A stretch of 62,536 nt of DNA. It comes from a virus. The position numbers and the translations under genes were made by a program. Location: positions 1 through 62,536 of the IMG/VR virus record IMGVR_UViG_3300017991_000116; one strand, written 5' to 3'. Every line of letters starts with the position of its first letter. The first letter of the stretch is position 1. The notes beneath the pieces were generated by a model that saw only the letters and a list, made by a program, of their open reading frames with translations, was not told where the DNA came from and did no database searches. This document shows, one piece after another, positions 1-62,536 of this stretch.

Positions 1-111
1 CGTCTGGTTGCAGTTCAGATCGAACTTGCAGGCCGGCTTCACGATCGGGCACACATCGAGGCGAAGGGGTTCGACCTTGCATGCGCATGTGCCGCACTTC
101 ACCTTCGCCAT
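1..111 (-). CDS. Cysteine-rich small protein, 3' part outside window
   Basis: The first 37 codons of a minus-strand gene that runs off the left edge. The ATG at 111 is preceded by a good ribosome site (AGGAGA, about 5 nt upstream). Six cysteines fall in the visible part (CGTCAC near residue 6, then CPIVKPAC and a further Cys), which suggests a small zinc-binding protein. It follows the neck-protein candidate with a 15-nt gap and is probably in the same head/neck operon. No family recognised. Confidence 0.6.
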   Translation of the reverse strand, partial: MAKVKCGTCACKVEPLRLDVCPIVKPACKFDLNCNQT

Positions 112-126
112 GTCGTCTCCTATAAC

Positions 127-873
127 CTACCCAGTCGTAAACTTCATCGGGTAGCCGGTCAGCATGATCTCTTCGTTGAGCTTCTCGAGCATGGCGTTGG
201 CCTCGCTGAGGAGCACGTCCCCGTTGAGGGACTGGTCGCCTTGCGCAGTCGGGAACGACGCGAACTTGCCCCGGATGAGCGCAAGGTCACGCATCGCCAC
301 GGCGAGCGCGTAGTTCTTGATCAGGTAGTGGTCCCGGTAGGGGAGCTGCTGAATGTTGAACACACACGACTTGTATTCGTAGATGCACTTGCCCACCTGC
401 TTGGGCACTGGGGTGATCCACACCTGACGCCCGCGCTGCTCCCAGTCCATCTCCGCGCTGAGCACGCGCTTGGCGGTCTCGATGTACTGAAGGGTGTGCG
501 TGTAGCTCGAGTACAGACCGACGCTCTGAGGGGCAGCGAAGACGTCGTACGGCACCTTCTCGTCGAGAAGCAGGTAGGGCGAGAAGATGAGCGAGATGTC
601 GCTCTCGGGGGCCGGGAAGAACAAGTCGAGGATGATCTCAACCTCGTCGGGGAGGCAGTACATGGGCTGCCCCGAAACGAGGGTGAAGTGTCCCAGCTTG
701 AACGCCCCCTTCTTCGCGGTGAACCAGTCGACGGCTGACTTGATGGCGTCGTTGATGTGGTCCTGGGTGAGCTCCACACACCACACGGGCGCTCCGAGCC
801 GGCGCAAGATCCATTGACCGAGCGCCGCCTCGTCCATGAGCTTCGTGTTGTGGACAGCACAACTGTTCGCCAT
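127..873 (-). CDS. Candidate head completion / neck protein (T4 gp13-like)
   Basis: 248 residues, no signal peptide or membrane segment. The N-terminal pattern of a small helical segment followed by LTQDHINDAIKSAVDWF resembles head-completion/neck proteins of T4-like myoviruses, in which gp13/gp14 close the head after packaging. This is recalled family resemblance plus position (downstream of the capsid gene in the head operon), not a motif-level proof. It could equally be another virion connector protein. The ATG at 873 lies just after the zinc-ribbon gene ending at 883. Confidence 0.45.
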   Translation of the reverse strand: MANSCAVHNTKLMDEAALGQWILRRLGAPVWCVELTQDHINDAIKSAVDWFTAKKGAFKLGHFTLVSGQPMYCLPDEVEIILDLFFPAPESDISLIFSPYLLLDEKVPYDVFAAPQSVGLYSSYTHTLQYIETAKRVLSAEMDWEQRGRQVWITPVPKQVGKCIYEYKSCVFNIQQLPYRDHYLIKNYALAVAMRDLALIRGKFASFPTAQGDQSLNGDVLLSEANAMLEKLNEEIMLTGYPMKFTTG

Positions 874-882
874 CTGTCAACC

Positions 883-1053
883 TCAACCGATGAGAGGGTT
901 GGTACGCGCGGGAAGCACCTCCTGCAAGAGCTGGCGCCCCTGCTGATCCTTCACCTCGTTGTACCCGCACTTCTGGCAAGTCTCGCGCTTCGTCTTGCCA
1001 TCCGGGCTCTGCTCGACGAGCAGACCGGGCTCGTTGCACTTCGGACAGTTCAT
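883..1053 (-). CDS. Small zinc-ribbon protein
   Basis: A 56-residue protein beginning MNCPKC. It carries two CxxC knuckles (CPKC at residues 3-6, CQKCG at 26-30) spaced as in a rubredoxin-like zinc ribbon, then a basic and glutamine-rich tail. The start ATG at 1053 lies 3 nt after the stop of the upstream gene (1057), with AAAGG as a weak ribosome site. Its position in the head operon suggests a late protein. The ribbon could bind nucleic acid or a protein partner. Confidence 0.65.
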   Translation of the reverse strand: MNCPKCNEPGLLVEQSPDGKTKRETCQKCGYNEVKDQQGRQLLQEVLPARTNPLIG

Positions 1054-1056
1054 TGA

Positions 1057-1596
1057 TCAACCTTTCGTCTTGTTGCGGCGTACTGCCGCCCTCTTGCTCA
1101 TCTTAGCTGAAGACGCCTTGGAGGACGACTTGGTCGTCTTCTTCGTGGCCTTCTTGGGAGGAGCCTTCTTGGGCGCAGGCTTGGGAGGCTCCGGTTCCGG
1201 CTCGAGCTCCGGTTCGGGGGTAGGGGTAGGAGCAGGAGCGGGGATGTAGAAGTCCTCGTCCTTGAGAGGGGAAGAGGGAGGCGGGGGCGTCTCCGGGGTC
1301 TTGTCCACTTCAGACTCGGGGGGAGGAAGCTCCACTCGAGGCATCTCGGGGAGCTCGAACGCCTCGGGCTCCGGGGGCTTGGCCTTCTTCTGGAAGGGGC
1401 GCCCCGCCGGCATCCTCTTGCTCTCGCGCTTCGTCGGCGGCTCCGGGGAAAACTCCGGTTCCTCTTCGATGACTTCCTCGAGCAGCGCCGGGCAGTACTT
1501 CGCCCACTGCTCGCCCTCGAGGATCTGGTTCGCCCGCAGAGCTCCTGCCCCTGGGATGAAGACGACGTGCTTGTCAGCCCGCTTCCGGAACTTCAT
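1057..1596 (-). CDS. Proline/glutamate-rich protein with lysine-rich tail
   Basis: 179 residues. A short folded N-terminus (about residues 1-45) is followed by a long disordered stretch rich in Pro and Glu (about 50-135, with repeated PTPEPE units), then a Lys/Ser/Thr-rich basic tail. This acidic-linker plus basic-tail layout is common in phage structural accessory or DNA-condensing proteins, but no family can be named. It overlaps the end of the upstream 1574-1882 gene by 23 nt. Confidence 0.6.
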   Translation of the reverse strand: MKFRKRADKHVVFIPGAGALRANQILEGEQWAKYCPALLEEVIEEEPEFSPEPPTKRESKRMPAGRPFQKKAKPPEPEAFELPEMPRVELPPPESEVDKTPETPPPPSSPLKDEDFYIPAPAPTPTPEPELEPEPEPPKPAPKKAPPKKATKKTTKSSSKASSAKMSKRAAVRRNKTKG

Positions 1597-1882
1597 CGCC
1601 CTCTCCTTCCTCGGGAACCACCTCGACCTCGGGGTCGAGCTCTGTCTCGAGCGGCGCTTCGTCCGTCGCGGGCACGACGTTGATCATCGCTTGGAGACGA
1701 TGGGCCAGTTCGAGCGTCTTCTGCTTCGCCACCTCGAGCTCCTCGATCGAAGCGATCAGGAGACTGACGGTCCCCTGGAGCTGGGTTCCGTCCAGGTGAG
1801 CGGTAGGGGGCGGCGGCGGGTGCGAGGAAAGGCCCTCGTCCAGCCGTTTCAGGTCGTTGATGACGTCTTGGGTTTTACTCAT
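1574..1882 (-). CDS. Small acidic helical protein
   Basis: 102 residues. I chose the ATG at 1882 because GGAGG sits 4-5 nt upstream; an upstream in-frame ATG at 1936 would lie inside the capsid terminator. The centre (LLIASIEELEVAKQKTLELA) is a predicted amphipathic helix and the C-terminus is strongly acidic. It is the first gene after the terminator that follows the major capsid gene, so it needs either read-through or its own promoter (TTGTAC-N17-TAGCGT is only a weak candidate). Function unknown. Confidence 0.6.
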   Translation of the reverse strand: MSKTQDVINDLKRLDEGLSSHPPPPPTAHLDGTQLQGTVSLLIASIEELEVAKQKTLELAHRLQAMINVVPATDEAPLETELDPEVEVVPEEGEGDEVPEAG

Positions 1883-1925
1883 AGTACCTCCGTCCGAGAA
1901 CGCTAACATCGTCGCACACGCTGTA

Positions 1926-1962
1926 CAAAAACACAAAGCCCCCCGGCTCCTGCCGGAAGGCT
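1926..1962 (-). terminator. Rho-independent terminator after major capsid gene
   Basis: Read on the minus strand, an 11-bp GC-rich stem (AGCCTTCCGGC / GCCGGGGGGCT, with two G-U pairs) and an AGGA tetraloop are followed directly by TTTGTGTTTTT. It begins about 30 nt past the capsid stop codon, as expected for a highly expressed structural operon. Confidence 0.85.
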
Positions 1963-1991
1963 CTGCGTAAACCCAGGGGCGCGACGGTGTT

Positions 1992-3491
1992 CTACAGGTT
2001 GAGGATCCGGATCGACCCGTAGAACTCCGAGCGAAGCATCTTCTTCGCGTAGCGGGTCCGAAGGCCCTTGCGGAAGGAGAAGTCGTTCGGGTCGAGGAAC
2101 GTGGGGGTCACCTGAAGCGGGATGTACGGAGCCCATACGAAGCCGCTGTCGAGGTACGACGCACCCTTGAGGCCGATGAGCATCTGGTCGCTCGTGAAGA
2201 ACGGGTCTTCATAGACGAGCCACTTGTTCATCAGGGTTCCCGTCTTGTAGATCGAGAACTGGCCGTGCTGGGTGAGGGGGCGAGGCATGTCCACGGGGCC
2301 GTAGGGGCTTTCGCCTCCGGAGACCCAGAGCGGACGGAAGTCGCCGTGCGTGGTGAGCTGCGTGATGAGCGCGCTGATCTCGGGGCTCGTGACGATCCAG
2401 TTCGCAGGCGCACGGAGCGTCTTCTTGTGGATCTGACCGGACACCGAGGAGATGGTGGTGACCATCGCTCGGAGGTGGTCGAGCTCGTTGATGCCAGCGG
2501 GCGGCACGCGGTCGAAGGTGCTCGTGGTGCCGGTGGACGCCTGGAAGAGGTCGGAGATGATCTCACGATCGATCTCGAGCGCGATCTCCTGGGCGATGGC
2601 GGAGACCATCTCGGTCTCGGCATCGATTCCGTGGAACGCGCGGAGGTCTTCCGCAGCCTCGGCCGACCACAGGGCCTTGAGCCGACGAGGAACCGCCTCA
2701 ACGGGCGCCTTCTTGACGTCCAGGTTGATCTGCGGAACCTTGGTGTTGAGCTCGCCGTCGTAGTAGTAGAACGCCCGGATGGGGTTCCCCAAGGCGGGAG
2801 CTGCCGTGAACAGGAAGCCAGTGATGGCGCCGTTCGAGTAGTTGATCGTGCCGGCAGAGACCGCACCAGTGAAGCCAGCGGCTCCGTCGTCGGTCGCTTC
2901 CTGCACGGTCGCGCCCGTCGTGGCGTTGATCTCGCGAACGACCACGGAGTAGCCGCGCGCCGCGTCGAGGGGGCGAACCGGGTTGAACGCCAACGTTGCG
3001 GTCAGGGCCGTGCCCACGCCGCCGAAGTTGGTGCCGTCGCCAGTTGCCAGTGCTTCGCCGTTGACGAACTCGGACGAGTAGTCCTTGTCGAAGTCGCGGG
3101 GGAAGACGTCGCCCTGCGTGGTCGGGCCCTTGGTGGTGCCGTACACGTAGTCGAGGAAGAAGACCGCGCCGACCGGTGCCGTCATCGGCTGGACGGAAAC
3201 GATCTCATTCGCGATCAGGTTCGGGAAGACTCGCCGCAGCACGGGGAAAATGAACTTGGTGAACGAGCCGACGTTCACCGTTCGGGTCTCTTCGTTGAGC
3301 CCCTTCAGGTACGACGCCTGGTTCTCCATGAGCACGGCCGTCACCCCAAGGATGTACCGATCGTGTTCCGTCCTGTCGGGCATGCCCTCGAGGAATTCTT
3401 TCCACTTGCGGACGAGAGCTCCTACGTAGCCCTTGTCTGCACACGTGTGCTTGCGATCTTCTGCAAGGATCTGTCGAGCCTCGGTGCCCAT
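1992..3491 (-). CDS. Major capsid protein, T4 gp23-like
   Basis: 499 residues. The stretch around residues 88-112 (FPNLIANEIVSVQPMTAPVG) is the hallmark of T4 gp23-type capsid proteins, and the C-terminal FRKGLRTRYAKKM segment also fits. It forms the icosahedral shell around the scaffold and is processed by the prohead protease encoded just upstream. A consensus protease site (LNE, residues 65-67) lies almost where T4 gp23 is cut, so the first 67 residues are probably a removed propeptide. The start at 3491 has a clear GAAGGAG site. Gene order portal-protease/scaffold-capsid matches T4. Confidence 0.93.
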   Translation of the reverse strand: MGTEARQILAEDRKHTCADKGYVGALVRKWKEFLEGMPDRTEHDRYILGVTAVLMENQASYLKGLNEETRTVNVGSFTKFIFPVLRRVFPNLIANEIVSVQPMTAPVGAVFFLDYVYGTTKGPTTQGDVFPRDFDKDYSSEFVNGEALATGDGTNFGGVGTALTATLAFNPVRPLDAARGYSVVVREINATTGATVQEATDDGAAGFTGAVSAGTINYSNGAITGFLFTAAPALGNPIRAFYYYDGELNTKVPQINLDVKKAPVEAVPRRLKALWSAEAAEDLRAFHGIDAETEMVSAIAQEIALEIDREIISDLFQASTGTTSTFDRVPPAGINELDHLRAMVTTISSVSGQIHKKTLRAPANWIVTSPEISALITQLTTHGDFRPLWVSGGESPYGPVDMPRPLTQHGQFSIYKTGTLMNKWLVYEDPFFTSDQMLIGLKGASYLDSGFVWAPYIPLQVTPTFLDPNDFSFRKGLRTRYAKKMLRSEFYGSIRILNL

Positions 3492-3548
3492 GTTAGTCTC
3501 CTTCTACCTCGCGCTCCCTGGGTTTTTCTCTCGTGCTAGAGGGGAGTT

Positions 3549-4592
3549 TTACCTTCCCGCTTGGTGGCCTGGGAGACCTGACAGTTCCCTGAGCGTACCC
3601 AGATCCACTCCAACTCCGTTGTAGTCTGTCACACGTTGAGGTGACGGGGAAGGGGCTTCCTCCGACAGGGGTGTCGGGGAAACGCCACCGCCCGTCAAGC
3701 GACGGACTCGCGAACGAACGTCCTCAAGATCCTCCGTCTCGGGGGTCGATGCCACCAAGTGCTCTTGGATGATCTTGTCAACTGCTTGCTTCGAACGAGG
3801 ATTCGATGCCTCGAGGATCTTGCGTACCTCGGCCTTGCGAGGATGGGCCGAAAGGCGTTGCTCGATGTACACCTCGAGTCCGAACTCCTTGTTTGCTTCG
3901 ATGCTCTTCTCGAGCGCTTCGGCGAGCTTGTCGAGCTCACCGCGAAGGGCCTGGCTCTCGGTCCGTGCGGCCTCGAGCTCCTTCTTGTGCGCCTCTTCGC
4001 GCGCCTCGATGTTCTTGCGCGCCTCTTCCTGCTCGGCGGCTTCCTCGGCCCGGCGAGCGTGGAGCTCGTCACGAACCTCCTGCACTCGAGCCTTGAACGC
4101 GTCAGCGTTCTCGAACTGGGCGAAGTCTCCGAGCATGGAGCGGACGAGACCACCGTCGGGGTCACCAGCCAAGGTGCGCTCGAGGTAGTACTTGTAGCCC
4201 GCTTCGCGCGCCATGGATGCCAGCGATTCGATCTGCTCCCCCGACTCCTTGAGCTTCAGGTCCGCTTCGGCGAGCTTGCGGTTGAGCTCCTTGATCTCCT
4301 CGTCCTTCTTCGCGACGAGCGTGTCGGTGTCCTCGGGGAGGATGAAGGGGCGCATGATGGCGGCGATCTGCTCGATCGTCGTGCGTGCTCCGCCGATGGC
4401 CGGGTCGGCCATGAGCTGCGAGCGGATTTCCTCACGCGCCTCTGCGGACAGCTTGCCCAGATTCGCGATGATGTCCTGTTCGATCTGAGCGCGGTCTGCT
4501 GTACCGTTGGCCTCCGCCTCGGCCTCGGCTTGAACCTTGTCCGCGAAAGCCTTTGCTTGCTCTTGTTCCTTCGCCTGCGCCTCGGTGCCCAT
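3549..4592 (-). CDS. Nested scaffold protein from internal start
   Basis: In-frame ATG at 4592 inside the protease-scaffold gene, preceded by AAGGAG at 7 nt. It would give a 347-residue scaffold without the protease domain. The layout parallels lambda C/Nu3, where scaffold is translated from an internal start in the protease gene. The nested product starts MGTEA, the same five residues as the major capsid protein. The start signal is seen directly; its use is inferred. Confidence 0.5.
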   Translation of the reverse strand: MGTEAQAKEQEQAKAFADKVQAEAEAEANGTADRAQIEQDIIANLGKLSAEAREEIRSQLMADPAIGGARTTIEQIAAIMRPFILPEDTDTLVAKKDEEIKELNRKLAEADLKLKESGEQIESLASMAREAGYKYYLERTLAGDPDGGLVRSMLGDFAQFENADAFKARVQEVRDELHARRAEEAAEQEEARKNIEAREEAHKKELEAARTESQALRGELDKLAEALEKSIEANKEFGLEVYIEQRLSAHPRKAEVRKILEASNPRSKQAVDKIIQEHLVASTPETEDLEDVRSRVRRLTGGGVSPTPLSEEAPSPSPQRVTDYNGVGVDLGTLRELSGLPGHQAGR

Positions 4593-5144
4593 GGTGCGCT
4601 CCTTGTCCTCGCTGAAAACTTCGGGGTATGCCGTAGTGTCGGCTGGCTCCGCGACGAAGTCAAAGGTGACGAGGTTGTAGTCGTCTTGGACGACTTCCTC
4701 GCCCTTCTCATTGGTTCGCGTTGATCCGTAGCCTCGGGAAGAGACGCCGACCTTGCAGCCGGCCCGAAGCATTGCTTGAAGGTCTTTCCCTCTTGCAGTG
4801 TCCAAAGCCTCGGCCTCGCCAAGTACGATGCCGTTCTGCTGAATCTCCAACCCAGTCACGAGGTGAGAGACGCGTGAGAGCTGCGTACGCCCGTCGTTAG
4901 GATGGTCGAGCTCGCCGTAGAGCTTCCGCTCGGCCATCGCAGGATCAACTTTGCCGATCTCCCGCTCCCACAACGCGGTCGGGTAGATGCGCTTGTTCTC
5001 GGTCGCCCTTCCGGAGCGAGCGAACTCACCTCGCACAATGATCTTCCCTCCGTTGGTGCCGTCCTCGACCAACTGCAACGCGATCGGGAGAGCATCCACC
5101 AAGAGGTGGCCTTTGTGCGTGGTGTTTTCTTCGAGCTTACCCAT
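3549..5144 (-). CDS. Prohead core protease fused to scaffold (gp21 + gp22-like)
   Basis: 531 residues in two parts. Residues 1 to about 180 are a T4 gp21-type serine protease, with the candidate triad at His81 (GELDHP), Ser135/136 (GVSSRGYG) and an Asp in FDFVAEPA (about 162). Residues from about 185 are a long, highly charged coiled-coil scaffold (Glu, Lys, Ala, Arg-rich), ending in a Pro/Ser-rich tail. In T4 these are separate genes. An internal ATG at codon 185 with its own ribosome site suggests that free scaffold is also made. The first ATG overlaps the small upstream ORF as TGATG. Confidence 0.88.
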   Translation of the reverse strand: MGKLEENTTHKGHLLVDALPIALQLVEDGTNGGKIIVRGEFARSGRATENKRIYPTALWEREIGKVDPAMAERKLYGELDHPNDGRTQLSRVSHLVTGLEIQQNGIVLGEAEALDTARGKDLQAMLRAGCKVGVSSRGYGSTRTNEKGEEVVQDDYNLVTFDFVAEPADTTAYPEVFSEDKERTMGTEAQAKEQEQAKAFADKVQAEAEAEANGTADRAQIEQDIIANLGKLSAEAREEIRSQLMADPAIGGARTTIEQIAAIMRPFILPEDTDTLVAKKDEEIKELNRKLAEADLKLKESGEQIESLASMAREAGYKYYLERTLAGDPDGGLVRSMLGDFAQFENADAFKARVQEVRDELHARRAEEAAEQEEARKNIEAREEAHKKELEAARTESQALRGELDKLAEALEKSIEANKEFGLEVYIEQRLSAHPRKAEVRKILEASNPRSKQAVDKIIQEHLVASTPETEDLEDVRSRVRRLTGGGVSPTPLSEEAPSPSPQRVTDYNGVGVDLGTLRELSGLPGHQAGR

Positions 5145-5269
5145 CAGTACCTTCGCCAGCGGAACTTCCCCCGGAAGGGAGTGTGATCTAGAGCGGAGTT
5201 CGACTTGTTCTTGGTCCTGCGTGTCTTCCTAGCAAACGGGTTCTTGGTGTCGCCTTCGAAGCCTATCAC
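5144..5269 (-). CDS. Possible 41-residue basic protein
   Basis: A GTG-initiated ORF whose TGA overlaps the protease ATG by one base (TGATG), the coupling used throughout this genome. The product is very basic (Arg/Lys-rich, ending FRWRRY). T4 carries small head-core genes (67, 68) at this spot between portal and protease, so a core peptide is plausible, but the ribosome site is weak. A 7-bp hairpin with a CCGA loop sits just upstream (about 5285-5305). Confidence 0.35.
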   Translation of the reverse strand: MIGFEGDTKNPFARKTRRTKNKSNSALDHTPFRGKFRWRRY

Positions 5270-5316
5270 CTCTTTGCGGCCGGAAGGGTATGCCTCCCGG
5301 CGTCGGCGCCAGGCTT

Positions 5317-6339
5317 CTACTTCTTGCCCTTCTTGCCCTTCCTCTTCCTCGCCATCGTCAAAGGGGACTTCTTGCCTTTTCCCTTTCGACGCCGAGCTTC
5401 TTGGACTCCGACTTCGTCGTCCTCGTCGTCGTCCTCTTCCTCGTCGTCGTCCTCGCCGTTTCCCTCGGGGGGTTCCTCGGTGCCGGGAGGTCCGTCCGTC
5501 TCCCCCATCGGAGGCTCGTCAGTCGGCGGCTCCTCGGCCGGCGGCTCCTCGGTGGGCTCTTCCTCGCCCTCGGGCGGCATCTCGTCTTCCTTGCCGGTGA
5601 CGTCGTTGTAGAGCTGGAGTGCGTCAAGCAGCTTCGCCATGAGCTTCTTGAACATCACGTCCACCTGAGCATCGTCGCCGTCCGCAGAAGCGAGAGGGGC
5701 TTCGTCGCCGTCAGGCTCTTCGCCCTCGGGCGGCGGCATCGGGGGCTCTTCGCCCTGGTCGAGCGCGAGCGCCGTGTCGGCGGCCTGCTCGGAGAGCTTC
5801 TTCATCTGCTGCCCGACTTCGTACATGCCACGTTCGCTGATCTCCATGCCCCATGCCGTGAAGCGCTTGCCCAGCGTCTCGGCGATGACGGCGATGTTCG
5901 CGAAGCCCTTGATCTGCTCCTCGCGGCGCGAGCGCTTGATGCCCGTCACGATCTCGTTGACTTCCTCGAGCAGGGACTGCGCGCGGTTGCTGTGCGAGGT
6001 CGGGGCGCCAGTCGGGGCGTCTTCGTAGAGACGACCATCGGCCAGACGCTGGAGACGCGACTCGGAAGTCTGCGCGGGGGCGGGGGCGTCAGGCTTCGCA
6101 GCCTTGGGGCCGTGAGACGCCAGGAACTCCTGAGCGCGCGAGGCGATGAAGTCGAATGCCTCAGCAGCGTCCTTCGGCTCGTCAGGCTCGTCGACCGGCG
6201 TCTCCTCGCCTTCGTCAGAAACTTCGCCACCCTCCGGGTCGGGCTTGGGGGCGTCCTGTTCCTGATCGTCCGTCTCGTTGAACAGGCCGATGTCCTTCAG
6301 ATCTTCAGTGAGGGACGTGAGGTGCGCGCGGCTTGCCAT
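5317..6339 (-). CDS. Acidic head-core / scaffold-associated protein
   Basis: 340 residues. A helical middle (about 95-200) is flanked by acidic Glu/Asp/Pro-rich stretches. Residues about 240-310 are almost all E, D, P and G, and the final about 30 residues are extremely Lys/Arg-rich. An acidic core with a basic tail, encoded between portal and prohead protease, fits an internal head-core protein. No named family recognised. Codon usage matches its neighbours despite the low-complexity composition. Confidence 0.6.
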   Translation of the reverse strand: MASRAHLTSLTEDLKDIGLFNETDDQEQDAPKPDPEGGEVSDEGEETPVDEPDEPKDAAEAFDFIASRAQEFLASHGPKAAKPDAPAPAQTSESRLQRLADGRLYEDAPTGAPTSHSNRAQSLLEEVNEIVTGIKRSRREEQIKGFANIAVIAETLGKRFTAWGMEISERGMYEVGQQMKKLSEQAADTALALDQGEEPPMPPPEGEEPDGDEAPLASADGDDAQVDVMFKKLMAKLLDALQLYNDVTGKEDEMPPEGEEEPTEEPPAEEPPTDEPPMGETDGPPGTEEPPEGNGEDDDEEEDDDEDDEVGVQEARRRKGKGKKSPLTMARKRKGKKGKK

Positions 6340-6354
6340 GGTGCTTTCTCCTGC

Positions 6355-7281
6355 TTACTGAGCTTCACGAAGCCGTGTGGACATGGTCGTGACAAATCGG
6401 CCTGCGACCTGGTAGTCGTTCAGTTCTTCCACCACCGCGTCATGCAACTTCCCTAGACAGTCGGGCTTCGACAACTGGGAGGGGGCTGCCACGAGGACGT
6501 CGTGGAGACGTCGAAGATCGGAAATCAGGTCTTCTGACAAGGTGGAGAGCATGCGAATGGATTCGTCCTGCAAGTCCTCAGACCTTACCACAGAACAAAG
6601 GTTGTCGTAAGCGGCCTCGACTTGCTCGAGGAGCCCACCGACCCTGGTAGCCACAGAAGCCAGATCAGTTACGACCAAGTCCTTGTACCGATCGAGCTCC
6701 TTCGCCTCCACGATCGAACCGTTGTAGAGCAGTCGGAACTTGGGGGCGTCCGCTGCCTCGACGAGCTGGCCGGGGCGAAGCCCCGCCGACTCACGGATAC
6801 GCTGCTTGCGCTCACCGTAGATCGACTTCCACGGCCGCAGAGCCTTGAGCGAAACGATGAAGGACTCGACCATCTTGGAGTCGTCCATCGTGTTGCCGTC
6901 CACGAGATGCGAGATGGCGGCGATGCGCTTCTGCGCCTGCTCGACTCGACCTTCCATCCACTCGGCAACTGCCGTCTTCACTTCACCCGAAACGAACTCC
7001 TTCAGGTTGGCCTGCGAGTAGGACTTGATGTCGACCGACGAGAAGCCTTCGATCTGAAGAGAGCCTTCGTCGTTGCGGCCGTACCGGATGCGAATGACGT
7101 CGCCGTCCTCGGACAACGCAACAGCGTAGGTCGAGAACGTGCCCAGCACACGCGACTCCGTCTTCTTTCCGAACAGCTTGACCGAGTGCTGCTGCACCAG
7201 TCCCTCGATCTGAGAGATCAGGTGCTCGTAGCTGCCCTCGGTCAGCTTCTTCACTTCTTCGATCGGAATGAATCGGCTCAT
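6355..7281 (-). CDS. Conserved head-module protein, function unknown
   Basis: 308 residues. The start at 7281 (MSRFIPIEEV) is chosen because GAGG lies 5 nt upstream and a promoter-like sequence lies at 7300-7329. Mostly alpha-helical by composition, no membrane segment or recognised motif; several long amphipathic helices (for example around residues 110-160 and 225-290) suggest a coiled, multimeric virion or assembly protein. It lies directly downstream of the portal gene. Confidence 0.6.
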   Translation of the reverse strand: MSRFIPIEEVKKLTEGSYEHLISQIEGLVQQHSVKLFGKKTESRVLGTFSTYAVALSEDGDVIRIRYGRNDEGSLQIEGFSSVDIKSYSQANLKEFVSGEVKTAVAEWMEGRVEQAQKRIAAISHLVDGNTMDDSKMVESFIVSLKALRPWKSIYGERKQRIRESAGLRPGQLVEAADAPKFRLLYNGSIVEAKELDRYKDLVVTDLASVATRVGGLLEQVEAAYDNLCSVVRSEDLQDESIRMLSTLSEDLISDLRRLHDVLVAAPSQLSKPDCLGKLHDAVVEELNDYQVAGRFVTTMSTRLREAQ

Positions 7282-7299
7282 GTTGCCTCGACGTCTGAA

Positions 7300-7329
7300 A
7301 CAGTACCCACACCCGGTTGGGTCTGTCAA
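7300..7329 (-). promoter_or_regulatory. Putative sigma70-type promoter
   Basis: TTGACA (7324-7329), an 18-nt spacer, then TACTGT (7300-7305), read on the minus strand. It lies between the portal stop and the 7281 start, so it could boost head-core expression. Confidence 0.45.
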
Positions 7330-7340
7330 CACGATGCCCT

Positions 7341-9131
7341 CTACCTAGAGGACTTCGACAGATCCAAAAGAAATTGCCTCGTCTCCATCATGCTGCTCTG
7401 AAGGCTTCCGTTCTGTCGGAGGATGCGATCCAACTTCTCTTCGGCCCTCTTCTCTGATCCCTTGTTGCCCGACATGAGCTCACGCTCTGAGATACCCCTA
7501 GCTCCGGTGTGGAGCAAGGAACTTCGTGCGTGCGGGTCGGTCCATCGCCGTTCCTTGCTGCCCATCATGCCGGGAGGGGCGCCACCCGGAGCGCCGCCCG
7601 GAGCGCCACCGCCGCCATCATCTCCACCGATCTTCTGCGCGGCCGCGTCTGCTCGAGCCTGCTGCTCGGCCTCCCTGATCTTCTCTTCGCCACGCTGCCT
7701 GATCAAGACTTCGATTTCCTTGTCGCTCATCCCGTACACGCGACGGTAGATCCAATAGAGCGACACGTCCTCCTTCATGCGACTCGCGAGGTCGGCTCGA
7801 GCATTCTTCACCTCGAGCTGCGCGAGCTCGAAGATGGAGCTCGGGACGGTCATGTGCACGTCAAACTTCGCTTCGTGCGGGTCCACTCCCAGTGCGGCGA
7901 GATGCACACGACACACCTTGCGCAACCCACTGATGACCTCCCGCTGCAAGCGCAGGACCGACCGTGCGAAGCGTACGTCCTCGGACGAGAGAACGGCTCG
8001 AGCCGTGTTGTCGTCTTGCGCAAGGTACGCCTTCGGAATCATCAGGGCCGTGAACAGCTTGTTGAGGAAGAACTCGATGTCCTCCATGTGCTGCCACACC
8101 GGGCCGGCAAGCACGTCCACCCGAGTCGAGTCTTGCCCCTGCCTGGTCGGCAGGAAGATGTCCTCGTCCTGGGAGAGCGGGTTGAACTTCTGATCGATCT
8201 GCTGCGTCGTCGGGTTGACGAACTTGCGCTTCTTGTACTGCTGCCGCACCCGGTTGACATACGCGAGCGCCTCGGGCGGGGGCATGTCGCCCGTGTCGAT
8301 GTAGAACGCGAAGCGCTCGGGGGCGCGCTGCAAGCGATAGATGAGCGCCGAGTCCTCGAGCAACAGCAGGCGCTTCCAAATCCACCGAGCTGCCTCGACG
8401 ACCGAGTAGCCGTAGACGCTTCGGCGGTACTTGCTCCGGTGACGGAAGTGGACGACCTCCCAGTCCTCGAGAGCAGTGACCGAAGTGGGATCGAACGCCG
8501 ACGCTCCGGATGAGTTGGCTAGTCCTTCCGCGCCCGCCATGCGGGCTGCAAGGATCTGACGGAACTCCTCGGGCGTGTAGCCGAAGCGACCTTGAAAGTC
8601 CTGCACGAACCCAAACAATTCGCCGCGCGGGCCCTCTATGCGTCGCACTGTCGGAGGCGGCAGGAAGTTGAAGCCTACGACGCCGTCCTTCGTGACCAGA
8701 AGCTCCTCGTAGTCGTTACCGTACTTGCCCAGCGTCCGCGTGATCTCCCAGACTTCCTCGTCGATGCGGAGACGCTTCTGCATCAGGTTGTAGTCGAGCT
8801 CGTCTTGGATGTCGCGGTTCGGGCTCGTGACCCAGACCGACCGGTTGAGCGACGTGTCGGGCTGCGTGGCATCGTCCGCGTAGATCGTCATCGACGCGGA
8901 CACCTCCGGGTAGTCGTCCATCTCCTCGTAGTCCACGTAGCGGGACAAGAGGTCTTGCTCGAGGCGCAGGTAGTCCGAGAGGACGTCGTACCCGTACGCT
9001 TGGAGAAGATCGTACCCTGACCCAGACCAACCGGCCTGCGTCGCACCCTTCGCCAACTGGAGAGGGAGAGCTTCCTTGTCCCTCACCCAGTAGGAGCGAA
9101 CCCTGTTTGCAACGTCCGAGAAAAAACCCAT
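7341..9131 (-). CDS. Portal protein, T4 gp20-like
   Basis: 596 residues, close to T4 gp20 in size. Diagnostic segments are RAPERFAFYIDTGDMP (about residue 270), a YKKRKFVNPTTQQID block, an ED-FLPTR-G stretch and KLFTALMIPKAYL. It forms the dodecameric ring through which the terminase pumps DNA, and initiates prohead assembly. The C-terminus has a Gly/Pro-rich segment (about 515-540) and a charged helical tail that the T4 protein lacks. Located two genes downstream of the terminase. Confidence 0.92.
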   Translation of the reverse strand: MGFFSDVANRVRSYWVRDKEALPLQLAKGATQAGWSGSGYDLLQAYGYDVLSDYLRLEQDLLSRYVDYEEMDDYPEVSASMTIYADDATQPDTSLNRSVWVTSPNRDIQDELDYNLMQKRLRIDEEVWEITRTLGKYGNDYEELLVTKDGVVGFNFLPPPTVRRIEGPRGELFGFVQDFQGRFGYTPEEFRQILAARMAGAEGLANSSGASAFDPTSVTALEDWEVVHFRHRSKYRRSVYGYSVVEAARWIWKRLLLLEDSALIYRLQRAPERFAFYIDTGDMPPPEALAYVNRVRQQYKKRKFVNPTTQQIDQKFNPLSQDEDIFLPTRQGQDSTRVDVLAGPVWQHMEDIEFFLNKLFTALMIPKAYLAQDDNTARAVLSSEDVRFARSVLRLQREVISGLRKVCRVHLAALGVDPHEAKFDVHMTVPSSIFELAQLEVKNARADLASRMKEDVSLYWIYRRVYGMSDKEIEVLIRQRGEEKIREAEQQARADAAAQKIGGDDGGGGAPGGAPGGAPPGMMGSKERRWTDPHARSSLLHTGARGISERELMSGNKGSEKRAEEKLDRILRQNGSLQSSMMETRQFLLDLSKSSR

Positions 9132-9138
9132 CGTCCAC

Positions 9139-9489
9139 CTATCCCCTCAGCGCCAAGAATTCGGCCATTGCCTTGTTGAAGGCGTCCGCGCCGGGGCCGT
9201 CTAGCAAGTCACGTATGATGCGGTCACGTACGATGTCGATTACCTCCTGAAACTGCACGCAGTCCGAAGGACGGAGAGAAGCAGCTTCCAATTCGTTCGC
9301 CATGTCCCGAGCTGCGAGAGCTCCGAGGTCGCGCATGAGGTGCAAGGGGCACTTGCGGGCCGTGTGGATGGCCTGCTCTTTCGTCACTGACGAGGGAGTC
9401 GTCAGGACGGTGGCCGTGTCCGTGAAGCTCTCGGACACTCCGAAGACGTTGCGCAGTTCGTCGCGCACGCGGCGCTGCCTGCTGTTCAT
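9139..9489 (-). CDS. Small helical protein between terminase and portal
   Basis: 116 residues, ATG at 9489 overlapping the previous stop as ATGA, so probably translationally coupled. All-helical by composition, mildly acidic, with a Gln/Asp/Arg-rich middle. No motif recognised. In T4 the small proximal tail/head genes occupy this position, but no homology is claimed. Confidence 0.6.
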   Translation of the reverse strand: MNSRQRRVRDELRNVFGVSESFTDTATVLTTPSSVTKEQAIHTARKCPLHLMRDLGALAARDMANELEAASLRPSDCVQFQEVIDIVRDRIIRDLLDGPGADAFNKAMAEFLALRG

Positions 9490-9833
9490 CCCATCATCCT
9501 CGGGGTGACCTGGTCGGAGGGAAACTCCACGAGAGACGCCATGCACTGAACCGCGTCCGGACCGATGGGGAGTTTTCGGATGGCCTGGTCGACCGTGCCC
9601 ATCCAGTGCGCCGCCACGTGCTTGATCATCGTCTCGGGTTCCATGGAGGAGCCTTGGTGCAACGTGATGAGGAAGCCCTTGAAGGCGCGCAGTTCGTCGT
9701 TGGTCAGACGCTCGAGCTCGGGGGTGTCGTCCATGGCCTGCACCATGGTCGTGAGCCGGTAGAGGTGCGACCACGGCGGCGTGAGCATCAGGACGCGTAG
9801 GTCTTCGATCAGGTGGGTCAGTTTCTTCGCCAT
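9486..9833 (-). CDS. Small helical protein downstream of terminase
   Basis: 115 residues beginning MAKKLTHLIEDLRVL. The ATG at 9833 has GAGGCG upstream and begins right after a 16-bp palindrome. Helical, no cysteines in a metal pattern, no membrane segment. It pairs with the following gene through an ATGA overlap, and the two may form a complex. Function unknown. Confidence 0.6.
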   Translation of the reverse strand: MAKKLTHLIEDLRVLMLTPPWSHLYRLTTMVQAMDDTPELERLTNDELRAFKGFLITLHQGSSMEPETMIKHVAAHWMGTVDQAIRKLPIGPDAVQCMASLVEFPSDQVTPRMMG

Positions 9834-9845
9834 GACGCCTCGTTT

Positions 9846-9861
9846 GCGACCACGTGGTCGC
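9846..9861. repeat. Intergenic palindrome, copy 1
   Basis: A perfect 16-bp palindrome, GCGACCACGTGGTCGC, lying between the terminase stop and the next start. A near-identical copy in the same setting is at 37794-37807. It could be a repressor operator or an RNA hairpin between two cistrons. Confidence 0.7.
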
Positions 9862-9864
9862 GTT

Positions 9865-11931
9865 TCACAGAGAGCTGGGGTTCCAGCCGCCTCCCCAATC
9901 ACCGTCGTCTCCCCCCATGTTTCCCGTGAGGAAGGGCATCGGGGCTCTTCCACCCATAGCAGACACCGAGGGAAAGTACCTCTGATCTGGGGCACCGCCG
10001 CCTTGGTTTGCCATCGATGCTTGCACGTGTTCCTCCATCCAGACGTCTGGATGGTACGACAACCCCGGCATCATGGGTAGGGGCATCGACGACTGGCGCT
10101 GCGTTAGAGTGAAGGTGACGCCGGCAAGAGCGTCGGCGACGTCCTTGCTGCCCTTCGGGGGGTGATCGATCTTCTTCTTGACTGCGTCATGCTCGAGCTG
10201 TCGAAGCTCTTTGAAGACGGGAGGGTAGTCGTAGAGGATGACGCGGTCCTCGTAGAAGGCGCTCTTGAGCCCTTCGTACGGGTCCGTCTTCGTGTCCACA
10301 GAGAGATGCTCCGCTCGGTAGCCCTTGCGCTTGAGGTGCTGAAGCGAGTCGACGGACTGCCAGGTGTCCATCGTCACATACGTGACCATGTACCCGTGCT
10401 TGCTCAGTTCGTACACGAGCCGGCGCAGGTCACCGAGAACGATTTCGTCACCGATCGGCGGGACGACTTGAAGGATGAAGTCCACGAAGAACACGGGGGC
10501 GCGCTCCTGGTAAACCTCACCGTCATCCGTACGCCGCACGACGTCGCGCCAGTCGAAGATGTGCGCCATGCACACGCCCACGGCGTCCTTGCGGTAGGCG
10601 GGGTCGATGTGGACGTGACGAGGAGCCTGGGGGTTGATGATGGGGCGTAGGGTCTCGTGCACGCTGCCCGAGAAGTCCTTCTCCATGGTCGGCTGGACCA
10701 TCCGGTCCCAGAGGAAGACGCCAGGCTTGGAGGGGTCGTAGACCTCGACGCTGAAGGGGTGCTTGTGCTTGGGGGTCCAGATGAGCTTCTCACGTCGCTG
10801 GATGAACGGGCTGATCGCCACGGTGGCAACACCCGCGATGTCGCGGATGGAGCCCTCGAGGTCGTTCTCGAAATCGACCCGGAAGTCCTCGGGCACGTCG
10901 ATGAGCGTGACGCCATCCGGAAGACTGGACTTGATCTTGTGAGCTTCGCCAGCATCGAGGATGCGGCTCGGGATCTGGTCGTTGCCGCACACCACTTCGA
11001 AGGTCTTGTCGCTGTAGAGCGATCCAGGCTTCACGTCCCAGAGCGCGTAGTCCCGAACGAAGACGGTAGGGTCGTTCCGGGACTCTCGGATGCGTCGGGC
11101 CGTGAAGTCGTCGCTGGTCTTCTTCGACGAGACGAGAAACAGCTTGCCGGGCAGACGTCCCTTGCGTTCGAAACGTGACTTCATCCGGCGCTTCATGCCG
11201 GCGTAGAGGGTCTCGGCATGGTCGAGCGCGCCGAACCGAGCGTCCTGCTTGCCCTTCTGCATGAAGTTCGTCTCGTCAAGCAGTCCCGAGATGACGTTCA
11301 AGCCGAGCACGGAGGTGTCGGTCGTCGCTCGAGCGGCGAGCCAGACGTTGTGAGGAAAGCGAAACTCCTTCTTCGTCTCCTTGAACGGGAAGTGCTCTTG
11401 GAAGTAGGGACTCGCCTTGAGCTTCGTCGCGATGTTCTCGAACGCGACCTTCATGGCGAGCGTCTCGTTGACCGAGAGACAGACGACGGAGATGTTCGAG
11501 TCAGAAGCCAAGCCGAAGGACCGGTGAGGGTCCTTCAGGCACGAGATCTCGTACAGGATGCGTGCCACCGCAACGGAAGCTACGAAGGTCTTGCCGTAGC
11601 CGATGCTGCCCGTCCAGATGGCTTCCTGGTAGTCCCCCGATTCGAAGAGCTCGATCAGGTCTGCGAGGTGTTGGTCGTACAAGGCGTCGCATGTGTTGCC
11701 CAGGAAGTACTCGTCCTTCACGAAGGTGTGGATGTCCACGGGCGGCGTCTCGTACTCAGCCTCTCGAATCATGTCGATGAGGGAGTGATCGCCCGAACCC
11801 ATGTCCGCGAGCATCATCTCGAGCACCTTCCGCTCCTCGGGAGTCAGGTTCTCGAGCTCCTTCTGAAGAAACTCCTCGTCCTCCTCGGCCGTGCGCGTGC
11901 TTGCCGCCCTGCCGTTCTGGTCAACAATCAT
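9865..11931 (-). CDS. terL: Terminase large subunit
   Basis: 688 residues, the DNA-packaging motor. The N-terminal ATPase has a Walker A GSIGYGKT (about 107-114) and a Walker B ending LLDETN (about 213). The C-terminal RNase H-like nuclease has HIDPAYRKDAVGV (about 436) and a late acidic motif in KDVADALAG (about 592). It cuts concatemers and translocates DNA into the prohead through the portal. Its start overlaps the preceding small-subunit candidate (ATGA). Confidence 0.93.
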   Translation of the reverse strand: MIVDQNGRAASTRTAEEDEEFLQKELENLTPEERKVLEMMLADMGSGDHSLIDMIREAEYETPPVDIHTFVKDEYFLGNTCDALYDQHLADLIELFESGDYQEAIWTGSIGYGKTFVASVAVARILYEISCLKDPHRSFGLASDSNISVVCLSVNETLAMKVAFENIATKLKASPYFQEHFPFKETKKEFRFPHNVWLAARATTDTSVLGLNVISGLLDETNFMQKGKQDARFGALDHAETLYAGMKRRMKSRFERKGRLPGKLFLVSSKKTSDDFTARRIRESRNDPTVFVRDYALWDVKPGSLYSDKTFEVVCGNDQIPSRILDAGEAHKIKSSLPDGVTLIDVPEDFRVDFENDLEGSIRDIAGVATVAISPFIQRREKLIWTPKHKHPFSVEVYDPSKPGVFLWDRMVQPTMEKDFSGSVHETLRPIINPQAPRHVHIDPAYRKDAVGVCMAHIFDWRDVVRRTDDGEVYQERAPVFFVDFILQVVPPIGDEIVLGDLRRLVYELSKHGYMVTYVTMDTWQSVDSLQHLKRKGYRAEHLSVDTKTDPYEGLKSAFYEDRVILYDYPPVFKELRQLEHDAVKKKIDHPPKGSKDVADALAGVTFTLTQRQSSMPLPMMPGLSYHPDVWMEEHVQASMANQGGGAPDQRYFPSVSAMGGRAPMPFLTGNMGGDDGDWGGGWNPSSL

Positions 11932-12680
11932 CCAGTCTTCTCCAGCGGGGGTTCCTCGGCCTCGGAGTCAGGCTTGACTTCTACCCCCTCGGTGTCGATC
12001 GGAAGTTCCTTGGCGCCTTGCTTGAGCAGCTTGTTGGCCGCACTGAGGAGACGTTGCCGAGACTCGGGGTTGGCAAGGACGACAGCAACCTGCGGAGCCG
12101 CGCCCTGGCTCTCGACCTTGGCGACGAGCTCGGCGTTCACGTCGAGCCGACCGATCTTCCTGCTGTTGACTCCCAGGTCCATCTTGAGCTCGGCGATGGT
12201 GCTCAAGATCTCTCGAGCCGTCCGGATTTCCTGCGTCATCGAGGGGAAGAGTTTTCCGATCGCCCTCTCGGTCTTCATCTCGAGGCCGATCCGATCCATC
12301 TGAAGCATGTACAGTCGCTCGAGCTCCGACAGTTCGTCGAGAGACTCGTCCACCTGCTCGGCCGCGTGGATGAACTTCCTCGGAATCTGATCTCGGATGA
12401 GCTGCGCAGGTGGGATGGAGTCACGGTACTTCCGGAGCATCGACGTGAGCCCCTCCCGCGACGCCTCGGTGTACTCCTTGCGCTCCTCTTGGACCCACTC
12501 CGCGACCTTCGAGACAGGCCAGCCCTCGAGGATGTGCTGGTGCACCTCGTCGAAACACTTCAGGGAGCGGAGCTTGACGAAGCGGTGCTCGCGATCGGAA
12601 GGCTTGATCACGTGCGCCGGCTTGCGCTGCTTCTTTTTCTTCTTCTTGGGGGTCTGCACGACCGTGCTCACGTCCGACAT
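11928..12680 (-). CDS. Candidate terminase small subunit
   Basis: 250 residues immediately upstream of terL and overlapping it by ATGA. It has a Lys-run near the N-terminus (residues 11-20), a helix-turn-helix-like segment around 45-90 (HILEGWPVSKVAEWV) and a central coiled coil, then an acidic tail. That order (DNA-binding head, oligomerising coil, acidic tail contacting TerL) fits small terminase proteins, but the assignment rests mainly on position. The ATG lies exactly 6 nt after a -10-like TAGACT, so the message may be leaderless. Confidence 0.6.
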   Translation of the reverse strand: MSDVSTVVQTPKKKKKKQRKPAHVIKPSDREHRFVKLRSLKCFDEVHQHILEGWPVSKVAEWVQEERKEYTEASREGLTSMLRKYRDSIPPAQLIRDQIPRKFIHAAEQVDESLDELSELERLYMLQMDRIGLEMKTERAIGKLFPSMTQEIRTAREILSTIAELKMDLGVNSRKIGRLDVNAELVAKVESQGAAPQVAVVLANPESRQRLLSAANKLLKQGAKELPIDTEGVEVKPDSEAEEPPLEKTG

Positions 12681-12686
12681 GCTTTC

Positions 12687-12715
12687 AGTCTAACGCGATC
12701 GGTCGCGATTGTCAG
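12687..12715 (-). promoter_or_regulatory. Promoter of terminase operon, possibly leaderless
   Basis: CTGACA (12710-12715), 17-nt spacer, TAGACT (12687-12692), then GAAAGC and the ATG at 12680. The stop codon of the polymerase gene (12712) lies inside the -35 box. The spacer also contains a CGCGA/TCGCG inverted repeat. Confidence 0.55.
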
Positions 12716-14460
12716 TGCGCTGCCCAGGACGTGCCGATGTCGGGCTCGGCCAGAATGGGCACGGACTTGATCAGAGGTTGGATGCCGTTGACCATCGCGC
12801 CCTTCACGTCCTCGGCGACGGCTGCCACGAGCTCGGGGTCGTCTTCCGTGTCCGTGACGATCTCGTCGTGAACCATGTGGACCATCTTCGCGGCGCCGTT
12901 GTACTTCTTGAGAGCGTAGTACGTGTTGCGCAAAGCCGCCTTCAGGCCGTCCGCTCCGGTGCCTTGGACTGGCGTGTTGAAGATCTCACCATGAGCCTTC
13001 TCGGGGTCGAGGTAGCGAAGCCGTCCGGAGAGCGTGCGCACGCAGGGGTTGCGACGGAAGTCACGGAGAGCTCGGTCGTGCCAAGCCTTCACGCCCGCGT
13101 ACCCTTCGAAGTAGCGCTTGATGAACTTCTTGGCTTGCCCGAGCGTGATGCTCACGCCGTAGTTCGACTGCGAGTAGATGACGAGTCGCTCGGCGCCGAG
13201 CCCGTAGATGAGCCCGAAGTTGACCGGCTTCGCCGCCTGCCGCTGCTGCTTCGTGACCTCCTCGATCGGAACACCCGACACGATGGAGGCTGTGCGTCGA
13301 TGCGCGTCCTCCCCGTTCAGGTAGATGGACCTGAAGAGGGAGTCGCCCGAAATCTCGGCCGTGATGCGGAGCTCGACCTGGGAGAAGTCGACCACCACGA
13401 TCTTGCGGCCTGGACCAGCCCAGAAGCAATCGCGGTAGTCGTTACCCCTTGGGATCTGTTGGAGGTTCGGCTTGCTGCTCGAGTACCTTCCTGCGCCCGT
13501 GAGGGGCCAGAAATCGGTGTGCACCCGCCCGGTGCTCTTGTCGATGTGCTCGAGGAACTGCTCGCCGAAGGCACTCAGCTTCTTGGACACCTTGCGGTAT
13601 GCCATGAAGGTCGGGATGGCCGGGTGCTTGTGCGCGATCATGGCGAAGGTATCTTCGCGCGTGTCCTCGAGCTCGATGCCCAGTCGCGCGAACGCTGCCT
13701 TCACCTGAACCGGCGAGTTGTAGTTGAAGCCTGCCGAGATGCCCGGCAGCGACAGCATCCCCTTGGGGTGGGGCAGTTCGTAGTCGAGCTTCTTCCGCAG
13801 TTCGATGTGCTTCTCTCGGTTCTGCTCAACGAGTCGCATCCACCGGGTCTTGTCGAGCCGGAAGCCGTTGAGCTCGATGCTCGCCTCTCCGATGATGGCA
13901 CCGAACTCGATGAGCGCGGCCCTCAAGAGCCCCGCCTTCGCGAGCTTCTCCTTGAGCCTGTCGCGCAACACGAGGAGGTGCATGACGTCCTCGGCCGCGT
14001 ACCGGAGCTGCTCCTCGGTCAGGGGCCCCTTCCAGTTCGACTCGCCCGCGTCGGGGACCTCCGGACTGATCTTCAGTTCGCGGCGGTAGAGGTCGTACAG
14101 GTTGTGCCCGAGGTTCTTGCCGTTGTGGTACATCGCCGACGCACGGAAGGTGTCGAACAGGGGCCACAGTTCCAGACCGAACTTGTGCAGGAACCACTTC
14201 TGTTCGAACTTCGCGTTCTGGATGACCTTGACGACGCCTTCGTTCGATAGGGCGTCGCAAACCGGTCCCAACGTCCCCGTCTGGAACAGGTCGATGACGT
14301 AGATACCCTTGCCCGTGTTTAGCTGGACGAGTCGGATCTGACCGTGGTGGGGGGAGAGGGAGGTCGTCTCGATGTCGAGAGCGACGGCTGGTGCCTGAAC
14401 GAGCTCGTTGGCGATGTGCCCGAGTCGTTCAGGGTTGGTGACCAGTTCGTACTCGATCAT
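12712..14460 (-). CDS. DNA polymerase, family A with 3'-5' exonuclease
   Basis: 582 residues, the probable replicative polymerase. The exonuclease domain shows Exo I DIETTSL (29-35), Exo II around NAKFE (about 103) and Exo III YAAEDVMHLL (about 165). The polymerase domain shows motif A VVDFSQVELRI (about 355), motif B RQAAKPVNFGLIYG (about 405) and motif C VHDEIV (about 529). There is no 5'-3' exonuclease domain. Compared with the usual DYSQIELR, motif A here has F and V substitutions at non-catalytic positions. Coupled by ATGA to the histone-like gene upstream. Confidence 0.95.
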   Translation of the reverse strand: MIEYELVTNPERLGHIANELVQAPAVALDIETTSLSPHHGQIRLVQLNTGKGIYVIDLFQTGTLGPVCDALSNEGVVKVIQNAKFEQKWFLHKFGLELWPLFDTFRASAMYHNGKNLGHNLYDLYRRELKISPEVPDAGESNWKGPLTEEQLRYAAEDVMHLLVLRDRLKEKLAKAGLLRAALIEFGAIIGEASIELNGFRLDKTRWMRLVEQNREKHIELRKKLDYELPHPKGMLSLPGISAGFNYNSPVQVKAAFARLGIELEDTREDTFAMIAHKHPAIPTFMAYRKVSKKLSAFGEQFLEHIDKSTGRVHTDFWPLTGAGRYSSSKPNLQQIPRGNDYRDCFWAGPGRKIVVVDFSQVELRITAEISGDSLFRSIYLNGEDAHRRTASIVSGVPIEEVTKQQRQAAKPVNFGLIYGLGAERLVIYSQSNYGVSITLGQAKKFIKRYFEGYAGVKAWHDRALRDFRRNPCVRTLSGRLRYLDPEKAHGEIFNTPVQGTGADGLKAALRNTYYALKKYNGAAKMVHMVHDEIVTDTEDDPELVAAVAEDVKGAMVNGIQPLIKSVPILAEPDIGTSWAAH

Positions 14461-15323
14461 GAAGCCGCAAGCACCTTCTGACCGGCCTTGCTCAGCTTGT
14501 AGGAGCCTCGCTCGAGCTTCAGGACCAAGTCCCCTCGGGTCAGGCGCCGGAAGGCGTTACGGACCCAACTGTTGGCCTGCGCGGCAGGCTTGTTCGGGAA
14601 GGCGTCCCCTGCCACCTCCGCGATGGTCCGAGCACCCTTGCCGTGGTTGAGTGCCCCGAGCACCTTCATCTCCTTGGCGTTCGGAGCCTTCTTGCTGAAG
14701 TCTACCGGGGGACCGTTCTGACCCATCTTCGACTTGGGGGCGTCGACAGGCTTCGGCGCAGCAGTCTTCTTCGCAGGCTTCGGCGCGGCCTTGACCGGCT
14801 TCGCGGCAGCCTTCTTGACGGCCTTCTTCGGAGCCTTCTTGACTGCCTTCGGCGCGGCCTTCTTCGGCGCTTTCGCAACAGCCTTCTTCGCCGTCGCCTT
14901 CTTGGTGGCCTTCTTCGCCGCCTTCTTCTTCGGCTTCGCCATGCCCTCTCCCTCGTCTTGGGGCACCGAATCCTTCGCCAGAACGAGATCCTCAGAACCC
15001 TCAACCTCCGTGTCCTTCACCGGGGGCTTGGGGCCCTTCACGGAGTAGTCCGTTTTGCCGTCGTCGTTCGGCACCTCGATGAGAGCGAGGACTTCGAACG
15101 TCTTGGCGTCCATGAGCTGCACGGTGGGCGGTTGCCCTGGCAGCGCCTTGCGGAAAGAACGACCGTAGGTCTTCGCGCCTTCCTCGGTCTTGATCAGCTT
15201 GTGCGTCTTGTCGTGGTAGTGCTGGACCAGTTCGATGGATACTTCGCGGTACAACCCACGATCGATGGCCTCGGCCACCTTCTTGGCAGTCTTTCGAATC
15301 ACTGGGGCCTCCAACCTAGCCAC
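14457..15323 (-). CDS. Histone H1-like Lys/Ala-rich protein with winged-helix tail
   Basis: 288 residues, GTG start at 15323. Residues 1-125 form a small folded head. Residues about 128-200 are a KKAAPK/KKAxKK repeat block like bacterial Hc1 or eukaryotic H1 tails. Residues about 210-288 look like a winged helix (MKVLGALNHGKGARTIAEVAG, then a recognition-type helix and LVLKLERGSYKLS hairpin). Such proteins coat or bend DNA. Placed beside the DNA polymerase, it may organise replicating or packaged DNA, or remodel the host nucleoid; the choice is inference. A promoter lies at 15367-15395. Confidence 0.7.
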   Translation of the reverse strand: MARLEAPVIRKTAKKVAEAIDRGLYREVSIELVQHYHDKTHKLIKTEEGAKTYGRSFRKALPGQPPTVQLMDAKTFEVLALIEVPNDDGKTDYSVKGPKPPVKDTEVEGSEDLVLAKDSVPQDEGEGMAKPKKKAAKKATKKATAKKAVAKAPKKAAPKAVKKAPKKAVKKAAAKPVKAAPKPAKKTAAPKPVDAPKSKMGQNGPPVDFSKKAPNAKEMKVLGALNHGKGARTIAEVAGDAFPNKPAAQANSWVRNAFRRLTRGDLVLKLERGSYKLSKAGQKVLAAS

Positions 15324-15366
15324 CCCGACCAGGCGTTCGGGTGTCGTTCCTTCTTACCTCACAACT

Positions 15367-15395
15367 AAGGTAACTCTCCGAAGATCAGTCGTCAA
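15367..15395 (-). promoter_or_regulatory. Putative promoter upstream of histone-like gene
   Basis: TTGACG (15390-15395), a 17-nt spacer and TACCTT (15367-15372) on the minus strand. It would give a leader of about 37 nt before the GTG at 15323. Confidence 0.5.
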
Positions 15396-15410
15396 CCTAA
15401 ATCGACCTGA

Positions 15411-15815
15411 TCAGGTTTCGGGGTCTTCGACCCAGCCGTCTGGCATGAATTCGTTGATGTAGAAGTTGACAAGGTCGGCTTCTGTCTTGAGTTGCTTGCT
15501 CAGATCTCCGTACCCCAAGACGTGCCCGCGCACCCCGAGCTGCTGCCAGTATTCGAAAGTCACCTTCCGGAAACGAGCAGTCGCGGGGGCTTCGGGGTCC
15601 GTGAACTTGACCGTTATCAGGCCGTCCTTCTCGGACTCGATTTTGCCTTGCTGGCTACCTCCGCCGAAGCCGAGACCGGTGGTGAAAATCCACTCTATGA
15701 AGTTCCGCGTTCCGTCCGGCGTCTTCCGGGCGACCTCGCGCACGCCGAGTACGAGCTGCACGTCACCCTTGTTCCCCATGTCGAACGCGTAGAGCTGTCG
15801 GAATACGAAGGGCAT
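15411..15815 (-). CDS. Conserved hypothetical protein
   Basis: 134 residues, ATG at 15815 overlapping the stop of the giant gene (TGATG). Mixed alpha/beta composition (FVFRQLYAFDMGNKGDVQLVLGV, then a Gly-rich turn) without recognised motif. Coupling to the 1,724-residue gene suggests it may assist, load or inhibit that protein. Confidence 0.6.
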   Translation of the reverse strand: MPFVFRQLYAFDMGNKGDVQLVLGVREVARKTPDGTRNFIEWIFTTGLGFGGGSQQGKIESEKDGLITVKFTDPEAPATARFRKVTFEYWQQLGVRGHVLGYGDLSKQLKTEADLVNFYINEFMPDGWVEDPET

Positions 15816-18800
15816 CAATCCACCTCTGTCGGCTGCACATACTTCTCGTAGACTTCCCCAGCGTTGTTCGCAACGACGACGAAGTCCTCGACAGGAACGC
15901 CGTTGACCTCGTGCATCCCTGCTTCCTTCAGCTTCTTGATCATCGCGGCCCGCTTGTGTTCCGACTGGGTAGTCACGCGAAGAATCTGCTGCTGCCTGAT
16001 TCCTCGACGGAAACCGATCTCGTGACTCGAGTGGTAGGAACTGGCCTGCCGCTCGGCCGCTCGATCGATCGTGTCACGAGCCTGGTAGACAGGGCCATGG
16101 GAACTGGAACCTGGGTTGGTGCAACCGTAGTGGTCACCGAAGTGCAGGTAGGAGTCGAGCCGGTCGAGCTCGTCGGTGGAAACGATGAGCTGGCACTCCT
16201 TGGCAAACGAGTGACTGTTCAAAGAGTGCCCGAGCCCGGATTCCGTCATCATGTACCCGAGCACGTTGTCGCCTGAACCGGTGCCCACATCGGCCGTTTC
16301 CGACACGCCGATCCCTCGAGGAATTCCTCGAGCATCGCGCTCGCCGATTCCCATCGGACCATTTTGGAGCATCGACACAATAAGGTTGGGGTCGGCACCG
16401 TGGAACACGAACCGGACACCCTTCTCCCGCAGTCGCTTGCCTCGACCCTTCTCGACGCCCGTCGTGTGCCCAGGGAAAGCCTCGACTTCTTCGACGTTCT
16501 CTCCCGACGCCTGTTCGGGAGTCATGCCGGTCGACTCGAGAAGCTTCTGAAGCATCTTTGGGTTCTTCGAATGCTTCGCCATGAGCTTCTTGACCTTGGT
16601 CGGGGTCGTCGCCTTGTCGAGAACGTCGTCTGTCACCCCCATCCGCCTCAGCGCGACCTTCATCCACCCGATCGCAGGCGTGTCCGCAGTCGCAATCGCG
16701 GCCTTCTCTGCCGCCGTGGGCTTCAGTTGCTGCTTCAGTCGCGAGAGAACACCCGACTTGTTCGGGTCCACCTTGCCGTCCACGAGGTCGGCCACCTGTG
16801 GAGCGGACGCCCACAAGAGGCGACGCTGCTTGAGCGCCTGCTTCTCGGCCGGCTTCGGGTTGCGTAGCAGTTCGTCAGCAAGACCCGGCTGGGCTGTGTC
16901 CAAGAGCTCGCGGAGCGCGTCGTCTTCCGTCTGCCCAGGCCGGGGGCGGAGTTTGATGATGACGTGATCCTTGTAGGCGAAGTGGGTGCTCGAGGTGCAC
17001 ATGTGAATCTCGCCCACTTCGGTCTGCAACGAACGGGTCGGGATTCGGCCCATGTTGTAGGAGGAAGAGTGACCGGACTCGTCGGCCCACGAGTCGTCGC
17101 TCGAGTCGAACGACGCTTTCGGGAACACGAACTCGCTCGTGTCCGGAAGAACCAGCTTCTTCGGGAGCGCCTGCGGGCGGATCCGGAAAGAGATCTGCTG
17201 ATAGGTACCCTGCGCGTCCTTGCGGCGCGTCACGCGCATGCCTGAACCGGTCAGACCCGCGCCGTCCGAAGCGTAGCGGCGACCGCCAGCTCCCAGCGTG
17301 GTGCTTCCGACCGTCGCCAAGTCCTGGTTGTTGTCCGTCGCTGGAATGTTCTCGGTGTCGTCGGGGAAGTACCTCGGACGGTCGGGAGTGCTCTTGGCGT
17401 CTCCAGTGGGAGACGGAGGACTGACGACCTCGTCGACCGTGACGGAAGCAGCTTCCCAAGCGTTCTTGTCCACGACGAAGTTCGTGTAGTAGCTACCCAC
17501 GATGGGGTCGTCGAGGTTGTCGGGGTTGATGCCGAGTTGCTCGAACATCTTCTTGACCTTCTCGATCGCAGCGGGGCCTCCACCGTTCTGGACCTTGATC
17601 GTGATCTTGCCTGCTTCGGGTTGCGGGGTACCGGTGGCGGGGTCCTGGTAGGGCGCGGTCTTGATTGTCGTCCCCGCAGCCGCCGCAACCTTCGCCATCA
17701 AAGCCGTAGACTTGTACGTCTTCTTGACGGTCTTCGGAGCCTTCTTGCTGACCTTGCCGGTATCTTCACTCCAACCCGTGTCGAACGTGAAAGTGCCGTC
17801 CTTGCTCCCGGTCTTCTGCCGGTAGAGCTTCGTGAAGAACGCTTCGAAGTCCTTGCGCAGGTCGAGCTTGCGCTTGCGTGCTGCCTTCAGGAACTTAGCC
17901 TGCTCCTCGGGCTTGCCTGGGTAGAGCGCCTCCGCGTAGGGCCGCAGCTTCGCGATGTAGTCCTTCGTCGACATGTTCTCGATGGCCTGGAGACCCTCGA
18001 GCATGTCCATGGGGTCCATGTCGTACTTGCCTTCGACCCAACCCTTCCAGAGCGAGTTGTAGATCGGAGGCTGGCCGACGTGGTTCGGATCGTAGTCGAG
18101 GGAGAGCGTGTCTCCGGGGAAGAACCGGAAGCCCTGTTCCTTGTCCACACCGATGATCTGCCCGTTCGCAGCTCGGATGAACTGACCCCCGTGACTGTCG
18201 TGCTGGGAACCGAGCCAGTCGAGAAGATGCTCTCGAGCGAGCGTCTGCCGGTCCTCGTCCGAAAGACTCTCGACGGAAGCGTGACCCAAGTCGGGTTGCT
18301 TGGGATCCCGGTCGACCATGGGCTGCAACGTGCCCAGCTTCCCGCCGAGCGTCATGACTCCCACGGGAACAGGGTACTCACCGCCGTGCACGATCTGGGC
18401 AATCTCCGCGTACGCCTGCTGAACGGCAGCCGCGAAGGGCTTGGACTGGGAGCCGCCCTTGGTCTGCGCGACCTTGAAGAGCCACTTGTTGCCGTCCTTG
18501 TCCACGTAGATGCGCTTGTCACCTGCACCGCCGAGGAAGTTGCCGCTGCCCACGAGGGAGAGCTCCTCGGGCTTCGGGATGCCGGCCGGTGGCTTGATCT
18601 TCTCGACCGCCTTCTTGGAAGGAGTCGCCACGGGCTCTTCGGGAACTCCCGGCGCAGCCGGTGGCAAGTCCTCGACCGCAGCCGCACTCGGGGTGACGGC
18701 CACGTCCTTCTCCGCTTGAGCCTGCTTGACGAACTTCTTCAGTTCCTTGATCTTCTTCGGAGACGTGGTGGTCGGCGACTCCTCGTGCGCCTTGATCAGA

Positions 18801-20989
18801 ACGTTGGCGAGCTCGATGGCCTCGTCCCAGTTCTGGGTGCCGTGCAGTTCGTCAACAGCCTTCTGGATGATGACCTTCTGCTTGCCTGTCAGTTCGGCCG
18901 CGTTCTCGGTGAGCCACTTGATGTCCTTCTTCTTGATCGCGGACTTGACCTGCTTCGCGGTCGGCTTGTTGGCCTTCTTCTGCGCTTCGGTCTCCTTCGC
19001 GGCCTGCACCTTCGAAGTCAGGATCTTCACGAGGTTGCTAGCCTTCTGCGCGTAGGAGGCAGCAGCAGCGGGGTCGCCGCTCGTCGCCATCGCCTGACCC
19101 AGCAACGAGGCTGCTTTGACGGCGTCCTTCAACTGGTCCGTCGTCAGGGCATGTGCTTCGCCCGTGTCCACGACCATGCCCGCGAGCGTCGTCTGCTGCT
19201 CGGGGCTGAGCTCCGCGACGTTGGCCTTCAGCGCTGCCCAGTCGCCCTTCGCCAGAGCCTCGTCGAAACCTTCGTAGCCGGGGGCGACCTTCGGAGCCTC
19301 TTCGATCGGGTCGGAGAGCTCGGCCTGCTTCTGGAGGAAGTTTTCGGTCATCGCCTCGTCGAGCACGCTCACCCACTCAGGGGCGCTCGTCGCGGCACTG
19401 TCCGAGAGAATCTCGAGCAGCTTGAGGCACTGGTTCACCTCCTCCGCGTTCATGTTGTCGATGGGCAGATTCAACGGAGCGGTGTTGACGAGGCTCTTGA
19501 TCTGCGCCTTGCTGAGCGTCCCGAGCTTCGCGAGCTCCTCTGGGTCTCCGTTCGCGGCAGCTACCTCTTCGTCGGAGGGGTGCGGAACCTCGGGCTCCTT
19601 GCCGAGCTTTATCTCGAGCGCTGTGGCCTGCGAGGTATAGTACGCGGCAGCACCAGTCTGCCCCGCAGCCGTCGCCCTCTCGGCCAAGATCTTCGCTAGC
19701 TCGAGCGCTTTGCCGACGTACTCGGCAGACATCTCGTCATTGAACGCTGCCGAAACAATGTCGATAGCCTGACTCTCTTGACTCTCGGTCATGGAGGGAG
19801 CGAGCTCCTTGAGCTTCTCCCAGTCTCCGTTCTGGAACGCCCCGAACACTTCCTCGTCGGACGGAGGCGTTGGAGGAGGCGGTACGCCAATCTCCTCGAG
19901 GGACTTGTCGGACGGCACGAGCTCGTCCTCGCTGATACCCGTGGGGGTCGCCTGCGTCGCGACCTTCACCGGCTTGCCGTTCTTCATCTCGTAGACCGCG
20001 CCCGTGGTGGGATCGATCCATTGGCCTTCCTTCAGGTCGACCTCGTAGACCTCCTTGGTCTTCGGGTGCACGAACTGGTTCGGCTGGAGACCGGCTTCGT
20101 CCTGAAGCTGAAGAGCTTCGTCCTGCGTGAAGTACGAAGGCTTCACTGCCGGGTTCCAGTAGACAGGCTTGGCCTTCAGCGGCTCGGGTGTCTCCGGTTC
20201 GGCTGCCGGTTCCTCGCCGGGCTCGAGCGGAGCGTCTGGGTCACCGTCTGGACTCAGTCCCCATGGGTCGTCGGCCGGCTTCTCAGGCTCCGCCGGTTCC
20301 TCGGGCGGAGGTTCCTCGGGAGAGGGCTCCTCGCCGGGCTCCGCCGGGGGCTCTGCGGGCTCTTCAGGCTCCGCAGGCTCATCCGGTGCCGGTTCGTCGG
20401 CGGGAGGCTCCTCGGGCGGTTTCTCGTCCTCTGGCGGAGGCTCCTCGTCAGGCTTCGGCTCGGCCTTCGGCAGGTTGTCCGCACCGACAGGCTCGGGCAT
20501 CTCGGTCGGGACCGGCTCTCCAGCGGCGACTGCCTTCTGGAAGGTGTCCTGCGGCTCGACGCCCATCTCCTTGAGCTTCTTCGCCAGCATCTTGAGCTTG
20601 TTCGAAGGAATCCAAGCAGCGCCACCTTCGACGCCCATCTCCGGAACCTTGTCCTGACCAGGCATCGGCTCGAGCTGAGGGTCGGCCGAGGACGGGTCGT
20701 CGATGTCACCGATGGGCGGGTACTCGTCTGTCGTACCCTCGGGCGGGTCCATCAGAGAAGCGGCGTGCTTCTGCATGTTGTCGAGGTTGATCCAAGTCGG
20801 CTTCGCACCACCTGCCTGCTTCTTCCAGACGAGCACCTTCTTGTATTGGGTGCCGTCCTTCTTCGTGGCCGTCTTCATCCCGATGATCTTGACTTCGATC
20901 AACGGGTCGTGGACGAGCTCGTAGGCATCCAGAAGGGGAACCGACCCCTCCCAAAGAAGCAGCCCTAGCGGGCGGTACGGGAAGCCCAT
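15815..20989 (-). CDS. Giant multidomain (polyvalent-type) protein: helical repeats, kinase-like and ART-like domains
   Basis: 1,724 residues from the ATG at 20989, the largest gene here. In order: a beta-rich head (1-100); a Pro/Glu-rich linker (about 165-290); about four helical repeats built on a GDW-x-x-L motif (about 395-760); a kinase-like domain (about 812-1055) with a Gly-rich FLGGAGDKRIYVDKDGNKW loop, catalytic-loop-like SQHDSHGGQF and metal-binding-like VDKEQGF; an unassigned middle; and a C-terminal module (about 1520-1670) opening FVFHG, with GIGVSETADVG and SSHEIGFRRG, resembling a PARP-type H...E ADP-ribosyltransferase. Located in the structural/packaging half, it may be packaged and injected like T4 Alt. 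Domain calls are by eye. Confidence 0.6.
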   Translation of the reverse strand: MGFPYRPLGLLLWEGSVPLLDAYELVHDPLIEVKIIGMKTATKKDGTQYKKVLVWKKQAGGAKPTWINLDNMQKHAASLMDPPEGTTDEYPPIGDIDDPSSADPQLEPMPGQDKVPEMGVEGGAAWIPSNKLKMLAKKLKEMGVEPQDTFQKAVAAGEPVPTEMPEPVGADNLPKAEPKPDEEPPPEDEKPPEEPPADEPAPDEPAEPEEPAEPPAEPGEEPSPEEPPPEEPAEPEKPADDPWGLSPDGDPDAPLEPGEEPAAEPETPEPLKAKPVYWNPAVKPSYFTQDEALQLQDEAGLQPNQFVHPKTKEVYEVDLKEGQWIDPTTGAVYEMKNGKPVKVATQATPTGISEDELVPSDKSLEEIGVPPPPTPPSDEEVFGAFQNGDWEKLKELAPSMTESQESQAIDIVSAAFNDEMSAEYVGKALELAKILAERATAAGQTGAAAYYTSQATALEIKLGKEPEVPHPSDEEVAAANGDPEELAKLGTLSKAQIKSLVNTAPLNLPIDNMNAEEVNQCLKLLEILSDSAATSAPEWVSVLDEAMTENFLQKQAELSDPIEEAPKVAPGYEGFDEALAKGDWAALKANVAELSPEQQTTLAGMVVDTGEAHALTTDQLKDAVKAASLLGQAMATSGDPAAAASYAQKASNLVKILTSKVQAAKETEAQKKANKPTAKQVKSAIKKKDIKWLTENAAELTGKQKVIIQKAVDELHGTQNWDEAIELANVLIKAHEESPTTTSPKKIKELKKFVKQAQAEKDVAVTPSAAAVEDLPPAAPGVPEEPVATPSKKAVEKIKPPAGIPKPEELSLVGSGNFLGGAGDKRIYVDKDGNKWLFKVAQTKGGSQSKPFAAAVQQAYAEIAQIVHGGEYPVPVGVMTLGGKLGTLQPMVDRDPKQPDLGHASVESLSDEDRQTLAREHLLDWLGSQHDSHGGQFIRAANGQIIGVDKEQGFRFFPGDTLSLDYDPNHVGQPPIYNSLWKGWVEGKYDMDPMDMLEGLQAIENMSTKDYIAKLRPYAEALYPGKPEEQAKFLKAARKRKLDLRKDFEAFFTKLYRQKTGSKDGTFTFDTGWSEDTGKVSKKAPKTVKKTYKSTALMAKVAAAAGTTIKTAPYQDPATGTPQPEAGKITIKVQNGGGPAAIEKVKKMFEQLGINPDNLDDPIVGSYYTNFVVDKNAWEAASVTVDEVVSPPSPTGDAKSTPDRPRYFPDDTENIPATDNNQDLATVGSTTLGAGGRRYASDGAGLTGSGMRVTRRKDAQGTYQQISFRIRPQALPKKLVLPDTSEFVFPKASFDSSDDSWADESGHSSSYNMGRIPTRSLQTEVGEIHMCTSSTHFAYKDHVIIKLRPRPGQTEDDALRELLDTAQPGLADELLRNPKPAEKQALKQRRLLWASAPQVADLVDGKVDPNKSGVLSRLKQQLKPTAAEKAAIATADTPAIGWMKVALRRMGVTDDVLDKATTPTKVKKLMAKHSKNPKMLQKLLESTGMTPEQASGENVEEVEAFPGHTTGVEKGRGKRLREKGVRFVFHGADPNLIVSMLQNGPMGIGERDARGIPRGIGVSETADVGTGSGDNVLGYMMTESGLGHSLNSHSFAKECQLIVSTDELDRLDSYLHFGDHYGCTNPGSSSHGPVYQARDTIDRAAERQASSYHSSHEIGFRRGIRQQQILRVTTQSEHKRAAMIKKLKEAGMHEVNGVPVEDFVVVANNAGEVYEKYVQPTEVD

Positions 20990-20993
20990 CGGT

Positions 20994-21722
20994 TCAGTCC
21001 TCGTTGTCGCCGATTTCAGGATCCTGCGCCCACGGTGGGGACCACACGATGCTGTCACCTTCAAGCATCATCAGTTCCCAGGACCGCTTGGACAGTTCGG
21101 CCGCACGACGCATGACGCCGTTGGTGCGAGCGAAAACGTTCACGCTCACGGTGTCGCGGAAGTCGAGTCCCGTGTTGACCGTGACGGTGATGAACTCCTT
21201 GTGGGGGTCGCTCTGTTGCGCGGCTGCCATGCGGAATTCCTTCTGCGCGATGGAACCCACGTCGAGCATCCCCCGCACGCCGGTCTGGAGACCCTTCGCA
21301 GACTTGAGCATCGCCGCGAGAACCTGCTTCTCGCTCTGCATCGTGAGCGGCGTGGGCTTCTTGCCGAACTTGGGGGAGCTGCGCTTGGTACTGATCGAGT
21401 AGCGCTTCGCCACCTCGTACATGCTCGTACGCCCCGTGGCGAAGAACCCGTAGGCTTTGCCAGTGACCGCCACGACACCCCGGATGGCTCCGTTCACGTC
21501 GGCGTTCGCTCGCCGGGAAGTGAGGGGGTCTTCCGCTGCGGCCACACTCTCGGCCGCCCTGACGACTTTCTGGATCGCCTCGAGGTAGAGATCGCCCATC
21601 CGGACGAAGCTCCGCCAAGAGTTTGCGGTGTCGAGCAAAGGCTTGCGCATGGCGTTGCCCTCGACGAGAAGATCGGTTTCGAGCAGCTCGCGGGCTTCGA
21701 TGATGCGGCGCTGTAGACTCAT
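20994..21722 (-). CDS. Hypothetical protein preceding the giant gene
   Basis: 242 residues, start at 21722 with a GGAGG site 6 nt upstream and a promoter at 21745-21773. Long helices, a basic middle (about residues 100-130: KRYSISTKRSSPKFGKK) and a beta-like TVTVNTGLDFRDTVSVNVF segment. No recognised domain. It is separated by only a few nucleotides from the giant gene, so the two are co-transcribed. Confidence 0.6.
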   Translation of the reverse strand: MSLQRRIIEARELLETDLLVEGNAMRKPLLDTANSWRSFVRMGDLYLEAIQKVVRAAESVAAAEDPLTSRRANADVNGAIRGVVAVTGKAYGFFATGRTSMYEVAKRYSISTKRSSPKFGKKPTPLTMQSEKQVLAAMLKSAKGLQTGVRGMLDVGSIAQKEFRMAAAQQSDPHKEFITVTVNTGLDFRDTVSVNVFARTNGVMRRAAELSKRSWELMMLEGDSIVWSPPWAQDPEIGDNED

Positions 21723-21744
21723 GAGGTACCTCCGACTCCTTACC

Positions 21745-21773
21745 GTTCTACCAGAAGCCGGGGGTTGTGTCAG
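21745..21773 (-). promoter_or_regulatory. Putative promoter of giant-protein operon
   Basis: CTGACA (21768-21773), 17-nt spacer, TAGAAC (21745-21750). The TGA of the ParB-like gene (21770) lies within the -35 box. The leader to the ATG at 21722 is short (about 16 nt) and contains GGAGG. Confidence 0.5.
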
Positions 21774-22582
21774 CCAACCGCCTCGGAGTCACCCTCGAGC
21801 TCTTCCTTCTCGCGGGCTTCGGCTTCCTTCACCCAACGCTCCGTCACCTTGCCAATCACTTCGTTGACGTCGTGCCCCCATTCTCGGGCAAACTTGAGGA
21901 CGCGATCAACCGCCTTCTTGGTCTTCTTGCTCAAGGCGACGTAGACGTGCTCCTTGCCGCCGTAGGAGAAGACCATGAACGAGTACTCCATCGTGTCGCC
22001 GTGCTCGTTGAACATCTTGTTCAGGATCGTCCCTAGATCGTCCAGGGTCTTGGCCTCGCCCACGGCATCACTGATCTTGTCCTGCGTCTGCTTCGGGAGC
22101 CCAGTGGCCTTGATACCCTTCTGGACCTGGTGCACGAGCTTCTTCCAACCGTCCAGGTCGGTGAAGGCGAACATGCGACGCAGCGGCTTCTCGCCGTACT
22201 TGGTCGCCATCTCGCGGTACAGCGCCGCCAACTTGTCAGGGTTGGGCTTGCCGTGCAGGGAGTTGAGACGGACCGTGACGAACTTCTGAAGGTCTTCGTC
22301 TTGCCACCGAGCGTCCGACAGGATGACGCAAGGAAGCGACTCGTAGCCGAGCGTCTTGGCGGCTTCGTAGCGGTGGGCCCCGCCGAGGATGCGGTAGGAC
22401 CCGTCCACCATGGGAACGATGTGAAGGGGCTCTATGAAGCCGTTCTCCTTGATCTCGGAGACGAGCCACGCGAACTCCTCACTCGTCATCTCGTTCGCGT
22501 TCCACGCGTTCTTCTCGATGAGGTCGAGGTCGACGCTCATCACGGTGGGGGTTTCCGGCACGCCCTGTGGAGAGTCGGTCAT
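21770..22582 (-). CDS. ParB/Srx-fold protein
   Basis: 270 residues, ATG at 22582 overlapping the upstream stop (ATGA). Residues about 15-100 carry the ParB/sulfiredoxin N-terminal pattern: LIEKNAWNANEM, IKENGFIEPLHIVP, then GGAHRYEAAKTLGYESLPCVI, where the GxHRxxAA loop binds CTP or ATP in family members. The rest is helical and basic with an acidic end. It sits among ssb, ruvC and a helix-turn-helix gene, so a role in DNA handling or regulation is more likely than partitioning; no ParA is present. Confidence 0.7.
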   Translation of the reverse strand: MTDSPQGVPETPTVMSVDLDLIEKNAWNANEMTSEEFAWLVSEIKENGFIEPLHIVPMVDGSYRILGGAHRYEAAKTLGYESLPCVILSDARWQDEDLQKFVTVRLNSLHGKPNPDKLAALYREMATKYGEKPLRRMFAFTDLDGWKKLVHQVQKGIKATGLPKQTQDKISDAVGEAKTLDDLGTILNKMFNEHGDTMEYSFMVFSYGGKEHVYVALSKKTKKAVDRVLKFAREWGHDVNEVIGKVTERWVKEAEAREKEELEGDSEAVG

Positions 22583-22800
22583 TGCGATGTCAGGGCCTCC
22601 ACCAACGTGTCGCACTTGCCCGAAACGATTTGGAGCTCACCAACGAATTCACGGAGGAAGCTCTCGAGCGCCTCGGGGTCCTGCGCCGGGATCGACACAC
22701 CGGGGATGCCGACCTCCACTCGCTCCTGCCACTTCTTGAGGATGGCGATGCCCGTCTCGAGCTCGTTGTGCATCACTTCGGGGGACACAGGAAGGTTCAT
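22579..22800 (-). CDS. Small helical protein
   Basis: 73 residues, ATG at 22800 (MNLPVSPEVMHNELETG) overlapping the upstream stop as ATGA, and its own stop overlapping the ParB-like start. Helical throughout, acidic, no metal motif. Probably a subunit or adaptor for one of its coupled neighbours. Function unknown. Confidence 0.55.
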   Translation of the reverse strand: MNLPVSPEVMHNELETGIAILKKWQERVEVGIPGVSIPAQDPEALESFLREFVGELQIVSGKCDTLVEALTSQ

Positions 22801-23708
22801 TCGTCGTCTCCTGCCATGTCTTGGAGGGTGTTCAGTCCGAACACGCATTCGCCCTTCTTGAAGGCCACGAGACGGATGCCCAGGAGCTGCTCGAACTTGC
22901 CGAGGTAGCGCTGGATCATCTTGGGGTCGGCCTTCTTGCCGAAGTCGTTCGTCGCGAGGAAGTCCAAAGCGATGAGGCTAAGGTTGTTGCTCTTGACGTC
23001 CGACTCCGACAGTTCCTCGGCGCGCTCGAGCGCCGCATCGACGTTGGCGATCTGCTCGCCGAAGCAGTAGAAGTGGAACGCCTTGGCCTCCTCGACTTCG
23101 GGAAGCATGTCCACGTTGGCGAGCTCGTCTTCCTCGTCTTCGTCGAGCTCGTCTTCCTCGTCGTCCACTTCCAAGTCGTTGCCTTCCTCGTCAGTCACGG
23201 GGTGCAGCTTCTTAGGCTTCACCGCCGCTTCCTTCTTGTCGAGTGCTTTCCCGATGGCGTGCAGGAGCTGCGGGTAGCTCGACTTCTCGGCAAGGTCCAA
23301 CCACTTGTTGACCGTCTTCTTGTCGGCCTTCTGGAACCAGATGCGGGTGAGCTCGCGGAGCTTCGACCAGCCGAGCGAGACGATGCGCTGCTTCGTCTCG
23401 GGGTCAATGCCTGCCAGGTGCACGCTGAGCATCTGACCGATGTTGCGGAGCCGCTCGGCCTTGCGCCGATGCATGCCGAGCTCCTTCTCGACGTAGTCGC
23501 CGAAGCTATCGTAGCCCCACGACTGGTAGATGGCGCACTTGCGGGGGTCGCCGTTCACCGGGGTGTTGTAGGCGTCCCACAGAATCTGCCCCATCTCGAC
23601 GTAGCCGGTGTCCAGGGTCTTCGCCAGTTCGGAAGCGCGCTTGCGCATCTTGCTCGCCCACTTCGCCGAACCTGGTGAAATGCTCGTAACCGTCGCTGTG
23701 CTGCCCAT
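22797..23708 (-). CDS. Phage DNA-binding-type protein with acidic linker
   Basis: 303 residues, ATG at 23708. The N-terminal half contains a widely seen phage pattern (YQSWGYDSFGDYVEKELGM, RRKAERLRNIGQ, about residues 63-95) predicted to be helix-turn-helix-like. Residues about 180-205 are a run of Glu/Asp, and the C-terminus is a separate helical domain. Its place upstream of the ParB-like gene and downstream of ssb suggests a regulatory or replication accessory role. The family is recalled only as a conserved phage protein. Confidence 0.6.
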   Translation of the reverse strand: MGSTATVTSISPGSAKWASKMRKRASELAKTLDTGYVEMGQILWDAYNTPVNGDPRKCAIYQSWGYDSFGDYVEKELGMHRRKAERLRNIGQMLSVHLAGIDPETKQRIVSLGWSKLRELTRIWFQKADKKTVNKWLDLAEKSSYPQLLHAIGKALDKKEAAVKPKKLHPVTDEEGNDLEVDDEEDELDEDEEDELANVDMLPEVEEAKAFHFYCFGEQIANVDAALERAEELSESDVKSNNLSLIALDFLATNDFGKKADPKMIQRYLGKFEQLLGIRLVAFKKGECVFGLNTLQDMAGDDE

Positions 23709-23722
23709 CACTGCTCCTTCAG

Positions 23723-24022
23723 TCAGCGGAAGATCAACTCCCTCGCTCGAATCTCTGTCAGCTCACCAGCCGCCCCCTCGCGGTTCATGAGCTCGCCCTC
23801 GATGAACACGTACGCTCCTTTGCGCAAGTACGCACGACACGTGTCCACCAACCCTTCTCCGTACGCGTTCACCTTCACCCAGGTGGTCACGACACCATCA
23901 CGGATGTGCTTGTCAGACGCGAGAATGAACGTACACACCGGGACCTGCTTGGTCGTCTTGGCGTATTCGATCTTGGCTGTCACGTCTCCTGAAATGACCA
24001 CCCGATTGATGGCTCGCGTCAT
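23723..24022 (-). CDS. ssb: Single-stranded DNA-binding protein, OB fold (bacterial type)
   Basis: 99 residues, ATG at 24022 overlapping ruvC's stop (ATGA). Begins TRAINRVVISGDV with the SSB beta-1 pattern, followed by VPVCTFILASDK, TTWVKVNAYGEGLVDTCR and YLRKGAYVFIEGEL, which align with the OB core of bacterial SSB. Only the core is present; the usual C-terminal acidic tail is missing. A second, gp32-like SSB is encoded at 31771-32565. Confidence 0.85.
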   Translation of the reverse strand: MTRAINRVVISGDVTAKIEYAKTTKQVPVCTFILASDKHIRDGVVTTWVKVNAYGEGLVDTCRAYLRKGAYVFIEGELMNREGAAGELTEIRARELIFR

Positions 24023-24579
24023 CCTGCTCTCCGTATGGCCCGCAACACGTCCGAATTCAGACATGCTAGCACGGAGGCGACCGCGTCGTACGCGTGTTCG
24101 TGCATCCCTTTCGGCAACCCCTGCGCCAGAAGCTCCTCAGAGAATTGGCGTCCGCACTTGGCGCAGACAGCAGCGGCGACGTCCTCCTTCGTAGCGGTAC
24201 CCACACCGGCCACCGCGATCTTGATCTCCTTCGGCGTGGCCTGCACGATGGGCAGGTCGTTCATCTCGGCGAGGGTCGCGACGATGCCCCAGCACATCGC
24301 CATCTTCGCAGCGGCGGCGGAGTTCCTGGGAAAACTCATGGACTCGGCGACGATGGCCTGGGCATTCGAAGCCAACGGGTAGAGCGCGCGGATGAGCTCC
24401 TGCGCTCGGCGTAGGTTGTCGTCGGCCGCCAACACCTTGCGCTTCTTGTCGGCCTTCGCAGTCCGCAGGGTGCCCAACGACCGCACGTCCACGAAGGGAG
24501 CGCCATCCTTGCGAGTAAGGTCCACGAGGGCGTAGCCGCACGTGGCGAATCCGGGGTCCAGTCCGAGAACACGGGCCAT
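24019..24579 (-). CDS. ruvC: RuvC-like Holliday junction resolvase
   Basis: 186 residues, RNase H-like fold. Candidate catalytic acids are Asp8 (LGLDPGFATCGYA), Glu79 (VAESMSFPRN) and Asp165 in HAYDAVASV. The segment TPKEIKIAVAGVGTATKED (about 115-134) matches the RuvC DNA-binding region. It would resolve recombination or replication junctions before packaging. A CxxC-type pair near 139-142 is an extra not typical of cellular RuvC. Confidence 0.88.
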   Translation of the reverse strand: MARVLGLDPGFATCGYALVDLTRKDGAPFVDVRSLGTLRTAKADKKRKVLAADDNLRRAQELIRALYPLASNAQAIVAESMSFPRNSAAAAKMAMCWGIVATLAEMNDLPIVQATPKEIKIAVAGVGTATKEDVAAAVCAKCGRQFSEELLAQGLPKGMHEHAYDAVASVLACLNSDVLRAIRRAG

Positions 24580-24580
24580 G

Positions 24581-24988
24581 TCAGTCCTTCTTTCGCTTGT
24601 CCAAGTTCAAACGTCGGATGCCCAAGCCTTTCGGGAGCGGCGGCTCGCCCACCTTCTCCTGCATCTTGAACATCCTCGAGGTGAGCGCGATGGAAGCCAT
24701 GATGCGGTTGGCATCCTGGGGGTTCGTCAGGCGCCCCTCGTCGTCTTTGGAAAACTCCTCCCCAGCCTCAGCCTCGACCGCAGTCACGAGCTCGAGGAGC
24801 TGGGCAGTTCGGTTGCGCCCCCAGTTGGACTCGTACATGAAGCACAACGAGCAGATGGCGTGCCGATCCTCGTGCAGTCCTCCGAGCTCCCACACCGCCT
24901 GGCGCTTGTCGCACTTGGCGCACGCCGTGTTGAGCATCGGCTTGGGCAGCGGACGGAGGAACCGGGGGTCAATCAGAATCGGCTTCAT
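24581..24988 (-). CDS. Zinc-finger-like hypothetical protein
   Basis: 135 residues. Two CxxC pairs (CAKC at about 23-26, CSLC at about 46-49) form a likely zinc knuckle; the rest is helical with a basic C-terminus. The region EEFSKDDEG resembles a segment in the primase of this phage, but the similarity is too short to interpret. Overlaps the dCMP deaminase gene by 20 nt. Confidence 0.6.
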   Translation of the reverse strand: MKPILIDPRFLRPLPKPMLNTACAKCDKRQAVWELGGLHEDRHAICSLCFMYESNWGRNRTAQLLELVTAVEAEAGEEFSKDDEGRLTNPQDANRIMASIALTSRMFKMQEKVGEPPLPKGLGIRRLNLDKRKKD

Positions 24989-25424
24989 GCTCGTGCTCCA
25001 AGTGCTTGACGATCTCGACTCCGCCCATCTCGAGCATCTCGAAAACGACAGCCGCGTCCGTGTTGTCCCGAGCGTACGTCTCCTCGTACACGATGCGGGT
25101 GATTCCTGCCGTGATGATGGCCTTCACGCAGTCCTTGCAGGGGGTGAACCGGCAGTAGAGCGTCGCGCCTCTCAGGTCCCTGTTGAGGGCCGACACGATG
25201 GCATTGATCTCACTGTGCACGATGTACGGATACTTGCCCGGCCGGGTCCGTGGGAGTTTCCCATCGGGGAAGCCGGGCGGGAACCCGTTGTACCCCGTGC
25301 TCAGGATGCGCTTGTCGGGGGAGACGATGACGCACCCGACCTGCGTGTCCTCGTCGTGACTTCGCTGCGCCACCACCTTCGCGATGCGCATGAAGTAGGT
25401 GTCCCAGTCAGGTCGAACTCTCAT
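24969..25424 (-). CDS. dCMP deaminase (ComEB type)
   Basis: 151 residues, zinc-dependent deaminase of the cytidine/dCMP family. The HSE motif (His70, Glu72) supplies the zinc ligand and catalytic glutamate, and FTPCKDC (Cys96, Cys99) the other ligands. It converts dCMP to dUMP, feeding the ThyX thymidylate synthase encoded at 49307-50284. The reading frame overlaps both neighbours, as usual here. Confidence 0.92.
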   Translation of the reverse strand: MRVRPDWDTYFMRIAKVVAQRSHDEDTQVGCVIVSPDKRILSTGYNGFPPGFPDGKLPRTRPGKYPYIVHSEINAIVSALNRDLRGATLYCRFTPCKDCVKAIITAGITRIVYEETYARDNTDAAVVFEMLEMGGVEIVKHLEHEHEADSD

Positions 25425-26283
25425 CGTCTTGCTCCTCGAAACACTCGTTGACGAGAGGGCACTCTTCGGCGCGCTTGCAGTCGGGGGACGTGCAGATGCG
25501 CTCGGGCAGTTCGCCCGTCTCGATGCCCTCCCAGATGCTCATCGTCATGGTCTTGAGGGACTCCACGGTGTCCTCGTCGTAGGACATGTAGTGCTCGACG
25601 AGCGCGTTGATGCCGTAGACCCCCTTGACCCAGTACAGGATGATGCCCCACTGGCAACCCGTGAGCCACATGTACGTCTGGCACTGCACCGCGTGGGCGA
25701 AGTCGGGCACGTCTTTGATCTCGGGCGCGCGGCGAGGGGAGATGCTCTTGACCTCGAGCACACCAAGCCCCTTGTCCTCGGGTAGACCGAGAGCCAGCGG
25801 ATCCAAGAACCCGTCGTTGTGTCCGGTCAGACGGTACGCCTCGTTGATCCAGAACTGCTCCTCGTACTGGTACTCTTCCCCCTTGCAGACCTCGCACGGA
25901 CTCTCTGGCCGAAGAACCTGAAACTCTTCCTCGACGACGCCGAAGTTGCCGGCAGTGTTGCCGCCGTACCGCTTGCCGCACTTGGTGCAGAACCACTTCC
26001 CACGGAGCGCCCCGACCTTCGGCAGGATGATGTTCTGCAACGCGTAGTGTAGACCGCTGCCATGATCGAAAGTCAGAAGAAGGTTCGTGTCGATGACGTC
26101 AGGGAGCTCGATGTCGTGCTTCGACGCCAACACCATCGCTCGAGCACACGTGTACGGGAGAGAGCTCGCCCGCATCGTGTCCTTGAGGGTCAGGGGCTTG
26201 GCGACGCCGACGCGCCTGTACTCCCCCTGTATGAGCTTACGAAGAGACGGAACAAATGCGCGAGTAACTGCCCTGCGAGCCAT
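25408..26283 (-). CDS. Cas4/RecB-like PD-(D/E)XK nuclease with cysteine cluster
   Basis: 291 residues. The nuclease core shows GHNDGFLDP (Asp157), LGVLEVKS (Glu177, Lys179) and a QxxxY-type helix HAVQCQTYMWLTG (about 197-209). A zinc ribbon (Cys99, 102, 130, 133) is inserted. Cys46 plus a C-terminal cysteine group (CTSPDC...CPLVNEC) suggests an iron-sulfur cluster as in Cas4/AddB-type nucleases. A role in recombination or end processing is inferred from neighbours (ruvC, recA). AAGGAC precedes the ATG at 26283; the gene overlaps the upstream frame by 94 nt. Confidence 0.8.
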   Translation of the reverse strand: MARRAVTRAFVPSLRKLIQGEYRRVGVAKPLTLKDTMRASSLPYTCARAMVLASKHDIELPDVIDTNLLLTFDHGSGLHYALQNIILPKVGALRGKWFCTKCGKRYGGNTAGNFGVVEEEFQVLRPESPCEVCKGEEYQYEEQFWINEAYRLTGHNDGFLDPLALGLPEDKGLGVLEVKSISPRRAPEIKDVPDFAHAVQCQTYMWLTGCQWGIILYWVKGVYGINALVEHYMSYDEDTVESLKTMTMSIWEGIETGELPERICTSPDCKRAEECPLVNECFEEQDDESST

Positions 26284-26546
26284 CGTCCTTTACCTTGCCT
26301 TTTCCGCACGTCCAAAGAAATCGCAATCAGTCGTCGCTCGACCTCCCCGAGCATCGTTTCCGCCTCTGCCGAGGTGACTTCGACGCCGCACCGGGGACAC
26401 TCCATCCATTTACCGTGAGCGGCCCACTCAAGCAAGACGTCGCATGCTCTGCACTCCAAACCCCAGTAGGACCGCTCGGACACGAAGCGCACGTGACTGT
26501 CCGCGTCCATCTTCAGGAAGGGTCGTAGTCGTTGCAGATCCGACAT
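26190..26546 (-). CDS. Zinc-ribbon protein
   Basis: 118 residues, ATG at 26546 overlapping the previous stop (TGATG). CRAC and CPRCG pairs (about residues 32-53) with a tryptophan-containing spacer form a zinc ribbon, followed by a long helix. The C-terminal 31 codons overlap the Cas4-like gene start in another frame. Such a long overlap is unusual here, and one of the two boundaries may be wrong. Confidence 0.5.
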   Translation of the reverse strand: MSDLQRLRPFLKMDADSHVRFVSERSYWGLECRACDVLLEWAAHGKWMECPRCGVEVTSAEAETMLGEVERRLIAISLDVRKRQGKGRWLAGQLLAHLFRLFVSSYRGSTGASASPSP

Positions 26547-26719
26547 CAGTGCACCTCGCCCTTCGGGGGGACCTTTCGCCCTTCCCGCTTCGCGCGCCAC
26601 TCCGGGTCGCCGTTCGTGTAGCCCTCCCAATACGCGTCCTCGAGCGCCTTGCGCAGAAGCGGGTCGGTGGTGAAGTCCGCGAGCTGCCAGTACAGGAAGC
26701 GCAGACCTTTCCTGATCAT
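26546..26719 (-). CDS. Small basic helical protein
   Basis: 57 residues starting MIRKGLRFLYW at the ATG overlapping the upstream stop (ATGA); an in-frame ATG 5 codons earlier is possible. Aromatic-rich N-terminal half and charged C-terminus (EWRAKREGRK). Not long or hydrophobic enough for a clear membrane span. Function unknown. Confidence 0.5.
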   Translation of the reverse strand: MIRKGLRFLYWQLADFTTDPLLRKALEDAYWEGYTNGDPEWRAKREGRKVPPKGEVH

Positions 26720-27123
26720 TTCTCGAGCCCGCATGCCTTCAGCAGCCTTTCGAAAACCTCCATCGGTACCACGGCGTAGTCTTCGCTGGTGCGGCCCGCG
26801 TTGCTGTCGAACGTGACGATGAGCATGGGGTCCTTGGCTACACGCTGCGCGCCGTCACGCACCCTGTCAAGCCACTCCTTCTTCAGTCCGATGGACTTCT
26901 TGTCCGTGAACTTGTGCTCGATGTGGAATTCGGGAGTCGAGATGTCTCCCTGGTCCGTCGTCTTGTCGTGCTTCGACCAACGGGCGGCGCCCGACCGCTT
27001 GATGCGCTTGCCGCTCGTGCCGGCCAGACGTTGCTCGTGCCGGCGCGAACGCTTCGTGCGCTCCGACCGATCCCGGTCCGAGTCAAGAAGCGGAGGGACA
27101 GGCTTCTTGACCTCGTCCGACAT
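26716..27123 (-). CDS. PD-(D/E)XK-like phage nuclease candidate
   Basis: 135 residues, ATG at 27123. A very basic N-terminal half leads into FHIEHKFTDKKSIGLKKEW (about 73-91), in which the E-x-K pair (IEHK) and following helix resemble small phage resolvase-like endonucleases, then LIVTFDSN. Adjacent to recA and near ruvC, it may cut branched or recombining DNA. The first catalytic acid is not clearly visible, so this is a moderate call. Confidence 0.5.
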   Translation of the reverse strand: MSDEVKKPVPPLLDSDRDRSERTKRSRRHEQRLAGTSGKRIKRSGAARWSKHDKTTDQGDISTPEFHIEHKFTDKKSIGLKKEWLDRVRDGAQRVAKDPMLIVTFDSNAGRTSEDYAVVPMEVFERLLKACGLEK

Positions 27124-27125
27124 CG

Positions 27126-28220
27126 CTACCCCAAGAGCGTGGACATCGTCGCGTGCCACATCTTGTCGAGGAACTCAGGGTTGGTGAGCATCTCCTGCTC
27201 GATGCGGGACCTGCCTCGGAACTTCTCTCCGAGAGCCATCCAGCTACTGCCGGAACCTTCGACGAGCCCCACCTTCTCGGCCATGCGCACGATGTCGTGC
27301 TCGTTGGAGATGTCACCCATGTTGCGGTGCTCGGTAGGGGACAAGATCATCTTGAAGGCTGCCGCGATCTTCGCCGCCGAAACCTTGTTCTTCTCGACGC
27401 GGAAGTTGAATTCGGCCGTGAGGGGCTTGCCCGTGATCTCGTCCATCTCGTACTTGCTGGCCGACAGCTTGACCTCGGTCGAGCTCGCGAACCCCGGCGC
27501 CATGCCCCCAGGTTGCGTCTCAGGCGAGCCGAACATCACGCCCACCTTCATGCGTACCTGGTTGGTGAAAAAGAGCGTAGGACGGCGTCCTGTCTCGTTG
27601 CCGACCGCATTCAAAGCCGACACGAACTTGCGGACACCCTTGCCGACAGCTCGGGCTTGAATGCCCACCGTCTCCTTCGCCGTGGACTCCGCGATCTCCT
27701 TCGCAGGGGTGAGGAAGGCGATGGAGTCGATGACCAGGATGTCGCAACCGACACGCACGACCGACTCGGCCATGTCGAGGGTCTGCTCCGCGTACTCAGG
27801 GATGGACAGAAGCACGCGACTCGTGTCCACGCCCATCTTCTCGGCCCACGGAAGGTCAAGACCGCCCTCCACGTCGAGGAACACGACAGCAGGGTCGCGG
27901 GGTTTGCCGCACGCGCACAGACTTTGAAGTGCCCAACAGTTGGAGCACCGTTGCTGCGCCTGCGCGATCGTCTTGAGGAAGGTCGTTGTCTTCGCCGCCG
28001 ACTTGTGGCCCCAAACCACGTTGACCCGCCCCACCGGGAAGCCGCCGCCGAGCGCGTAGTCCAACATGAAGATGCCCGTGGGGATGCGCGGGACCTTCTG
28101 CACGCCGAACTCGGAAGCTCGTGTGAAGATGGCCTCTCCGTGCTGCTTCCGGATCTTCTTGACCAGGTCACTCGACAGCAGCGCCTCGAGGGGGCGTTCG
28201 ATCTTCGGCGCCTTCGGCAT
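27126..28220 (-). CDS. recA: RecA-like recombinase
   Basis: 364 residues. Walker A GHKSAAKTT (71-79), Walker B-like CDILVIDSIAFL (about 160), an L2-type region rich in Gly/Gln (about 225-245), and a RecA-like N-terminal helix. The usual MAW-type signature is altered to FLDVEGGLD. Unlike cellular RecA, a cysteine insertion (Cys92, 95, 102, 104: CSNC...CAC) lies right after Walker A and could bind zinc. It catalyses strand exchange for repair and replication restart. Confidence 0.9.
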   Translation of the reverse strand: MPKAPKIERPLEALLSSDLVKKIRKQHGEAIFTRASEFGVQKVPRIPTGIFMLDYALGGGFPVGRVNVVWGHKSAAKTTTFLKTIAQAQQRCSNCWALQSLCACGKPRDPAVVFLDVEGGLDLPWAEKMGVDTSRVLLSIPEYAEQTLDMAESVVRVGCDILVIDSIAFLTPAKEIAESTAKETVGIQARAVGKGVRKFVSALNAVGNETGRRPTLFFTNQVRMKVGVMFGSPETQPGGMAPGFASSTEVKLSASKYEMDEITGKPLTAEFNFRVEKNKVSAAKIAAAFKMILSPTEHRNMGDISNEHDIVRMAEKVGLVEGSGSSWMALGEKFRGRSRIEQEMLTNPEFLDKMWHATMSTLLG

Positions 28221-28558
28221 CAGAACAAGTCCTTCTTCTTGCCCATGATCTTCTTCTTCTCGCCCACGAGGCGGTCCTCGACGAACTGGCGAGCGAAGGT
28301 GTAGGCGCCTTCGACCTCTTCCTGGTAGCAGGGGACGTTGATGCTCACGTCGAGCCGGGCGCTCTCGTAGTTGCCCATGTTGATGGTGAGCCCGAGGCTC
28401 ACGCCGACCTGGGCGGGAGGCGTCACGAACTGACGCACTTCGAGGAATTCAGTCTCCTCGTCGATCGGGCCTTCGGCCTTGTTCATGCCCGTCTTGTTGA
28501 ACTGCCTGCGGACCGTCACCGTGGGGTGGCCTACCGTCTGCTTCTTGTCGTCACTCAT
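28220..28558 (-). CDS. Conserved hypothetical upstream of recA
   Basis: 112 residues, ATG at 28558 (ATGA overlap) and stop overlapping recA's ATG (TGATG). Beta-rich centre (EFLEVRQFVTPPAQVGVSLGLTINMG) followed by helices and a Lys-rich tail. Tight coupling on both sides suggests a recombination accessory protein. No motif recognised. Confidence 0.55.
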   Translation of the reverse strand: MSDDKKQTVGHPTVTVRRQFNKTGMNKAEGPIDEETEFLEVRQFVTPPAQVGVSLGLTINMGNYESARLDVSINVPCYQEEVEGAYTFARQFVEDRLVGEKKKIMGKKKDLF

Positions 28559-29370
28559 GTCTTGTCCTCCAACCTCTTCACAAGCTCGGCCCCGATCACA
28601 CCGAGAGCCTTCCAGCGCTTGTGAACGTCTTTGAAAAATGCCTGCCAGTCGTCGCCGCGCATGTCGTCTCCGTGCTTGTCGAGAGCAGTCTTGACCGCTT
28701 CGATCATCGGGAGCGAATAAAGGCGGTACCTCGTCTTCGTCGCGCGGAAAGGTGTCGGGGGAAGGGCGCCTCGGCTCTCCATCTGTTCGACCGTCATCAC
28801 GGTGCGGTCGATGGCGGTAGCGAGCACGCCGATGCGGAACAGCTTCATCTTGACGACCTTGCCGTCCGCACGCTTCACCTCCCACGTGTAGTCCCGAGGG
28901 GTGTACTTGCGCCGAGACCGCTGAGGCTGAAGCCGCCCCTGCTTGATCATCAGTTCGCGAATCTGTTCGACCTGGTCTGCCGTGTACAGACGATCGCCCT
29001 TGGTGTTGCGCAGGGGCGTCTCGGGCAGCACGCCGCGTCGTTCCCACAAGCGGACGGCTTGAACGGAGCAACCGAGGACTCGGGCCAGCGCACCGATCGT
29101 GAACAGGGTTTCCTTGACGGTTCCCTTCTTCGTCTTGATCGTCGCCTCGACCACGCGATAGGGCTGCTCGGCGATGCGGACCTTCTTCGCTTCCCGCTCC
29201 TTCGCCTGCTCCTGCGACTTCTCCTCCCTCGCCTTGCGACGACGCTCTCGGTTGCCCTTGAGCACCCGTGCCTTGTACTCGGGATCGGAATGGTAGCGGT
29301 CACGGCGGCTCTTGTTGAGCTCCTCGCCGTTCTCGTCGTACCAAGCCTTGAAATCGAACTCTCCGCCCAT
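28555..29370 (-). CDS. Tandem MerR-type helix-turn-helix protein
   Basis: 271 residues. A highly charged N-terminal coil (20-70) precedes two MerR-like winged HTH units: about 88-140 (LFTIGALARVLGCSVQAVRLWERRG) and about 175-230 (LFRIGVLATAIDRTVMTVEQMESRG). Both keep the IG-LA spacing and an L-RNTKGDR or FRATKTRYR wing. Probably a DNA-binding regulator or replication protein. The ATG is 6 nt after a -10 box, with no ribosome site, so it is a strong leaderless candidate. Confidence 0.75.
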   Translation of the reverse strand: MGGEFDFKAWYDENGEELNKSRRDRYHSDPEYKARVLKGNRERRRKAREEKSQEQAKEREAKKVRIAEQPYRVVEATIKTKKGTVKETLFTIGALARVLGCSVQAVRLWERRGVLPETPLRNTKGDRLYTADQVEQIRELMIKQGRLQPQRSRRKYTPRDYTWEVKRADGKVVKMKLFRIGVLATAIDRTVMTVEQMESRGALPPTPFRATKTRYRLYSLPMIEAVKTALDKHGDDMRGDDWQAFFKDVHKRWKALGVIGAELVKRLEDKT

Positions 29371-29376
29371 GTTGAA

Positions 29377-29404
29377 AAGATAACAGTTGTTTGGTGATTG
29401 TCAA
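29377..29404 (-). promoter_or_regulatory. Promoter with leaderless geometry
   Basis: TTGACA (29399-29404), 16-nt spacer, TATCTT (29377-29382), TTCAAC, then ATG at 29370. The helicase TGA (29401) lies inside TTGACA. Confidence 0.7.
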
Positions 29405-30741
29405 GTGACTCGTCGGTAGAGCCTGTCACGGTTGTCGGCAGAGGACCGGAAGATCTTGATGTTGTCGTCGCGGAAGTCCACCACGATCGGGTCCTTTTTG
29501 CCTGGATGTGGTCGCTGGATGCGCCCCACGGCTTGCTCCACATCGCTGAGCGGCGTGGTCAACAATAACGTGTCCAGAGCCGGGATGTCGAGCCCTTCCG
29601 AAGCGAACTGGGAGGTGGCAAAGATGACCTGCGCCTCCGCAGCTTCCTTGCGTTGCTCCTCCTTCTGACCGCCCACGTAGAAGCCGGTCGTCTTCGGGTC
29701 GTCGGGGAATTTCTTCAACCACTCCTTCGTGAACATCTCCTCGAGCATGTGAAGGTGCTGGAGACGCTCGCTCAAGACGAGAGGCTTGCGGCCCGCTTCG
29801 ACGGCACGAACGAGTTGGTCGACGATGGAAGCGTTGCGTTGCCGGCTGTTGACCAGGAACCGGATGACCAGGGTGCGCGGTGCGAGGGTGGGGTTGAACT
29901 TGTCGGTCTTGACGAGCTTGAAGGTGGTCCAGACCCGCTTCACCTTGACCTTCAGGCGCTGCTCAGTGGCTCCGAAGACGACGTTGCCGATGTGGTAGAG
30001 GAAGACGTTGTCGGCGCCGTCCTTGCGCCTTGGGGTCGCGCTAACGCCCAGTCTCCACCGGGCCGAGAACTTCGCAGGCACCGGGCTCCACGTCTCGGCG
30101 CCGATGCGGTGGACCTCGTCGGTCACGAAAAGCTGAGGGTACAGGTAGAGCCCCGGTGGGTAGACACGCTGCGAGAGACTCTGCACCATCGCCAAGACGA
30201 TGTGCCGGTCCACGTAGTCGCACGTGTCGCCTTGCACGAGCCCGATGGATGCCTCGGGGAGGAACTGCTGAATGCGCTCCTTCCACTGGTTCATCAGGAA
30301 CTCCTTGTGCACCACGACGATCGTCGGACACGAGAGCCTCGCGATGATGGCGCACACGGCGACCGTCTTGCCCCACCCTGGTGCAGCTCGGACGATACCG
30401 CCGAGCTCCCCACCTTCGAAGTCGCCCACCACCTTCGCGACGCCCGCAGCCTGCTCGGTCCGAAGCTGCCCCGCGAACTCGAGCGGTTCGTCGAACGTCT
30501 CTCGCTCCGAGTAGTTGTAGATGATCTCGTGCTTCTGCTTGGCGTTGTTCAGGAAGAACTGGCGCGGGACGCCTAGGTGCTGGTCTGTCTCCCGCCACAG
30601 TTCGATGGGCTCCGGGTCGTCTCCGGGGAAGTCCCCCAGCTTGCGAGGCTGGATGGTCAGGGCCTCCTTGATCGACAGAGTTTGGGTGGGGGTGAGCTCT
30701 TCCTTCAGAAGCCACGCGTACCTGTCGATCACGACCTTCAT
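29401..30741 (-). CDS. SF2 DNA helicase, UvsW/XPB-like
   Basis: 446 residues. Helicase motifs in order: I APGWGKT (about 119-125), Ia around VVVHKEFLMNQW, II DEVH (about 207), III SAT (about 232), and VI QAVGRIQR (about 402). The N-terminal about 90 residues form a separate domain. Similar proteins (T4 UvsW) unwind branched and R-loop DNA and promote the switch to recombination-dependent replication, which suits the recA/ruvC neighbourhood. No nuclease domain is present. Confidence 0.88.
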   Translation of the reverse strand: MKVVIDRYAWLLKEELTPTQTLSIKEALTIQPRKLGDFPGDDPEPIELWRETDQHLGVPRQFFLNNAKQKHEIIYNYSERETFDEPLEFAGQLRTEQAAGVAKVVGDFEGGELGGIVRAAPGWGKTVAVCAIIARLSCPTIVVVHKEFLMNQWKERIQQFLPEASIGLVQGDTCDYVDRHIVLAMVQSLSQRVYPPGLYLYPQLFVTDEVHRIGAETWSPVPAKFSARWRLGVSATPRRKDGADNVFLYHIGNVVFGATEQRLKVKVKRVWTTFKLVKTDKFNPTLAPRTLVIRFLVNSRQRNASIVDQLVRAVEAGRKPLVLSERLQHLHMLEEMFTKEWLKKFPDDPKTTGFYVGGQKEEQRKEAAEAQVIFATSQFASEGLDIPALDTLLLTTPLSDVEQAVGRIQRPHPGKKDPIVVDFRDDNIKIFRSSADNRDRLYRRVT

Positions 30742-31478
30742 CTACGAATCCTGACTGCTTCGGGGAACAAGCGGAGCATCGCGACACCCGCTTGCTCGAG
30801 GAGGTGGTCCAAGTCCTTGGTGTTGCGGATGACGAAGTCGAACTCGTCGGGGTCCAGGTCTCGCTCGGAGTCGTGTTTGAGCCCCTCGCTCTCGAGGGAG
30901 GTGTCACGGCCCAAGATGATGGCGACCTTGCCGCCCTTCTCTTTGATGCCGTCAATCTCGTTGCCGAACCGCACGTCAGGGAAGACGACTCCGGGACACC
31001 GGATGATGGGGTACTCGTCCTGCACGAACAAGCCCTTCTTCGGGTCGTAGCCCATACACGGTGCCTCGGGATAGGGCTTCACGAGCAGTTGCTCCGCGAC
31101 GTCGAGAGCGTACTGCACCCACGTGTTGTAGAAGCACCCGCGCCCCCACTCGGAACCGAGCTGTTGCAGTGCGTGCCTGGGAGTCAGGTAGACATCCTCG
31201 ACCGGGCTAGGTGCGTCGATGCGCTTGCCGTCGTCGGTCCAACCGACGAGGTGGGAACCGAGGGAGCCCTGCCGCTGCCGGACGTACCGCTTGTCCGGAG
31301 CGTTGCGGCTCTCGCTGGGGCCCCACAACTGATCGTCAGTGAACCGGTAGACGTCCTTGCAAATGCGCTTGAGCGGGTCGCCGAAAGCCACGGGGGTCCA
31401 GAGGAAGGCATCTTGGATGGCCTTCGCCACGGTGCTCTTGCCGCTGCCGGCCTTACCGGCGATGCCGAGAAGGTTCAT
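30738..31478 (-). CDS. Deoxynucleoside monophosphate kinase
   Basis: 246 residues, P-loop GKAGSGKST (8-16) at the N-terminus followed by AFGDPLKRICKDVY, typical of T4 gp1-type dNMP kinases, then YLTPRHALQQLGSEWGR (substrate-binding region). It phosphorylates dNMPs released from host DNA or made by dCMP deaminase/ThyX. Coupled by ATGA on both sides. Length is near the T4 enzyme. Confidence 0.85.
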   Translation of the reverse strand: MNLLGIAGKAGSGKSTVAKAIQDAFLWTPVAFGDPLKRICKDVYRFTDDQLWGPSESRNAPDKRYVRQRQGSLGSHLVGWTDDGKRIDAPSPVEDVYLTPRHALQQLGSEWGRGCFYNTWVQYALDVAEQLLVKPYPEAPCMGYDPKKGLFVQDEYPIIRCPGVVFPDVRFGNEIDGIKEKGGKVAIILGRDTSLESEGLKHDSERDLDPDEFDFVIRNTKDLDHLLEQAGVAMLRLFPEAVRIRR

Positions 31479-31678
31479 CCGATACCCTTGGTCCTGTCGC
31501 TGTCTTGGAAGTCGAGCTCCGCTTGAGCCTGCGCCGGCCAGTCCTTGGGGGGCAGGTCATCACGGTTCTTCGCGAACCACTGGAGAGCGACCTTCCTTCG
31601 ACGTGAGGTGCGATCCTCGAGGATCGCTTCCATCTGCCCCTTGCCGATGTGCACTACCGCGAAAACTGGCTTGCTCAT
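31475..31678 (-). CDS. Small hypothetical protein
   Basis: 67 residues, start at 31678 with GGGAG upstream, just after a strong terminator, so it needs read-through or a nearby promoter that I cannot find. Beta-strand N-terminus (KPVFAVVHIGKGQMEAIL) with basic middle. Its stop overlaps the kinase start as ATGA. No family recognised. Confidence 0.55.
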   Translation of the reverse strand: MSKPVFAVVHIGKGQMEAILEDRTSRRRKVALQWFAKNRDDLPPKDWPAQAQAELDFQDSDRTKGIG

Positions 31679-31689
31679 GGGAGTCTCCC

Positions 31690-31751
31690 AAAAAACAACC
31701 CGCCCCGGCTGCTTCGGGGAAAGGGGGGGGGTCCTCCGCAACCGGGACGGG
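31690..31751 (-). terminator. Rho-independent terminator after gp32-like gene
   Basis: A 14-bp stem (arms 31738-31751 and 31699-31712, with G-U pairs) followed by TTGTTTTTT on the minus strand. The 25-nt loop is strikingly C-rich with a run of nine C. It ends the single-stranded DNA-binding protein message about 20 nt past its stop codon. Confidence 0.8.
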
Positions 31752-31770
31752 CCGAGTCTGTTGTCGTCGG

Positions 31771-32565
31771 TCAGAAGGGGACGTCCTCTTCCTTCCCCCC
31801 GGCGCCCCCGGAACCTCCACCGCTGTTGTCGTCGGTGTTGCCGAGCGCTTCGTCGCGGCTCACGCCGCCGAGCAACTCGCGAACGTAGGCGTTGCCTCGC
31901 GGCTGCAAGACCTCCATGTAGTTGAAGGGGACGACACGCCGAATCAGCTTGCCCTCGGTGTCGAACTCGAGCTGGAACACCTTCTTCAGAAGGGCCATGG
32001 CGTTCTCGTCCTGCTCGGCCTTGTCCCACAAGTCGCTCAGCTTCTTGCCCTTGTAGTTGGCGAGCTCGAACAGCTTGTCCTCGTCCGTGACCGGTCCGTC
32101 GAATTCCCACTCGTCACCGACAGCGGGCTTCTTGTCGTCCTCACGATGGACCTTCCACTTGGTCATGATGAGGGAGCCCTTGTCTTCCTTCTTGCGCTTC
32201 CACTTCTTGAGCGTGCCGACCTTCCCACCTACGAGCTTCACCTCGTACTGGTACTTGTTGCCCTTCTTGTCGACGTTGAGCGTGCAGTCCACCATCGTCA
32301 GGTAGCCCGTGTAGGCTCGGGACTTCTCGCCGAGTCGCGTGCAGCTCTCGCACGTGTCCTCGAATCCCTGGTTGCACGTGTGGTGGTTGCGCCACGAGCC
32401 GTTGAGCTTGGCGTTGTGCTCCTTGATGCAGAAGGCTTCGTCGTCGATCATCACAAGCGCGCGGCTGTTACCGGCGGGAATCCACAACCGGTTCGGCCCC
32501 TGCATCGCCTGGATGCGTTGCTCTTCTTGCGCCACCCCATCATACCCAGTGTTGTACCAATTCAT
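31771..32565 (-). CDS. gp32-like single-stranded DNA-binding protein
   Basis: 264 residues. A zinc-binding pattern near residues 60-75 (HHTC...CESC) recalls T4 gp32's zinc site. The C-terminus has a Gly-rich linker and an acidic tip ending EEDVPF, like the partner-binding tails of SSB proteins. It should coat replication-fork ssDNA and recruit primase/helicase. Its own promoter (32632-32660), a hairpin in the leader (32603-32625) and a strong terminator make it a separately regulated gene. GAGGAG precedes the ATG at 32565. Confidence 0.8.
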   Translation of the reverse strand: MNWYNTGYDGVAQEEQRIQAMQGPNRLWIPAGNSRALVMIDDEAFCIKEHNAKLNGSWRNHHTCNQGFEDTCESCTRLGEKSRAYTGYLTMVDCTLNVDKKGNKYQYEVKLVGGKVGTLKKWKRKKEDKGSLIMTKWKVHREDDKKPAVGDEWEFDGPVTDEDKLFELANYKGKKLSDLWDKAEQDENAMALLKKVFQLEFDTEGKLIRRVVPFNYMEVLQPRGNAYVRELLGGVSRDEALGNTDDNSGGGSGGAGGKEEDVPF

Positions 32566-32602
32566 GGCATCTCCTCGGATCAGCGATCCTCTGTTGGTTC
32601 CT

Positions 32603-32625
32603 AGTGACCCACGATGGGCGTCACT
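32603..32625 (-). promoter_or_regulatory. Leader hairpin of gp32-like mRNA
   Basis: Minus-strand AGTGA...TCACT and CCCA...TGGG arms form a 9-bp hairpin with a 2-nt bulge, about 38 nt upstream of the start codon. T4 gene 32 is autoregulated through a structured leader; this hairpin is a candidate for similar control, which is inference. Confidence 0.4.
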
Positions 32626-33696
32626 TCAGCCAGGATAACAATCAGCCTCGTGGTTGTCAACCGAAAGAATCTCTTCCAGTTCCTCATCGTCGTACTCGTC
32701 AGGGTCGCGCCCCTCATACACGGAAGCGACGTGGACGGGTAGCCTTCCCTTGAGCCTGGCTTCCCATTTCGCGGCGGCCTCGCCACCGGCCGTGTCGCCG
32801 TCCGGAACGATGATGACCTCGCTCAGGAGCTCGACGATCTTGTCGGCCTGGATGGCACTCAGGTGACTGCCCATCACCGCGACCGCGTTCGGGTAGCCTG
32901 CCTGCCTCAAGTAGATGGCGTCGAAGTGCCCTTCAACCAGGTAGCCGAGCTGGCCCTTCTGCACGAGGTGCTCGCCGAACAGGAAGTTGTCTCGCTTGAA
33001 ACCCGAACCGTGCATGAACTTCGGGAGCTGCTCCGGTATCCACTCCTGCGCCACCTTGTCGAAGTAGTCCAGAGCTCGCCCCGACAGTCCGACCAGCTTG
33101 CCGTTCATGTCGCGTACGGGGACCACCACGCGCCTCGCGTGCGGTTGCCATCCGAGTTCCCATAACTGGACCGAAAGGGGCGTCAGACCCCGCCTGGGGC
33201 CGAAGAGGTACGCCTCCGCTGCCGGTGCCATCTCGCGGAACCCGAGCAGGACTTCCTCGGGGATGATGTCGTACTCGAGTTGGTCGATCGGACGGCGGAG
33301 CGGCTCGGGGTTGCTCGAGGCCCAGTACGAGCTCCGGGCGAGTCTCGAGCGCTGCGCCTCCGTGTCTTTGGAAAACTCCTCTTTCGCCTCGAGCTCGGCG
33401 AGACTGGGGCCGTCCTTGCCCACGAGGTCTCCCGCAGCTCGGAACCAGTTGCCTTTGCCCCGGTACCGGGCGAGCCGCCACACGAGCTGGCGCATGTCTC
33501 CCGTGATGCCGCAGGAGTGACAGAAAAACCGGCTCTCGCCATCCGACACGCGGATGCCGAAGGACGGACGACGGTCGCGACCCTTCTGGTGCCTGACCGA
33601 TGCGAAGGGACACGAGATGTTCAACCACTCCCGACTCGGTTTGATCTCGCTTGCCCCCAGGATGTACAGCAGCCTCTCGATGTCCCCTTCCCTCAT
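32626..33696 (-). CDS. DnaG-type primase
   Basis: 356 residues, shorter than bacterial DnaG. An N-terminal zinc site (Cys29, His36, Cys59, Cys62) is followed by a TOPRIM core with LGYLVEGHFDAIYL (about 250) and VIIVPDGDTAGG (about 293). The C-terminal helicase-binding domain of DnaG is absent. It makes RNA primers for the family A polymerase. Start overlaps the previous stop (ATGA). Confidence 0.9.
   Translation of the reverse strand: MREGDIERLLYILGASEIKPSREWLNISCPFASVRHQKGRDRRPSFGIRVSDGESRFFCHSCGITGDMRQLVWRLARYRGKGNWFRAAGDLVGKDGPSLAELEAKEEFSKDTEAQRSRLARSSYWASSNPEPLRRPIDQLEYDIIPEEVLLGFREMAPAAEAYLFGPRRGLTPLSVQLWELGWQPHARRVVVPVRDMNGKLVGLSGRALDYFDKVAQEWIPEQLPKFMHGSGFKRDNFLFGEHLVQKGQLGYLVEGHFDAIYLRQAGYPNAVAVMGSHLSAIQADKIVELLSEVIIVPDGDTAGGEAAAKWEARLKGRLPVHVASVYEGRDPDEYDDEELEEILSVDNHEADCYPG
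32632..32660 (-). promoter_or_regulatory. Promoter of gp32-like gene
   Basis: TTGACA (32655-32660), 17-nt spacer, TATCCT (32632-32637), read on the minus strand, within the last codons of the primase gene. Near-consensus, giving a leader of about 60 nt. Confidence 0.75.
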
Positions 33697-34001
33697 GTGC
33701 CTTTGTCTCCCACTATCGTCTTGCCGGCCGGCTCGGGCTGTTGAACCGACTCGAACAACTTGTCGAACGTCATTGATTTACGGAGACCGCCGCTCTCGCG
33801 GAGGTGGGTCTGGTTCTTCTTGACTCCCTTCGACGTGAGCCGGATGGAGTTTGCGTCTCCCTGGTCGGCGCCACGGTGCAGGTAGCCCCACTCCATCAGG
33901 CGTGCTCGAGCAATCTCGAGGGCCACGTCGAAGCTGTAGCCCTTCTTCATGATCGCAACCGTCATGTGCTTGACGATGACGGGTACGGTGTTGCGGGCCA
34001 T
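33693..34001 (-). CDS. Small protein between helicase and primase
   Basis: 102 residues. N-terminal helix, then SFDVALEIARARLMEWGYL (about 23-41) and a basic stretch. Its stop overlaps the primase ATG and its ATG overlaps the DnaB-type stop (TGATG), so it is embedded in the primosome operon and may be an adaptor. No family recognised. Confidence 0.6.
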   Translation of the reverse strand: MARNTVPVIVKHMTVAIMKKGYSFDVALEIARARLMEWGYLHRGADQGDANSIRLTSKGVKKNQTHLRESGGLRKSMTFDKLFESVQQPEPAGKTIVGDKGT

Positions 34002-35290
34002 CAGAACGGGACCTCGGCGCTCTTGTTGGAGTCGATGCCCGTGCCGAAGTCGTCGTCCGCGTCAGAGCCCGACTGGGGGCCTGCCTTCGGGAGCTCGGTG
34101 AAGTCGGAGTGGTCGATGTCCCAGTTGATCTCGAACTCCTCGCCCTCGCCCTCCCGAACCTTCAGCGGCTTGAGAATCATCCTGCGGTCGCGCTTCATGT
34201 CTTCCGTCTGGATGAGCCCGTAAATCAAGTCGGCGTTCCATGACGCGACGTCGGTCAGTGCGATCTTCTCGACCTGCACGGTGCTGGCCGAGTTGGCCTT
34301 CACCTCACGGTTGAACTGCATCGTCACGACGTTGGGGCACTCGCTGCGCTTGCACACACGCTTGAGCTCGTTGAAGGCTTCGGCGGCGCGCTCGATGCGG
34401 TTGGCGCCCTGCGTCTTCAGCAGGTAGGCGCCGTCGAGAATCGACAGGGCGGGGTTGGCCTCCTTGATGGCTGCCTCGTAGCTCTCCACCCGGAAGTCGA
34501 AGTCGCCGCCGATCACGTAGAGCCCCTCGGAGTCCATGATCTCCTTGATGCCCTTGCGGAACTTGATCTCTTCGAACGCGTCGAGCCGGCCGAGACGGAT
34601 GTCGCGGTAGGGGAGTTTGAAGTGTAGCGCCGCGAACCGCATCGCAATCCGCATCTTCGACATCTCGGTCGTGCCGAACAGGACACGGTGCCCCGACTTC
34701 CAGGCGAAGTGCCCGAGCAAGCTGGCCGTCCACGTCTTGCCGATGCCCACTCGAGCAACGAATAGCGCGAGGTCTTCCGGCCAGAAGCCCAACGTCTCCT
34801 CGTTGACGGTCGGCCACGGTGTCAGCACGCCTTTCTCGCCGCTCTTCACCCGGTCGTAGTAGGACAGGACGTCGCCGAACAGACGAGGAATCGAGTCGAT
34901 GCGAGAGCTGCCCAGCGTGTGGTCCTTGCGCACGTCCTGAAGGAGTTTCTCCACGAGGTCGAGCGCTTCTCGAGGCTGCGCTTCTCCCAGCTTCGCGATG
35001 ATGCCGTCCGCGCCCTTCTTCAGGTCCAGGTGCAGAGCGCGGTTGAGCACCTCCGTGCCGAAGAAGGTTGCCGGCTCCTTGACTGGCTCGAGCGGGACTC
35101 CGAACTTGGCCTGGATCAGTTCCGTTGACGGGACCTTGCCGTGCTGGGCGACGAATTCGACGACGAAGCCGAACAGCTTCTTCCCCTCTCCCTCGAGCGA
35201 GTCGTGCTGGACTCCGAGCTCCTGTACGTTGCGCAGGGCATCCGGTCCCTCCGCGATCACAGCCGAAACTAGCGCCAAGTCGAGGTCCAC
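34001..35290 (-). CDS. Replicative DNA helicase, DnaB-like
   Basis: 429 residues. An N-terminal helical domain (1-110) is followed by a RecA-type ATPase: Walker A ARVGIGKTW (about 178), then LFGTTEMSKMRIAMR in place of the usual SLEMS motif, and Walker B-like LSILDGAYLL (about 285). It unwinds DNA ahead of the polymerase and recruits primase. The C-terminus is an acidic tail ending SAEVPF, echoing the EEDVPF end of the gp32-like SSB. Upstream lie its loader and initiator. Confidence 0.85.
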   Translation of the reverse strand: MDLDLALVSAVIAEGPDALRNVQELGVQHDSLEGEGKKLFGFVVEFVAQHGKVPSTELIQAKFGVPLEPVKEPATFFGTEVLNRALHLDLKKGADGIIAKLGEAQPREALDLVEKLLQDVRKDHTLGSSRIDSIPRLFGDVLSYYDRVKSGEKGVLTPWPTVNEETLGFWPEDLALFVARVGIGKTWTASLLGHFAWKSGHRVLFGTTEMSKMRIAMRFAALHFKLPYRDIRLGRLDAFEEIKFRKGIKEIMDSEGLYVIGGDFDFRVESYEAAIKEANPALSILDGAYLLKTQGANRIERAAEAFNELKRVCKRSECPNVVTMQFNREVKANSASTVQVEKIALTDVASWNADLIYGLIQTEDMKRDRRMILKPLKVREGEGEEFEINWDIDHSDFTELPKAGPQSGSDADDDFGTGIDSNKSAEVPF

Positions 35291-35317
35291 TGCACTCGTA
35301 CTCCCCTCTGAGAACGG

Positions 35318-35938
35318 TCAGCCGTCGCCCAGGATCATCTTCTTCAGATCGTTGTTCTTCTCGCAACGCTGGTCGGGCCCGTTCACCGGGAGCATGACCA
35401 GGTAGTTCTGTGTTGCTTCGAAGAACCCTTTCATCGCCTTGCGAAGCCCCATCACGTCCATGCGGGTGGTCACAAGCGTCGCGTGACGATGCGAACCCCG
35501 GAACGCTACGAGCTCCTCGATGGCGCGTGAACCGAAGAACCTCTCCTTGCCGTCATCTTCGCAGAGCCCGTCGAGCACGAGCACGTCCACGGTACGGCAG
35601 CGGTCGAGGATGGAGAGCTCCTCGGAGAACATCACTCGGTTCCGGATGCATTCGCGCAGTTCCCAGACCGAGATGAAGTAGGTCGTGTAGCCTCTCGAGC
35701 GGGCCTCCTTCAGGACGAGCGATCCGATGCAGGTCTTGCCTACGCCGGTCGGTCCACTCAGGATCATGCCTGCTCCTCGAGGAAGCATGTCGTCGATGCG
35801 AATCAGGTACCGTTCGATGACGTCGCGCACGCTCTCCGGAACCGACTGAACCTTCGTAGTCCACAGTTCGCGAGGGAGGTTCATCCTTTCGAAATCCTCC
35901 CTGTCTAGAGTCCGTCGCAAGCGTCGCACCTGATTCAT
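35318..35938 (-). CDS. DnaC/IstB-like helicase loader
   Basis: 206 residues from the ATG at 35938 (AGGACGAGG upstream). AAA+ ATPase with Walker A SGPTGVGKT (about 60-68), Walker B DVLVLDGL (about 120) and a sensor-like TLVTTRMD. The layout matches DnaC/IstB proteins that place DnaB-type helicase on origin DNA. It lies between the initiator and the helicase, the same order of functions as lambda O-P. Confidence 0.85.
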   Translation of the reverse strand: MNQVRRLRRTLDREDFERMNLPRELWTTKVQSVPESVRDVIERYLIRIDDMLPRGAGMILSGPTGVGKTCIGSLVLKEARSRGYTTYFISVWELRECIRNRVMFSEELSILDRCRTVDVLVLDGLCEDDGKERFFGSRAIEELVAFRGSHRHATLVTTRMDVMGLRKAMKGFFEATQNYLVMLPVNGPDQRCEKNNDLKKMILGDG

Positions 35939-35945
35939 CCTCGTC

Positions 35946-37262
35946 CTACTTGCCTCCGCCGAAGGCTTCCGCGTCCTTCTGGACCTTCTGCCAGCGGGCT
36001 TCCAATTCGGGGGGAGCGATGACGTCGTGGGGGTGATCCGCAAACCACTGCCTGTACTCGCGTTCGACCTTCTCGACGGCCGCCCAACCCTGGGATTCGA
36101 GCACGAGCACGTCGTGCATCTTCAACAGAAGACCCACGCTCGGCACGGTGCCGGTCGTTTTGAAGATTCGTTCGCGAAGGACGTCCCATCGGCTTATCAG
36201 GTAGTGTAAGGCTTGCTCAATGATTGCGCCATCGTATTTCTCGATGAGCTGCTTGCATTGCGCGCGCTCTTTCGGACCCCAGGCGGGAATCTTGATAGCC
36301 GGGAACCTGTCCCGCATGTCCGAAAGCCAGATGGCCTCACACGCCTTGAGTTGCTTCTGCATGGAGGGCTTCACGGACTTGCCGTTGAGGTTCTCCCTCC
36401 GGGCGTCCTTGGCGAGGCTCTTCTCGACGTTGGCGGCGACCTGCCGCCCGGTCCGTTCCTTGGCGGCGGCGACCACCTCCTCGAGGGTCTTCTTGGTGGT
36501 CAGAGGTGAAGTAGGAGGATGTGCCGAACTGTAGGATGCCGGCGGAACTTCTTCTGAACTTGGGGGCGGGGCAGGGTCCGAGCCCGCCCCTCGGCTGGCG
36601 CCTCGGGGGTCACTGCCGCTCGCGGCCAAGCTTTGGTCTTCTCTTTCTTTGTTCTTCTCTTCTTTAAGAGGCGAGACACTGGTGTCCTGGGGGTCGAGAC
36701 ACTGGTGTCCTGGGGGTCGAGACACTGGTGTCCTGGGGTCGGCCCCCGAACCGTCCTCCGAGAACTGCTTGACGAGCTCTACTCTGTCTGTAATGTCGAG
36801 TACATGTATGGAAAACGCCTCATTTTCTGCGAACTGGTACGCCTGCCGGGCTTTTTTCTCCATGAAAACGCGTAGTTCCCTCAACCACGCGTCAGCGTAG
36901 AAAGCCTCGTGCCGCCTCCCTTTGGAGTCCTCGGTGAGCTGTCCGAGAACGTAGACAAATTCGCCCCCCAACTCAGGTTCGTATACATCCACCCACCCCA
37001 GACTGCGGAGCTCGCTCATCTGTCGGGAGATGGTGCGCTCACTCACGTTGAGGTACATCGCCAGCTTGCCTCGGTTCAGGCGTGCCGCCAACAGCCCCTT
37101 CTTCAGGGCCTGCCTTGAGTGCTTGCCTCCATGCTCCCGCGACCTCCAGATGAACCTGCGGAGCAATTCGTAGAGGTTGAGCATGACCGGGTTGAGCGCG
37201 CCGACGACTCCATAGTCGTACAGTTCGAAGTCACGCTTGATGAAGTACTCGCCGTGATGCAT
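35946..37262 (-). CDS. Replication initiator, lambda O-like layout
   Basis: 438 residues from the ATG at 37262 (MHHGEYFIKRDFELYDYG). Residues about 50-100 form a winged helix (AMYLNVSERTISRQMSELRSLGWV). Residues about 170-270 are a Pro/Ser/Asp-rich linker encoded across three 23-bp DNA repeats. The C-terminal 150 residues are helical and may bind the loader or helicase. A DNA-binding head, linker containing iterons, and a downstream DnaC-like gene recall lambda O with its internal origin. Sequence homology to O itself is not claimed. Confidence 0.7.
   Translation of the reverse strand: MHHGEYFIKRDFELYDYGVVGALNPVMLNLYELLRRFIWRSREHGGKHSRQALKKGLLAARLNRGKLAMYLNVSERTISRQMSELRSLGWVDVYEPELGGEFVYVLGQLTEDSKGRRHEAFYADAWLRELRVFMEKKARQAYQFAENEAFSIHVLDITDRVELVKQFSEDGSGADPRTPVSRPPGHQCLDPQDTSVSPLKEEKNKEREDQSLAASGSDPRGASRGAGSDPAPPPSSEEVPPASYSSAHPPTSPLTTKKTLEEVVAAAKERTGRQVAANVEKSLAKDARRENLNGKSVKPSMQKQLKACEAIWLSDMRDRFPAIKIPAWGPKERAQCKQLIEKYDGAIIEQALHYLISRWDVLRERIFKTTGTVPSVGLLLKMHDVLVLESQGWAAVEKVEREYRQWFADHPHDVIAPPELEARWQKVQKDAEAFGGGK
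36631..36668. other. Pyrimidine/purine-asymmetric low-GC tract next to iterons
   Basis: Plus strand is almost all T and C with few G (for example TTCTCTTTCTTTGTTCTTC), much lower in GC than its surroundings, directly abutting the iterons. It is a candidate duplex-unwinding element of the proposed origin. Confidence 0.5.
36673..36740. repeat. Three tandem 23-bp iterons, candidate replication origin
   Basis: Copies at 36673-36695, 36696-36718 and 36719-36740 (the last lacks one G). Each contains the inverted repeat GACAC-TG-GTGTC followed by a CCTGGGGGTC spacer. Because 23 is not a multiple of 3, the repeats encode different residues in each copy, so selection acts on the DNA rather than the protein. 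Confidence 0.8.
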
Positions 37263-37332
37263 CGAGCCCCCTTTCCTTGTGTCGGTGTCGGGTCGAACGG
37301 ACCTATCGTTCTGCCATGGTCGCGAGCCGATG

Positions 37333-37530
37333 TCAGCCCTGTTGTCCGCACCCCTTACAACGTCGGTAAATCCGCACTCGGACCTTCTCGACCCGCTCGG
37401 CAAGCTCCCAGATGTCCGTGTGATCTGGGTCGTCGGCCGTGAGCTCGCCGGCTACCCGGTACAGGTGATTGCGGGCGTGCTCGAGCAGTCCGTTGAGGAA
37501 GTCTCTCTTCTTCCGGTCGAGCACCGTCAC
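37333..37530 (-). CDS. Small hypothetical protein
   Basis: 65 residues from a GTG at 37530 that overlaps the previous stop (GTGA). Helical N-terminus and a C-terminal CKGCGQQG knuckle with one CxxC. Arg-rich C-terminal half. It lies between a winged-helix zinc protein and the initiator, and may be regulatory. An in-frame GTG four codons earlier is possible. Confidence 0.5.
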   Translation of the reverse strand: MTVLDRKKRDFLNGLLEHARNHLYRVAGELTADDPDHTDIWELAERVEKVRVRIYRRCKGCGQQG

Positions 37531-37778
37531 GCCTTCACCCACCCCTTGCCCTTACATGTCGGGCAAAGGGTGAAGTTTGCGAGTACCCAGCGACCGCCGA
37601 CGATCTGGATCCGCTTCTGTCGGCGGAGTCGTTGGAGGGTGCGGCTGAGCGCTGGGTCGTCCTCGGAAGTTTTCAGTTCCGCCCGCAGCTCGCGGTGCGA
37701 CTTCGCTCCGTCCTTCAGACTCTTTTCGATGTTCGCCTCGAGCTTCGCGTCGTCCTCGGACAGTTCCTTGCGCTTCAT
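37527..37778 (-). CDS. Small winged-helix protein with zinc knuckle
   Basis: 83 residues. Residues about 18-65 have winged-helix character (SHRELRAELKTSEDDPALSR, then LRRQKRIQIVGGRWVL). The end CPTCKGKGW is a DnaJ-like CxxCxGxG knuckle. A GGAGGAAGC site precedes the ATG at 37778, and a palindrome lies just upstream (37794-37807). Candidate transcription factor of the initiator operon. Confidence 0.6.
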   Translation of the reverse strand: MKRKELSEDDAKLEANIEKSLKDGAKSHRELRAELKTSEDDPALSRTLQRLRRQKRIQIVGGRWVLANFTLCPTCKGKGWVKA

Positions 37779-37793
37779 GCTTCCTCCGTTTTG

Positions 37794-37807
37794 CGACCAC
37801 GTGGTCG
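37794..37807. repeat. Intergenic palindrome, copy 2
   Basis: CGACCACGTGGTCG, the same core as at 9847-9860, with matching flanks (TTG before, TTTCA two bases after). It again lies between a stop codon and the next start. Confidence 0.7.
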
Positions 37808-37811
37808 TATT

Positions 37812-38306
37812 TCAGAACAGACCTTCGGTCTCGGACCCCTGGGTTTCCTCGGGGTCGCTCTTCTTCTTGGCCCGAACCGCCGCGCACACCCTCGTAAGCA
37901 AGGCGTCGTTGAGCAGTACGTAGTAGACCGGCGCGTCCACCCCGATGCCGTCCTGGTGCTCGTACTCGGTCTTCTGTGCTCGAGCGCAGTATCCGCAGAA
38001 CGGGCCGGCCAGCATCTCGGGAGCCTCCCCCACCTTCTCTCCGTCGAGCGCGAGCCAAGCGAACTTGCTCGGGTTCTCGGTCCCGCACGCCGGGCACTGC
38101 GTACCCTTGCGGGTGGCCCTCTTGCGTTCGGCATCCCAGCCCGCGTGCGACGCGATGCTCTCGTAGATGCGCCACAGCAAGGCGTCGGACGGGTGCCAGG
38201 GCTCGTCCTTGACCTCGCTCACCATCGAGCCCAACCGCACGAACGTCTCCTGTCCGCAGTCGGGGCACGTACCCTTGGGGCCCGTGTAGATGCCGGGTCC
38301 GCTCAT
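37812..38306 (-). CDS. Zinc-finger protein with several CxxC pairs
   Basis: 164 residues. CPDC (14-17), CPAC (about 71-74) and CGYC (about 104-107) suggest two zinc sites with an Arg-rich helix between. Begins MSGPGIYTGPKG. Coupled to the VWA gene by an ATGA overlap, so it may belong to the MoxR-VWA system rather than to replication. Family not recognised. Confidence 0.6.
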   Translation of the reverse strand: MSGPGIYTGPKGTCPDCGQETFVRLGSMVSEVKDEPWHPSDALLWRIYESIASHAGWDAERKRATRKGTQCPACGTENPSKFAWLALDGEKVGEAPEMLAGPFCGYCARAQKTEYEHQDGIGVDAPVYYVLLNDALLTRVCAAVRAKKKSDPEETQGSETEGLF

Positions 38307-40264
38307 CGGTTCCTCAGAAAGTCGATGAAGCTCGAGGCGACCACGCTCACCAGGTCTTGGCCGATGCGCGCGGGGTCCATCTGCTTCCAGTTGCGCTTGG
38401 GACCGAACATGAACGAGAGCTGCTTGGGGCTCATGTCGTAATGGATCGCCCCCGGCTTGTGCCAGTCCGGAGCTCCGACCATGATCCCCGTGACGTTGAC
38501 TCCCTGCGACCGGCCGCGCTGCACCTCGGTCTTGACGAAGAGCATGAGCTGCTGCGTCGAGACAGATCGTCCGCTGCGTTGGATGTGGGTCGGGAAGCCG
38601 TCGCTCAGGACGAAGAGCTGCTTGTTCTCCGTGCCTTGGAGAAGCTGTTTGATGCCGAGTCGGACACCCACGTGGATCGGGGTCAGTCCTCCGGAGCCGC
38701 CGTCGCTCCGGTCGAGGTAGACCTCCCGCTGGGCGTCGAACCTACTCAGGATCACTTCCCCTGCTTCCTTCGACGTGAACCCCCAGATGTCCAGGTGGAC
38801 GAACGGGAAGTTCAGGGCCCGGCAGATGATCCTAGCCGCACGCTCGCACTGCACGGTCTTGTTGCCGTTCATCGAACCCGAACGGTCGAGCAGGATGAGG
38901 GCCCGAAAGCCTTGGCCCCGGTCCTCGTTGCGGAAGCAGGGGGTAGGGATGCCTGATATGCGTCCCTCGAGATAGGCAGGGATGTCGATCTCGGTTCCCG
39001 TGTCGCGTAGTCCGTACTTGGTCCTGCCCATCACCCTGAAGAACATCGCGCGCAGACGGTTGATGGTCACCAAGTCCTCGTGGTCGAGCTCGGCCCTTCC
39101 CCGGTGGTCGTCCGAGGAGTCGATGAACCGGATGCGGGCCATGGCATCCTTCTGAAGCCACTGGTCGCCGGTCATCTGCTGCTTCATTGCCTGAAGCGCC
39201 TGCTTGACGATCTCGTCCATGCCGGCGCCGCTGCTCCGGAGCATGGACTCCATCCGGTCGTCGTTGCCCACGTCGGCCTGAAGCGCCTGGTTCGACAGAG
39301 CGCTGCTCTGACTGCCCCGGTACTTGCTCTCGCTCGCCATGTTGTCGGGCGTCACGGGCGGGTCACCCATCTGGTCAACCAGGTCTTTGAGCGCTTGCGC
39401 CCTCTGCTTGCCCGCCTCCGGGCCTGCCTTGTTCTGGGGCTGGGAGGCCCCTTCCTGCGGCTTGTTGCCGCCTGGGTTGTCGCAGTCGCAGTCGGGGTCC
39501 GGAGCGCCTATAGGGGACGTAGCGTCGGCGGAAGCCTCGCTCCTGTGCTCTTCGATGATGCGGTCCACGAGTCGCATGACGACCCACTTGCTCACCACGA
39601 GCGAAGCGACGGGCCCTCGCTCCCGCACCCGGTCCAAGGCTTCGGTCAGGGCGTCACGGTACTTGTCCATCGGCCCTTCCGGAACCTCGTCACCGAAGAC
39701 TTGCAGAGCCAGGGCGAAGGTCAGGATGCCGTCGTGAGCGGAGCTCCCTACCCGGAGCGACTTGTACGTGTCGCGTCTGATCCCGTTGATCAGTTCGGTG
39801 CTTCCAGGGTAGAGCCTCTCCCACAGCGAAGAGACGCGGTGCCACTCGAGGGTCCTGGCTAGGGAACCTATGCCGGTGCTCATCGCGTCCGCGCTGATCG
39901 GTGTGCCGAGCTTCTTGGCAACCGAGGCGACTTTCGCCGTGTACTCCTTCGTGAACTGCTTCTGCGCTCGGACGTCCGTGCGGAACAGGACGTGCGATAG
40001 CTGTGTTTCCAGGTGCAGGTAGAAATTCGGGTTGGCGAAGCACAACCGGATCTCGTTGCCGTCCGTGGTCTGTTGGCCGTCCGCGCACTCCTTGAGCCAG
40101 AGCCTTCGCTTCGTGATGCTCCCGAACAGGTCCGTGGTCTTGTAGGCCACCGACTTCATGTTGTGGTAGCGCCCCACCTGATCGAGCTTCGTCAGGTCGA
40201 TGTTGTCGGGGTCGATGTCCACGTCGGGTTCGGTCGGTACTTGGTTGCGGCCAATCGTTCTCAT
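38303..40264 (-). CDS. VWA-domain protein (CobT-like)
   Basis: 653 residues. The C-terminal von Willebrand A domain has a MIDAS site, LLDRSGSMNG (about 455-464), with the further Thr/Asp positions around LTPIHVG and VLSDGFPTH. Residues 210-340 are a low-complexity Gln/Gly/Asp linker. Together with the MoxR-type ATPase just upstream it resembles CobS/CobT or MoxR-VWA pairs, in which the ATPase remodels a target presented by the VWA partner. The phage substrate is unknown. Confidence 0.8.
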   Translation of the reverse strand: MRTIGRNQVPTEPDVDIDPDNIDLTKLDQVGRYHNMKSVAYKTTDLFGSITKRRLWLKECADGQQTTDGNEIRLCFANPNFYLHLETQLSHVLFRTDVRAQKQFTKEYTAKVASVAKKLGTPISADAMSTGIGSLARTLEWHRVSSLWERLYPGSTELINGIRRDTYKSLRVGSSAHDGILTFALALQVFGDEVPEGPMDKYRDALTEALDRVRERGPVASLVVSKWVVMRLVDRIIEEHRSEASADATSPIGAPDPDCDCDNPGGNKPQEGASQPQNKAGPEAGKQRAQALKDLVDQMGDPPVTPDNMASESKYRGSQSSALSNQALQADVGNDDRMESMLRSSGAGMDEIVKQALQAMKQQMTGDQWLQKDAMARIRFIDSSDDHRGRAELDHEDLVTINRLRAMFFRVMGRTKYGLRDTGTEIDIPAYLEGRISGIPTPCFRNEDRGQGFRALILLDRSGSMNGNKTVQCERAARIICRALNFPFVHLDIWGFTSKEAGEVILSRFDAQREVYLDRSDGGSGGLTPIHVGVRLGIKQLLQGTENKQLFVLSDGFPTHIQRSGRSVSTQQLMLFVKTEVQRGRSQGVNVTGIMVGAPDWHKPGAIHYDMSPKQLSFMFGPKRNWKQMDPARIGQDLVSVVASSFIDFLRNR

Positions 40265-41130
40265 TTCTTCGACTTCTTCTGAGGCTTGGCAGCGAGCTGC
40301 ACACCGAAGATGCTCTGGATCCGCTGGACGATGGTGTCGCGGTCCGAGTCGTCGAACTTGCCGATGACGATGCGCAACGCCGTCTGGGTGTCGAGCGCGG
40401 CGATGTCTTCCAGAAGCTGCACCACGTCTCTCGTACTCAGGGCGTACTCGAGCGTCTTCTGGCGCGTCTCGTGCGCCAACAGAAGCACCTTGTCGATGAT
40501 ACCCGAGTCCAGCTTCGAAGCGTTGCCGTTGAGCACGGCTTGGACGACTTCCTTCTCCTTCGAAGGCTTAGGGTAGTCCAGGGCGAGCAGGCGGAACCTG
40601 CTCTTGAGGTCTTCGTTCAACTGGTAAACCCCTCCGTAGACGGAGGTGTTCATGCTGCCCACGACCCACAACCTCGCCCCCGGCTTGAGCTTGAAGACGC
40701 GTTGGCACTCGGGGACCTCGACCTTGCGTCGGTAGTCGGCCACCGAGTTGAGCCCCTTCTGCATCTGCGGGGTCAACGCGTTGACCTCTTCGAAAGCCAG
40801 GATGCACATGCCATATTCGTTCGCGATTTCGAACGCGGTCGGGATCGGCCCCAGGATGAACGGGGTCTGGTCACCGCGCAGGACGTACATGCCGATGAGG
40901 TGGCTTCTCCTCACGTCCTCGGAGCAGTCGAACGTCACGATCGGGCATTTGATCTTGGCTGCCCACGACTGGAAGGAGAGCGTCTTGCCGATACCCTTGG
41001 GCCCCACGCAGATGAGCGGGGCCTCGAACTGCAAGCCCTCGTAGATGTCGTGCAGTCCGTACATGTCGACGAACTTGACGGGGTCGGGCTGGAACTCTTT
41101 GATGGGGATGTGCTCGGTCTTCGTTGTCAT
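40261..41130 (-). CDS. MoxR/CobS-like AAA+ ATPase
   Basis: 289 residues. Walker A GPKGIGKT (about 43-50), Walker B CILAFEEVN (about 109-117), a GSMNTS sensor 1 (about 157) and the arginine-containing LNEDLKSRFRLLALDYP. Typical of MoxR/CobS ATPases. Forms an operon with the VWA gene. The ATG at 41130 has no ribosome site and lies exactly 6 nt after a TATTGT -10 box, so the message is probably leaderless. Confidence 0.85.
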   Translation of the reverse strand: MTTKTEHIPIKEFQPDPVKFVDMYGLHDIYEGLQFEAPLICVGPKGIGKTLSFQSWAAKIKCPIVTFDCSEDVRRSHLIGMYVLRGDQTPFILGPIPTAFEIANEYGMCILAFEEVNALTPQMQKGLNSVADYRRKVEVPECQRVFKLKPGARLWVVGSMNTSVYGGVYQLNEDLKSRFRLLALDYPKPSKEKEVVQAVLNGNASKLDSGIIDKVLLLAHETRQKTLEYALSTRDVVQLLEDIAALDTQTALRIVIGKFDDSDRDTIVQRIQSIFGVQLAAKPQKKSKK

Positions 41131-41136
41131 GCTGCC

Positions 41137-41164
41137 ACAATAACAACTGGTAACCGATTGTCAA
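41137..41164 (-). promoter_or_regulatory. Promoter of MoxR-VWA operon, leaderless geometry
   Basis: TTGACA (41159-41164), 16-nt spacer, TATTGT (41137-41142), GGCAGC, ATG. Confidence 0.7.
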
Positions 41165-41170
41165 GAGGAT

Positions 41171-41719
41171 TCAGTCGTAGAACGTGAGGTACTTGGGGAA
41201 GGCGCGGGGGTCTGCCGTGATGGGCTCGAAGGTCGTCAGGGAGGGCTTGTCGGAGTCAGGCTCCATGACCTGCGAAGTCCACATCCGCACGCCCGTCCGG
41301 AGGTGTTCGAAGTAGACGAAGACGCAGACCATCTGCGAGCCCTCTGCCAGGTCGATGAGGTCGTTGACGTTCGGGTCGGCCGTGAGCGACTCGGACTCGT
41401 CGGGCATCATGAGCATCATCTGCACCTGGAACACGCCGATCGCCTTGGCCTGCCGGATGAACCGGCGCACGTTCGCGTCGTGCCTCGGGCTGCGGATGGT
41501 GTCCTCGTCCTCCATGCCGGGCAGCAGCAGCGCGAGCTTGATGTGGTCGAGCTCCTCGCCCGTGGTGGGGTCGACGGTGTGCAGGATCATGCTGCCAGGC
41601 GTGACGTCACCTTCCTCGGCGAACGACTCGGTGACGAGCTCGAGCATCTTGGTCGCGAACTCGTCGGCGCCGTCCTTCGTCTGGATCCGGTTCAGGATCT
41701 CGACTGGGAATCCCTTCAT
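41171..41719 (-). CDS. Hypothetical protein
   Basis: 182 residues, ATG at 41719 overlapping the previous stop (ATGA). Alternating beta strands and helices (IKLALLLPGMEDE, VFQVQMMLMMPDES, MVCVFVYFEHLRTGVRMW). Soluble, no catalytic motif seen. Last gene before the MoxR promoter. Confidence 0.6.
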   Translation of the reverse strand: MKGFPVEILNRIQTKDGADEFATKMLELVTESFAEEGDVTPGSMILHTVDPTTGEELDHIKLALLLPGMEDEDTIRSPRHDANVRRFIRQAKAIGVFQVQMMLMMPDESESLTADPNVNDLIDLAEGSQMVCVFVYFEHLRTGVRMWTSQVMEPDSDKPSLTTFEPITADPRAFPKYLTFYD

Positions 41720-42222
41720 GACTCTAGCTTCTTGGGGTTGAGGAAGGCGAGCCCCTCCTTCAGGGTCTTGTTGGGGAACACGCGCAGCGCCCATGTGATA
41801 GCGTGCAGCGCTTCGACGTTGGCGCCGTCCAGCTTGCCCGTCTCGATGAGGTACTTCACCTTCGAAGGCGAGAGCTCGAGGACTTTGATCTCCTCGAACG
41901 CCTCGGTGACCGGAAGCTGTGCGTCGGTCAAGAGCTTCTTGATGCCCTCGGGGTCCGGAGCGGTGGAGCGGCGACGTTCGCGCACGACACGTCCGGAGCC
42001 GACGTTGCACTCCTGCCCTCCCTTCTCCGTGGCCGTCCCGTTGCTCTCGGCGAAGGCGAGCAGCAGGACCCTGAGCTGCGCCTTGCGTGCCTTGGCGAAC
42101 TTCTCGAGCGCGTCGAAAAGCGTGTACGCGGTCGCGGCTTGCTCGGCCGACAGGGTTGCGGGGGAGGCAGAGAACGCTCGGCTCTCCGCGAGGGTTTTCA
42201 GTTGCGCGAGTGTGTCAGACAT
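41716..42222 (-). CDS. Helical hypothetical protein (RecT/Gam-like position, function unknown)
   Basis: 168 residues from the ATG at 42222, which has GAAGGAG upstream. An in-frame ATG at 42270 lies exactly 6 nt after a -10 box and would add 16 residues. Long helices (about 20-65), a Cys/Gly turn, then basic VVRERRRSTAPDPEGI and further helices. The size and helix pattern are compatible with a host nuclease inhibitor such as Gam, but I see no specific motif. Confidence 0.5.
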   Translation of the reverse strand: MSDTLAQLKTLAESRAFSASPATLSAEQAATAYTLFDALEKFAKARKAQLRVLLLAFAESNGTATEKGGQECNVGSGRVVRERRRSTAPDPEGIKKLLTDAQLPVTEAFEEIKVLELSPSKVKYLIETGKLDGANVEALHAITWALRVFPNKTLKEGLAFLNPKKLES

Positions 42223-42276
42223 GCAGTCTCCTTCGGGCGTGGCGGCGGAATGCGGCCCTTGCCCAACCATGCTGTC

Positions 42277-42304
42277 AACGTAACACGTGCCGTGGGATTG
42301 TCAA
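42277..42304 (-). promoter_or_regulatory. Promoter, leaderless or short-leader
   Basis: TTGACA (42299-42304), 16-nt spacer, TACGTT (42277-42282), GACAGC, ATG (42270). The upstream gene's TGA (42301) lies in the -35 box. Confidence 0.65.
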
Positions 42305-42864
42305 GCGCTTTTGCGTTGAGCCGGGATGACTTTCGCCTTGAAGTACTCGCAGTGCTTGGCGGCTGCCGGCGCGAAGAAGCAAACGCGGCCGCGTTGGTTC
42401 GCGTGGGTGCAGAGTCCCTGGCACTGGTCCTTGGTGAAGTTCGGCGGCTTCTCTCCGGACAGGTGGAAGCAGGGGTGTCCGGTGACTTCGATCTTCTGGA
42501 GACTCATCTCGACCTCGTTCCGGGGCTTGAGCTCGTGCCTGGCCCCTCGTTCTGCTTGGTCCAACGCTCGGAAAGCCTGCCCCACGACCTGGGAGCGGGC
42601 GAGCGACTGTTTCCGGATGGCGGCCGGGATGGCGTCGCGGAGCGTCCGAGCTGCCCACGCGTCGGGAGACAACCCGTTGAGGTCGGCCCACTTCGCGAGC
42701 ATCTCGTACTTGTCCTCGCCGATGCGCAGACAGTGCGAGTGCTCGAGCTCCCGCTCTCGAGCCTCACGCTCTCGAGCTCGCCGCCACAGAGCGTTGACCC
42801 CGGCGACCCCGAGCCAGAAGCCGACGAAAACTCCCAGGCTCGCGCAGATGATAGCGGTTATCAC
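42301..42864 (-). CDS. Membrane-anchored protein with cysteine-rich tail
   Basis: 187 residues from a GTG at 42864 overlapping the preceding stop (GTGA). An N-terminal hydrophobic span (about 3-26, ITAIICASLGVFVGFWLGVA) is followed by an Arg/Glu-rich coil, then a C-terminal domain with Cys/His positions (HPCFHLS, CQGLCTH, VCFFAP, HCEYF) that could bind metal. Probably anchored to the inner membrane with the tail in the cytoplasm. Function unknown. Confidence 0.6.
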   Translation of the reverse strand: MITAIICASLGVFVGFWLGVAGVNALWRRAREREARERELEHSHCLRIGEDKYEMLAKWADLNGLSPDAWAARTLRDAIPAAIRKQSLARSQVVGQAFRALDQAERGARHELKPRNEVEMSLQKIEVTGHPCFHLSGEKPPNFTKDQCQGLCTHANQRGRVCFFAPAAAKHCEYFKAKVIPAQRKSA

Positions 42865-43142
42865 GGATCTTGATCTTTCGGGGGCACGGGTACGGGCACG
42901 CCGTAGCGCAGGTCCCGTAAGTGGAGTTTGATGAGCTCGCACGAGTCGAACGCCCGGCATTCCTCGCACGAGTCCACCACCTGGAACTCCTTGCACTTGT
43001 TCACCCGGAGCTGGCGGAGCTCCACGTCGAACTGCACGCTGCCGGGCTTGTGGCCCATCGACGCGACCTTGTTCGCGAGCTCGCGGAGGATTGCGGAGAC
43101 TGCCTTGTCTGCCATCTTGTCGTTGTAGTGCCGGGTGCTCAC
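42861..43142 (-). CDS. Small cysteine-containing protein
   Basis: 93 residues, GTG at 43142 overlapping the upstream stop (GTGA); an ATG nine codons later is an alternative. The centre has CKEF, then CEEC and C, a possible four-cysteine site (about 50-68). Pro/Val-rich end. Function unknown. Confidence 0.55.
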   Translation of the reverse strand: MSTRHYNDKMADKAVSAILRELANKVASMGHKPGSVQFDVELRQLRVNKCKEFQVVDSCEECRAFDSCELIKLHLRDLRYGVPVPVPPKDQDP

Positions 43143-43378
43143 TTCTTGTCGGCGATCCGACGGATCTCGGCGAGCGCCGCGTCCGGTGACTCCATGGCCC
43201 GGTGGAAGCAGTCCGAGTGCATGAGTCCGTACTCGACACCGTCCTCGAGCTTGAGCTTCTTCCGGCGGCTCGCGGACAAGGTCCCAGAGTTGATCTGGAA
43301 GCTCTCGTCTCCGACTTCGATGACTTTCCCGCAGCCTATGCAGCGTACGGGGTCCAGGTTTGCAGCAGCGTTCGACAT
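43139..43378 (-). CDS. Small zinc-knuckle protein
   Basis: 79 residues. CIGC (13-16) plus HSDCFH near residues 54-59 form a treble-clef-like Cys/His site. The middle is basic (SASRRKKLKL). Coupled to its downstream neighbour by GTGA. Possibly a nucleic-acid-binding regulator. Confidence 0.55.
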   Translation of the reverse strand: MSNAAANLDPVRCIGCGKVIEVGDESFQINSGTLSASRRKKLKLEDGVEYGLMHSDCFHRAMESPDAALAEIRRIADKK

Positions 43379-43385
43379 CGTCTCC

Positions 43386-44000
43386 TCATTCGGGGGGCAC
43401 GAGACCGATCTTCTCCATGACGGCTTGGAGGTCGGTCCACGCGTCTTTCTTCTTGGTGTGGTCACGCAGGAGGTAGGCAGGGTGAAAGGACGCTCTGAGG
43501 GGTGTTCCTTCCCACTGGTACCACTTTCCGCGCAGGTCACTGATGCTCTTGTTGGATCGAATCAGGGCTTGGGCTGCCGTCGCCCCCAGCGCCACGATGG
43601 CCTTCGGGTCCACCGCCCTGAGCTGGCCGCTCAGGAAAGAGCTGCACGCCGCGATTTCGTCCGGAGCGGGTTTGCGATTGTTCGGGGGCCAGCAACACAC
43701 GACGTTGCAGATGTAGACCTCGTCTCGAGCGACCCCCATGGCCTTGAGCATGCGGTCTAGGAGTTTTCCGGCGTTGCCGATGAACGGCTGGCCGAGCTCG
43801 TTCTCGTTGCGGCCGGGCCCCTCGCCGACGAACGCGATCTTCGCCTTGTCCTCGAGGCCGGTGCCGAAGACGACCTTCTTCCTCGAGCGGCACAGGTTGC
43901 ACCCGTGGCATTCCAGTGCCTTTTCGCGTAGCCTTTGTACGACTGGCGTTCCGGTGGGACCTTTCAACTGATCATTGGTGAAGAGCGATCTTTGCTCCAT
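43386..44000 (-). CDS. Uracil-DNA glycosylase, family 4
   Basis: 204 residues from the ATG at 44000 (AGGAGAC upstream). Iron-sulfur cysteines in CHGCNLC (about 31-37) plus further Cys around 100-115, the GEGPGRNENELGQPFIG active-site motif (about 59-75) and HPAYLLRD (about 178-185) mark a family 4 UDG. It removes uracil from DNA. Since the phage makes dUMP through dCMP deaminase, such repair is useful. Divergently transcribed from the lysis cassette. Confidence 0.9.
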   Translation of the reverse strand: MEQRSLFTNDQLKGPTGTPVVQRLREKALECHGCNLCRSRKKVVFGTGLEDKAKIAFVGEGPGRNENELGQPFIGNAGKLLDRMLKAMGVARDEVYICNVVCCWPPNNRKPAPDEIAACSSFLSGQLRAVDPKAIVALGATAAQALIRSNKSISDLRGKWYQWEGTPLRASFHPAYLLRDHTKKKDAWTDLQAVMEKIGLVPPE

Positions 44001-44010
44001 GTCTCCTACC

Positions 44011-44039
44011 ATAATATACACTACCATGTGGATTGTCTA
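44011..44039 (-). promoter_or_regulatory. Promoter of uracil-DNA glycosylase operon
   Basis: TAGACA (44034-44039), 17-nt spacer, TATTAT (44011-44016). Start codon 10 nt after the -10 box, so the transcript leader is extremely short and the AGGAG site would lie at or before +1. Confidence 0.65.
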
Positions 44040-44061
44040 ATCCGGTCGCCTCGGGTATGCT
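44033..44061 (+). promoter_or_regulatory. Promoter of plus-strand lysis cassette
   Basis: TTGTCT (44033-44038), 17-nt spacer, TATGCT (44056-44061). Its -35 box is the reverse complement overlap of the minus-strand -35, so the two divergent promoters cannot easily be occupied together. Confidence 0.6.
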
Positions 44062-44078
44062 CAGGCCAAGGAGGATCA

Positions 44079-44411
44079 ATGGAACCGATCATGCAATTCT
44101 GGGAAGAACACGGCGTCATGGTGCTGGCTACGCTGTGGCTCGTCCTGTCGGCCGTCATCAACTCGCTCCTGCGTACGCGCACTCCCGAGGGTTGGGTCGA
44201 GCTCGGCATGAACTACCCCCGGCTCGCTGCCGTGATCAAGTTCCTCCGTGCCATCGGCGTTGACCCGGTCAAGGCCGTCAAAGCTATTGCGCAGCTCATC
44301 TCGGGCAAGGCAGAGAAGTCCAAGGAGGTACTGCCCGAGAAAGCGAAACTTGCCGTGGACGTCGCCGAGAAGCTGGCTGGCGACAAGCTCAAAGAAAAGG
44401 ACGAACCATGA
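44079..44411 (+). CDS. Holin-like membrane protein
   Basis: 110 residues, AAGGAGG 5 nt upstream of the ATG. One clear transmembrane helix near the N-terminus (about 14-32, VMVLATLWLVLSAVINSLL), then an amphipathic and strongly charged helical tail (Lys/Glu/Ala-rich). Size, position at the head of the only plus-strand operon and the following lipoproteins suggest a holin or a phage membrane lysis protein. It could instead be an i-spanin-like partner, since the soluble tail is coiled-coil-like. Confidence 0.55.
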   Translation: MEPIMQFWEEHGVMVLATLWLVLSAVINSLLRTRTPEGWVELGMNYPRLAAVIKFLRAIGVDPVKAVKAIAQLISGKAEKSKEVLPEKAKLAVDVAEKLAGDKLKEKDEP

Positions 44412-44680
44412 AAAAGCTCATCCCCCTCATCCTGCTGCTGTCCCTGTCGGGCTGCGGTGCCATCCAGAAGGAGCAGGCCAAGACCGTGCTCGACCTGGCA
44501 CGCAACGCCTGCGCCCTGTACGCCACCCAGGCGGGCCTCACGGTCAAGGACGTATGCGAGACCGAAGAGCAGCTCAGGCCCTTCATCGACTCCATCCTCG
44601 CGGGACACGCGGCCGCAGCCGCGCAGCGCGCTGGCACCTGCAACGCCGCCGCGCACGCTCCCGAGAAGAAGGGGGAGTGA
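44408..44680 (+). CDS. Small lipoprotein (spanin-like candidate)
   Basis: 90 residues, ATG overlapping the previous stop. Lipoprotein signal MKKLIPLILLLSLSGC with the LSGC lipobox (Cys16), then a short Ala/Glu-rich mature part with three further cysteines. It should be anchored to the outer membrane facing the periplasm. Together with the previous gene it could form an o-/i-spanin-type pair that fuses the membranes at lysis. Confidence 0.65.
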   Translation: MKKLIPLILLLSLSGCGAIQKEQAKTVLDLARNACALYATQAGLTVKDVCETEEQLRPFIDSILAGHAAAAAQRAGTCNAAAHAPEKKGE

Positions 44681-44683
44681 GCG

Positions 44684-45493
44684 ATGCCCGGTTTCGGGTA
44701 CATACCGTCTCCCGAAGACAAGCGGGACCTCAAGACGGTTGGTGACGACACCGCGCTGTTCGGCTCCAAGTTCGGAGCCTCGGTCCCCACCGAGCACTAC
44801 AACTGGCTCCGGTTCGTCGAGTGGATTCGTGATCAAGGCATCACGTCGTCGTGCGTGTGGAACGCGATGCAGCAGCAGCACTTCGTGCGGCTGGGCATCC
44901 GTGGAATCTCGAAGCGCATCCCCATGTCGAGGCTGTTCGGCTACTGGCACACACGCCACCGCAACGGCTCGCACACGCGGGACTTCGGCTGCATCCCTCG
45001 AGAAGCCTGGAAGGCCGCAGCCGGGATGGGCTTCTGCAAGGAGACGCTCTGGCCGTTCGACGAGGGACGAGTCAACGACAAGCCCGACTTCGACGCGACC
45101 TCTGGCGCCATCGACCAGAAGTGGCTCGAGGGCTACTACATGATCTGGGGTCTGACCGGCCGTGACAACGAGGTGCGTCAGTGCATCGCCAAGGGTCACC
45201 CGGTGGTCTTCGGCACCGTCGTCGACCAGGACTTCCAAGACTACCGCAACGGACGCATCACGGACGTGCTCAAGCCCCCTCGAGGGAACAAGGGCAGGCA
45301 CATGATGTGCGGCGTCGCCTACGACACCGATGGCCTCTGGGTCATCAACTCGTGGGGCAAGCACTGGGGCTCTCCGGACCCGACCGGTAAACTCCCCGGC
45401 GGCTTCTTCCGCATGTCGTGGGAATGGGTCAACTGGTCGCAAGCGACCGATTGGTGGGCGGTTGAGTTCGCCCAGAATTTCGTGGTGCCGTGA
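44684..45493 (+). CDS. Papain-family (C1) cysteine peptidase
   Basis: 269 residues. The catalytic set is complete: Gln51 and Cys57 (QGITSSC, same spacing as papain Q19/C25), His206 (GRHMMCGVAYD) and Asn222 (INSWGKHWG), then GGFFRMSWEW. No signal peptide or pro-domain is seen. The gene lies inside the lysis cassette between two lipoproteins. Peptidases of this fold are rare in phage lysis modules; roles could be cleavage of cell-envelope or S-layer protein, a virion-borne protease, or host protein attack. Confidence 0.85.
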   Translation: MPGFGYIPSPEDKRDLKTVGDDTALFGSKFGASVPTEHYNWLRFVEWIRDQGITSSCVWNAMQQQHFVRLGIRGISKRIPMSRLFGYWHTRHRNGSHTRDFGCIPREAWKAAAGMGFCKETLWPFDEGRVNDKPDFDATSGAIDQKWLEGYYMIWGLTGRDNEVRQCIAKGHPVVFGTVVDQDFQDYRNGRITDVLKPPRGNKGRHMMCGVAYDTDGLWVINSWGKHWGSPDPTGKLPGGFFRMSWEWVNWSQATDWWAVEFAQNFVVP

Positions 45494-45831
45494 TGGTGAA
45501 GAACTACGTCCGACTGCTCGTGCTGGGAGTTTTCGCTTTGCTGCTCGTGGGCTGCCCGCCCCCGCAGCCGAAGCCTCCCGTCGAGCCTGACCAACCGTAT
45601 GAGCCCGACCCGCCTGTCGACGGCGATCCGGCCGAGGCTGCCTGCGCGAAGTTCGAGGAACTGAAGTGCGTCTCGAGGGACGGCCGCAACCTCTGGGAGG
45701 ACACGCCGGGGGGAGTTTCCTGTCCCGACGTCTTCCGGAACGCCGAGAAGAACGGGGTCGACCTGCACCCCGCGTGCATTGCCCACATAACGAAGTGTGA
45801 GCAGCGCCACGACTGCACGGCCAAGCCCTAG
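45493..45831 (+). CDS. Proline-rich lipoprotein
   Basis: 112 residues, ATG overlapping the peptidase stop (TGATG). The signal ends LLLVGC (lipobox Cys about 21), followed by a PPPQPKPPVEPDQP stretch typical of a periplasm-spanning linker and a small Cys-rich domain (six cysteines, likely disulfides). An outer-membrane o-spanin or superinfection/lysis factor is possible. Its TAG stop overlaps the stop of the convergent minus gene. Confidence 0.65.
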   Translation: MVKNYVRLLVLGVFALLLVGCPPPQPKPPVEPDQPYEPDPPVDGDPAEAACAKFEELKCVSRDGRNLWEDTPGGVSCPDVFRNAEKNGVDLHPACIAHITKCEQRHDCTAKP

Positions 45832-46097
45832 TCACGCAGCTCCGCCTGGTTCACCCCGCCCTTCGAGAAGAATTCCACGTACCTCTGATGGTGCGCCGGC
45901 TCGCCCTCGAGCACGACGAGTTGGCACTGCCCGCAGTACCACTTCGTGTTCTTGGGCCACATGAAGCCCTCCCACTCCTCTTCTTCGCGGACCTCGGGGG
46001 TCATCTCGAGCATCGACGAGTTGCAACACTTGCAGACGGGGTCGTCGGTGAACCGCATGTCGATGGTGCCGTCTTCTTCAATCACTATGCTTGGCAT
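45828..46097 (-). CDS. Zinc-ribbon protein
   Basis: 89 residues. CKCC (about 22-25) and CGQC (about 55-58) provide four cysteines in a ribbon pattern; acidic and aromatic residues between. Convergent with the lysis cassette, the two stop codons overlapping in a CTAG. Last gene of a minus-strand operon that begins at 46708. Confidence 0.55.
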   Translation of the reverse strand: MPSIVIEEDGTIDMRFTDDPVCKCCNSSMLEMTPEVREEEEWEGFMWPKNTKWYCGQCQLVVLEGEPAHHQRYVEFFSKGGVNQAELRD

Positions 46098-46419
46098 GGT
46101 CGTCTTGATCTTTCTGGTGCTCTTCCCAGGCCACGATGCGCTCGCCCGTCTCTTCGCGCAGAGCCTCGAGCGCGCCGTGAATGTCCGGTCCCTCGAGCAA
46201 GTGCATGTGGGGTTCCAGCACGTCGAGCAGGGTCGCGGCCTTGTTCGTGATCTCGTCCTCGTCGGCGAGCGTCAGGGCCATGAGCTCCTTGACGTCGGCC
46301 AGCCACGCGACGAAGTCCTCGCGCAGCGTGCGATCGGCTTCTGCCTTGTCCATGGGCTCCGTGAGCCACTTCTGGCACTTGGCCGCGAGCTCGAGGCGTT
46401 TCAGGAGGTTCGATTCCAT
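46078..46419 (-). CDS. Acidic helical protein
   Basis: 113 residues, ATG at 46419 two nt after the preceding stop. Helical throughout (LLKRLELAAKCQKWLTEPMD, then long EALREETGE helices), net acidic with a His/Asp tail. No motif. Small acidic early phage proteins often inhibit host enzymes, but nothing specific can be said. Confidence 0.55.
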   Translation of the reverse strand: MESNLLKRLELAAKCQKWLTEPMDKAEADRTLREDFVAWLADVKELMALTLADEDEITNKAATLLDVLEPHMHLLEGPDIHGALEALREETGERIVAWEEHQKDQDDHAKHSD

Positions 46420-46420
46420 C

Positions 46421-46708
46421 TCAGTCGTCGTCCTCGTCATCATCCTCGTCGTCATCACCGAAGTAGCCGTCATCCTCTTCTTCTTTGACTTCGATCAAAC
46501 CCCTGAGCTGCTTGACTGCTTCTTCGAAGGAGGCACACGCCCTCGTGGTGAAGGACCCCAAGATGAGCTGGTACTGGACCTCGCCCTTCTCGGAGAAGAG
46601 GACTCCCATCTTCACCATCCTGTAGTTGTAGGTCCACCCGTGCACCTCGTGCACCATCTCGGCGAACTCTTTCGCGATCTTCTTGAACTCTTCGTGGCTA
46701 ACGGTCAT
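46421..46708 (-). CDS. Small protein with extremely acidic tail
   Basis: 95 residues. A compact alpha/beta N-terminal part (1-75) is followed by a tail of almost pure Asp/Glu (about 76-95). AGGAGG precedes the ATG at 46708 and the promoter at 46728-46756 is an exact consensus, so this operon should be strongly expressed early. The tail could mimic DNA, which is inference only. Confidence 0.55.
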   Translation of the reverse strand: MTVSHEEFKKIAKEFAEMVHEVHGWTYNYRMVKMGVLFSEKGEVQYQLILGSFTTRACASFEEAVKQLRGLIEVKEEEDDGYFGDDDEDDDEDDD

Positions 46709-46727
46709 CTCTCTACCTCCTTTTACC

Positions 46728-46756
46728 ATTATAGCAAGTAGACGCCCGATTGTCAA
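46728..46756 (-). promoter_or_regulatory. Consensus sigma70 promoter
   Basis: TTGACA (46751-46756), 17-nt spacer, TATAAT (46728-46733): a perfect consensus at both boxes, the strongest promoter seen in the window. Confidence 0.9.
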
Positions 46757-46782
46757 GGCTTCTGACGGCCTTCAGGAGGAAT

Positions 46783-47154
46783 TCACACCGCGCACAGGAC
46801 GGCACGGGTCGGACCCCCGCAGCGGGGGCAGGAAGGGCCATCTGAGTCGAAGCTCGGGCCCTTCACGACGACACCCTCGATCGGCTCGCCGGGACCGTCG
46901 CCCCCGTAGTTCTCGTGCCAGCCGCAGTGCAGCTTCTTGGCACGCTCGATGTGCTTGCACTCGCCACCCTTGCTCTTGAGCCGGTGCTGCCAGTGGGGGC
47001 ACGTGCACGAGAAGCCGTGGGAGGTGAGGGTCTCCGGGTCAAAGGTCGGTGCGAAGCGCACGGTGTAGACCTTCCCGCTCGAGGAGGTGACCTCCGCCTC
47101 CCAGAGCTCGTTGGAGCCGCACATCCAGAAGGACTCGATGGTGAAATCAGGCAT
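46783..47154 (-). CDS. SWIM-type zinc-finger protein
   Basis: 123 residues. Beta-rich N-terminus (VYTVRFAPTFDPETLTSHG), then CTCPHWQH...CKHI (about 48-68), the CxCx(n)CxH pattern of SWIM zinc fingers, and a second CPRCGG knuckle near the end. SWIM domains bind DNA or protein. A shorter paralogue-like SWIM protein lies at 54135-54395. Confidence 0.7.
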   Translation of the reverse strand: MPDFTIESFWMCGSNELWEAEVTSSSGKVYTVRFAPTFDPETLTSHGFSCTCPHWQHRLKSKGGECKHIERAKKLHCGWHENYGGDGPGEPIEGVVVKGPSFDSDGPSCPRCGGPTRAVLCAV

Positions 47155-47350
47155 TGCGGGCTTCCTTCTTGTCGGCCGCGCGGCGCAGCTTCTTGCTGGC
47201 GGCCTTGACCTCGTGGCGGTAGCCGTAGCCGCCCCCACCGTTCTTCGCCCCGTTGTGCTCGGTCTTGTACTTGCCTTGCGCCATCTCGCTGTCCCTCCAC
47301 GCCTCGTAGGCGGCTGCTTGCTCGTCGATGCTCGAGCGCTCGTAGCTCAT
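47147..47350 (-). CDS. Small charged protein
   Basis: 67 residues, ATG at 47350 overlapping the upstream stop (ATGA). Tyr/Glu-rich N-terminal half, Gly-run (GGGGYGY) and a Lys/Arg-rich helical end. Overlaps the SWIM gene by 8 nt. Function unknown. Confidence 0.5.
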   Translation of the reverse strand: MSYERSSIDEQAAAYEAWRDSEMAQGKYKTEHNGAKNGGGGYGYRHEVKAASKKLRRAADKKEARNA

Positions 47351-47508
47351 TTGTCGTCCTCGTCCTCGGGCATCGGTTCGACGGTGTCCCACAAGAGCAT
47401 CAGGGCAAGGACGGTTCCCTTGGGGATCTCACTCTCCCCGTTCATCAGGTCGAGGATGGTCTTGTCGATCTGTTCCTCGGTGATGACTGGCTTGCGGGAT
47501 GGGGGCAT
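47347..47508 (-). CDS. Small acidic helical protein
   Basis: 53 residues, starting MPPSRKPVITEEQIDK. ATG at 47508 overlaps the upstream stop (TGATG) and the TGA overlaps the next ATG. Helix-turn-helix-like spacing (TEEQIDKTILDLMNGE, IPKGTVLALMLLW) and an acidic tail. Function unknown. Confidence 0.5.
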   Translation of the reverse strand: MPPSRKPVITEEQIDKTILDLMNGESEIPKGTVLALMLLWDTVEPMPEDEDDK

Positions 47509-47747
47509 CAGACTCGCTCCTCGGTGACGACGGGGCGACCCTCGTCGTCGGTCGTGGTCGTGAAGGCTCGGTCGCCAATCACGATCCGGGTGTCGGTTGC
47601 GGGGCGCCCTTCCATGACCAGGAAGAAAGCCGCGTTGAGCTGCTCCTCCGAGAATTCGCAGCTCGCCTCGTCGGCACTGTCGCGACGGTCGGCGATCTCG
47701 AAGGCTCGGTCCAGTTCGGAGTCGGAGGCGAAACAGACGGTGTTCAT
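47508..47747 (-). CDS. Small acidic protein
   Basis: 79 residues from the ATG at 47747, chosen because GGAGA precedes it and the promoter at 47785-47812 would start transcription near 47778. Acidic N-terminal helix and a C-terminal beta hairpin (TRIVIGDRAFTTTTDDEGRP). Function unknown. Confidence 0.55.
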   Translation of the reverse strand: MNTVCFASDSELDRAFEIADRRDSADEASCEFSEEQLNAAFFLVMEGRPATDTRIVIGDRAFTTTTDDEGRPVVTEERV

Positions 47748-47784
47748 GGCGTTCTCCGTGGGGTTGCTGTTGCTCACATCCATC

Positions 47785-47812
47785 AACATATCACATGGGA
47801 GGGGATTGTCAA
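47785..47812 (-). promoter_or_regulatory. Promoter of the TTGACA-TATGTT subfamily
   Basis: TTGACA (47807-47812), 16-nt spacer containing CCCATGTGA, TATGTT (47785-47790). It shares GTGATATGTT with the promoters at 48882 and 53018. Confidence 0.75.
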
Positions 47813-47831
47813 GAGGAAGTCGAAAGAAAGA

Positions 47832-48344
47832 TCACTTTTCTTGTCCGTGCATCGCTTCTAGCTCTTTCACCGCGTGTTTCTGCTCGTCCTCGAGCCAGTT
47901 GGGCAGCCACTCGGGGTCCTCGCAGACGTGGTAGTGCGCGTCGTAGAACCACGCGTTGATCTCGTTGAGCTCCTGCGCCTCCCTGTCGGCGACCCGCTGG
48001 CGGCGCGTGCGCTCGAGATAGCCCTCGGGGTCGGGGTGGCCTGGGGGAGCCATGTCGTGGTCCCCGTCGTTGAAGAACCACCCCTGGTCGCGGGCGTGCA
48101 TGCTCGGACCGGTGTAGCCGGGCTTGCCGGCCGCTTCCCAACACGCCTTGTGGTAGCAGGTCCCGCTGTAGGAGTTCTCGCTCTCGTAGCCGACGCGCCC
48201 GTAGCCGTCGTACTCGCCCATGGCGACCTCGCCCCGGTTGGAGACGATGACCGCGTCCTTCATCCATTCAGTCACGGCGCAGGTGGCCTCCTTGCTCAGC
48301 AAGGGGTGGCCGCAACACTCGCAAAGGTAGCTGAAGAACCCCAT
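47832..48344 (-). CDS. Cysteine/histidine-rich protein
   Basis: 170 residues from the ATG at 48344 (GGAGGGTGAG upstream). An N-terminal CECCGH knuckle, then CAVTEW and YSGTCYHKACW (about 75-85), giving a possible treble-clef zinc site; Tyr/Gly-rich middle and acidic helical C-terminus. Probably an early host-interaction protein. Function unknown. Confidence 0.6.
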   Translation of the reverse strand: MGFFSYLCECCGHPLLSKEATCAVTEWMKDAVIVSNRGEVAMGEYDGYGRVGYESENSYSGTCYHKACWEAAGKPGYTGPSMHARDQGWFFNDGDHDMAPPGHPDPEGYLERTRRQRVADREAQELNEINAWFYDAHYHVCEDPEWLPNWLEDEQKHAVKELEAMHGQEK

Positions 48345-48345
48345 C

Positions 48346-48759
48346 TCACCCTCCACAGTCCGCATCGACGTTGTAGTTGTAGTCGTCGTAGTCGTCATAG
48401 TCGGGCTCGTAGTCGGGCCCGTCGCACGCCGCCTCGTTCATGTCGTCGAAGAAGCGCTCCTCGATCCAGCGCTCCTCGGTCTCGGTCAGGTCACGCGCCG
48501 TGAAGTCGGGGTAGCCCTCGACACGCACGTTCGAGATCTCGAAGTCGTACTCCTCGGGGTAGCAGTCCTCGGGGGGACCGGAGAGTCGAGCGGGCTCGTA
48601 GTACCCGTAGCAGTCGCACTCGACCTCGAGGATGACCAGGTCCGCGTCCGCGTCCCGGTGGATGCCTTCCTCGGGAACCAGGACCAGGACCGGGAGCTCG
48701 TACTCGTCGAGCTGGATGGTGGCGTAGCGGTCGATCTCGATGGTGGTGGAAGTGGTCAT
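48346..48759 (-). CDS. Acidic tyrosine-rich protein
   Basis: 137 residues. Beta-type N-terminal half (TIEIDRYATIQLDEYELPVLVLV), then CDCYGYYEP and an end of repeated Asp-Tyr pairs (about 115-132). Net charge is strongly negative. Coupled to the 39-residue leader ORF upstream by ATGA. It could be a DNA or RNA mimic, but no evidence beyond composition. Confidence 0.6.
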   Translation of the reverse strand: MTTSTTIEIDRYATIQLDEYELPVLVLVPEEGIHRDADADLVILEVECDCYGYYEPARLSGPPEDCYPEEYDFEISNVRVEGYPDFTARDLTETEERWIEERFFDDMNEAACDGPDYEPDYDDYDDYNYNVDADCGG

Positions 48760-48875
48760 GTTGTCTCCTCGGTGTCCTGTCCTTGGCCGCGAGCCTGGGA
48801 GCCGACCCCAGCCTTCTCACCACTCACCCTGAAGGGCGTCCCCTGGACCTTTTTGGTGGTGCCCGCGTTGCTCAT
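48756..48875 (-). CDS. 39-residue peptide, leaderless candidate
   Basis: ATG at 48875 lies 6 nt after the -10 box of the 48882-48909 promoter, and the TGA overlaps the next gene's ATG. Basic N-terminal half (SNAGTTKKVQG), acidic end. It could be a real small protein or a translated leader that couples translation of the acidic protein downstream. Confidence 0.5.
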   Translation of the reverse strand: MSNAGTTKKVQGTPFRVSGEKAGVGSQARGQGQDTEETT

Positions 48876-48881
48876 ACCTAG

Positions 48882-48909
48882 AACATATCACATAGGAAGC
48901 GATTGTCAA
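48882..48909 (-). promoter_or_regulatory. Promoter of the TTGACA-TATGTT subfamily
   Basis: TTGACA (48904-48909), 16-nt spacer ending TATGTGA, TATGTT (48882-48887), CTAGGT, ATG. Upstream (about 48913-48935) is an A-rich segment with AAAAGATCA repeated twice, resembling an UP element. Confidence 0.75.
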
Positions 48910-48961
48910 GGCAGAACTGATCTTTTATTGATCTTTTCTTGAACGCCTAGGAAACAAGGCG

Positions 48962-49024
48962 AAAAATGCCCATCGGCACGACAGGGCGAGGGGGGTGGGG
49001 GCAGTAACCCTGGAACCGATGGGC
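48962..49024 (-). terminator. Structured terminator with C-rich apical loop
   Basis: Minus strand: a perfect 9-bp outer stem GCCCATCGG/CCGATGGGC (49016-49024 and 48968-48976), an inner CAGGG/CCCTG stem and a loop rich in C, followed by ATTTTT. It ends the operon whose last gene stops at 49063. The size and inner stem are unusual for a simple terminator; a small RNA is an alternative. Confidence 0.65.
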
Positions 49025-49062
49025 GGAGGCAAGGAACGAGCCTCGCCGATCACTGTATCACA

Positions 49063-49305
49063 TCAGGAGGCGAGAGCTGCGAAAAGATCCTGGGCGTGCT
49101 CGAGCGAAGTGCACGGGGTGTTGGTCGGCTTCTTCTGGCAGGCGCGGCACAGCTTGGCAGGCTCGAGGCCGGCGAAGGCGCGGCCGCAGCAACTCGAGAC
49201 CCAGACCGTCTCGGCTCCCGTCTCGAAGAACGGCTCGCAGAGCCGCCGTGCAAACTCCCTCGGATCGCCCTTGATCTCTAGCTTCTGTAGTTCGGAGTTT
49301 TCCAT
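49063..49305 (-). CDS. Small cysteine-rich protein
   Basis: 80 residues. CC pair and CRAC (about 39-55) suggest a metal site; helical N-terminus. The ATG at 49305 follows the thyX stop with 1 nt between. Last gene of the thyX operon. Confidence 0.55.
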   Translation of the reverse strand: MENSELQKLEIKGDPREFARRLCEPFFETGAETVWVSSCCGRAFAGLEPAKLCRACQKKPTNTPCTSLEHAQDLFAALAS

Positions 49306-49306
49306 C

Positions 49307-50284
49307 TCATGTCCTCCACATCTGTTCGAAGTGCTCGGGCTCGAGCGCCTTGCTCATGTTCAGGATGAAGTCGGTCCTGCTCGACTCACGGAGTTTGCCG
49401 AGGAACTCCTCGACCTCCCGCTGGGTGCCGAGGATGCGCTCGAGCTCCTTGAGGCTCCACTCCTCGGCAGGGCGGTCGGTCCCGTAGACGACCGGCGAGC
49501 GGACCCCCAGCTTGGTGACCTCGAACCCCTGCCGGATGATCTCCATCTCCATCCGGCTGAAGGTGACCGCGTCGAACTGGTAGTCGAGCCACGCCTGGAA
49601 CGAGATGGGCGCGAGCCGCTTGGTCATCCCGGCGATGACATTGGCGTACTGCCGCATCTCCCACTGGGCGTGCTCCTCGCACCGGAGCCCCAGGAAGTGC
49701 AGCAGGTTGTGGAGGTCTATCTTCCAGAACCAGTGCGTGTACGTGCTCAGCGGCAGGTCGATTCTCGCGAGCTCCTTGGCGAAGTCGTTCGCGGTGGCCC
49801 ACTCATATAGGTTCTGCGTGTCCTTCCGGTTGCTCCACAGACCCTTGGTCCAGTCGTTGATCTCCTCGGTCTTGAGCCCACCGTCCCGGCCCTGCTTGTT
49901 CGTCTTGCTCTGACGGAGGATGTGCTGCGGCTCGGGGGTGTAGAACACCATCGGCATGATGGAGTACCTGCCGCTCATCTCGTTGAGCGATGCCGTGCGG
50001 TGCCGCACCCACTGACGGGCCACGAACAGCGGCATGCCGCAGTGCAACTTGATCTCGGTCATCTCGAACGGTGACGTGTGCCGGTTGCGCCGCATGTACC
50101 GGAGCAGCCCCTCGGTGTCGCTCTTCTTGCGGGGCTTGGCCCGGTAGCTCGTCCGAGCTGCCTCCTCGTTGGCACCGTCCCCGCCCATGTAGTCCTTCAG
50201 GGCGACGAACCCGTGGTCCAAGACTGGGAAGTAGCGGTCGAGCAGTTCCTCAGCCTCGGGAATCGTCGGTCGTTTGGTTTCCAT
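49307..50284 (-). CDS. thyX: Flavin-dependent thymidylate synthase
   Basis: 325 residues. The ThyX signature appears as RHRTASLNEMSGRYS (94-108), with upstream HTSPFEMTEIKLHCGMPLFV and a downstream QYANVIAGMTKRLAPISFQAW flavin/substrate region. It makes dTMP from dUMP with FAD, folate and NADPH. Works with the phage dCMP deaminase and dNMP kinase. About 80 residues longer than many bacterial ThyX, the extra lying at the C-terminus. Confidence 0.95.
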   Translation of the reverse strand: METKRPTIPEAEELLDRYFPVLDHGFVALKDYMGGDGANEEAARTSYRAKPRKKSDTEGLLRYMRRNRHTSPFEMTEIKLHCGMPLFVARQWVRHRTASLNEMSGRYSIMPMVFYTPEPQHILRQSKTNKQGRDGGLKTEEINDWTKGLWSNRKDTQNLYEWATANDFAKELARIDLPLSTYTHWFWKIDLHNLLHFLGLRCEEHAQWEMRQYANVIAGMTKRLAPISFQAWLDYQFDAVTFSRMEMEIIRQGFEVTKLGVRSPVVYGTDRPAEEWSLKELERILGTQREVEEFLGKLRESSRTDFILNMSKALEPEHFEQMWRT

Positions 50285-50534
50285 TCAAGTCCTCCAACTT
50301 CTCGAGCACGCGCTCGAGCTCACGTTTGAAGGGCGCGGCGCTCCGGTCCTCCCCGTCGCGCATTCGGCCCATGTAACAGGTCAGGTTGTACACGAACATG
50401 TCCTCGAACTTCCGGGCGTCCTCGTGGTCGCGCATCAGTTCGCAGAACCGGTTCACGAAGTCGAAAACTTCCTGCCGTAGCTGGCGTTTCAGGTTGGTGT
50501 CGAGGCTGGTGTCCATGTGGCGGATGTGGCTCAT
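50250..50534 (-). CDS. Small helical protein upstream of thyX
   Basis: 94 residues, ATG at 50534 overlapping the preceding stop (ATGA). Helical and highly charged (LKRQLRQEVFDFVNRFCEL, FKRELERVLEKLEDL). Its 3' end overlaps thyX by 35 nt, so it probably couples thyX translation. Function unknown. Confidence 0.5.
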   Translation of the reverse strand: MSHIRHMDTSLDTNLKRQLRQEVFDFVNRFCELMRDHEDARKFEDMFVYNLTCYMGRMRDGEDRSAAPFKRELERVLEKLEDLNGNQTTDDSRG

Positions 50535-51076
50535 AGCTTCCCCGTCCGGAGCCAGTTGTTGAGATGCCCGACCAGACGGAAGACCTGGTCGTGGGTGATG
50601 GGCAGTTCCTTGTTCCGGGGACCGAACCACAGACGCTCGGAGCCCCCGACGATGTCCTCGAACATCCGGAATGGCTCCTTGTGCGGCCCCGCCAAGAAGG
50701 TGAGCACGGCCCGGCCGAGAACGTCGCGACTGCGCTCGAGCACCTTCTTGCGCCACCTGACCTTCCATCTGATTTCGGGCGGCCAGCACTTGCAGTCGAA
50801 GGGCTTCTGTCCGCACGTCGCGCAGTCGAGCAGTCCGTTGAGCGGGACGTAGATGGGAGAAGGCGGGTTGTCTCGAGGCTCGATCCCAGGCAGGAGTTTG
50901 CCGCAGTACGGGCAGAAGCTCGGGGCCGCAGCTCCTCGCTTCGTGTCCAGCACCCACTTGGGGAACCAGTCCTCGAGCGGCTTGTTGTCGATGATGTCCT
51001 CGGCGACCGACAGCCGGATGGCCTGGTCGGTCTGCATGCGCTTGCAGCAGCCGGGATCGATGAAGAAGTTGCGCAT
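50531..51076 (-). CDS. Zinc-binding protein
   Basis: 181 residues. CPYC (about 55-58), CATC (about 85-88) and CKC around 95 indicate one or two zinc sites. The second half is Trp/Arg-rich (IRWKVRWRKKVLERSR) and may bind nucleic acid. Member of a run of coupled small genes from 52212 to thyX. Confidence 0.6.
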   Translation of the reverse strand: MRNFFIDPGCCKRMQTDQAIRLSVAEDIIDNKPLEDWFPKWVLDTKRGAAAPSFCPYCGKLLPGIEPRDNPPSPIYVPLNGLLDCATCGQKPFDCKCWPPEIRWKVRWRKKVLERSRDVLGRAVLTFLAGPHKEPFRMFEDIVGGSERLWFGPRNKELPITHDQVFRLVGHLNNWLRTGKL

Positions 51077-51561
51077 CAGATCATGTGCAGCGTGTCGCCC
51101 GGTTCGGGGTCCTTCTGTGGAGGAAGCAGCGGCGCCAGACCCAGTCCGATGTTCTTGCCCCCTACCTCGATGAAGCTCAGCTTCCAGAGCTGGCCGGTGG
51201 TGCTCTTGAGGATGGCCCCTGGCGGCACGAGGTCGGTGTCAGAACGCGCTCCCACCGACACGACGAGCCCTCGGCCCTTGATGCGGTAGACGGCCTTCAC
51301 GGGGTAGTGCTGCGCCTTCAGGGCCTTCTCGGCACGGCGTACGACGATCAGGATCTTGTGGGCCTCGTCGAAGTCCGAGCTCTGTTCGTTGCCCGTGAGC
51401 TTCTCGAAGGGCCGTTCGATCTGACCCTTCCACAGGTCGACCTTGCGCTTGGGGATGGTGACCGTCCCGTCCTCGTTGAGCGTGCTCACCTTGAAGAGGT
51501 GGCGCATCCAATGAGCCCAGGCGCCGTGGGCGTACTCGGCCAGCATCCTCTTGAGCTTCAT
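51076..51561 (-). CDS. Hypothetical protein
   Basis: 161 residues, start at 51561 overlapping neither motif nor signal. Basic N-terminal helix with His/Trp (YAHGAWAHWMRHLFK), then beta-rich C-terminal half (RGLVVSVGARSDTDLVPPGAIL, WKLSFIEVGGK) that could be a small barrel. Function unknown. Confidence 0.55.
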   Translation of the reverse strand: MKLKRMLAEYAHGAWAHWMRHLFKVSTLNEDGTVTIPKRKVDLWKGQIERPFEKLTGNEQSSDFDEAHKILIVVRRAEKALKAQHYPVKAVYRIKGRGLVVSVGARSDTDLVPPGAILKSTTGQLWKLSFIEVGGKNIGLGLAPLLPPQKDPEPGDTLHMI

Positions 51562-51836
51562 CCCTGCCTCCCGCCCGCACTGGCCTCACTTACGAGGATG
51601 AAGTCGAAGGCGAAGTCGTGCCGGGCCTTGATCCGGAAGCAGAAAGACAGGAGCGGCTCGCACCGGACCTCTTCTCCCTCGGGCAGCAACCCGGCCTCGT
51701 GGTCGTTCAGGAACTGGATAGCAGAGGCGTGCTCTTGTTCCTGGGGCAGGCGCACCTCGCACATCTTCTTGCTCCACACGACCCCGTCCTCGTCGATGCA
51801 GGACGTCCAGACTTCGAAGCGACTCAGATGTCTCAT
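51558..51836 (-). CDS. Small mixed alpha/beta protein
   Basis: 92 residues from the ATG at 51836, which overlaps the upstream stop (ATGA). Beta strands with several aromatic residues (FEVWTSCIDEDGVVW, SFCFRIKARHDFAFDFILV). No motif. Function unknown. Confidence 0.5.
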   Translation of the reverse strand: MRHLSRFEVWTSCIDEDGVVWSKKMCEVRLPQEQEHASAIQFLNDHEAGLLPEGEEVRCEPLLSFCFRIKARHDFAFDFILVSEASAGGRQG

Positions 51837-52018
51837 GACTTCCTCTTCCACAGGGCTTGTTCAAGCTGGGCTTGACTGGCCAGGTTCTCGTTGAGCGCGT
51901 CCTCGAGCGAGCCCTGCTCCTGCTTGAGCTTCGTGAGCTGGCGCTTGAGGGCCTGGACGGTGGGCGCCTTCTTCGCGGGCTGGCGGGGCTGGAGACAGCT
52001 CGGGCACACCTTGCTCAT
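51833..52018 (-). CDS. Small zinc-knuckle/coiled-coil protein
   Basis: 61 residues. CPSC at residues 5-8 followed by a Lys/Pro linker and a coiled coil (VQALKRQLTKLKQEQGSLED). With only one CxxC it would need to dimerise to bind zinc. Function unknown. Confidence 0.5.
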   Translation of the reverse strand: MSKVCPSCLQPRQPAKKAPTVQALKRQLTKLKQEQGSLEDALNENLASQAQLEQALWKRKS

Positions 52019-52212
52019 CGGGCGTCCTCATGATCGGCTGCCTTGGAGTAGTTGGAGTCGATCCAGAGCACGTCGATGGCTTCCTTCCACCGCTCCTTGC
52101 CCATGATGTCGGTGATCAACCCACGTAGGTTGGAGTAGAAGCAGGCGCCGATGATGACGCCGGTCAGGAGCATCCGGCCGCGCAGGTATTCGGGCCTCGG
52201 TTTGTTTGACAT
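52015..52212 (-). CDS. Small single-span membrane protein
   Basis: 65 residues. Hydrophobic segment about 13-35 (MLLTGVIIGACFYSNLRGLI) after a basic N-terminus, then a soluble acidic tail, suggesting an N-in inner-membrane anchor. AGGGG precedes the ATG at 52212, with promoter at 52233-52260. First gene of the operon ending at thyX/49063. Confidence 0.6.
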   Translation of the reverse strand: MSNKPRPEYLRGRMLLTGVIIGACFYSNLRGLITDIMGKERWKEAIDVLWIDSNYSKAADHEDAR

Positions 52213-52232
52213 GTACTGTCCCCTATGCGCCT

Positions 52233-52260
52233 AACATATCGCACGGGACGTGATTGTCAA
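52233..52260 (-). promoter_or_regulatory. Promoter of thyX operon
   Basis: TTGACA (52255-52260), 16-nt spacer, TATGTT (52233-52238). The stop codon of the upstream gene (52257) lies inside the -35 box. Confidence 0.75.
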
Positions 52261-52952
52261 GGCTTGCTACGCTTCTTGCCGCCCTTGCTTCCGTACTTGT
52301 CGAAGATGTCGTCGAGCTTCCCCGAGTAGACGTCGAAGCCGTCGTCCGGATCCGGTTCGACGATGTCGTCGGTCCCTTCGGGGAGCTCCTCGCGCTCGCG
52401 CCGCTCGAGTTGCGCGGCGACGAACTGGTCGTGCTCGTCCCACCACTGTGAGTCGTCCTCGAATTCGACGTCGGGGAACAACCGGCTCGGGGGTGCCTCG
52501 CGGCCGAATTCGAAGCTCGTCTGATGGTTCGGGTAGGTGGGGCCCGAGACGATGCGCGAGACGTTCGCACGGTTCGCGGTCGCCTGGTCGAAGCTCCGCT
52601 CGTAGGAACCGTCCAGCTTGCCGTTCGACTGCGCGCGGCGCATGTCGCTCCACACGTCCATGTACGCGTCGTGCCGCCAGTGTCCCGACTCACGCGTGAC
52701 CTCGTTCTTGAAGTTCGTGTAGTCGATGTCTCCGACGACCCTGCGCATGGCGTTCGCCAGTGCCTTCTTGCCGCACTCGCTTCGCCACGGGTAGTCGGCC
52801 TTGCCGTTGAACCAGATCTTGCCCAGTCGACGGCAGTACTTCTTCTTGAAGTCCACGAGGTCTTGCTTGGCGCGGGCTCGGACCAGACAGACGTTCGGCT
52901 TGTCTCGGTGCGCCACGACGCTCAAGAATGCCCACGGGGTGAAAATCCACAT
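52257..52952 (-). CDS. NADAR-unlike hypothetical protein, Trp/Arg-rich
   Basis: 231 residues from the ATG at 52952 (GAAAGG upstream); a GTG at 52982 would add 10 residues. The N-terminal part (MWIFTPWAFLSVVAHRDKPNVCLVRARA) resembles small phage proteins of unknown function that begin with a MWxF/S-VV-H pattern. The middle is basic, and the C-terminal third is acidic with a Lys/Gly-rich end. No catalytic motif identified. Confidence 0.6.
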   Translation of the reverse strand: MWIFTPWAFLSVVAHRDKPNVCLVRARAKQDLVDFKKKYCRRLGKIWFNGKADYPWRSECGKKALANAMRRVVGDIDYTNFKNEVTRESGHWRHDAYMDVWSDMRRAQSNGKLDGSYERSFDQATANRANVSRIVSGPTYPNHQTSFEFGREAPPSRLFPDVEFEDDSQWWDEHDQFVAAQLERREREELPEGTDDIVEPDPDDGFDVYSGKLDDIFDKYGSKGGKKRSKP

Positions 52953-53017
52953 GTTGAAACCTTTCTGCTCGACTTGCGCCACCGTGGCGCGGGCTATGAG
53001 CTGGCCCTGTTACCTAT

Positions 53018-53045
53018 AACATATCACATGGGCTGTGATTGTCAA
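53018..53045 (-). promoter_or_regulatory. Promoter of the TTGACA-TATGTT subfamily
   Basis: TTGACA (53040-53045), 16-nt spacer containing CCCATGTGA, TATGTT (53018-53023). Nearly the same core as at 47785-47812. Confidence 0.75.
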
Positions 53046-53054
53046 GAAGAATCG

Positions 53055-53333
53055 TCACTGGGACGGCCGGATGCTCTCGAGCACTTCGCGGCGGAAGCGG
53101 CGGAAGGTGCGGGTCGCCTTCTTGTTGAGGAGCTCGTTCGCTCGAGGGAAGACGTACCACTCGTGCAAGGCAGTGACCGCGTCCCCGAAGCGTTCGGTGA
53201 GCTCGGGGCCTTGCGAGTCGATGCCCCACCGGATGACGAAGTCCTTGCCGTCCAGACAGAGTTGATCTTTGGTGATGCCGGGGGAGCCGTCAGGGGTGAC
53301 AGCGCGGTGCTCGAGAAGGACGCGCAGGGGCAT
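53055..53333 (-). CDS. Small hypothetical protein
   Basis: 92 residues, ATG at 53333 overlapping the upstream stop (TGATG). Begins MPLRVLLEHRAVTPDG; ends with a basic helical segment (KKATRTFRRFRREVLESIR). Function unknown. Possibly co-transcribed with the gene at 53333-53683. Confidence 0.5.
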   Translation of the reverse strand: MPLRVLLEHRAVTPDGSPGITKDQLCLDGKDFVIRWGIDSQGPELTERFGDAVTALHEWYVFPRANELLNKKATRTFRRFRREVLESIRPSQ

Positions 53334-53683
53334 CAGTTCTCTTTCACGATGATGGCGTGGTCGGGCTCGCCGTCCCACACCGCGTAGACGCCGCACTTGA
53401 GCAACGTCTCGACGATGATCTTGCCGCACTGCTCGTAGGGCAAGCCGATGACCCCGTTCGGGGTGGGGACCGGGCCGAAGCAGATGGGGTAGCCACCGTC
53501 AGGCGTCCGGTTCTTGACCGCGTCCTCCGTGAAGAACACGCACCCTCGGACCTGGTAGCCCTTCTGGGTGATTTCGACGGCACGCTCACTGATGGCAGCG
53601 GTCGCGTCGTTGTGTCCGACCTTGAGGCCGGGACGGGCGATGAAGCCGTGGTTGCGTAGTCGGTCGAATGCTGCCTTGATCAT
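53333..53683 (-). CDS. Conserved hypothetical protein
   Basis: 116 residues, GAAAGAGAC precedes the ATG at 53683. The pattern (LRNHGFIARPGLKVGHNDATAAI, then VFFTEDAV, YEQCGKIIVETLLKCG, HAIIV) resembles bacterial hypothetical proteins that carry a small alpha/beta domain with a buried Cys. It is the first gene downstream of the tRNA-like structured region, so it may be read from a transcript starting there. Confidence 0.5.
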   Translation of the reverse strand: MIKAAFDRLRNHGFIARPGLKVGHNDATAAISERAVEITQKGYQVRGCVFFTEDAVKNRTPDGGYPICFGPVPTPNGVIGLPYEQCGKIIVETLLKCGVYAVWDGEPDHAIIVKEN

Positions 53684-53704
53684 GTCTCTTTCCTCTCTTG
53701 GTCT

Positions 53705-53841
53705 CGCAGCTTCAGGGAGGCGCCTCAGCAGCTACCGCGTGGGCGTCCCCTACGGTTCTCCCCTGGATCCTTAGACCCTCTAGGTTGAGATTCCCGAGGG
53801 TCGGAGAGCAAGGCTACTCGAGGCGTCTCCCTCAAGCTGCG
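53705..53841 (-). repeat. Long inverted repeat with inner hairpin
   Basis: Arms 53705-53726 and 53820-53841 pair over 22 bp with one C-C mismatch and one G-U pair. The 93-nt interior contains a second perfect 7-bp hairpin (53774-53780 with 53796-53802). It begins only 4 nt after the tRNA-like CCA end. Could be a structured non-coding RNA, processing signal or recombination remnant. Confidence 0.65.
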
Positions 53842-53845
53842 ACTG

Positions 53846-53941
53846 TGGTGGCCCGAGCAGGAATCGAACCTGCTTGTGGTCGTCCGTCCAGCAAATTCAG
53901 TGGGCACCGAGGCTCGACTTCCAACCGACCGACTCCGGACC
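53846..53941 (-). tRNA. tRNA-like gene, 3' half clear, anticodon arm unresolved
   Basis: The minus strand shows a perfect T arm (GCAGG TTCGATT CCTGC, 53857-53873), acceptor strand TCGGGCC, a discriminator A and an encoded CCA (53846-53848). GGTCCGG at 53935-53941 can pair with the acceptor strand (two G-U pairs), and TCGG/TCGA can form a D stem. The 39 nt where anticodon and variable arms should be do not form a canonical 5-bp stem with 7-nt loop. It may be an atypical class II tRNA, a decayed tRNA, or an attachment-site-like tRNA 3' fragment. Confidence 0.5.
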
Positions 53942-53946
53942 GTCGT

Positions 53947-54028
53947 GGGTGGTGGGATCTTGGTTTCGCCGGCCTTATGGAGCGTAGCTCCGTGTGGCCT
54001 CCACCGGGGTTCCCTGACGCTGCCACCC
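53947..54028 (-). other. GC-rich nested stem structure
   Basis: Nested complementary arms: GGGTGG/CCACCC (54023-54028 with 53947-53952), GGCC/GGCC (53996-53999 with 53971-53974) and GGAGC/GCTCC (53979-53983 with 53987-53991, 3-nt loop). This is the region just 5' of the tRNA-like element on the same strand. Confidence 0.4.
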
Positions 54029-54134
54029 AGGCAACGACCTCTCCGAGGTCCGGGGCTTTTTTCGCGGGTGCTACCCCGCTTCTTCATGAGGATCTCGCCA
54101 CCCTCACTAGCCGGCAGCAACCGGCGCGTCCTTG

Positions 54135-54395
54135 TCAGTGACACTCGCACGAGCCTCCCGAGGCGACCATCCTGCCCGCCTTGCGCATGTGCTTGCAAGG
54201 CTTGCGGGCGATGGGGCTCTTCTTCTGGAACCGCCAGTTGGGGCACGTGCAGTAGAAGACCCCGTCCGCGCCGCGTCGGACTTGGTAGACCTTGTTGGGG
54301 TTGGTGAAGGAGGGGATCTCTGCGATGAGTGCTTTTTCCATGGTGGACTCCTTGCCTGACATCGGGGATTCGATCTCTTCAGGCATCGTCTTCAT
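54135..54395 (-). CDS. Small SWIM-type zinc-finger protein
   Basis: 86 residues if started at the ATG at 54395, which is 6 nt after a -10 box; an in-frame ATG at 54341 with AGGAG upstream gives 68 residues. The C-terminal half holds CTCPNW...KPCKHMRKAG, a CxCx(n)CxH SWIM finger like the one at 46783-47154, followed by CECH at the end. Probably nucleic-acid or protein binding. Confidence 0.65.
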   Translation of the reverse strand: MKTMPEEIESPMSGKESTMEKALIAEIPSFTNPNKVYQVRRGADGVFYCTCPNWRFQKKSPIARKPCKHMRKAGRMVASGGSCECH

Positions 54396-54401
54396 GTTTA
54401 G

Positions 54402-54429
54402 AAGATAACACACTGCCAGGGATTGTCAA
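54402..54429 (-). promoter_or_regulatory. Promoter with leaderless geometry
   Basis: TTGACA (54424-54429), 16-nt spacer, TATCTT (54402-54407), CTAAAC, ATG (54395). The TGA of the upstream gene (54426) lies in the -35 box. Confidence 0.7.
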
Positions 54430-55013
54430 GCAGAGGATGATCTTTTTTGATCTTTTTCTGAAACCTCTTTGAATAAAGGGTATCCGCGCTCCATGTCGTC
54501 AAGGTGGGAGCCGGCATACCCCAACTCAAGGAGCCGCTCGAGCACCTCTTGGTTGGAGAACTCGCGCCCGAAGTAGCAGCGGTCCGGACGGTACTCGCCG
54601 AGCACCCGGTCCCGCAGGCGGTTGTTGTGAACGCAGCTCTTTCGCTTGAGCTTCTCCTGTCTCATCGTCAGGTCGATGACGGCACCTTGGAATTGGATCC
54701 ACCCGTGCAGGATGGGGAGCCCCTGCGAGGCTGCGCAGGTGACGTAGCCCTCGACGTACCGAAGCGCGCTGCCCGTGTAGAACCTCTTGGCATGCAGGAC
54801 CAGGATCTGCGCGTTGAAGTAGCACTGCTGCCGCTGGAACCGGTGTCCGTACGAGTCGATGACCTCGAAGAGCCAGGCGAGCTCGTCGTCGTACATCGGG
54901 CGGGAGGGCCAGTCTCTACCGTGGTCGAGGAGGTACTGGCCGATGTTGGCGTACTTGTATCCGGGCGGCGTGGGAGCTGCGAGCGAGGCGAGCACCTCGA
55001 GGGATTCGATCAT
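54426..55013 (-). CDS. Hypothetical protein
   Basis: 195 residues, ATG at 55013, 6 nt after the -10-like CATCTT. Alpha/beta with several aromatic clusters (ELAWLFEVIDSYGHRFQRQQCYFNAQIL, then RYVEGYVTCAASQGLPILHGWI, GAVIDLTMRQ), a pattern reminiscent of small papain-like or transglutaminase-fold domains with a Cys...His...Asp order, but the catalytic assignment is uncertain. Lys/Ser-rich C-terminus. Confidence 0.55.
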   Translation of the reverse strand: MIESLEVLASLAAPTPPGYKYANIGQYLLDHGRDWPSRPMYDDELAWLFEVIDSYGHRFQRQQCYFNAQILVLHAKRFYTGSALRYVEGYVTCAASQGLPILHGWIQFQGAVIDLTMRQEKLKRKSCVHNNRLRDRVLGEYRPDRCYFGREFSNQEVLERLLELGYAGSHLDDMERGYPLFKEVSEKDQKRSSSA

Positions 55014-55019
55014 GCTCCC

Positions 55020-55047
55020 AAGATGTAGCTGCCGGGCTGATTGTCAA
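55020..55047 (-). promoter_or_regulatory. Weaker promoter with leaderless geometry
   Basis: TTGACA (55042-55047), 16-nt spacer, CATCTT (55020-55025), GGGAGC, ATG (55013). Confidence 0.5.
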
Positions 55048-55070
55048 GAACGCGGCCGCGCTCGAGGAGG

Positions 55071-55092
55071 AAACTCCCGAAGCAGGGAGTTT
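55071..55092 (-). terminator. Terminator-like hairpin
   Basis: An 8-bp stem (AAACTCCC/GGGAGTTT) with a 6-nt loop directly after the stop codon of the transglycosylase-like gene. The T-run is short on the minus strand, so efficiency is uncertain. Confidence 0.45.
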
Positions 55093-55979
55093 TACCTGTG
55101 CGCGGTCTTTTCGGGCTTGCGCTCGGGGACGGTCTCGGAGGGCGGGTTCTGAGCTGCCGGCCGGTAGCCCACCATGCGGTAGTAGGTGCCTTGGCGCTTG
55201 GCCGCGAAGTCGTCGTGGATGCCGTAGCTCGAGCACTTCGACCCGGTGCCGTACATCGACCACATCTTGTAGGGCCAGCTCCCGCCCTTGCGGCTGGCGC
55301 ACGACCAGCGAGCTCGGGACAGCGCGCGCATGCCCACGTCGAAGCAGGCGTCGAGAGCCGCGTCGGAGTCCCCGAGCATCCGCTTGGCCCACTTCTCGTC
55401 CCACTCGGAGCGCTCCCGGCCGAAGGGCAGCTTGTCGTAGACCTTGAGCTCCTCGGCGGGAATCCACTTGGCGAACTGCCGGATCTGGTTCGGCATGATC
55501 TGCATCATGCACGTCTCGCCCATCGCTCCTCGGCCCATGGGAGCGTGGCCGAACATGATGTCCTCCCGCAGACCGGACTCCCAGAGAGCCGTCGTCGCTG
55601 CCACCATGGCGAGCGAGCGCGGTCCCTCGGGCCAGCCACTCGGGGTGCAGTCCTCGAGCACGGTGCCGTACGAGTCTCGACAGCGGGCGTGCAGGAAGCT
55701 GACTCTCGCGATGGAGTTTGCGATCTTGCGGTAGCGTGCTCGAGCCGAAGCCTTGCTCTCGGCGATGACCCAGCCTCCTCGAGCGTTCGACCAGCGAGGT
55801 GGAGCGCAGCGCCACGCCTTGATGTTGCACTGGGGCGTGAGCTCGCAGGCGGGAGCGGTCTTGTCCGTCCCGCACGCCGGCACCAGTTCGAAGGAGTAGG
55901 GGCTGTTGCCCGCGTACTTCTCGCCACCGAAGGCCAGCAAGAGAGTAAAGATCATTTCGGCGAACTTGTTCAAGAACAT
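55092..55979 (-). CDS. Lytic transglycosylase-like cell-wall enzyme
   Basis: 295 residues, GGAGG upstream of the ATG at 55979. A hydrophobic N-terminus (about 5-18) may be a signal or anchor. Residues about 125-175 resemble an SLT/goose-lysozyme core: ALWESGLRED with candidate catalytic Glu134, then GETCMMQIMPNQI matching the G-MQI-P motif. Many cysteines suggest periplasmic disulfides. It should cleave peptidoglycan and could be the endolysin that complements the distant lysis cassette. Confidence 0.7.
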   Translation of the reverse strand: MFLNKFAEMIFTLLLAFGGEKYAGNSPYSFELVPACGTDKTAPACELTPQCNIKAWRCAPPRWSNARGGWVIAESKASARARYRKIANSIARVSFLHARCRDSYGTVLEDCTPSGWPEGPRSLAMVAATTALWESGLREDIMFGHAPMGRGAMGETCMMQIMPNQIRQFAKWIPAEELKVYDKLPFGRERSEWDEKWAKRMLGDSDAALDACFDVGMRALSRARWSCASRKGGSWPYKMWSMYGTGSKCSSYGIHDDFAAKRQGTYYRMVGYRPAAQNPPSETVPERKPEKTAHR

Positions 55980-55994
55980 GGTTCCTCCTGACGC

Positions 55995-56016
55995 AAAAAG
56001 CCTCCCGTGGAAGGCT
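55995..56016 (-). terminator. Rho-independent terminator after SGNH gene
   Basis: 7-bp stem (AGCCTTC/GGGAGGCT with a G-U pair), 4-nt loop and TTTTT on the minus strand, 34 nt past the SGNH hydrolase stop. Confidence 0.7.
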
Positions 56017-56049
56017 TCTCGCTTATCAGACTGGGCGAAGGCTACGATC

Positions 56050-56631
56050 TCAGGGGGTTGCAGTCAACTTACCCCAGATCCAGTCTGCCCACATCTTCCT
56101 ACCTTTGAACGACGGATGGATCTTGTCCTCCCACATCGGCATCACGCACTGGCGCGAGTCGAGCAGCAGGATGTCCCTCTCCGTCACCATCTTCCGGACC
56201 TCGTCGGCGCCGCGCTCGGGGCGACGTGGGAGTTTGGGAGGTCCGACCCAGACCAGCCGAGCTCCGCTCTTGCCCAGCTTGGGAAGGAGCTGATCCAGGT
56301 GCCTCGAGAACGTCTTGCGGACGTGGCTCCCGAAGTGGGCGTCGTTGGTCCCCAGCACGATGAGCAGGACGTCGGGCTTGAAGGCGACGACCTGGTTGAT
56401 GTGCCGCTGGTGCGCCCGCTGGTTCCACCACATGATGCTGGTGCCCCCGACAGGATTGCCCCGTAGGACGACTCCGTCACGCCTTGCGAGCTTCGGGAGC
56501 TCGTGCATGAGCAACCAGCCGTTCGAGTCCCCGATGACCCATACACGAGTCCCCTGCGAGACGAGAGGGGGTGTCTTGGCGTGGGCGGGGGTGACGAGCA
56601 GCAGCAACAGAAGAAGGACGCGTCCGATCAT
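56050..56631 (-). CDS. Secreted SGNH/GDSL-family hydrolase
   Basis: 193 residues. A signal peptide (MIGRVLLLLLLLVTPAHA, cleavage after about 18) leads into block I GDSNGW (catalytic Ser36), a Gly block around GNPVGGTS, block III GTND (94-97) and block V DKIHPS (Asp169, His172). A periplasmic esterase or acetyl-hydrolase acting on peptidoglycan or polysaccharide acetyl groups is likely, which would help lysis or alter surface receptors. Substrate unknown. Overlaps the DHH gene by ATGA. Confidence 0.85.
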   Translation of the reverse strand: MIGRVLLLLLLLVTPAHAKTPPLVSQGTRVWVIGDSNGWLLMHELPKLARRDGVVLRGNPVGGTSIMWWNQRAHQRHINQVVAFKPDVLLIVLGTNDAHFGSHVRKTFSRHLDQLLPKLGKSGARLVWVGPPKLPRRPERGADEVRKMVTERDILLLDSRQCVMPMWEDKIHPSFKGRKMWADWIWGKLTATP

Positions 56632-57551
56632 TCTCCGTCCCAGGCTAGCAGGCTTTGGATGAAGACGACAGACGGGTGCCTGTCCTTCTCCTTGACGGTG
56701 AACCCGGCCGAAGCCGAATGACCGCCGCCCCCGTAGGAGCGCGCCAGCTCGCCCACGTCGAAGCCGGTGTGGCTCCGCAGGGAGAAGGTGATCTGGGGTT
56801 CACCGTGCTCGGTGTGGATGAAGTAGCCGCAGACGATGTCCACCTCGTCGTCCAGCATCTCGGCCGCGTCGCTGGCCGACACCACGTTGTTGAACATGAT
56901 GACCCGGTGGGGGCCGACCATGAAGCGCTGGCCCTTCTCGATGCTCGTGCGGGCGAAGGCGACCTTGCGCTTGTACAGGGTCCTGCCGACCTCGCGGATG
57001 TCTGCCCACTCCTTGTCGGAAGCGTTGCGCAGCGTGTCCAGGGGGTAGACCCGGAGGGCCTCGCTCAGCGAGCAGGCTTCGAACCAGTCGGGGTGCTTGC
57101 TCTGCCAGGTGTCGCGGATGCCGACGAGCCGGGCGAGCTCTTCCATGCGAGGCGCGGCCTTGAACATCTCGGTGGTGGTGGGGGCTGCCGAGAAGACCGA
57201 CCGGAACGCCAGCACGGCGCCGCTCACTCCAGGCTCCTTCTTCTCGTCGCCGAACACCCCGAGCTCGCCGAAGATGCCGACAGCGTCCCGGCGCGTCTTG
57301 TGGTGCTCGAGCACGATGGCGCCTGCCTTGGCGAACTCGCCGATGCGCCTGTCGTGCGGAGAGAAGTCGACGAAGCACATGCCGCCCTTGGGCTCCAGGT
57401 CGATGTGCTCGCTCGTGTTGTACTGCATGAACAGCACCTCGGCCTCGGGCCAGACGTGCAGCAGGATGAGGGCGCCCGCGATGCCGTCAGGGCAGTTGTG
57501 GGCTACGATCTTGTTGACCGCGTCGTGTCGCAATTTAGCGTTGGGGATCAT
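56628..57551 (-). CDS. DHH/DHHA1-family phosphoesterase
   Basis: 307 residues. Metal-binding motifs AHNCPDGIAGA (Asp22), FVDFSPHD (about 63) and LEHHKT (about 81, the DHH-equivalent) are followed by a C-terminal DHHA1 GGGGHSASAGF (about 275). Related enzymes hydrolyse nanoRNA, pAp or cyclic dinucleotides. A phage copy could degrade c-di-AMP/oligonucleotide signals used in CBASS-type defence or recycle nanoRNA; which one is not determinable from sequence. Confidence 0.8.
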   Translation of the reverse strand: MIPNAKLRHDAVNKIVAHNCPDGIAGALILLHVWPEAEVLFMQYNTSEHIDLEPKGGMCFVDFSPHDRRIGEFAKAGAIVLEHHKTRRDAVGIFGELGVFGDEKKEPGVSGAVLAFRSVFSAAPTTTEMFKAAPRMEELARLVGIRDTWQSKHPDWFEACSLSEALRVYPLDTLRNASDKEWADIREVGRTLYKRKVAFARTSIEKGQRFMVGPHRVIMFNNVVSASDAAEMLDDEVDIVCGYFIHTEHGEPQITFSLRSHTGFDVGELARSYGGGGHSASAGFTVKEKDRHPSVVFIQSLLAWDGE

Positions 57552-57865
57552 CAGGACTCCAGCATGTAGGGAACCCGCTTGAGCGCGGTCTTGGGGAAGT
57601 CGTCGCTTTTCACGTAGAAGTGGTGCTTGGGGCCTCGGTAGACCCAGAGCATCAAACCGCTCTTGAACTTGAAAGGGCCCGAGCCGTACTTCTCCACGAC
57701 GCTCTCGGCGACCAGGTGCGAGAGCATGGGCAAGCCTTCACTTGCGGTCGTCACGTAGAGCTCGAGACGCTCGCGGATGTCAGCCGCGTCGAAGGGCAAC
57801 GCCTTGCGACCGAGCTTCTGCTTCAGCCAAGGGGGAGTGACAGGTGGGGCGACTTTCTTAGGCAC
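57551..57865 (-). CDS. Small hypothetical protein
   Basis: 104 residues from a GTG at 57865 located 6 nt after the -10 box. Basic N-terminus, helical middle (ADIRERLELYVTTASEGLPMLSHLV), beta-rich end (FKSGLMLWVYRGPKHHFYV). Coupled to the DHH gene by TGATG. Function unknown. Confidence 0.5.
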   Translation of the reverse strand: MPKKVAPPVTPPWLKQKLGRKALPFDAADIRERLELYVTTASEGLPMLSHLVAESVVEKYGSGPFKFKSGLMLWVYRGPKHHFYVKSDDFPKTALKRVPYMLES

Positions 57866-57871
57866 GCCCTC

Positions 57872-57900
57872 AATGTATTACGTGTGGTCGGGATTGTCAA
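57872..57900 (-). promoter_or_regulatory. Promoter with leaderless geometry
   Basis: TTGACA (57895-57900), 17-nt spacer, TACATT (57872-57877), GAGGGC, GTG (57865). Confidence 0.6.
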
Positions 57901-57904
57901 GAGG

Positions 57905-58354
57905 TCAACGCTTCATGCGCCGACGTTCTTTGGCTTCCTTCGCCGCCGCCTTGCGAGCTGCCTCGATGTCGTCGAGAGCTTCCTTGCAGGCACGGAGCGA
58001 ATCCATCCCGTTGGCGAGCTCCTGGTCGAGACGGTACATGTCAGCTCGGCTCTTCTCGTTCATGCCGCCGGCCCGCTCGCGGTCGTGCTGGACCGTGGCG
58101 TTGACGCGCGCCATGAGCTTGTGGGCCCGCTCGAGCGCCAGCTTCATCTCCTTGACGCCCTTGAACATCGTCAGTGACCTGCGCTCCTCGAGCGGCTCGG
58201 TCCGAGCTGGGGGCGCCGGATCAGGCACGTGCGTGGGGTTGTCGGAAAACTCCACGATCGGCTGGGCGGGTTGGAACATGGCATTCAGCCCCCCGAATTC
58301 GCGAGGCTTGATCCCCATCAGTTGCTTCATCTCTTCGGTGAGGTGATTGCTCAT
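57905..58354 (-). CDS. Coiled-coil protein
   Basis: 149 residues, ATG at 58354, 6 nt after a -10-like TACAGT. N-terminal Pro-rich stretch, then continuous charged helix (about 70-145) with an Arg/Lys-rich end. Probably oligomeric. Function unknown. Confidence 0.55.
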   Translation of the reverse strand: MSNHLTEEMKQLMGIKPREFGGLNAMFQPAQPIVEFSDNPTHVPDPAPPARTEPLEERRSLTMFKGVKEMKLALERAHKLMARVNATVQHDRERAGGMNEKSRADMYRLDQELANGMDSLRACKEALDDIEAARKAAAKEAKERRRMKR

Positions 58355-58360
58355 AAGGCA

Positions 58361-58389
58361 ACTGTACGCGAAGCCCTGGGCAACCTCAA
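58361..58389 (-). promoter_or_regulatory. Possible promoter with leaderless geometry
   Basis: TTGAGG (58384-58389), 17-nt spacer, TACAGT (58361-58366), TGCCTT, ATG (58354). The -35 box is off-consensus. Confidence 0.4.
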
Positions 58390-58392
58390 GGG

Positions 58393-58782
58393 CTAGTCGG
58401 CAGCAGAGTGACCTTGATCGCAGGTCCAGCCCCCAGGCCCGCGCCACATCTTGCCCCCGCACTCGGGGCACTTGCGCAGCTTGGGTCGGACCCGGAAGGT
58501 GACGTCCGGATCAGGCTCGGAGGCTTCTGAAGGGGGAGGGGCGGGAGTCGTGGCAGGGACCTCGACCTCCGTGGCGGCCGGATCCGGATGGAGCTCCTCG
58601 AGCACGTCGCGGACTTCCTGCACCTGGTTGAGCACGTCCTGCCGAAGGAGGACGGCGTGCAGCGCGTCGGCCGCGTCGTGCAGGCGGAGCGCCGCACGCT
58701 GGACTCCCACCGAGTCGGTCGCGTTCGCCAAGGCGAGCGCCCGCTCGGTCAGGGACTCCAGTTCGTTGACGGGGATGCTCAC
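58393..58782 (-). CDS. Zinc-ribbon protein with helical head
   Basis: 129 residues, GTG at 58782 overlapping the preceding stop (GTGA). Helical head (1-65), Pro/Ala/Thr/Glu linker, then a C-terminal CPECGG...CDQGH knuckle (about 107-126). Could be a transcription-associated adaptor. Function unknown. Confidence 0.55.
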   Translation of the reverse strand: MSIPVNELESLTERALALANATDSVGVQRAALRLHDAADALHAVLLRQDVLNQVQEVRDVLEELHPDPAATEVEVPATTPAPPPSEASEPDPDVTFRVRPKLRKCPECGGKMWRGPGGWTCDQGHSAAD

Positions 58783-59825
58783 TTCTTGAAGGTACCAGTG
58801 ATGGGGTCACGGCCCATCTGCGTCGGGATGGGGCCACCTCGGTGGAACTTGTCGGGCGGCAGCTTCGCGTCCATCTCGCGGCACGCCGCCAAGACCTTGT
58901 CCATGCCCTCGGGCACCGGACTCATGACCGAGTCACTCGTCACCATGGGCAGGTTCGGCCAACGGATCTTGAGGGTGGCCGAGTCGGTGAGCCACGGTTC
59001 GACGGCGCGGGACCAGGCGTAGACTTCCTCGCTCGTGCCGACCACGGGCTTGGGCTGGATGAGCAAGTGCTTGGCACCGTGCTGGCGAGCGAAGGGCTCG
59101 AGCCCGGTGGCCTTGAGCGCGGCACGCACCACGAACTTCACCTGCTCCTTGGAGCCGATCCATGGCGGGACCGGACCGAACGAGCGGACCTTCCCAGCGT
59201 TCAGGACCGCGTCACGGACAACGGCGATGGCGAAGCTGCGGAGCATCTGCTCGGCGTTCAGGTGACCGTTCATCATCTGCACGAACATGCGCGCCGCGTC
59301 GGCTTCCTTCTCGGAAGGCTGCCACTCGGGGCCGACCTCCAAGGGAGCCATGGCGGTTTCCTCTGCCTTGGCGTACGCGGTGAGCTCGGGAGTCGGGGGG
59401 TTCTGCGCCTTCGTGTAGAACAGGTCGCAGTCGTCCTCGGGATCTTCCTCGTCGTCATCCTCGTCTTCGTCATCGTCGCGAGGGTTCGCGCAACCTTCGA
59501 GGATGGACAGGTCGGGGACGGACTTGCGGGCGAACTGAAGGGCGAAGACCTCGCTCGTGTTGTTCGACCTGAGCACGATGTCTTGCTGGTCGGCGTCGCT
59601 GTGCGGGAAGGCCAAGACCTCGGTCACGTTGATGATCTTGCCGTAGTCCTCGACCAACGCTTCGATGTCCGTCTCGATGCGCACGATGCAGTCGCTCTTG
59701 TCGCCGACACCGAAGAAGAACTCGACGTGTCCGATGAAGCGCTTGTCGCCTCGCCAGCCACCCTCCTCTTGTCCGCGAAGACGGGCGATGTACTGCTTGT
59801 TGGGAATGGGAGTCAGTTGGGGCAT
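58779..59825 (-). CDS. Large hypothetical protein with acidic insertion
   Basis: 348 residues, TAGGAG precedes the ATG at 59825. N-terminal beta-rich domain (VEFFFGVGDKSDCIVRIETD), a run of Asp/Glu (about 117-132), a helical middle and a C-terminal domain (PPWIGSKEQVKFVVRAALKA, then MSPVPEGMDKVLAA). No catalytic motif recognised. First gene of a promoter-proximal pair, so early expression is likely. Confidence 0.6.
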   Translation of the reverse strand: MPQLTPIPNKQYIARLRGQEEGGWRGDKRFIGHVEFFFGVGDKSDCIVRIETDIEALVEDYGKIINVTEVLAFPHSDADQQDIVLRSNNTSEVFALQFARKSVPDLSILEGCANPRDDDEDEDDDEEDPEDDCDLFYTKAQNPPTPELTAYAKAEETAMAPLEVGPEWQPSEKEADAARMFVQMMNGHLNAEQMLRSFAIAVVRDAVLNAGKVRSFGPVPPWIGSKEQVKFVVRAALKATGLEPFARQHGAKHLLIQPKPVVGTSEEVYAWSRAVEPWLTDSATLKIRWPNLPMVTSDSVMSPVPEGMDKVLAACREMDAKLPPDKFHRGGPIPTQMGRDPITGTFKK

Positions 59826-59854
59826 GGGATTCTCCTATCGTCCGATCTTCAACC

Positions 59855-59882
59855 AAGATAATACATGACAAGCTATTGTCAA
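59855..59882 (-). promoter_or_regulatory. Promoter
   Basis: TTGACA (59877-59882), 16-nt spacer, TATCTT (59855-59860). Leader of about 23 nt with TAGGAG before the ATG at 59825. Confidence 0.7.
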
Positions 59883-59883
59883 G

Positions 59884-60606
59884 TCACTTCTTTTTCTTCT
59901 TCGCTCCCGCTTCACAGCCTCGCACGAACGCGTCGTCGATCAAGGCTTGAATCTGCTTGCGGGTCGCCTCGCCGCGCAGCGGCTTGCGGGGTGGCGGCTT
60001 GGGCAGCGTCTCTGCGGTGAGCACGCCCCCGAGATGCCGGTCCTCATGCTCCTTGGGGCTGAGCTCCTCGAGGTTGTCCCAGCGGTTGTTCCACGGGTTG
60101 CCGTCACGGTGGTGTGTGTGCATGCCCTTGGCGGCTTGCACGATGAGTCGGTGCAGCGGCACGTAGTCCTTGTCGATGAGCACCACGATCCGGTAGTCGG
60201 GGTCGAGCTTCATCGCGGGACGCTTGTCGCCGCCGTGAGCTGCGCAGGCGCCGGGCGACATCAACAGCTCGGGGCAGCCGTTGTGCGAGCACTTGTAAAG
60301 CTGGAACTTGGGCCACCGGTTCTTCCACCACTTCTTCTGCGCGGCCGGGAGCAAACCGACCGCTTCCTCCTCGAGCGGCTTGCTCTTGCGGGCGAGGCCC
60401 CGATTGACGTAGGCCGCGACGCTCGCAAGGTCGGAGGGGTCCAGCCTCTTGTCCGTGATGGCCTTTCGCACCGTCTGGTTGCCCACTCCTGCCGCTTTCG
60501 CGATGTCAGCGAGGGTGAAGCCGTGCGGTACGGGTCCGCGCTCTTTATGGCCTGGTAGCATCTGTCTGGGGTTCTCCCCCGGCTTGAGCACCATGCTCCG
60601 CAGCAT
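59884..60606 (-). CDS. HNH endonuclease with N-terminal helix-turn-helix
   Basis: 240 residues. An HTH segment (FTLADIAKAAGVGNQTVRKAI, about 30-50) is followed by two Cys positions and an HNH core: VPLHRLIV, then HHRDGNPWNNRWDNLEEL (about 163-180). A homing-type or self-spreading nuclease is likely. ATGs at 60606, 60594 and 60561 are all possible starts; none has a strong ribosome site. Lys-run at the C-terminus. Its 5' end overlaps the upstream gene. Confidence 0.75.
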   Translation of the reverse strand: MLRSMVLKPGENPRQMLPGHKERGPVPHGFTLADIAKAAGVGNQTVRKAITDKRLDPSDLASVAAYVNRGLARKSKPLEEEAVGLLPAAQKKWWKNRWPKFQLYKCSHNGCPELLMSPGACAAHGGDKRPAMKLDPDYRIVVLIDKDYVPLHRLIVQAAKGMHTHHRDGNPWNNRWDNLEELSPKEHEDRHLGGVLTAETLPKPPPRKPLRGEATRKQIQALIDDAFVRGCEAGAKKKKK

Positions 60607-60790
60607 GGCACGACTGCCGGCTCACGTCAACATTTGTAGTCTGTCTCCCCCGCTTGAGAGGAGCAGCCAGCGTGCGGGCGAGCGCACGGTAGGCGAGGCG
60701 TTCGGAGAGCTCTTCGGAGAGCTCGACACAGAGCCCCACTCCTACCCAGAAGCAGGACTCCAGAATCTCTTTGGCGGTCTTGTCGCTCAT
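60545..60790 (-). CDS. Small hypothetical protein
   Basis: 81 residues, ATG at 60790 overlapping the upstream stop (ATGA). Begins MSDKTAKEILESCFWVGVGLCVELSEEL; the last about 20 residues overlap the HNH gene start in another frame, so the true end or the HNH start may be set wrongly, or the HNH gene inserted here and altered the tail. Confidence 0.45.
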   Translation of the reverse strand: MSDKTAKEILESCFWVGVGLCVELSEELSERLAYRALARTLAAPLKRGRQTTNVDVSRQSCHAAEHGAQAGGEPQTDATRP

Positions 60791-61005
60791 GATGCCAGCT
60801 TAGCTTCCAGGCGCCTGTAGACCACCTGGACGAAGTCCCGCACCTCGGCTTCGGACATAGATTTCTCGGCCATGTCCTTGACAGCTTCGGCGAGCACGGC
60901 AGCCACGGCGTCGGCCAGTCGGTCGTGGTCGACGTGGGGGTACTTCTTCTGCGCCTCCACGAAGACGGCGATGGCGTGTTGCTTCAGTTCGGGGGACAGG
61001 TTCAT
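60787..61005 (-). CDS. Small helical protein
   Basis: 72 residues, ATG at 61005 overlapping the upstream stop (ATGA). Helical, balanced charge (AVFVEAQKKYPHVDHDRLADAV). No motif. Co-transcribed with the gene at 61002-62057. Confidence 0.5.
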   Translation of the reverse strand: MNLSPELKQHAIAVFVEAQKKYPHVDHDRLADAVAAVLAEAVKDMAEKSMSEAEVRDFVQVVYRRLEAKLAS

Positions 61006-62057
61006 TCCGCGTCTCCTACGACGTGCTCCCGCTTGACGATGGGAGCGTCCTTGGGGCCTCGCCAGAAGGGCTCACGGAAGATCAACTTGCGCAGGCTGTT
61101 GCGGGGCCCGTGTGGCTGCATCTTCCAATGCCCTCGGACAAGCGAGCGAACCGTCAGGACGTGCCCCTTGCGAGGCTTCTGGATGGCTTCCTTGATGGCC
61201 TTGCGGCAGTCCACGTTCACCGGGGCGCCCACGACGAAGTTGCGGGTCGTGCCCTTGCCCTTGTTCTTCTTGCTCACCATGCGAAAGGAACCTCGAGCAC
61301 GCTCCTTGCGCTTGACCTCCCGCACCTTGCTGGGATCGCTCAGCGTCAGGCAGAGCCCGATGACGAGACGGCCGACCAGCGTCAGGATGAGAAGGTCGCG
61401 TTGGTCGAGCTCCGGACCGAAGACCGGGTTCAGCAGACCGTTGCCGACTTCGACCAGTTGCTCGGTGGTCAGACCGTGCCGCCAGATCTCCATCCCGTCC
61501 GCTTCCAGCAAGATGTTCCAGACGAGCCCCTTGCTACTGGGGATGGCGTGCACGAGCGCCCACTTGATCGGAGACTCGTCACCGTCCACTTCCATGACGA
61601 GCCCTTCGGGCAAGTCAACCAGGAACGCTTCCCACGGCGGCTTGACCATCCCGGCGACGTTCGGGTCACACTTGGAAGCCATGAGCATCGCGGGGTACTT
61701 GGGGTTGTCCCACACGACACGGGGCATGCCCTGCTCGTACCAACGCGCCGTCCAGTTCATCATGATCTGAACGCTCGGCAGGATGTAGGCCACGCCGAAG
61801 TCGGGGTTGTCGAGGGAGTACTGCCTGAAGTTCTCGTGGACCTGTTGTGCGTCGAGGTCGGGGTCGCCTTGGAAGCCGATGCGGTAGGAGCCCTCGGCGA
61901 GCTTCTCCATGTTCTTGATGGAGCCCAGGCTCGAGGGGCCCGCCATCCGTGCGGCGCGAAGGCGGTCGACGTGCGGACCAATGAGCTCGACAGCAGCCTT
62001 CTGTGCTTCGTGCCAGGTCGTGATCGGGGGGTAGCCGTCTTGCTCTCGTCGCGTCAT
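61002..62057 (-). CDS. Hypothetical protein, possible AcrVA2-like
   Basis: 351 residues from the ATG at 62057 (GAGGAGG upstream). The final about 60 residues carry VRGHWKMQPHGPRNS...IFREPFWRG (about 310-340), a pattern I associate from memory with proteins annotated as AcrVA2-family anti-CRISPRs, which act against Cas12a production. The rest (VVWDNPKYPAMLMASKCDPN, GLVMEVDGDESP) is not diagnostic. Promoter at 62074-62101 fits early expression, as expected of an anti-defence gene. Low to moderate certainty on the family. Confidence 0.55.
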   Translation of the reverse strand: MTRREQDGYPPITTWHEAQKAAVELIGPHVDRLRAARMAGPSSLGSIKNMEKLAEGSYRIGFQGDPDLDAQQVHENFRQYSLDNPDFGVAYILPSVQIMMNWTARWYEQGMPRVVWDNPKYPAMLMASKCDPNVAGMVKPPWEAFLVDLPEGLVMEVDGDESPIKWALVHAIPSSKGLVWNILLEADGMEIWRHGLTTEQLVEVGNGLLNPVFGPELDQRDLLILTLVGRLVIGLCLTLSDPSKVREVKRKERARGSFRMVSKKNKGKGTTRNFVVGAPVNVDCRKAIKEAIQKPRKGHVLTVRSLVRGHWKMQPHGPRNSLRKLIFREPFWRGPKDAPIVKREHVVGDAE

Positions 62058-62073
62058 TCCTGCCTCCTCTGTG

Positions 62074-62101
62074 AACATACTACATAGACGCGGATTGTCA
62101 A
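62074..62101 (-). promoter_or_regulatory. Promoter of the TTGACA-TATGTT subfamily
   Basis: TTGACA (62096-62101), 16-nt spacer, TATGTT (62074-62079). About 10-nt leader containing GAGGAGG. Confidence 0.75.
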
Positions 62102-62126
62102 GGAGGTCTGACGCTCTTCGATCACT

Positions 62127-62536
62127 TTATTCAGGAAGTGCCTCCGGACCGTTGGACGGGGACGGGGGTGGGGGCCGGCTGATGTACTGCTGCTCCTCTT
62201 CCTCTTCCTCGTAGGCCACCACGAACTGAGGTTTGCAAACCCACGAGCTCTGGCAGTCGAAGCACATCCACTTGGCTTCGGGCACGTTGTCGGTCGCTCC
62301 CCGGATGACCCGGATGCTCTGCACTTCGTAGACACTGCCGTCCTCGCGTGTCTTCGCCATCTCGTGGCTCTCTGCCAAGCAGTAGGGGCACACTTCCCCT
62401 GGGCACCACACGGCGCGTTTAGCGGGCAGTTCCGGGGGCGTGCCGGCCGATTCCCTGTAGGGGCTCGAGGCGAGGAGCTGAGGCTTGTCCTTCACGAGCT
62501 TCTCGATGCGACGGAGCCCTTCGAAGATGTGACCGA
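62127..62536 (-). CDS. Zinc-ribbon protein, 5' end outside window
   Basis: At least 136 residues; the frame stays open to the window edge, and coherent helical sequence (IFEGLRRIEKLVKDK) precedes the first GTG at 62495, so the gene probably starts beyond the window. CPYC and CFDC (about 20 and 60 residues after the GTG) form a zinc ribbon; a Glu-run and Pro-rich tail end the protein. Function unknown. Confidence 0.55.
   Translation of the reverse strand, partial: GHIFEGLRRIEKLVKDKPQLLASSPYRESAGTPPELPAKRAVWCPGEVCPYCLAESHEMAKTREDGSVYEVQSIRVIRGATDNVPEAKWMCFDCQSSWVCKPQFVVAYEEEEEEQQYISRPPPPSPSNGPEALPE

What the first reader, a model, noticed from the sequence alone, without database searches (positions are those of the whole stretch)
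15815..20989. Giant multidomain protein with kinase-like and ADP-ribosyltransferase-like domains
A 1,724-residue protein combines about four GDW-type helical repeats (about 395-760), a kinase-like fold with SQHDSHGGQF and VDKEQGF motifs (about 812-1055) and a C-terminal FVFHG...GIGVSETADVG...HEIGFRRG module like PARP-type transferases (about 1520-1670). The motifs are seen in the sequence. T4 Alt is a known injected ART, and polyvalent proteins are known to fuse such effectors. That this one is packaged in the head and modifies host proteins on entry is inferred from its place in the structural half. I do not recall this exact domain combination in a described phage protein.
Basis: partly seen in the sequence, partly recalled or inferred. 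Interest (0 to 1): 0.85.

Follow-up and report, generated by a model that had tools for sequence, protein, structure and literature searches.

The report
Phage kinase plus DarT-like ADP-ribosyltransferase effector
This virus gene makes a very large protein with two predicted enzymes, a HipA-like kinase and an enzyme resembling the DNA-modifying toxin DarT, and it belongs to a large, apparently undescribed phage family in which the two enzymes travel together, usually with a small partner gene that may be an antidote.

Summary
In detail: a 1,724-aa ORF on the minus strand (15815-20989) has four helical repeats, a kinase-like domain (about 812-1059) and a C-terminal ART fold (about 1500-1707). 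AlphaFold models match HipA-like kinase CtkA and, for the ART, DarT first, not PARP. The combination is not unique: of 124 phage and prophage ORFs with this kinase, 89 end in the DarT-like ART and 13 in an unrelated R-S-E ART (PF03496). In most relatives outside the window's clade the protein starts with a MuF or minor-head domain next to portal; the window's clade has no MuF and sits between ParB-like and DNA polymerase genes. A small downstream gene (135 aa here, TGATG overlap) accompanies the DarT-like forms (74/86) and none of 13 R-S-E forms, and stays with the cassette in both locations. Best reading: a two-enzyme effector used against the host, with a small antidote-like partner. Folds and linkage are shown; activity, targets, packaging in this phage and antidote role are inferred. 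MuF toxins and phage ARTs are known; this is a new variant.

The parts
15815..20989 (-). giant protein, 1,724 aa (ATG 20989, stop 15817-15815)
20456..20989 (-). N-terminal region, residues 1-178, 55% identical to the closest relative L006; no MuF domain found
18710..19864 (-). four helical repeats, residues 376-760 (several more copies in L006)
17813..18556 (-). HipA/PI3K-like kinase domain, residues 812-1059
18179..18202 (-). kinase catalytic loop HDSHGGQF (D931; Q936 where most relatives have N)
18140..18148 (-). DFG-equivalent motif VDK (D949 and K950, 100% of 66)
16736..17653 (-). conserved middle domain, residues 1113-1418, unknown function
15869..16492 (-). DarT-like ART module, residues 1500-1707
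16019..16021 (-). E1657, aligned with the DarT catalytic Glu; Glu in 53/56 relatives
15411..15815 (-). small partner protein (dn1 family, about 135 aa), start overlaps the giant gene's stop (TGATG)
20994..21722 (-). 242-aa protein directly upstream, conserved in the window clade (L006, L010, L033, L049)
21770..22615 (-). ParB-like nuclease, context of the window clade
12712..14460 (-). DNA polymerase, context

Best explanation
The gene encodes a two-enzyme phage effector: a HipA/PI3K-like protein kinase, a conserved middle domain and a C-terminal DarT-like mono-ADP-ribosyltransferase on one chain, fronted here by helical repeats that probably act as a docking or spacer arm. In most relatives outside the window's clade the same cassette is fused to a MuF or other minor head protein encoded next to portal, so it is probably carried in the head and enters with the DNA; in this phage the MuF anchor is missing and the route (packaged internal protein, or made in the cell) is open. 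Once in the cytoplasm the ART probably ADP-ribosylates a host macromolecule (nucleic acid as DarT does, or protein as T4 Alt does) and the kinase phosphorylates a host protein or the effector itself. The translationally coupled small gene downstream probably encodes an inhibitor that protects the producing cell while virions are made. Shown: folds, conserved putative catalytic residues, linkage of kinase + ART + small partner. Inferred: activities, targets, delivery, antidote role.
For: Kinase: model pLDDT mostly 90+ over the domain, top PDB match CtkA, prob 1.00, E 1.5e-4; HipA_C in 18/51 and PI3_PI4_kinase in 12/51 relatives; K839 97%, D931 98%, N/Q936 100%, D949 100% of 66. ART: model pLDDT 83.7, pTM 0.84; top eight PDB matches all DarT; profile-profile score 37.2 against DarT versus at most 19.1 for 100 column shuffles and 17.0 reversed, with E1657 on the DarT Glu. 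Linkage: of 124 kinase ORFs, 89 end in the DarT-like ART, 13 in an R-S-E ART, 8 are cut by contig ends; in three Bacillota genomes kinase and ART are two neighbouring ORFs. MuF: 27/44 N-termini match PF04233, with portal or terminase directly upstream. Partner: dn1 or dn2 directly downstream in 74/86 DarT-like forms and 0/13 R-S-E forms; sensitive search finds likely divergent copies in several of the rest. MuF toxins followed by small immunity ORFs: PMC5576092; an experimentally neutralised MuF-ART: PMC11699363.
Against: No activity is tested. The window's kinase has Q at the Mg-binding Asn position, though 38% of relatives do too. The window's ART has Y1579 where 50/56 relatives have Arg, and TM-scores to DarT are moderate (0.53-0.54 by target for the best two). 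No MuF and no position among head genes here. The partner is absent with the R-S-E ART, but those phages form one kinase clade, so lineage alone could explain part of the contrast; the Fisher value ignores this relatedness. The partner has no known fold or immunity family.
Confidence: 0.5

Rival explanations
1. It is a cytoplasmic toxin-antitoxin-like or superinfection-exclusion module in the window's clade, made during infection and not packaged: the cassette left the head module, lost MuF, and keeps only its small antidote.
For: No MuF in the record; gene next to ParB-like nuclease and DNA polymerase rather than head genes; same context in the sister phages; the small partner kept.
Against: A 1,724-aa chain with long repeats is costly for a simple toxin; other phages package ARTs without MuF (T4 Alt, from PMC5512222); the structural genes lie downstream on the same strand.
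Confidence: 0.3
2. The ART modifies host proteins (Alt-like hijacking of host machinery) rather than nucleic acid; the DarT resemblance is only shared fold.
For: Sequence identity to DarT is only about 12-17%; phage ARTs with known targets mostly modify proteins (PMC9503650, PMC5512222).
Against: All top structural matches are DarT, and the profile match is specific against shuffles.
Confidence: 0.4
3. The kinase-like domain is a regulatory or non-catalytic part that holds the ART inactive until delivery, not an effector enzyme.
For: It is nearly always upstream of an ART on the same chain, of two unrelated types; N to Q variation at the metal site.
Against: Lys, catalytic Asp and DFG-like Asp are 97-100% conserved over 66 diverse sequences, unlike typical pseudokinases.
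Confidence: 0.25
4. It is only a structural or assembly minor head protein, and the small gene downstream is an ordinary head-module gene.
For: MuF fusion and portal neighbourhood in many relatives.
Against: Conserved active-site residues in both enzyme domains; the small gene follows the cassette away from the head module.
Confidence: 0.07

Closest known systems
MuF polymorphic toxins (Jamet 2017, PMC5576092; Bxa, PMC11699363)
   Same: Minor head protein with C-terminal enzyme, ART included, encoded next to portal, followed by a small immunity-type ORF; many relatives found here fit this.
   Different: The window protein has no MuF and is away from the head module; the papers read describe no kinase domain or DarT-like ART in such proteins.
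Mycobacteriophage 'minor capsid and ADP-ribosyltransferase domain fusion' proteins (McProf, prophiFSQJ01-1) and Onyinye/Aikoy ADP-ribosyltransferase
   Same: Homologous kinase domain (about 27-35% identity) followed by an ART on the same chain.
   Different: Their ART is R-S-E type PF03496, not DarT-like; the middle domain and small partner were not found; the kinase part is not annotated.
DarT of DarTG
   Same: ART fold; aligned catalytic Glu; significant profile match.
   Different: Part of a giant chain with a kinase; no macrodomain DarG-type antitoxin in the window record; several invariant residues are its own.
HipA-like kinases (HipA, CtkA)
   Same: Fold and catalytic Lys, Asp, N/Q, Asp pattern.
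   Different: Own motif set (DWLxSNHDxH, GIDKxQ), linked to ART.
Polyvalent phage proteins (Iyer 2017, PMC5512222)
   Same: Large phage proteins combining kinases, ARTs and MuF.
   Different: Their ART is H-Y-D (HYD2) type and their kinase is a truncated Ser/Thr kinase form; neither matches this family as described.
T4 Alt
   Same: Packaged, injected ART as functional model.
   Different: R-S-E ART with no kinase domain; packaging not shown here.

Membership tests
MuF polymorphic toxins | N-terminal MuF domain | tested here: not met
   No PF04233 match anywhere in the window record; present in 27/44 relatives' N-termini
MuF polymorphic toxins | gene directly after portal in the packaging module | tested here: not met
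   Window gene lies between ParB-like and DNA polymerase genes; met in MuF relatives
MuF polymorphic toxins | C-terminal toxin-type enzyme domain | tested here: met
   ART fold at the C-terminus
MuF polymorphic toxins | small immunity ORF immediately downstream | tested here: inconclusive
   Conserved small ORF present with TGATG overlap; immunity function untested
DarT | DarT/ART fold | tested here: met
   Top eight PDB matches are DarT; hhalign 37.2 versus at most 19.1 shuffled
DarT | Pfam PF14487 match over the cut-off | tested here: not met
   No match for the window; 2 of 39 relatives weakly, best E 0.0083
DarT | catalytic Glu | tested here: met
   E1657 aligned, Glu in 53/56
DarT | ADP-ribosylation of DNA bases | not testable with these tools
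   biochemistry needed
DarT | DarG macrodomain antitoxin partner | tested here: not met
   No PF01661 match in the window record
PARP-type (H-Y-E) ART | conserved His on the first strand | tested here: not met
   H1530 is His in 7/56
HipA/PI3K-like kinase | fold and catalytic residues | tested here: met
   CtkA top match; residues; Pfam in relatives
HipA/PI3K-like kinase | Pfam HipA_C match in the window protein itself | tested here: not met
   No HipA_C match for the window protein
HipA/PI3K-like kinase | phosphotransfer activity | not testable with these tools
   biochemistry needed
R-S-E (Alt/VIP2) ART | PF03496-type sequence | tested here: not met
   Found in the McProf, Aikoy, L051 and L074 proteins, not in the window protein

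The most novel reading that the evidence does not exclude
A widespread phage effector class in which a HipA-like kinase and a DarT-like ART act together on entry, the ART modifying host (or competitor phage) nucleic acid and the kinase controlling it or hitting a second target, with a dedicated small antidote: phages using against bacteria the same chemistry that DarTG uses against phages.
Probability: 0.22. Interest if true: 0.85.

Novelty: new variant of a known kind. Interest (0 to 1): 0.62.

Why it matters
It defines a large, mostly unannotated family of phage and prophage proteins (isolates include Desulfosarcina, Desulfobulbus and Ectothiorhodospira genomes) that pair two enzyme types used in bacterial persistence and anti-phage defence, HipA-like kinase and DarT-like ART, and names a candidate antidote gene that makes function directly testable. 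It would extend head-delivered ARTs beyond the Alt/VIP2 and N4 types described as MuF fusions.

Tried and rejected
Single-sequence searches found almost nothing: Pfam, PHROGs and PDB sequence on the whole protein, the ART module alone against phage records and viral contigs, the middle region, and the full protein in viral contigs; the kinase alignment was needed to pull the family out. PARP-type reading of FVFHG was rejected because the His is not conserved. The PDB profile search with the ART alignment gave no sequence match. dn1 and dn2 partners are not homologous by profile comparison (score 9.4, E 0.6) and match no family. No integrase, resolvase, macrodomain, MuF or second kinase was found in the window. 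The idea that kinase-ART pairing arose many times was dropped: the R-S-E forms group in one kinase clade, so one swap of ART type is enough.

Full report
Observation. The finding's coordinates are right but the gene is on the minus strand: ATG 20989, stop 15817-15815, 1,724 aa. Repeats, kinase-like motifs and C-terminal module are present. The repeats are at about 376-760 and clearly related for the first three; the fourth is weaker. The window is a whole IMG/VR record of 62,536 bases with a T4-gp23-like capsid protein. The gene lies between ParB-like/SSB/RuvC genes and DNA polymerase, with terminase, portal, protease and capsid further downstream on the same strand, so it is not among the structural genes.

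Kinase. tblastn against phage records hit only residues 811-1029, in 12 mycobacteriophage records, several annotated as minor capsid/ADP-ribosyltransferase fusions. An alignment of these found 121 relatives in IMG/VR, 80 kept, and 38 loci in bacterial genomes. Members match HipA_C (18/51) and PI3_PI4_kinase (12/51). The AlphaFold model of residues 795-1495 has pLDDT 83.1, mostly above 90 over the kinase; the low pTM of 0.50 leaves domain arrangement uncertain. Its best PDB match is Helicobacter pylori CtkA, a HipA-like kinase, followed by ordinary protein kinases. In 66 non-redundant copies K839 (97%), D931 (98%), N or Q at 936 (100%), D949 and K950 (100%) are kept. The window has Q936.

ART. 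The C-terminal module has relatives in 60 of about 85 proteins first fetched, always at the C-terminal end. The model (pLDDT 83.7, pTM 0.84) matches eight DarT entries first, then Tpt1, CteC and Scabin. Against a DarT alignment built from genomes, hhalign scores 37.2; 100 column shuffles reach at most 19.1 and the reversed alignment 17.0; E1657 falls on the DarT Glu. That this Glu is catalytic in DarT is from my own knowledge. In 56 non-redundant modules G1555, S1563, D1567, G1571, D1612, D1619, G1622 and G1697 are invariant, R1610 is 55/56 and E1657 is 53/56, while His1530 is His in only 7; at 1579 the window has Tyr where 50 have Arg. So the fold is an ART close to DarT, not PARP; this particular copy could be impaired.

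Linkage. Of 124 ORFs with the kinase, 89 carry the DarT-like ART, 13 an R-S-E ART and 8 are cut by contig ends; 14 have none found, among them three whose ART is on a neighbouring ORF and one frameshifted locus. PF03496 identifies the R-S-E type in McProf, Aikoy (Onyinye-type) and two IMG/VR proteins. The kinase tree puts the R-S-E forms in one clade (100/100), so one exchange of ART type suffices. Three Bacillota genomes carry kinase and ART as neighbouring separate ORFs (L118, L120, L121). A middle domain of about 300 aa is shared by 41 of the first set. Several proteins carry two kinase copies.

Delivery. Of 44 N-terminal regions 27 match Phage_Mu_F, and portal and terminase genes are the commonest immediate upstream neighbours outside the window clade, the setting described for MuF toxins (PMC5576092). 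The window's clade lacks MuF and has ParB-like genes upstream. Packaging in this phage is therefore an inference by analogy, as with T4 Alt.

Partner gene. The 135-aa ORF directly downstream shares one base with the stop codon (TGATG). It belongs to a family (dn1) found in 36 loci at the same place, in both the ParB and the portal settings. All dn1 loci have the middle domain; forms without it have an unrelated small gene, dn2, at the same place (41 loci). Strictly, 74 of 86 DarT-like forms with room have dn1 or dn2 and 0 of 13 R-S-E forms do; sensitive search suggests divergent copies in several of the other 12. A gene that follows the cassette between genome settings is probably tied to it in function. 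MuF toxins are usually followed by small immunity ORFs (PMC5576092), and the MuF-ART Bxa is neutralised by two (PMC11699363). I therefore favour an antidote, but a chaperone or assembly factor is not excluded.

Novelty. The 2022 survey of viral ARTs reports MuF fusions of Alt/VIP2 and N4 types and DarT-related ORF28 in arthropod viruses (PMC9503650); the polyvalent-protein paper reports HYD2 ARTs and a truncated kinase (PMC5512222). Searches for HipA with MuF, and for DarT with MuF, gave no paper on this combination. The library is open-access only, so subscription papers may hold it. I call it a new variant of a known kind.

Noticed in passing
L118, L120, L121: Kinase and DarT-like ART on two neighbouring ORFs in Desulfofundulus and Desulfovirgula genomes, a natural split of the fusion.
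   Followed up: partly
L017, L018, L020, L033, L049, L053, L068: Two kinase copies in one protein; first and second copies form separate clades.
   Followed up: partly
L076 (Mycobacterium phage Phrappuccino gp195): Kinase domain at the N-terminus of a 2,000-aa protein whose later parts look, by eye, like several R-S-E ART-like segments.
   Followed up: no
L115 (Desulfosarcina cetonica): The giant gene is broken into several ORFs, kinase and ART parts in different frames.
   Followed up: no
BFVD A0A068EUD1, Bacillus phage CP-51: A protein with a ParB-like N-terminal domain matches the ART model, recalling the ParB-like neighbour of the window gene.
   Followed up: no
window 1992-9131: Capsid, protease and portal genes; the capsid protein is T4 gp23-like and only about 35% identical to any phage record.
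   Followed up: partly
L020 downstream ORF: A weak dn1 match forms part of a 538-aa ORF directly downstream of the giant gene.
   Followed up: no

Follow-up and report, generated by a model that had tools for sequence, protein, structure and literature searches.

Does the initiator gene of this phage hold, within its own coding sequence, the origin at which replication starts? The question is raised by a viral DNA fragment of 62,536 bases, analysed at its full length and called the window below, in which three tandem repeats lie within a putative initiator gene. The initial annotation had read them as a lambda-like replication origin placed inside that gene. Judged by their place, period and dyads, the AT-rich tract beside them, their break of the reading frame and the covariation of recognition helix and dyad, the repeats are very probably iterons of an origin lying within its own initiator gene. 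In the best reading by analogy, this origin would work like lambda ori, SPP1 oriL and pSK41 ori, the origin-in-initiator plan having precedents in other phages and in certain plasmids.

Organisation of the locus

The genes of the locus are the following:

35946 to 37262, minus strand: initiator gene, 438 aa, with its ATG at 37262
35318 to 35938, minus strand: DnaC-like AAA+ helicase loader, 206 aa
34001 to 35290, minus strand: DnaB-like replicative helicase
33693 to 34001, minus strand: small ORF between helicase and primase
32626 to 33696, minus strand: DnaG-like primase (Toprim)

The start of the initiator was chosen from alignments, the program ORF beginning at TTG 37403. The loader is matched by IstB_IS21 over the cut-off and by phrog_50 (DnaC-like), the helicase by DnaB_C (E 6e-15) and the primase by Toprim_2 and phrog_47. 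The loader and helicase genes said to follow the initiator are therefore confirmed by Pfam and phrog, and a primase gene follows as well. An ORF similar in size to the small one is found at the same place in many relatives. Upstream of the replication genes, positions 38303-41130 encode a weakly matching VWA/CobT-like protein and an AAA_5 ATPase (phrog_249), and a ParB-like nuclease-domain protein (phrog_26387, E 4e-59) is encoded at 21770-22615.

The window also carries a T4-type head module, with the Gp23 capsid protein, a Gp20-type portal (Portal_T4) and a Peptidase_S77 protease, all over their cut-offs. Gp23 is present in 11 of the 19 viral contigs of the family, several of which are short fragments, and in 0 of the 2 cultured phages examined. 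The pairing of such a head with a lambda-type origin had been called unexpected; the head is there as claimed, but the pairing is that of a lineage and not a one-off.

The repeat array and the AT-rich tract

The repeats and the tract that adjoins them have no strand of their own and are placed as follows:

36718 to 36740, no strand: iteron 3, dyad at 36721-36732, one G fewer towards the unit end
36695 to 36717, no strand: iteron 2, dyad at 36698-36709
36672 to 36694, no strand: iteron 1, dyad GACAC-TG-GTGTC at 36675-36686
36631 to 36671, no strand: AT-rich tract, purine-rich on the coding strand, proposed unwinding element

Iterons 1 and 2 are identical and iteron 3 stands at 91%, with spacings of 23 and 23 bp. 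Tandem Repeats Finder gave the array a score of 134, the top of the window, the runner-up reaching 83. The exact dyad GACACTGGTGTC occurs 3 times in the 62,536 bases, always inside the array; at up to 2 mismatches it has 12 matches in the window, which is not above chance (mean 7.25, largest 15). With CGAGACACTGGTGTC at up to 2 mismatches, no site was found elsewhere in the 62,536-base record, itself a fragment, and the backwards control gave 0. The array makes up codons 175-197 of the initiator, each copy being read in a different frame, and as only 3 x 23 = 69 bp restores the frame, the gain or loss of a single copy would break the gene. The coordinates, the repeat score and the predicted disorder of the protein at this place uphold the initial description of three tandem 23-bp repeats with GACAC-TG-GTGTC in the linker-coding part.

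The low-GC polypyrimidine tract said to adjoin the repeats is likewise found when the window 40-mers are ranked by duplex stability, positions 36631-36671 being the fourth least stable distinct 40-bp site, with 21 of 62,497 40-mers as weak or weaker. Two short tandem repeats resembling each other in sequence, TGATCTTTTAT and TGATCTTTTT, lie at 48918-48942 and 54438-54457, both AT-rich sites, and the least stable 40-mer of the window, at 54439, falls at one of them. Regarding GC skew, which had been proposed as a check, an origin at 36.7 kb gets no support from it: the third-position skew is unchanged there (-0.069 left, -0.090 right), and the cumulative skew has a broad minimum at about 40-53 kb in this 62.5-kb fragment of an incomplete genome.

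The initiator protein

The domains of the initiator, as modelled, are encoded as follows:

36843 to 37226, minus strand: N-terminal winged-helix domain, residues 13-140 (structure model), containing the predicted recognition helix, residues 75-88, with Arg80
36489 to 36746, minus strand: disordered linker, residues 173-258, encoded by the iterons, the AT-rich tract and flank
35964 to 36485, minus strand: C-terminal helical domain, residues 260-433, common to the family and proposed to bind the loader

The disorder of the linker is predicted from pLDDT values below 50 at residues 173-232 and 234-258. Pfam HTH matches to the initiator are weak and below curated cut-offs in the window, but over the cut-off in some relatives, in agreement with its earlier description as a winged-helix initiator. 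The N-domain model matches 4pql (Z 8.9, rmsd 5.7, 119 aligned), 4pt7 (Z 8.8, rmsd 5.6, 120 aligned) and 5kbj (Z 8.2, rmsd 4.0, 114 aligned), all entries titled initiator or Rep and which we take to be RepA_N proteins. Its Z of 8.1-8.9 to RepA_N/DnaD-like folds is tied with that to unrelated CRP-type winged helices (Z about 9), so that the fold match is not specific. The RepA_N domain had no Pfam match in the initiator up to E 0.1, and among the viral matches in BFVD are some that bear the name replication initiator, though their TM-scores are poor.

For the C-domain model (pLDDT 90), a Foldseek search gave no match. A fold search gave a best Z of 6.0, followed by 5.6 for the lambda loader P in its complex with DnaB (rmsd 4.2, 82 aligned); a likeness to P was rejected, as this Z is within the chance range for helical bundles. 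The plan of the locus alone suggests that the C-domain may contact the DnaC-like loader.

Comparison with known origins

As described in PMC5043065, lambda ori lies in gene O and consists of inverted-repeat iterons bound by O dimers, followed by 40 bp of AT-rich DNA. Reports cited in PMC5043065 and PMC7466680 state that lambda can grow with three iterons, and that two iterons with the AT tract are enough for unwinding. In the annotated lambda record, successive iterons begin at distances of 20, 24 and 23 bp. The window resembles this arrangement in having dyad iterons mid-initiator gene and then an AT-rich, strand-asymmetric tract. Meanwhile, lambda uses the host DnaB, whereas the phage of the window encodes its own helicase and primase. 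Phage_rep_O had no match in the initiator up to E 0.1, the C-domain was related to the lambda O C-terminus with 0.05% probability and the loader profile to lambda P with 0.08%. Descent from lambda was rejected for this lack of similarity to O or P, the loader being a DnaC-like AAA+ protein. The term lambda-like thus holds for the plan, iterons and an AT-rich tract within an initiator gene, but not for the ancestry.

SPP1 oriL, according to PMC6316719, has direct repeats and an AT-rich element inside gene 38, and initiation employs the gp38 initiator, the gp39 loader and the gp40 DnaB-type helicase. The internal origin and the order of initiator, loader and DnaB helicase are shared with the window, gp38 being compared by its description in that text. 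SPP1 also possesses another origin bearing these repeats, and none was seen in the 62.5-kb window fragment. In pSK41, according to PMC5703833, a winged-helix NTD binds Rep boxes central in rep, the ori-encoded middle forms a linker and the CTD makes the replisome contact with DnaG. The likeness to this system lies in the winged-helix NTD, the mid-gene origin encoding a linker and the separate CTD, although the initiator of the window, unlike the RepA_N initiator of pSK41, is without a RepA_N Pfam match.

The array across related viral loci

With the initiator or loader of the window as sole query, relatives were not found. The DnaB-like helicase as query retrieved 18 and then 30 viral loci, and gave no relatives among genome contigs. 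These 30 loci were pruned to 23, which with the window make 24 initiator genes; left out were L018, L020 and L025, which end before the initiator, L016, without an intact one, L009, equal to L008, L014, equal to L013 in the compared stretch, and L029, which has the ORF coordinates of L028 without being identical. The order initiator, loader, DnaB and primase, with the small ORF before the primase in many relatives, is kept in almost every locus long enough to show it. The C-domain is common to the family initiators, and the N-domains are of at least two types, one HTH_36-like (L004, L012, L015, L021 and others) and a longer form (the window, L005, L013 and others).

A linker array was accepted at the same place in 22 of the 24 initiator genes, with a period of 21-24 bp, some array ends and dyads being set by eye. 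Dyads are present in most arrays, an AT-rich, purine-rich tract adjoining the array is likewise conserved, and the repeat sequences differ almost completely from one array to another. A best short-lag self-match of at least 15 is reached by 18/24 initiators vs 5/211 other ORFs of the same loci and the window, and one of at least 20 by 11/24 vs 1/211. Of the two genes without an accepted array, L017 has none and L031 only inverted repeats with a similar tract.

Some relatives differ around the helicase. In-frame insertions at Walker A that are inteins with a LAGLIDADG endonuclease (Pfam) interrupt the DnaB-like helicases of L012 (4138-6714), L013 (4216-6825) and L017 (4264-6813); in that of L016 (4765-6786), the insertion in the Walker A region is an intein without endonuclease (Pfam), L019 (4216-6774) has an in-frame insertion at the same region and the helicase of the window has none. 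In L021 (5400-5999) and L030 (5403-5999), an extra gene resembling the initiator C-domain stands directly before the helicase, besides the initiator.

Among cultured phages, gp70 of Aeromonas phage HJ05 carries three GGGACAC-TG-GTGTCC units with a 23-bp period, two of them complete and the third truncated in the match. It is like the initiator of the window in dyad, period, the AT-rich tract that follows, a homologous C-domain (94%, E 1e-7) and gene neighbourhood. Unlike the window, its N-domain has a weak Phage_rep_O match (24 bits, below the 28.7 cut-off), and the genome is without a Gp23 head. In Pseudomonas phage SM1, the second gene before that for DnaB contains a 22-bp repeat, and no convincing array was found in the cultured Rhizobium phage RHph_Y1_11 and Rhodobacter phage RcMenchie (L036, L037).

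The position of the sites bears on another use for them, as operators through which the initiator would repress or time its own operon, the origin lying elsewhere. A DNA-binding protein with dyad sites in its own gene suits this use, and one site can do both. However, the sites are more than 500 bp inside the gene and not on the promoter side, and the AT-rich tract of the relatives lies on a constant side of them, so an operator array is improbable.

Blind scans for the dyad

When all viral contigs were scanned for the exact dyad pair at 23 bp, 4 of 4 matches fell in the linker of an HTH gene. All four are outside the family of the window and have an A-rich tract after the pair; the contigs are near-identical and so represent one or two lineages. 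GGACA-N4-TGTCC pairs numbered at least 120 in viral contigs, and 101 of the 119 new stretches listed are in an ORF of at least 150 aa. Among the viral matches listed, 65 of 89 distinct ORF proteins match HTH_36, some of the others being evidently wrong-frame ORFs. In genome contigs the pair was also found at least 120 times; among the matches listed, 68 of 120 are in an ORF of at least 150 aa, and many of the remaining ones are repeats scattered through single genomes.

Roseobacter-type genomes (L170, L171, L213, L238, L241, L260, L268, L279) carry the pair in one conserved HTH gene, a rep-like gene with the helix stretch AKSVKRAL that is probably a plasmid or prophage initiator. The pair is dispersed many times in L163, L164, L166, L173, L175 and other contigs of one Planctomycetaceae bin, as well as in L169, L174, L226 and L230 of a Thermoanaerobaculia bin, with many copies per genome; these dispersed repeats are unrelated to initiator genes.

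The distribution of the arrays can also be set against a centromere-like or packaging site. Tandem dyads are similar in form to partition sites, and the window has the ParB-like match at 21770-22615; yet in all compared lineages, including those found by the array alone, the arrays track the initiator and not a par gene, and the ParB-like gene figures in none of the evidence, which leaves such a site extremely improbable.

Selection on the DNA

The lags of the arrays are multiples of 3 in 5 of 22, compared with 12 of 12 control repeats in other genes (p 2e-5, many loci being related, so that p-values overstate independence). Accordingly, 17 of 22 arrays have a frame-breaking period, compared with 0 of 12 controls. 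As most lags are not multiples of 3, the period is kept at the DNA level and not at the protein level, in line with the original argument that a frame-breaking 23-bp period means repeats maintained as DNA.

With array ends set by script, and in a set that omits L008, L017 and L031 and adds HJ05, SM1 and L038, the AT content of the 60 bp after the array exceeds that of the gene in 23 of 24 cases. In the same set, synonymous GC3 of the 25 codons after the array is lower than elsewhere in the gene in 24 of 24 (means 0.48 vs 0.73); upstream of the array it is intermediate (mean 0.62, lower than the rest in 19 of 24). With ends set by eye, AT after the array is higher in 23 of 23. The same script applied to lambda O as a control gave a lag score of 13.5 and an AT content of 0.68 in the 60 bp after the iterons vs 0.52 for the gene. 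Acidic K/E/N-rich residues recur in the tract, which may therefore be partly selected as peptide; the synonymous shift is evidence for the DNA component only.

These patterns weigh on the idea that the array is a minisatellite made by slippage, without function as DNA and tolerated in a disordered linker. The linker is indeed predicted to be disordered, and two copies are identical, indicating that the array is young or homogenised. On the other hand, unrelated repeat sequences come with the same place, period, dyads and AT tract, most periods disrupt the frame, the synonymous AT shift is seen in 24 of 24 genes and helix and dyad covary, so a minisatellite is very improbable.

Recognition helix and dyad covariation

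Covariation was followed in at least 80 loci of another initiator family, collected through its protein sequence and independently of iterons. In the 80 listed loci, C stands at dyad position -2 in 8 of 12 distinct combinations with Arg at helix position 7, compared with 3 of 44 non-Arg combinations (p 5e-5), and, counted by distinct helix, in 6 of 10 Arg vs 1 of 30 non-Arg (p 3e-4). The 4 of 12 Arg combinations without C at -2 are suspected to be wrong dyad calls in AT-rich linkers. Among the matches listed, Arg occupies position 7 in 66 of 76 GGACA-selected proteins vs 12 of 61 protein-selected homologs, after exclusion of 11 of 87 and 3 of 64 listed proteins, respectively, in which the helix pattern is missing; the two samples differ in make-up and their sequences are related, so that p-values are not exact. 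Across 22 initiators, helix similarity and iteron similarity were weakly correlated in a Mantel test (r 0.25, p 0.004), with r falling to 0.18 (p 0.049) once three close relatives had been removed.

The window, with Arg80 and the dyad GGACA-CCAG-TGTC, fits the association between Arg and C. In its GC-rich family, inspected by eye, the readable Arg members have C at -2, but so do the non-Arg L013, L021 and L030, and the helix rule is not clean there. The covariation indicates, indirectly, that such winged helices read the iterons of their own gene. We lean towards a rule by which Arg at position 7 (Arg80; stretch [RK]-T-[IV]-x-R) would read C:G at -2, giving GGACA-N4-TGTCC as one iteron common to initiators that otherwise differ, among them those of the window, of HJ05, of L038 and of many phages retrieved in the blind scan. 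Under this rule, protein and DNA would change together within one gene. Searches of the open-access literature found no mention of this lineage or of such a helix rule, a weak sign that the rule may be new.

Proposed mechanism and meaning

Taking the repeats as iterons of an origin inside the initiator gene, the N-terminal winged helix would bind each dyad, probably as one dimer per iteron. The three occupied iterons would then form a nucleoprotein complex, straining and opening the AT-rich, purine-rich tract beside them. The C-domain, held on by the origin-encoded linker, would recruit the DnaC-like loader, which would set the phage's own DnaB-like helicase on the strand thus opened, and the primase of the phage would act next.

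The array is thus the likely replication start for a lineage of uncultured T4-headed phages with contigs of up to 185 kb. Across this lineage, the place of the origin, its spacing and its unwinding tract appear to persist, while hardly anything of the iteron sequences is kept. Should the helix-iteron rule be true, origins and cross-recognition among phages, plasmids and phage parasites would become predictable from sequence.

Follow-up and report, generated by a model that had tools for sequence, protein, structure and literature searches.

The window, that is, the whole stretch of DNA analysed here, is a 62,536-nt virus record and represents a fragment of an uncultured T4-like phage. Its major capsid and portal proteins match T4-type families, with no annotated phage reaching 60% identity to them. 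The minus strand is the reading direction of all the genes worked with here. Relatives were gathered by means of the major capsid protein, and six of them were compared gene by gene; gene order is common to the window and to the relatives G001, G005, and G007 over much of the contig, and the stretch at about 46–58 kb is accessory, variable, and mostly private to this phage. Inside this accessory stretch, a gap of 451 nt, the second longest non-coding gap of the contig, houses a tRNA-like T arm and a long hairpin. The features of the gap and its flanks, in the direction of reading, are as follows:

54402–54429, minus strand: sigma-70-type promoter TTGACA-16-TATCTT, a member of the TTGACAATC promoter family
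54135–54413, minus strand: upstream gene, encoding a small protein with weak SWIM zinc-finger similarity (E 0.017, below the cut-off)
54044–54053, minus strand: CCGGACCTCG, predicted to pair with CGACGGTCCGG at 53933–53943 and to compete with the acceptor stem in long RNA
53935–53941, minus strand: putative 5′ acceptor strand GGTCCGG, with 7 of 7 pairs (two of them G-U) to TCGGGCC; chance of 8% when taken alone
53914–53932, minus strand: D-arm-like hairpin TCGG-TCGGTTGGAAG-TCGA, found by direct search and disfavoured by the energy model
53874–53913, minus strand: non-canonical 40-nt middle, which has no anticodon arm and holds a TCGGT-GCCC-ACTGA hairpin
53846–53873, minus strand: T arm, acceptor 3′ strand, discriminator A, and encoded CCA (GCAGG-TTCGATT-CCTGC-TCGGGCC-A-CCA)
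53704–53842, minus strand: branched 139-nt hairpin, whose closing stem is the 23-nt inverted repeat (two mismatches)
53333–53683, minus strand: downstream gene, encoding a DUF6891 protein, with a ribosome-binding-like AGAGGAAAGAG and an ATG, both no more than about 20 nt from the hairpin

The promoter at 54429–54402 stands before the upstream (SWIM-like) gene, on the same strand as the T arm, and a transcript starting there would be expected to cross the gap into the DUF6891 gene. Near-identical promoters, TTGACAATC...TGTGATATGTT, are numerous on the minus strand of the contig and precede other minus-strand genes, for instance at 53045–53018, 52260–52233, 48909–48882, and 47812–47785. The sole convincing T-run terminator-like stem (54041–54062, or 54034–54062 in a wider delimitation) lies on the plus strand and is opposed to the gene direction. 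An open frame at 53725–54246 on the minus strand was rejected as a gene, its third-position GC (0.62) being below that of most genes here and its translation having no Pfam match.

The tRNA-like 3′ end and its body

The preliminary description had reported a perfect T arm followed by an acceptor strand and an encoded CCA, and this is borne out at 53873–53846 on the minus strand, where T arm, acceptor strand, and ACCA are faultless and the GTTCRA loop and 3′ CCA of canonical tRNAs are present. This is the only strict T arm with CCA in the window, and the arm persists in the folds of longer RNA, at 0.92–0.97. In simulated sequences of the same composition, a strict T arm with CCA is expected 0.01 times per window, a figure that is not decisive alone because many windows were scanned, and a chance look-alike lying beside a real hairpin would be compatible with it. 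Nevertheless, the T arm and CCA gain weight because they are placed in the 451-nt non-coding gap, and they lie on the coding strand together with two suitably spaced elements, a full acceptor partner and a D-like arm, whose joint chance in random sequence is 1.3%; a mere look-alike is thus regarded as improbable.

The anticodon part had been described as non-canonical, and direct search agrees, since no anticodon arm (5-bp stem, 7-nt loop, U33) with even 4 of 5 pairs could be found in the middle. The energy model favours an irregular long arm over the D arm, and in the folds of long RNA the upstream CCGGACCTCG takes up the 5′ acceptor strand, with loss of the acceptor stem. The 96-nt body folds no better than shuffled sequences (z −1.1). 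Moreover, the likeness of the 68-nt body to 202 tRNAs, most of them from relatives, is no better than that of shuffled bodies, and descent from the tRNA of a relative was accordingly rejected; the earlier suggestion of a decayed tRNA therefore stands as possible for the 3′ half and finds no support in the rest of the body. Neither a tRNA nor a tmRNA was detected by ARAGORN, and Rfam gave no match above threshold, so that two of the checks proposed at the outset have yielded no clean cloverleaf. Relaxed and intron-permitting ARAGORN runs returned scattered calls, all judged spurious; one was a Ser tRNA that has an intron of 222 nt and its 5′ end inside a coding gene, and another was a tagless tmRNA. 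The tmRNA option was rejected, ARAGORN and Rfam being negative and the low-threshold ARAGORN calls stating only 'tag not identified'. As far as can be shown, the element is tRNA-derived at its 3′ end only.

For a decoding tRNA carrying a small insert, or one with a strongly aberrant anticodon arm, a possible precedent is found in G070 (L230), where tRNA-like genes of one array (−7597, −7455, −5992, and −5857) share an insert of about 60 nt between the D and T arms, with the pattern TAAAACRCCGTTTTTC...TTGTTCG...CGAACCGACCGAG..ATGGTTATCGCC; in one of these genes the arms flanking the insert (acceptor, D, and T) are all perfect. These inserts could be a small intron-like or extended-anticodon family. 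However, no anticodon arm fits the 40-nt middle of the present element, which by eye is unlike the G070 inserts, and an interrupted decoding tRNA is considered very improbable.

The preliminary description also raised an attachment site, here taken as a copy of the 3′ end of a host tRNA. The 3′ half of a tRNA is the classical core of attP. On the other hand, neither the exact 28-mer nor the CCA-less 23-mer pattern was matched in the bacterial tRNAs of 84,980 species, no Phage_integrase domain was found in the contig (a fragment, searched for the tyrosine family), and T4-like phages are lytic. This origin is the least probable of those weighed.

The 139-nt hairpin and its counterparts in relatives

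Three nucleotides beyond the CCA begins the near-perfect inverted repeat that had been noted beside it, with arms at 53704–53726 and 53820–53842 (23 nt each) that are 91% complementary and separated by 93 nt. The adjacency claimed earlier is thus retained, the spacing being 3 nt and not 4, as the repeat had previously been started one base further in. The inverted repeat scores 17, versus no more than 14 in 20 simulated windows, and the hairpin that it closes has fold z values of −6.7 (minus strand) and −5.1 (plus strand), being the best 150-nt fold of the contig and the third among 13,259 stretches including those of relatives. The start of the DUF6891 gene lies about 20 nt beyond it. The hairpin was rejected as a terminator, having no T run on either strand. 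By contrast with these values, the nested-stem block at 53947–54028, which had been singled out as a special structure, turns out to be ordinary (z −0.9 for 53944–54066, −0.86 for 53846–54066, and −1.7 for 53929–54056), and the idea that one entity unites all of these elements is not upheld: the hairpin and the tRNA end look like two separate units.

No relatives of the locus were found via the neighbouring proteins, exact and degenerate DNA scans gave no homologue of the T arm or of the hairpin arms, and a search of 50,697 phage records yielded no close relative and no meaningful match. The arrangement itself was sought in 2.4 Mb of strand, which gave 828 T-loop/CCA candidates, and the only ones with a long hairpin immediately following the CCA are those of the window and of G007/G008. 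The hairpin-after-CCA score is 17.3 for the window and 22.9 for G007/G008, and the next candidate reaches 12.3. The second case can be given as one feature:

16030–16250 of L092, minus strand: T-loop-like hairpin, ACCA, 5 nt, long hairpin, and gene start (G007/G008)

Both elements thus present a T-loop-like hairpin with ACCA, followed by a long hairpin and then a gene, and the hairpin of G007 (z −7.2) also stands in front of a gene start. They differ in sequence and in genome position, the G007/G008 hairpin is of 98 nt, and its T arm is imperfect, with either a 9-nt loop or a U-C mismatch beside the loop. G007 and G008 are identical at the element, and in G001 a hairpin occupies the corresponding place (L076 10800–10915), with neither T loop nor CCA there. 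The juxtaposition of T loop, ACCA, and hairpin, as read from these sequences, is therefore one that recurs once and appears conserved in none of the relatives, and the chance of such a recurrence was roughly estimated at near 1% from the densities of T loops and long hairpins. The earlier proposal of an atypical tRNA or tRNA-like RNA with a partner can accordingly be kept in part, as both elements are real and adjoining and one relative has a similar pair.

Long inverted repeats in G001 (6257), G005 (149955), and G017 (71290) were tried as further counterparts and rejected for want of a T arm; the G017 repeat is located in apparent coding sequence. Another very long intergenic hairpin is located between convergent genes in G005 (L087 9955–10058).

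Stray T arms, tRNA arrays, and T4 stable RNAs

Arrays comprising as many as 44 tRNAs occur in more distant relatives, and orphan T arms are frequent there. Five array stretches, amounting to 59.5 kb, contain 16 strict T arms outside any tRNA recognised by ARAGORN or Rfam, versus 2 in 895 kb of array-free sequence, one of the two being that of the window. Orphan perfect T arms occur in L228, L230, L235, and L237, and several immediately follow an intact tRNA, which gives the impression of a duplicated 3′ end. They resemble the present element in having a perfect T arm with no recognisable tRNA and, in some cases, a CCA; they differ from it in sitting among intact tRNAs, whereas that of the window stands alone beside a long hairpin. 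Other observations in the relatives include two adjacent CTA-anticodon (amber) tRNAs in G016 (L071 3032–3188), hinting at stop-codon recoding, and an Rfam Bacteria_small_SRP match barely above the cut-off within the phage tRNA array of L230 (5750–5793, minus strand).

As stray T arms are common in the clade, they provide the strongest support for an inert relic, namely what remains of a tRNA gene, its 3′ end, after a tRNA array was rearranged, lying by accident beside an unrelated intergenic hairpin. The location in a variable accessory segment would also suit a relic, as would a body that matches the tRNAs of relatives no better than shuffled sequence does. However, T arm, acceptor, and CCA are faultless and the anticodon region is gone, a distribution of damage that point decay would not produce, and the 62-kb window contains no other tRNA. 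A relic of this kind is a serious possibility, nearly as likely as the processing or stability junction discussed below.

T4 itself offers a different precedent. The T4 stable RNAs rnaC (species 1) and rnaD (species 2) are of unknown role (PMC3014915, PMC12685909). The former (L110 909–1047) combines a perfect T arm, CCGGG-UUCGAAU-CCCGG, with a fold that is not a cloverleaf and is present in 718 phage records, from which it follows that such RNAs can be kept. The element of the window likewise has a T arm on a non-cloverleaf body and belongs to a T4-like phage, and it might therefore be a stable, trans-acting, tRNA-like regulatory RNA of this kind, processed from an operon transcript. Nevertheless, its sequence is unrelated to the T4 pair (NC_000866 70908–71171) and has no similarity to any of the phage records searched; the T4 RNAs lie directly after a tRNA array and the present locus lies outside one; rnaC ends in UACA and the present element in ACCA; and the body, as described above, folds no better than its shuffled versions. 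The length of 139 nt common to rnaC and to the hairpin of the window is probably a coincidence, because this hairpin has no T arm. A stable RNA of the T4 type is thus considered unlikely, although less so than a chance look-alike.

A possible processing or stability junction

Taken together, the locus is probably either a tRNA-derived scrap or an RNA-processing junction rather than a working tRNA. The reading tentatively put first, to which we give somewhat less than even confidence, is that a 3′ end derived from a tRNA but unable to decode adjoins an independent 139-nt hairpin, the two perhaps forming a processing or stability junction. The elements themselves, with their strand, order, and spacing, the promoter sequence, and the lack of an anticodon arm are read directly from the DNA, whereas transcription through the gap, processing, and shielding are inferred. 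In this proposal, both elements would be contained in the intercistronic part of one minus-strand operon transcript. A unit of about 96 nt, made up of the T arm, the acceptor strand, ACCA, and perhaps a remade 5′ acceptor with a D-like arm, would present its T-stem-loop and RCCA to the tRNA-processing enzymes of the host (RNase P, 3′ trimming) as a minimal tRNA-like substrate. The cut would separate the two messages, and the one for DUF6891 would then start with the hairpin, which could shield it.

This mechanism draws on the minimal requirements of bacterial RNase P, namely a T-stem-loop and RCCA. The RNase P RNA cleaves model substrates consisting of acceptor and T-stem-loop, and in substrates selected in vitro a T-stem-loop mimic, a single-stranded acceptor region, and a 3′ CCA suffice (PMC11143913). 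RNase P also cleaves mRNAs, including that of T4 gene 32. The element of the window, where a T-stem-loop is followed by ACCA, provides the T-stem-loop and RCCA of such substrates, both of the acceptor–T-stem-loop type with RCCA and of class I selected in vitro, and the placement of T arm and hairpin fits the model of an RNase P cut. It differs from these substrates in being a natural sequence, in that its acceptor helix is uncertain in long RNA, and in that its cleavage is a prediction. Moreover, the competing fold with CCGGACCTCG, as modelled, speaks against efficient cutting by RNase P. The upstream part that folds no better than shuffles, the imperfect T loop of G007, and the hairpin of G001 with neither T loop nor CCA also weigh against a processing junction, and an inert relic has the advantage of requiring no mechanism.

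A broader version of the processing junction would be a recurrent intercistronic module of the clade, in which a minimal tRNA mimic that does not decode (T arm plus ACCA), 3–5 nt, and a hairpin with arms of 24–28 nt would serve to cut operon transcripts through the tRNA-processing enzymes of the host and to cap the downstream message with a stable 5′ hairpin. This extension is considered unlikely; if true, the module would be, by analogy, a phage counterpart of the tRNA punctuation of organelles.

If the element is a relic, it would be an ordinary record of the break-up of tRNA arrays in this phage clade. If it is processed, a lytic phage would be using a tRNA mimic devoid of decoding parts to signal RNA processing. 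The element would in that case also offer a clue to the stable RNAs of T4, which have long lacked an explanation and one of which likewise carries a tRNA T arm.
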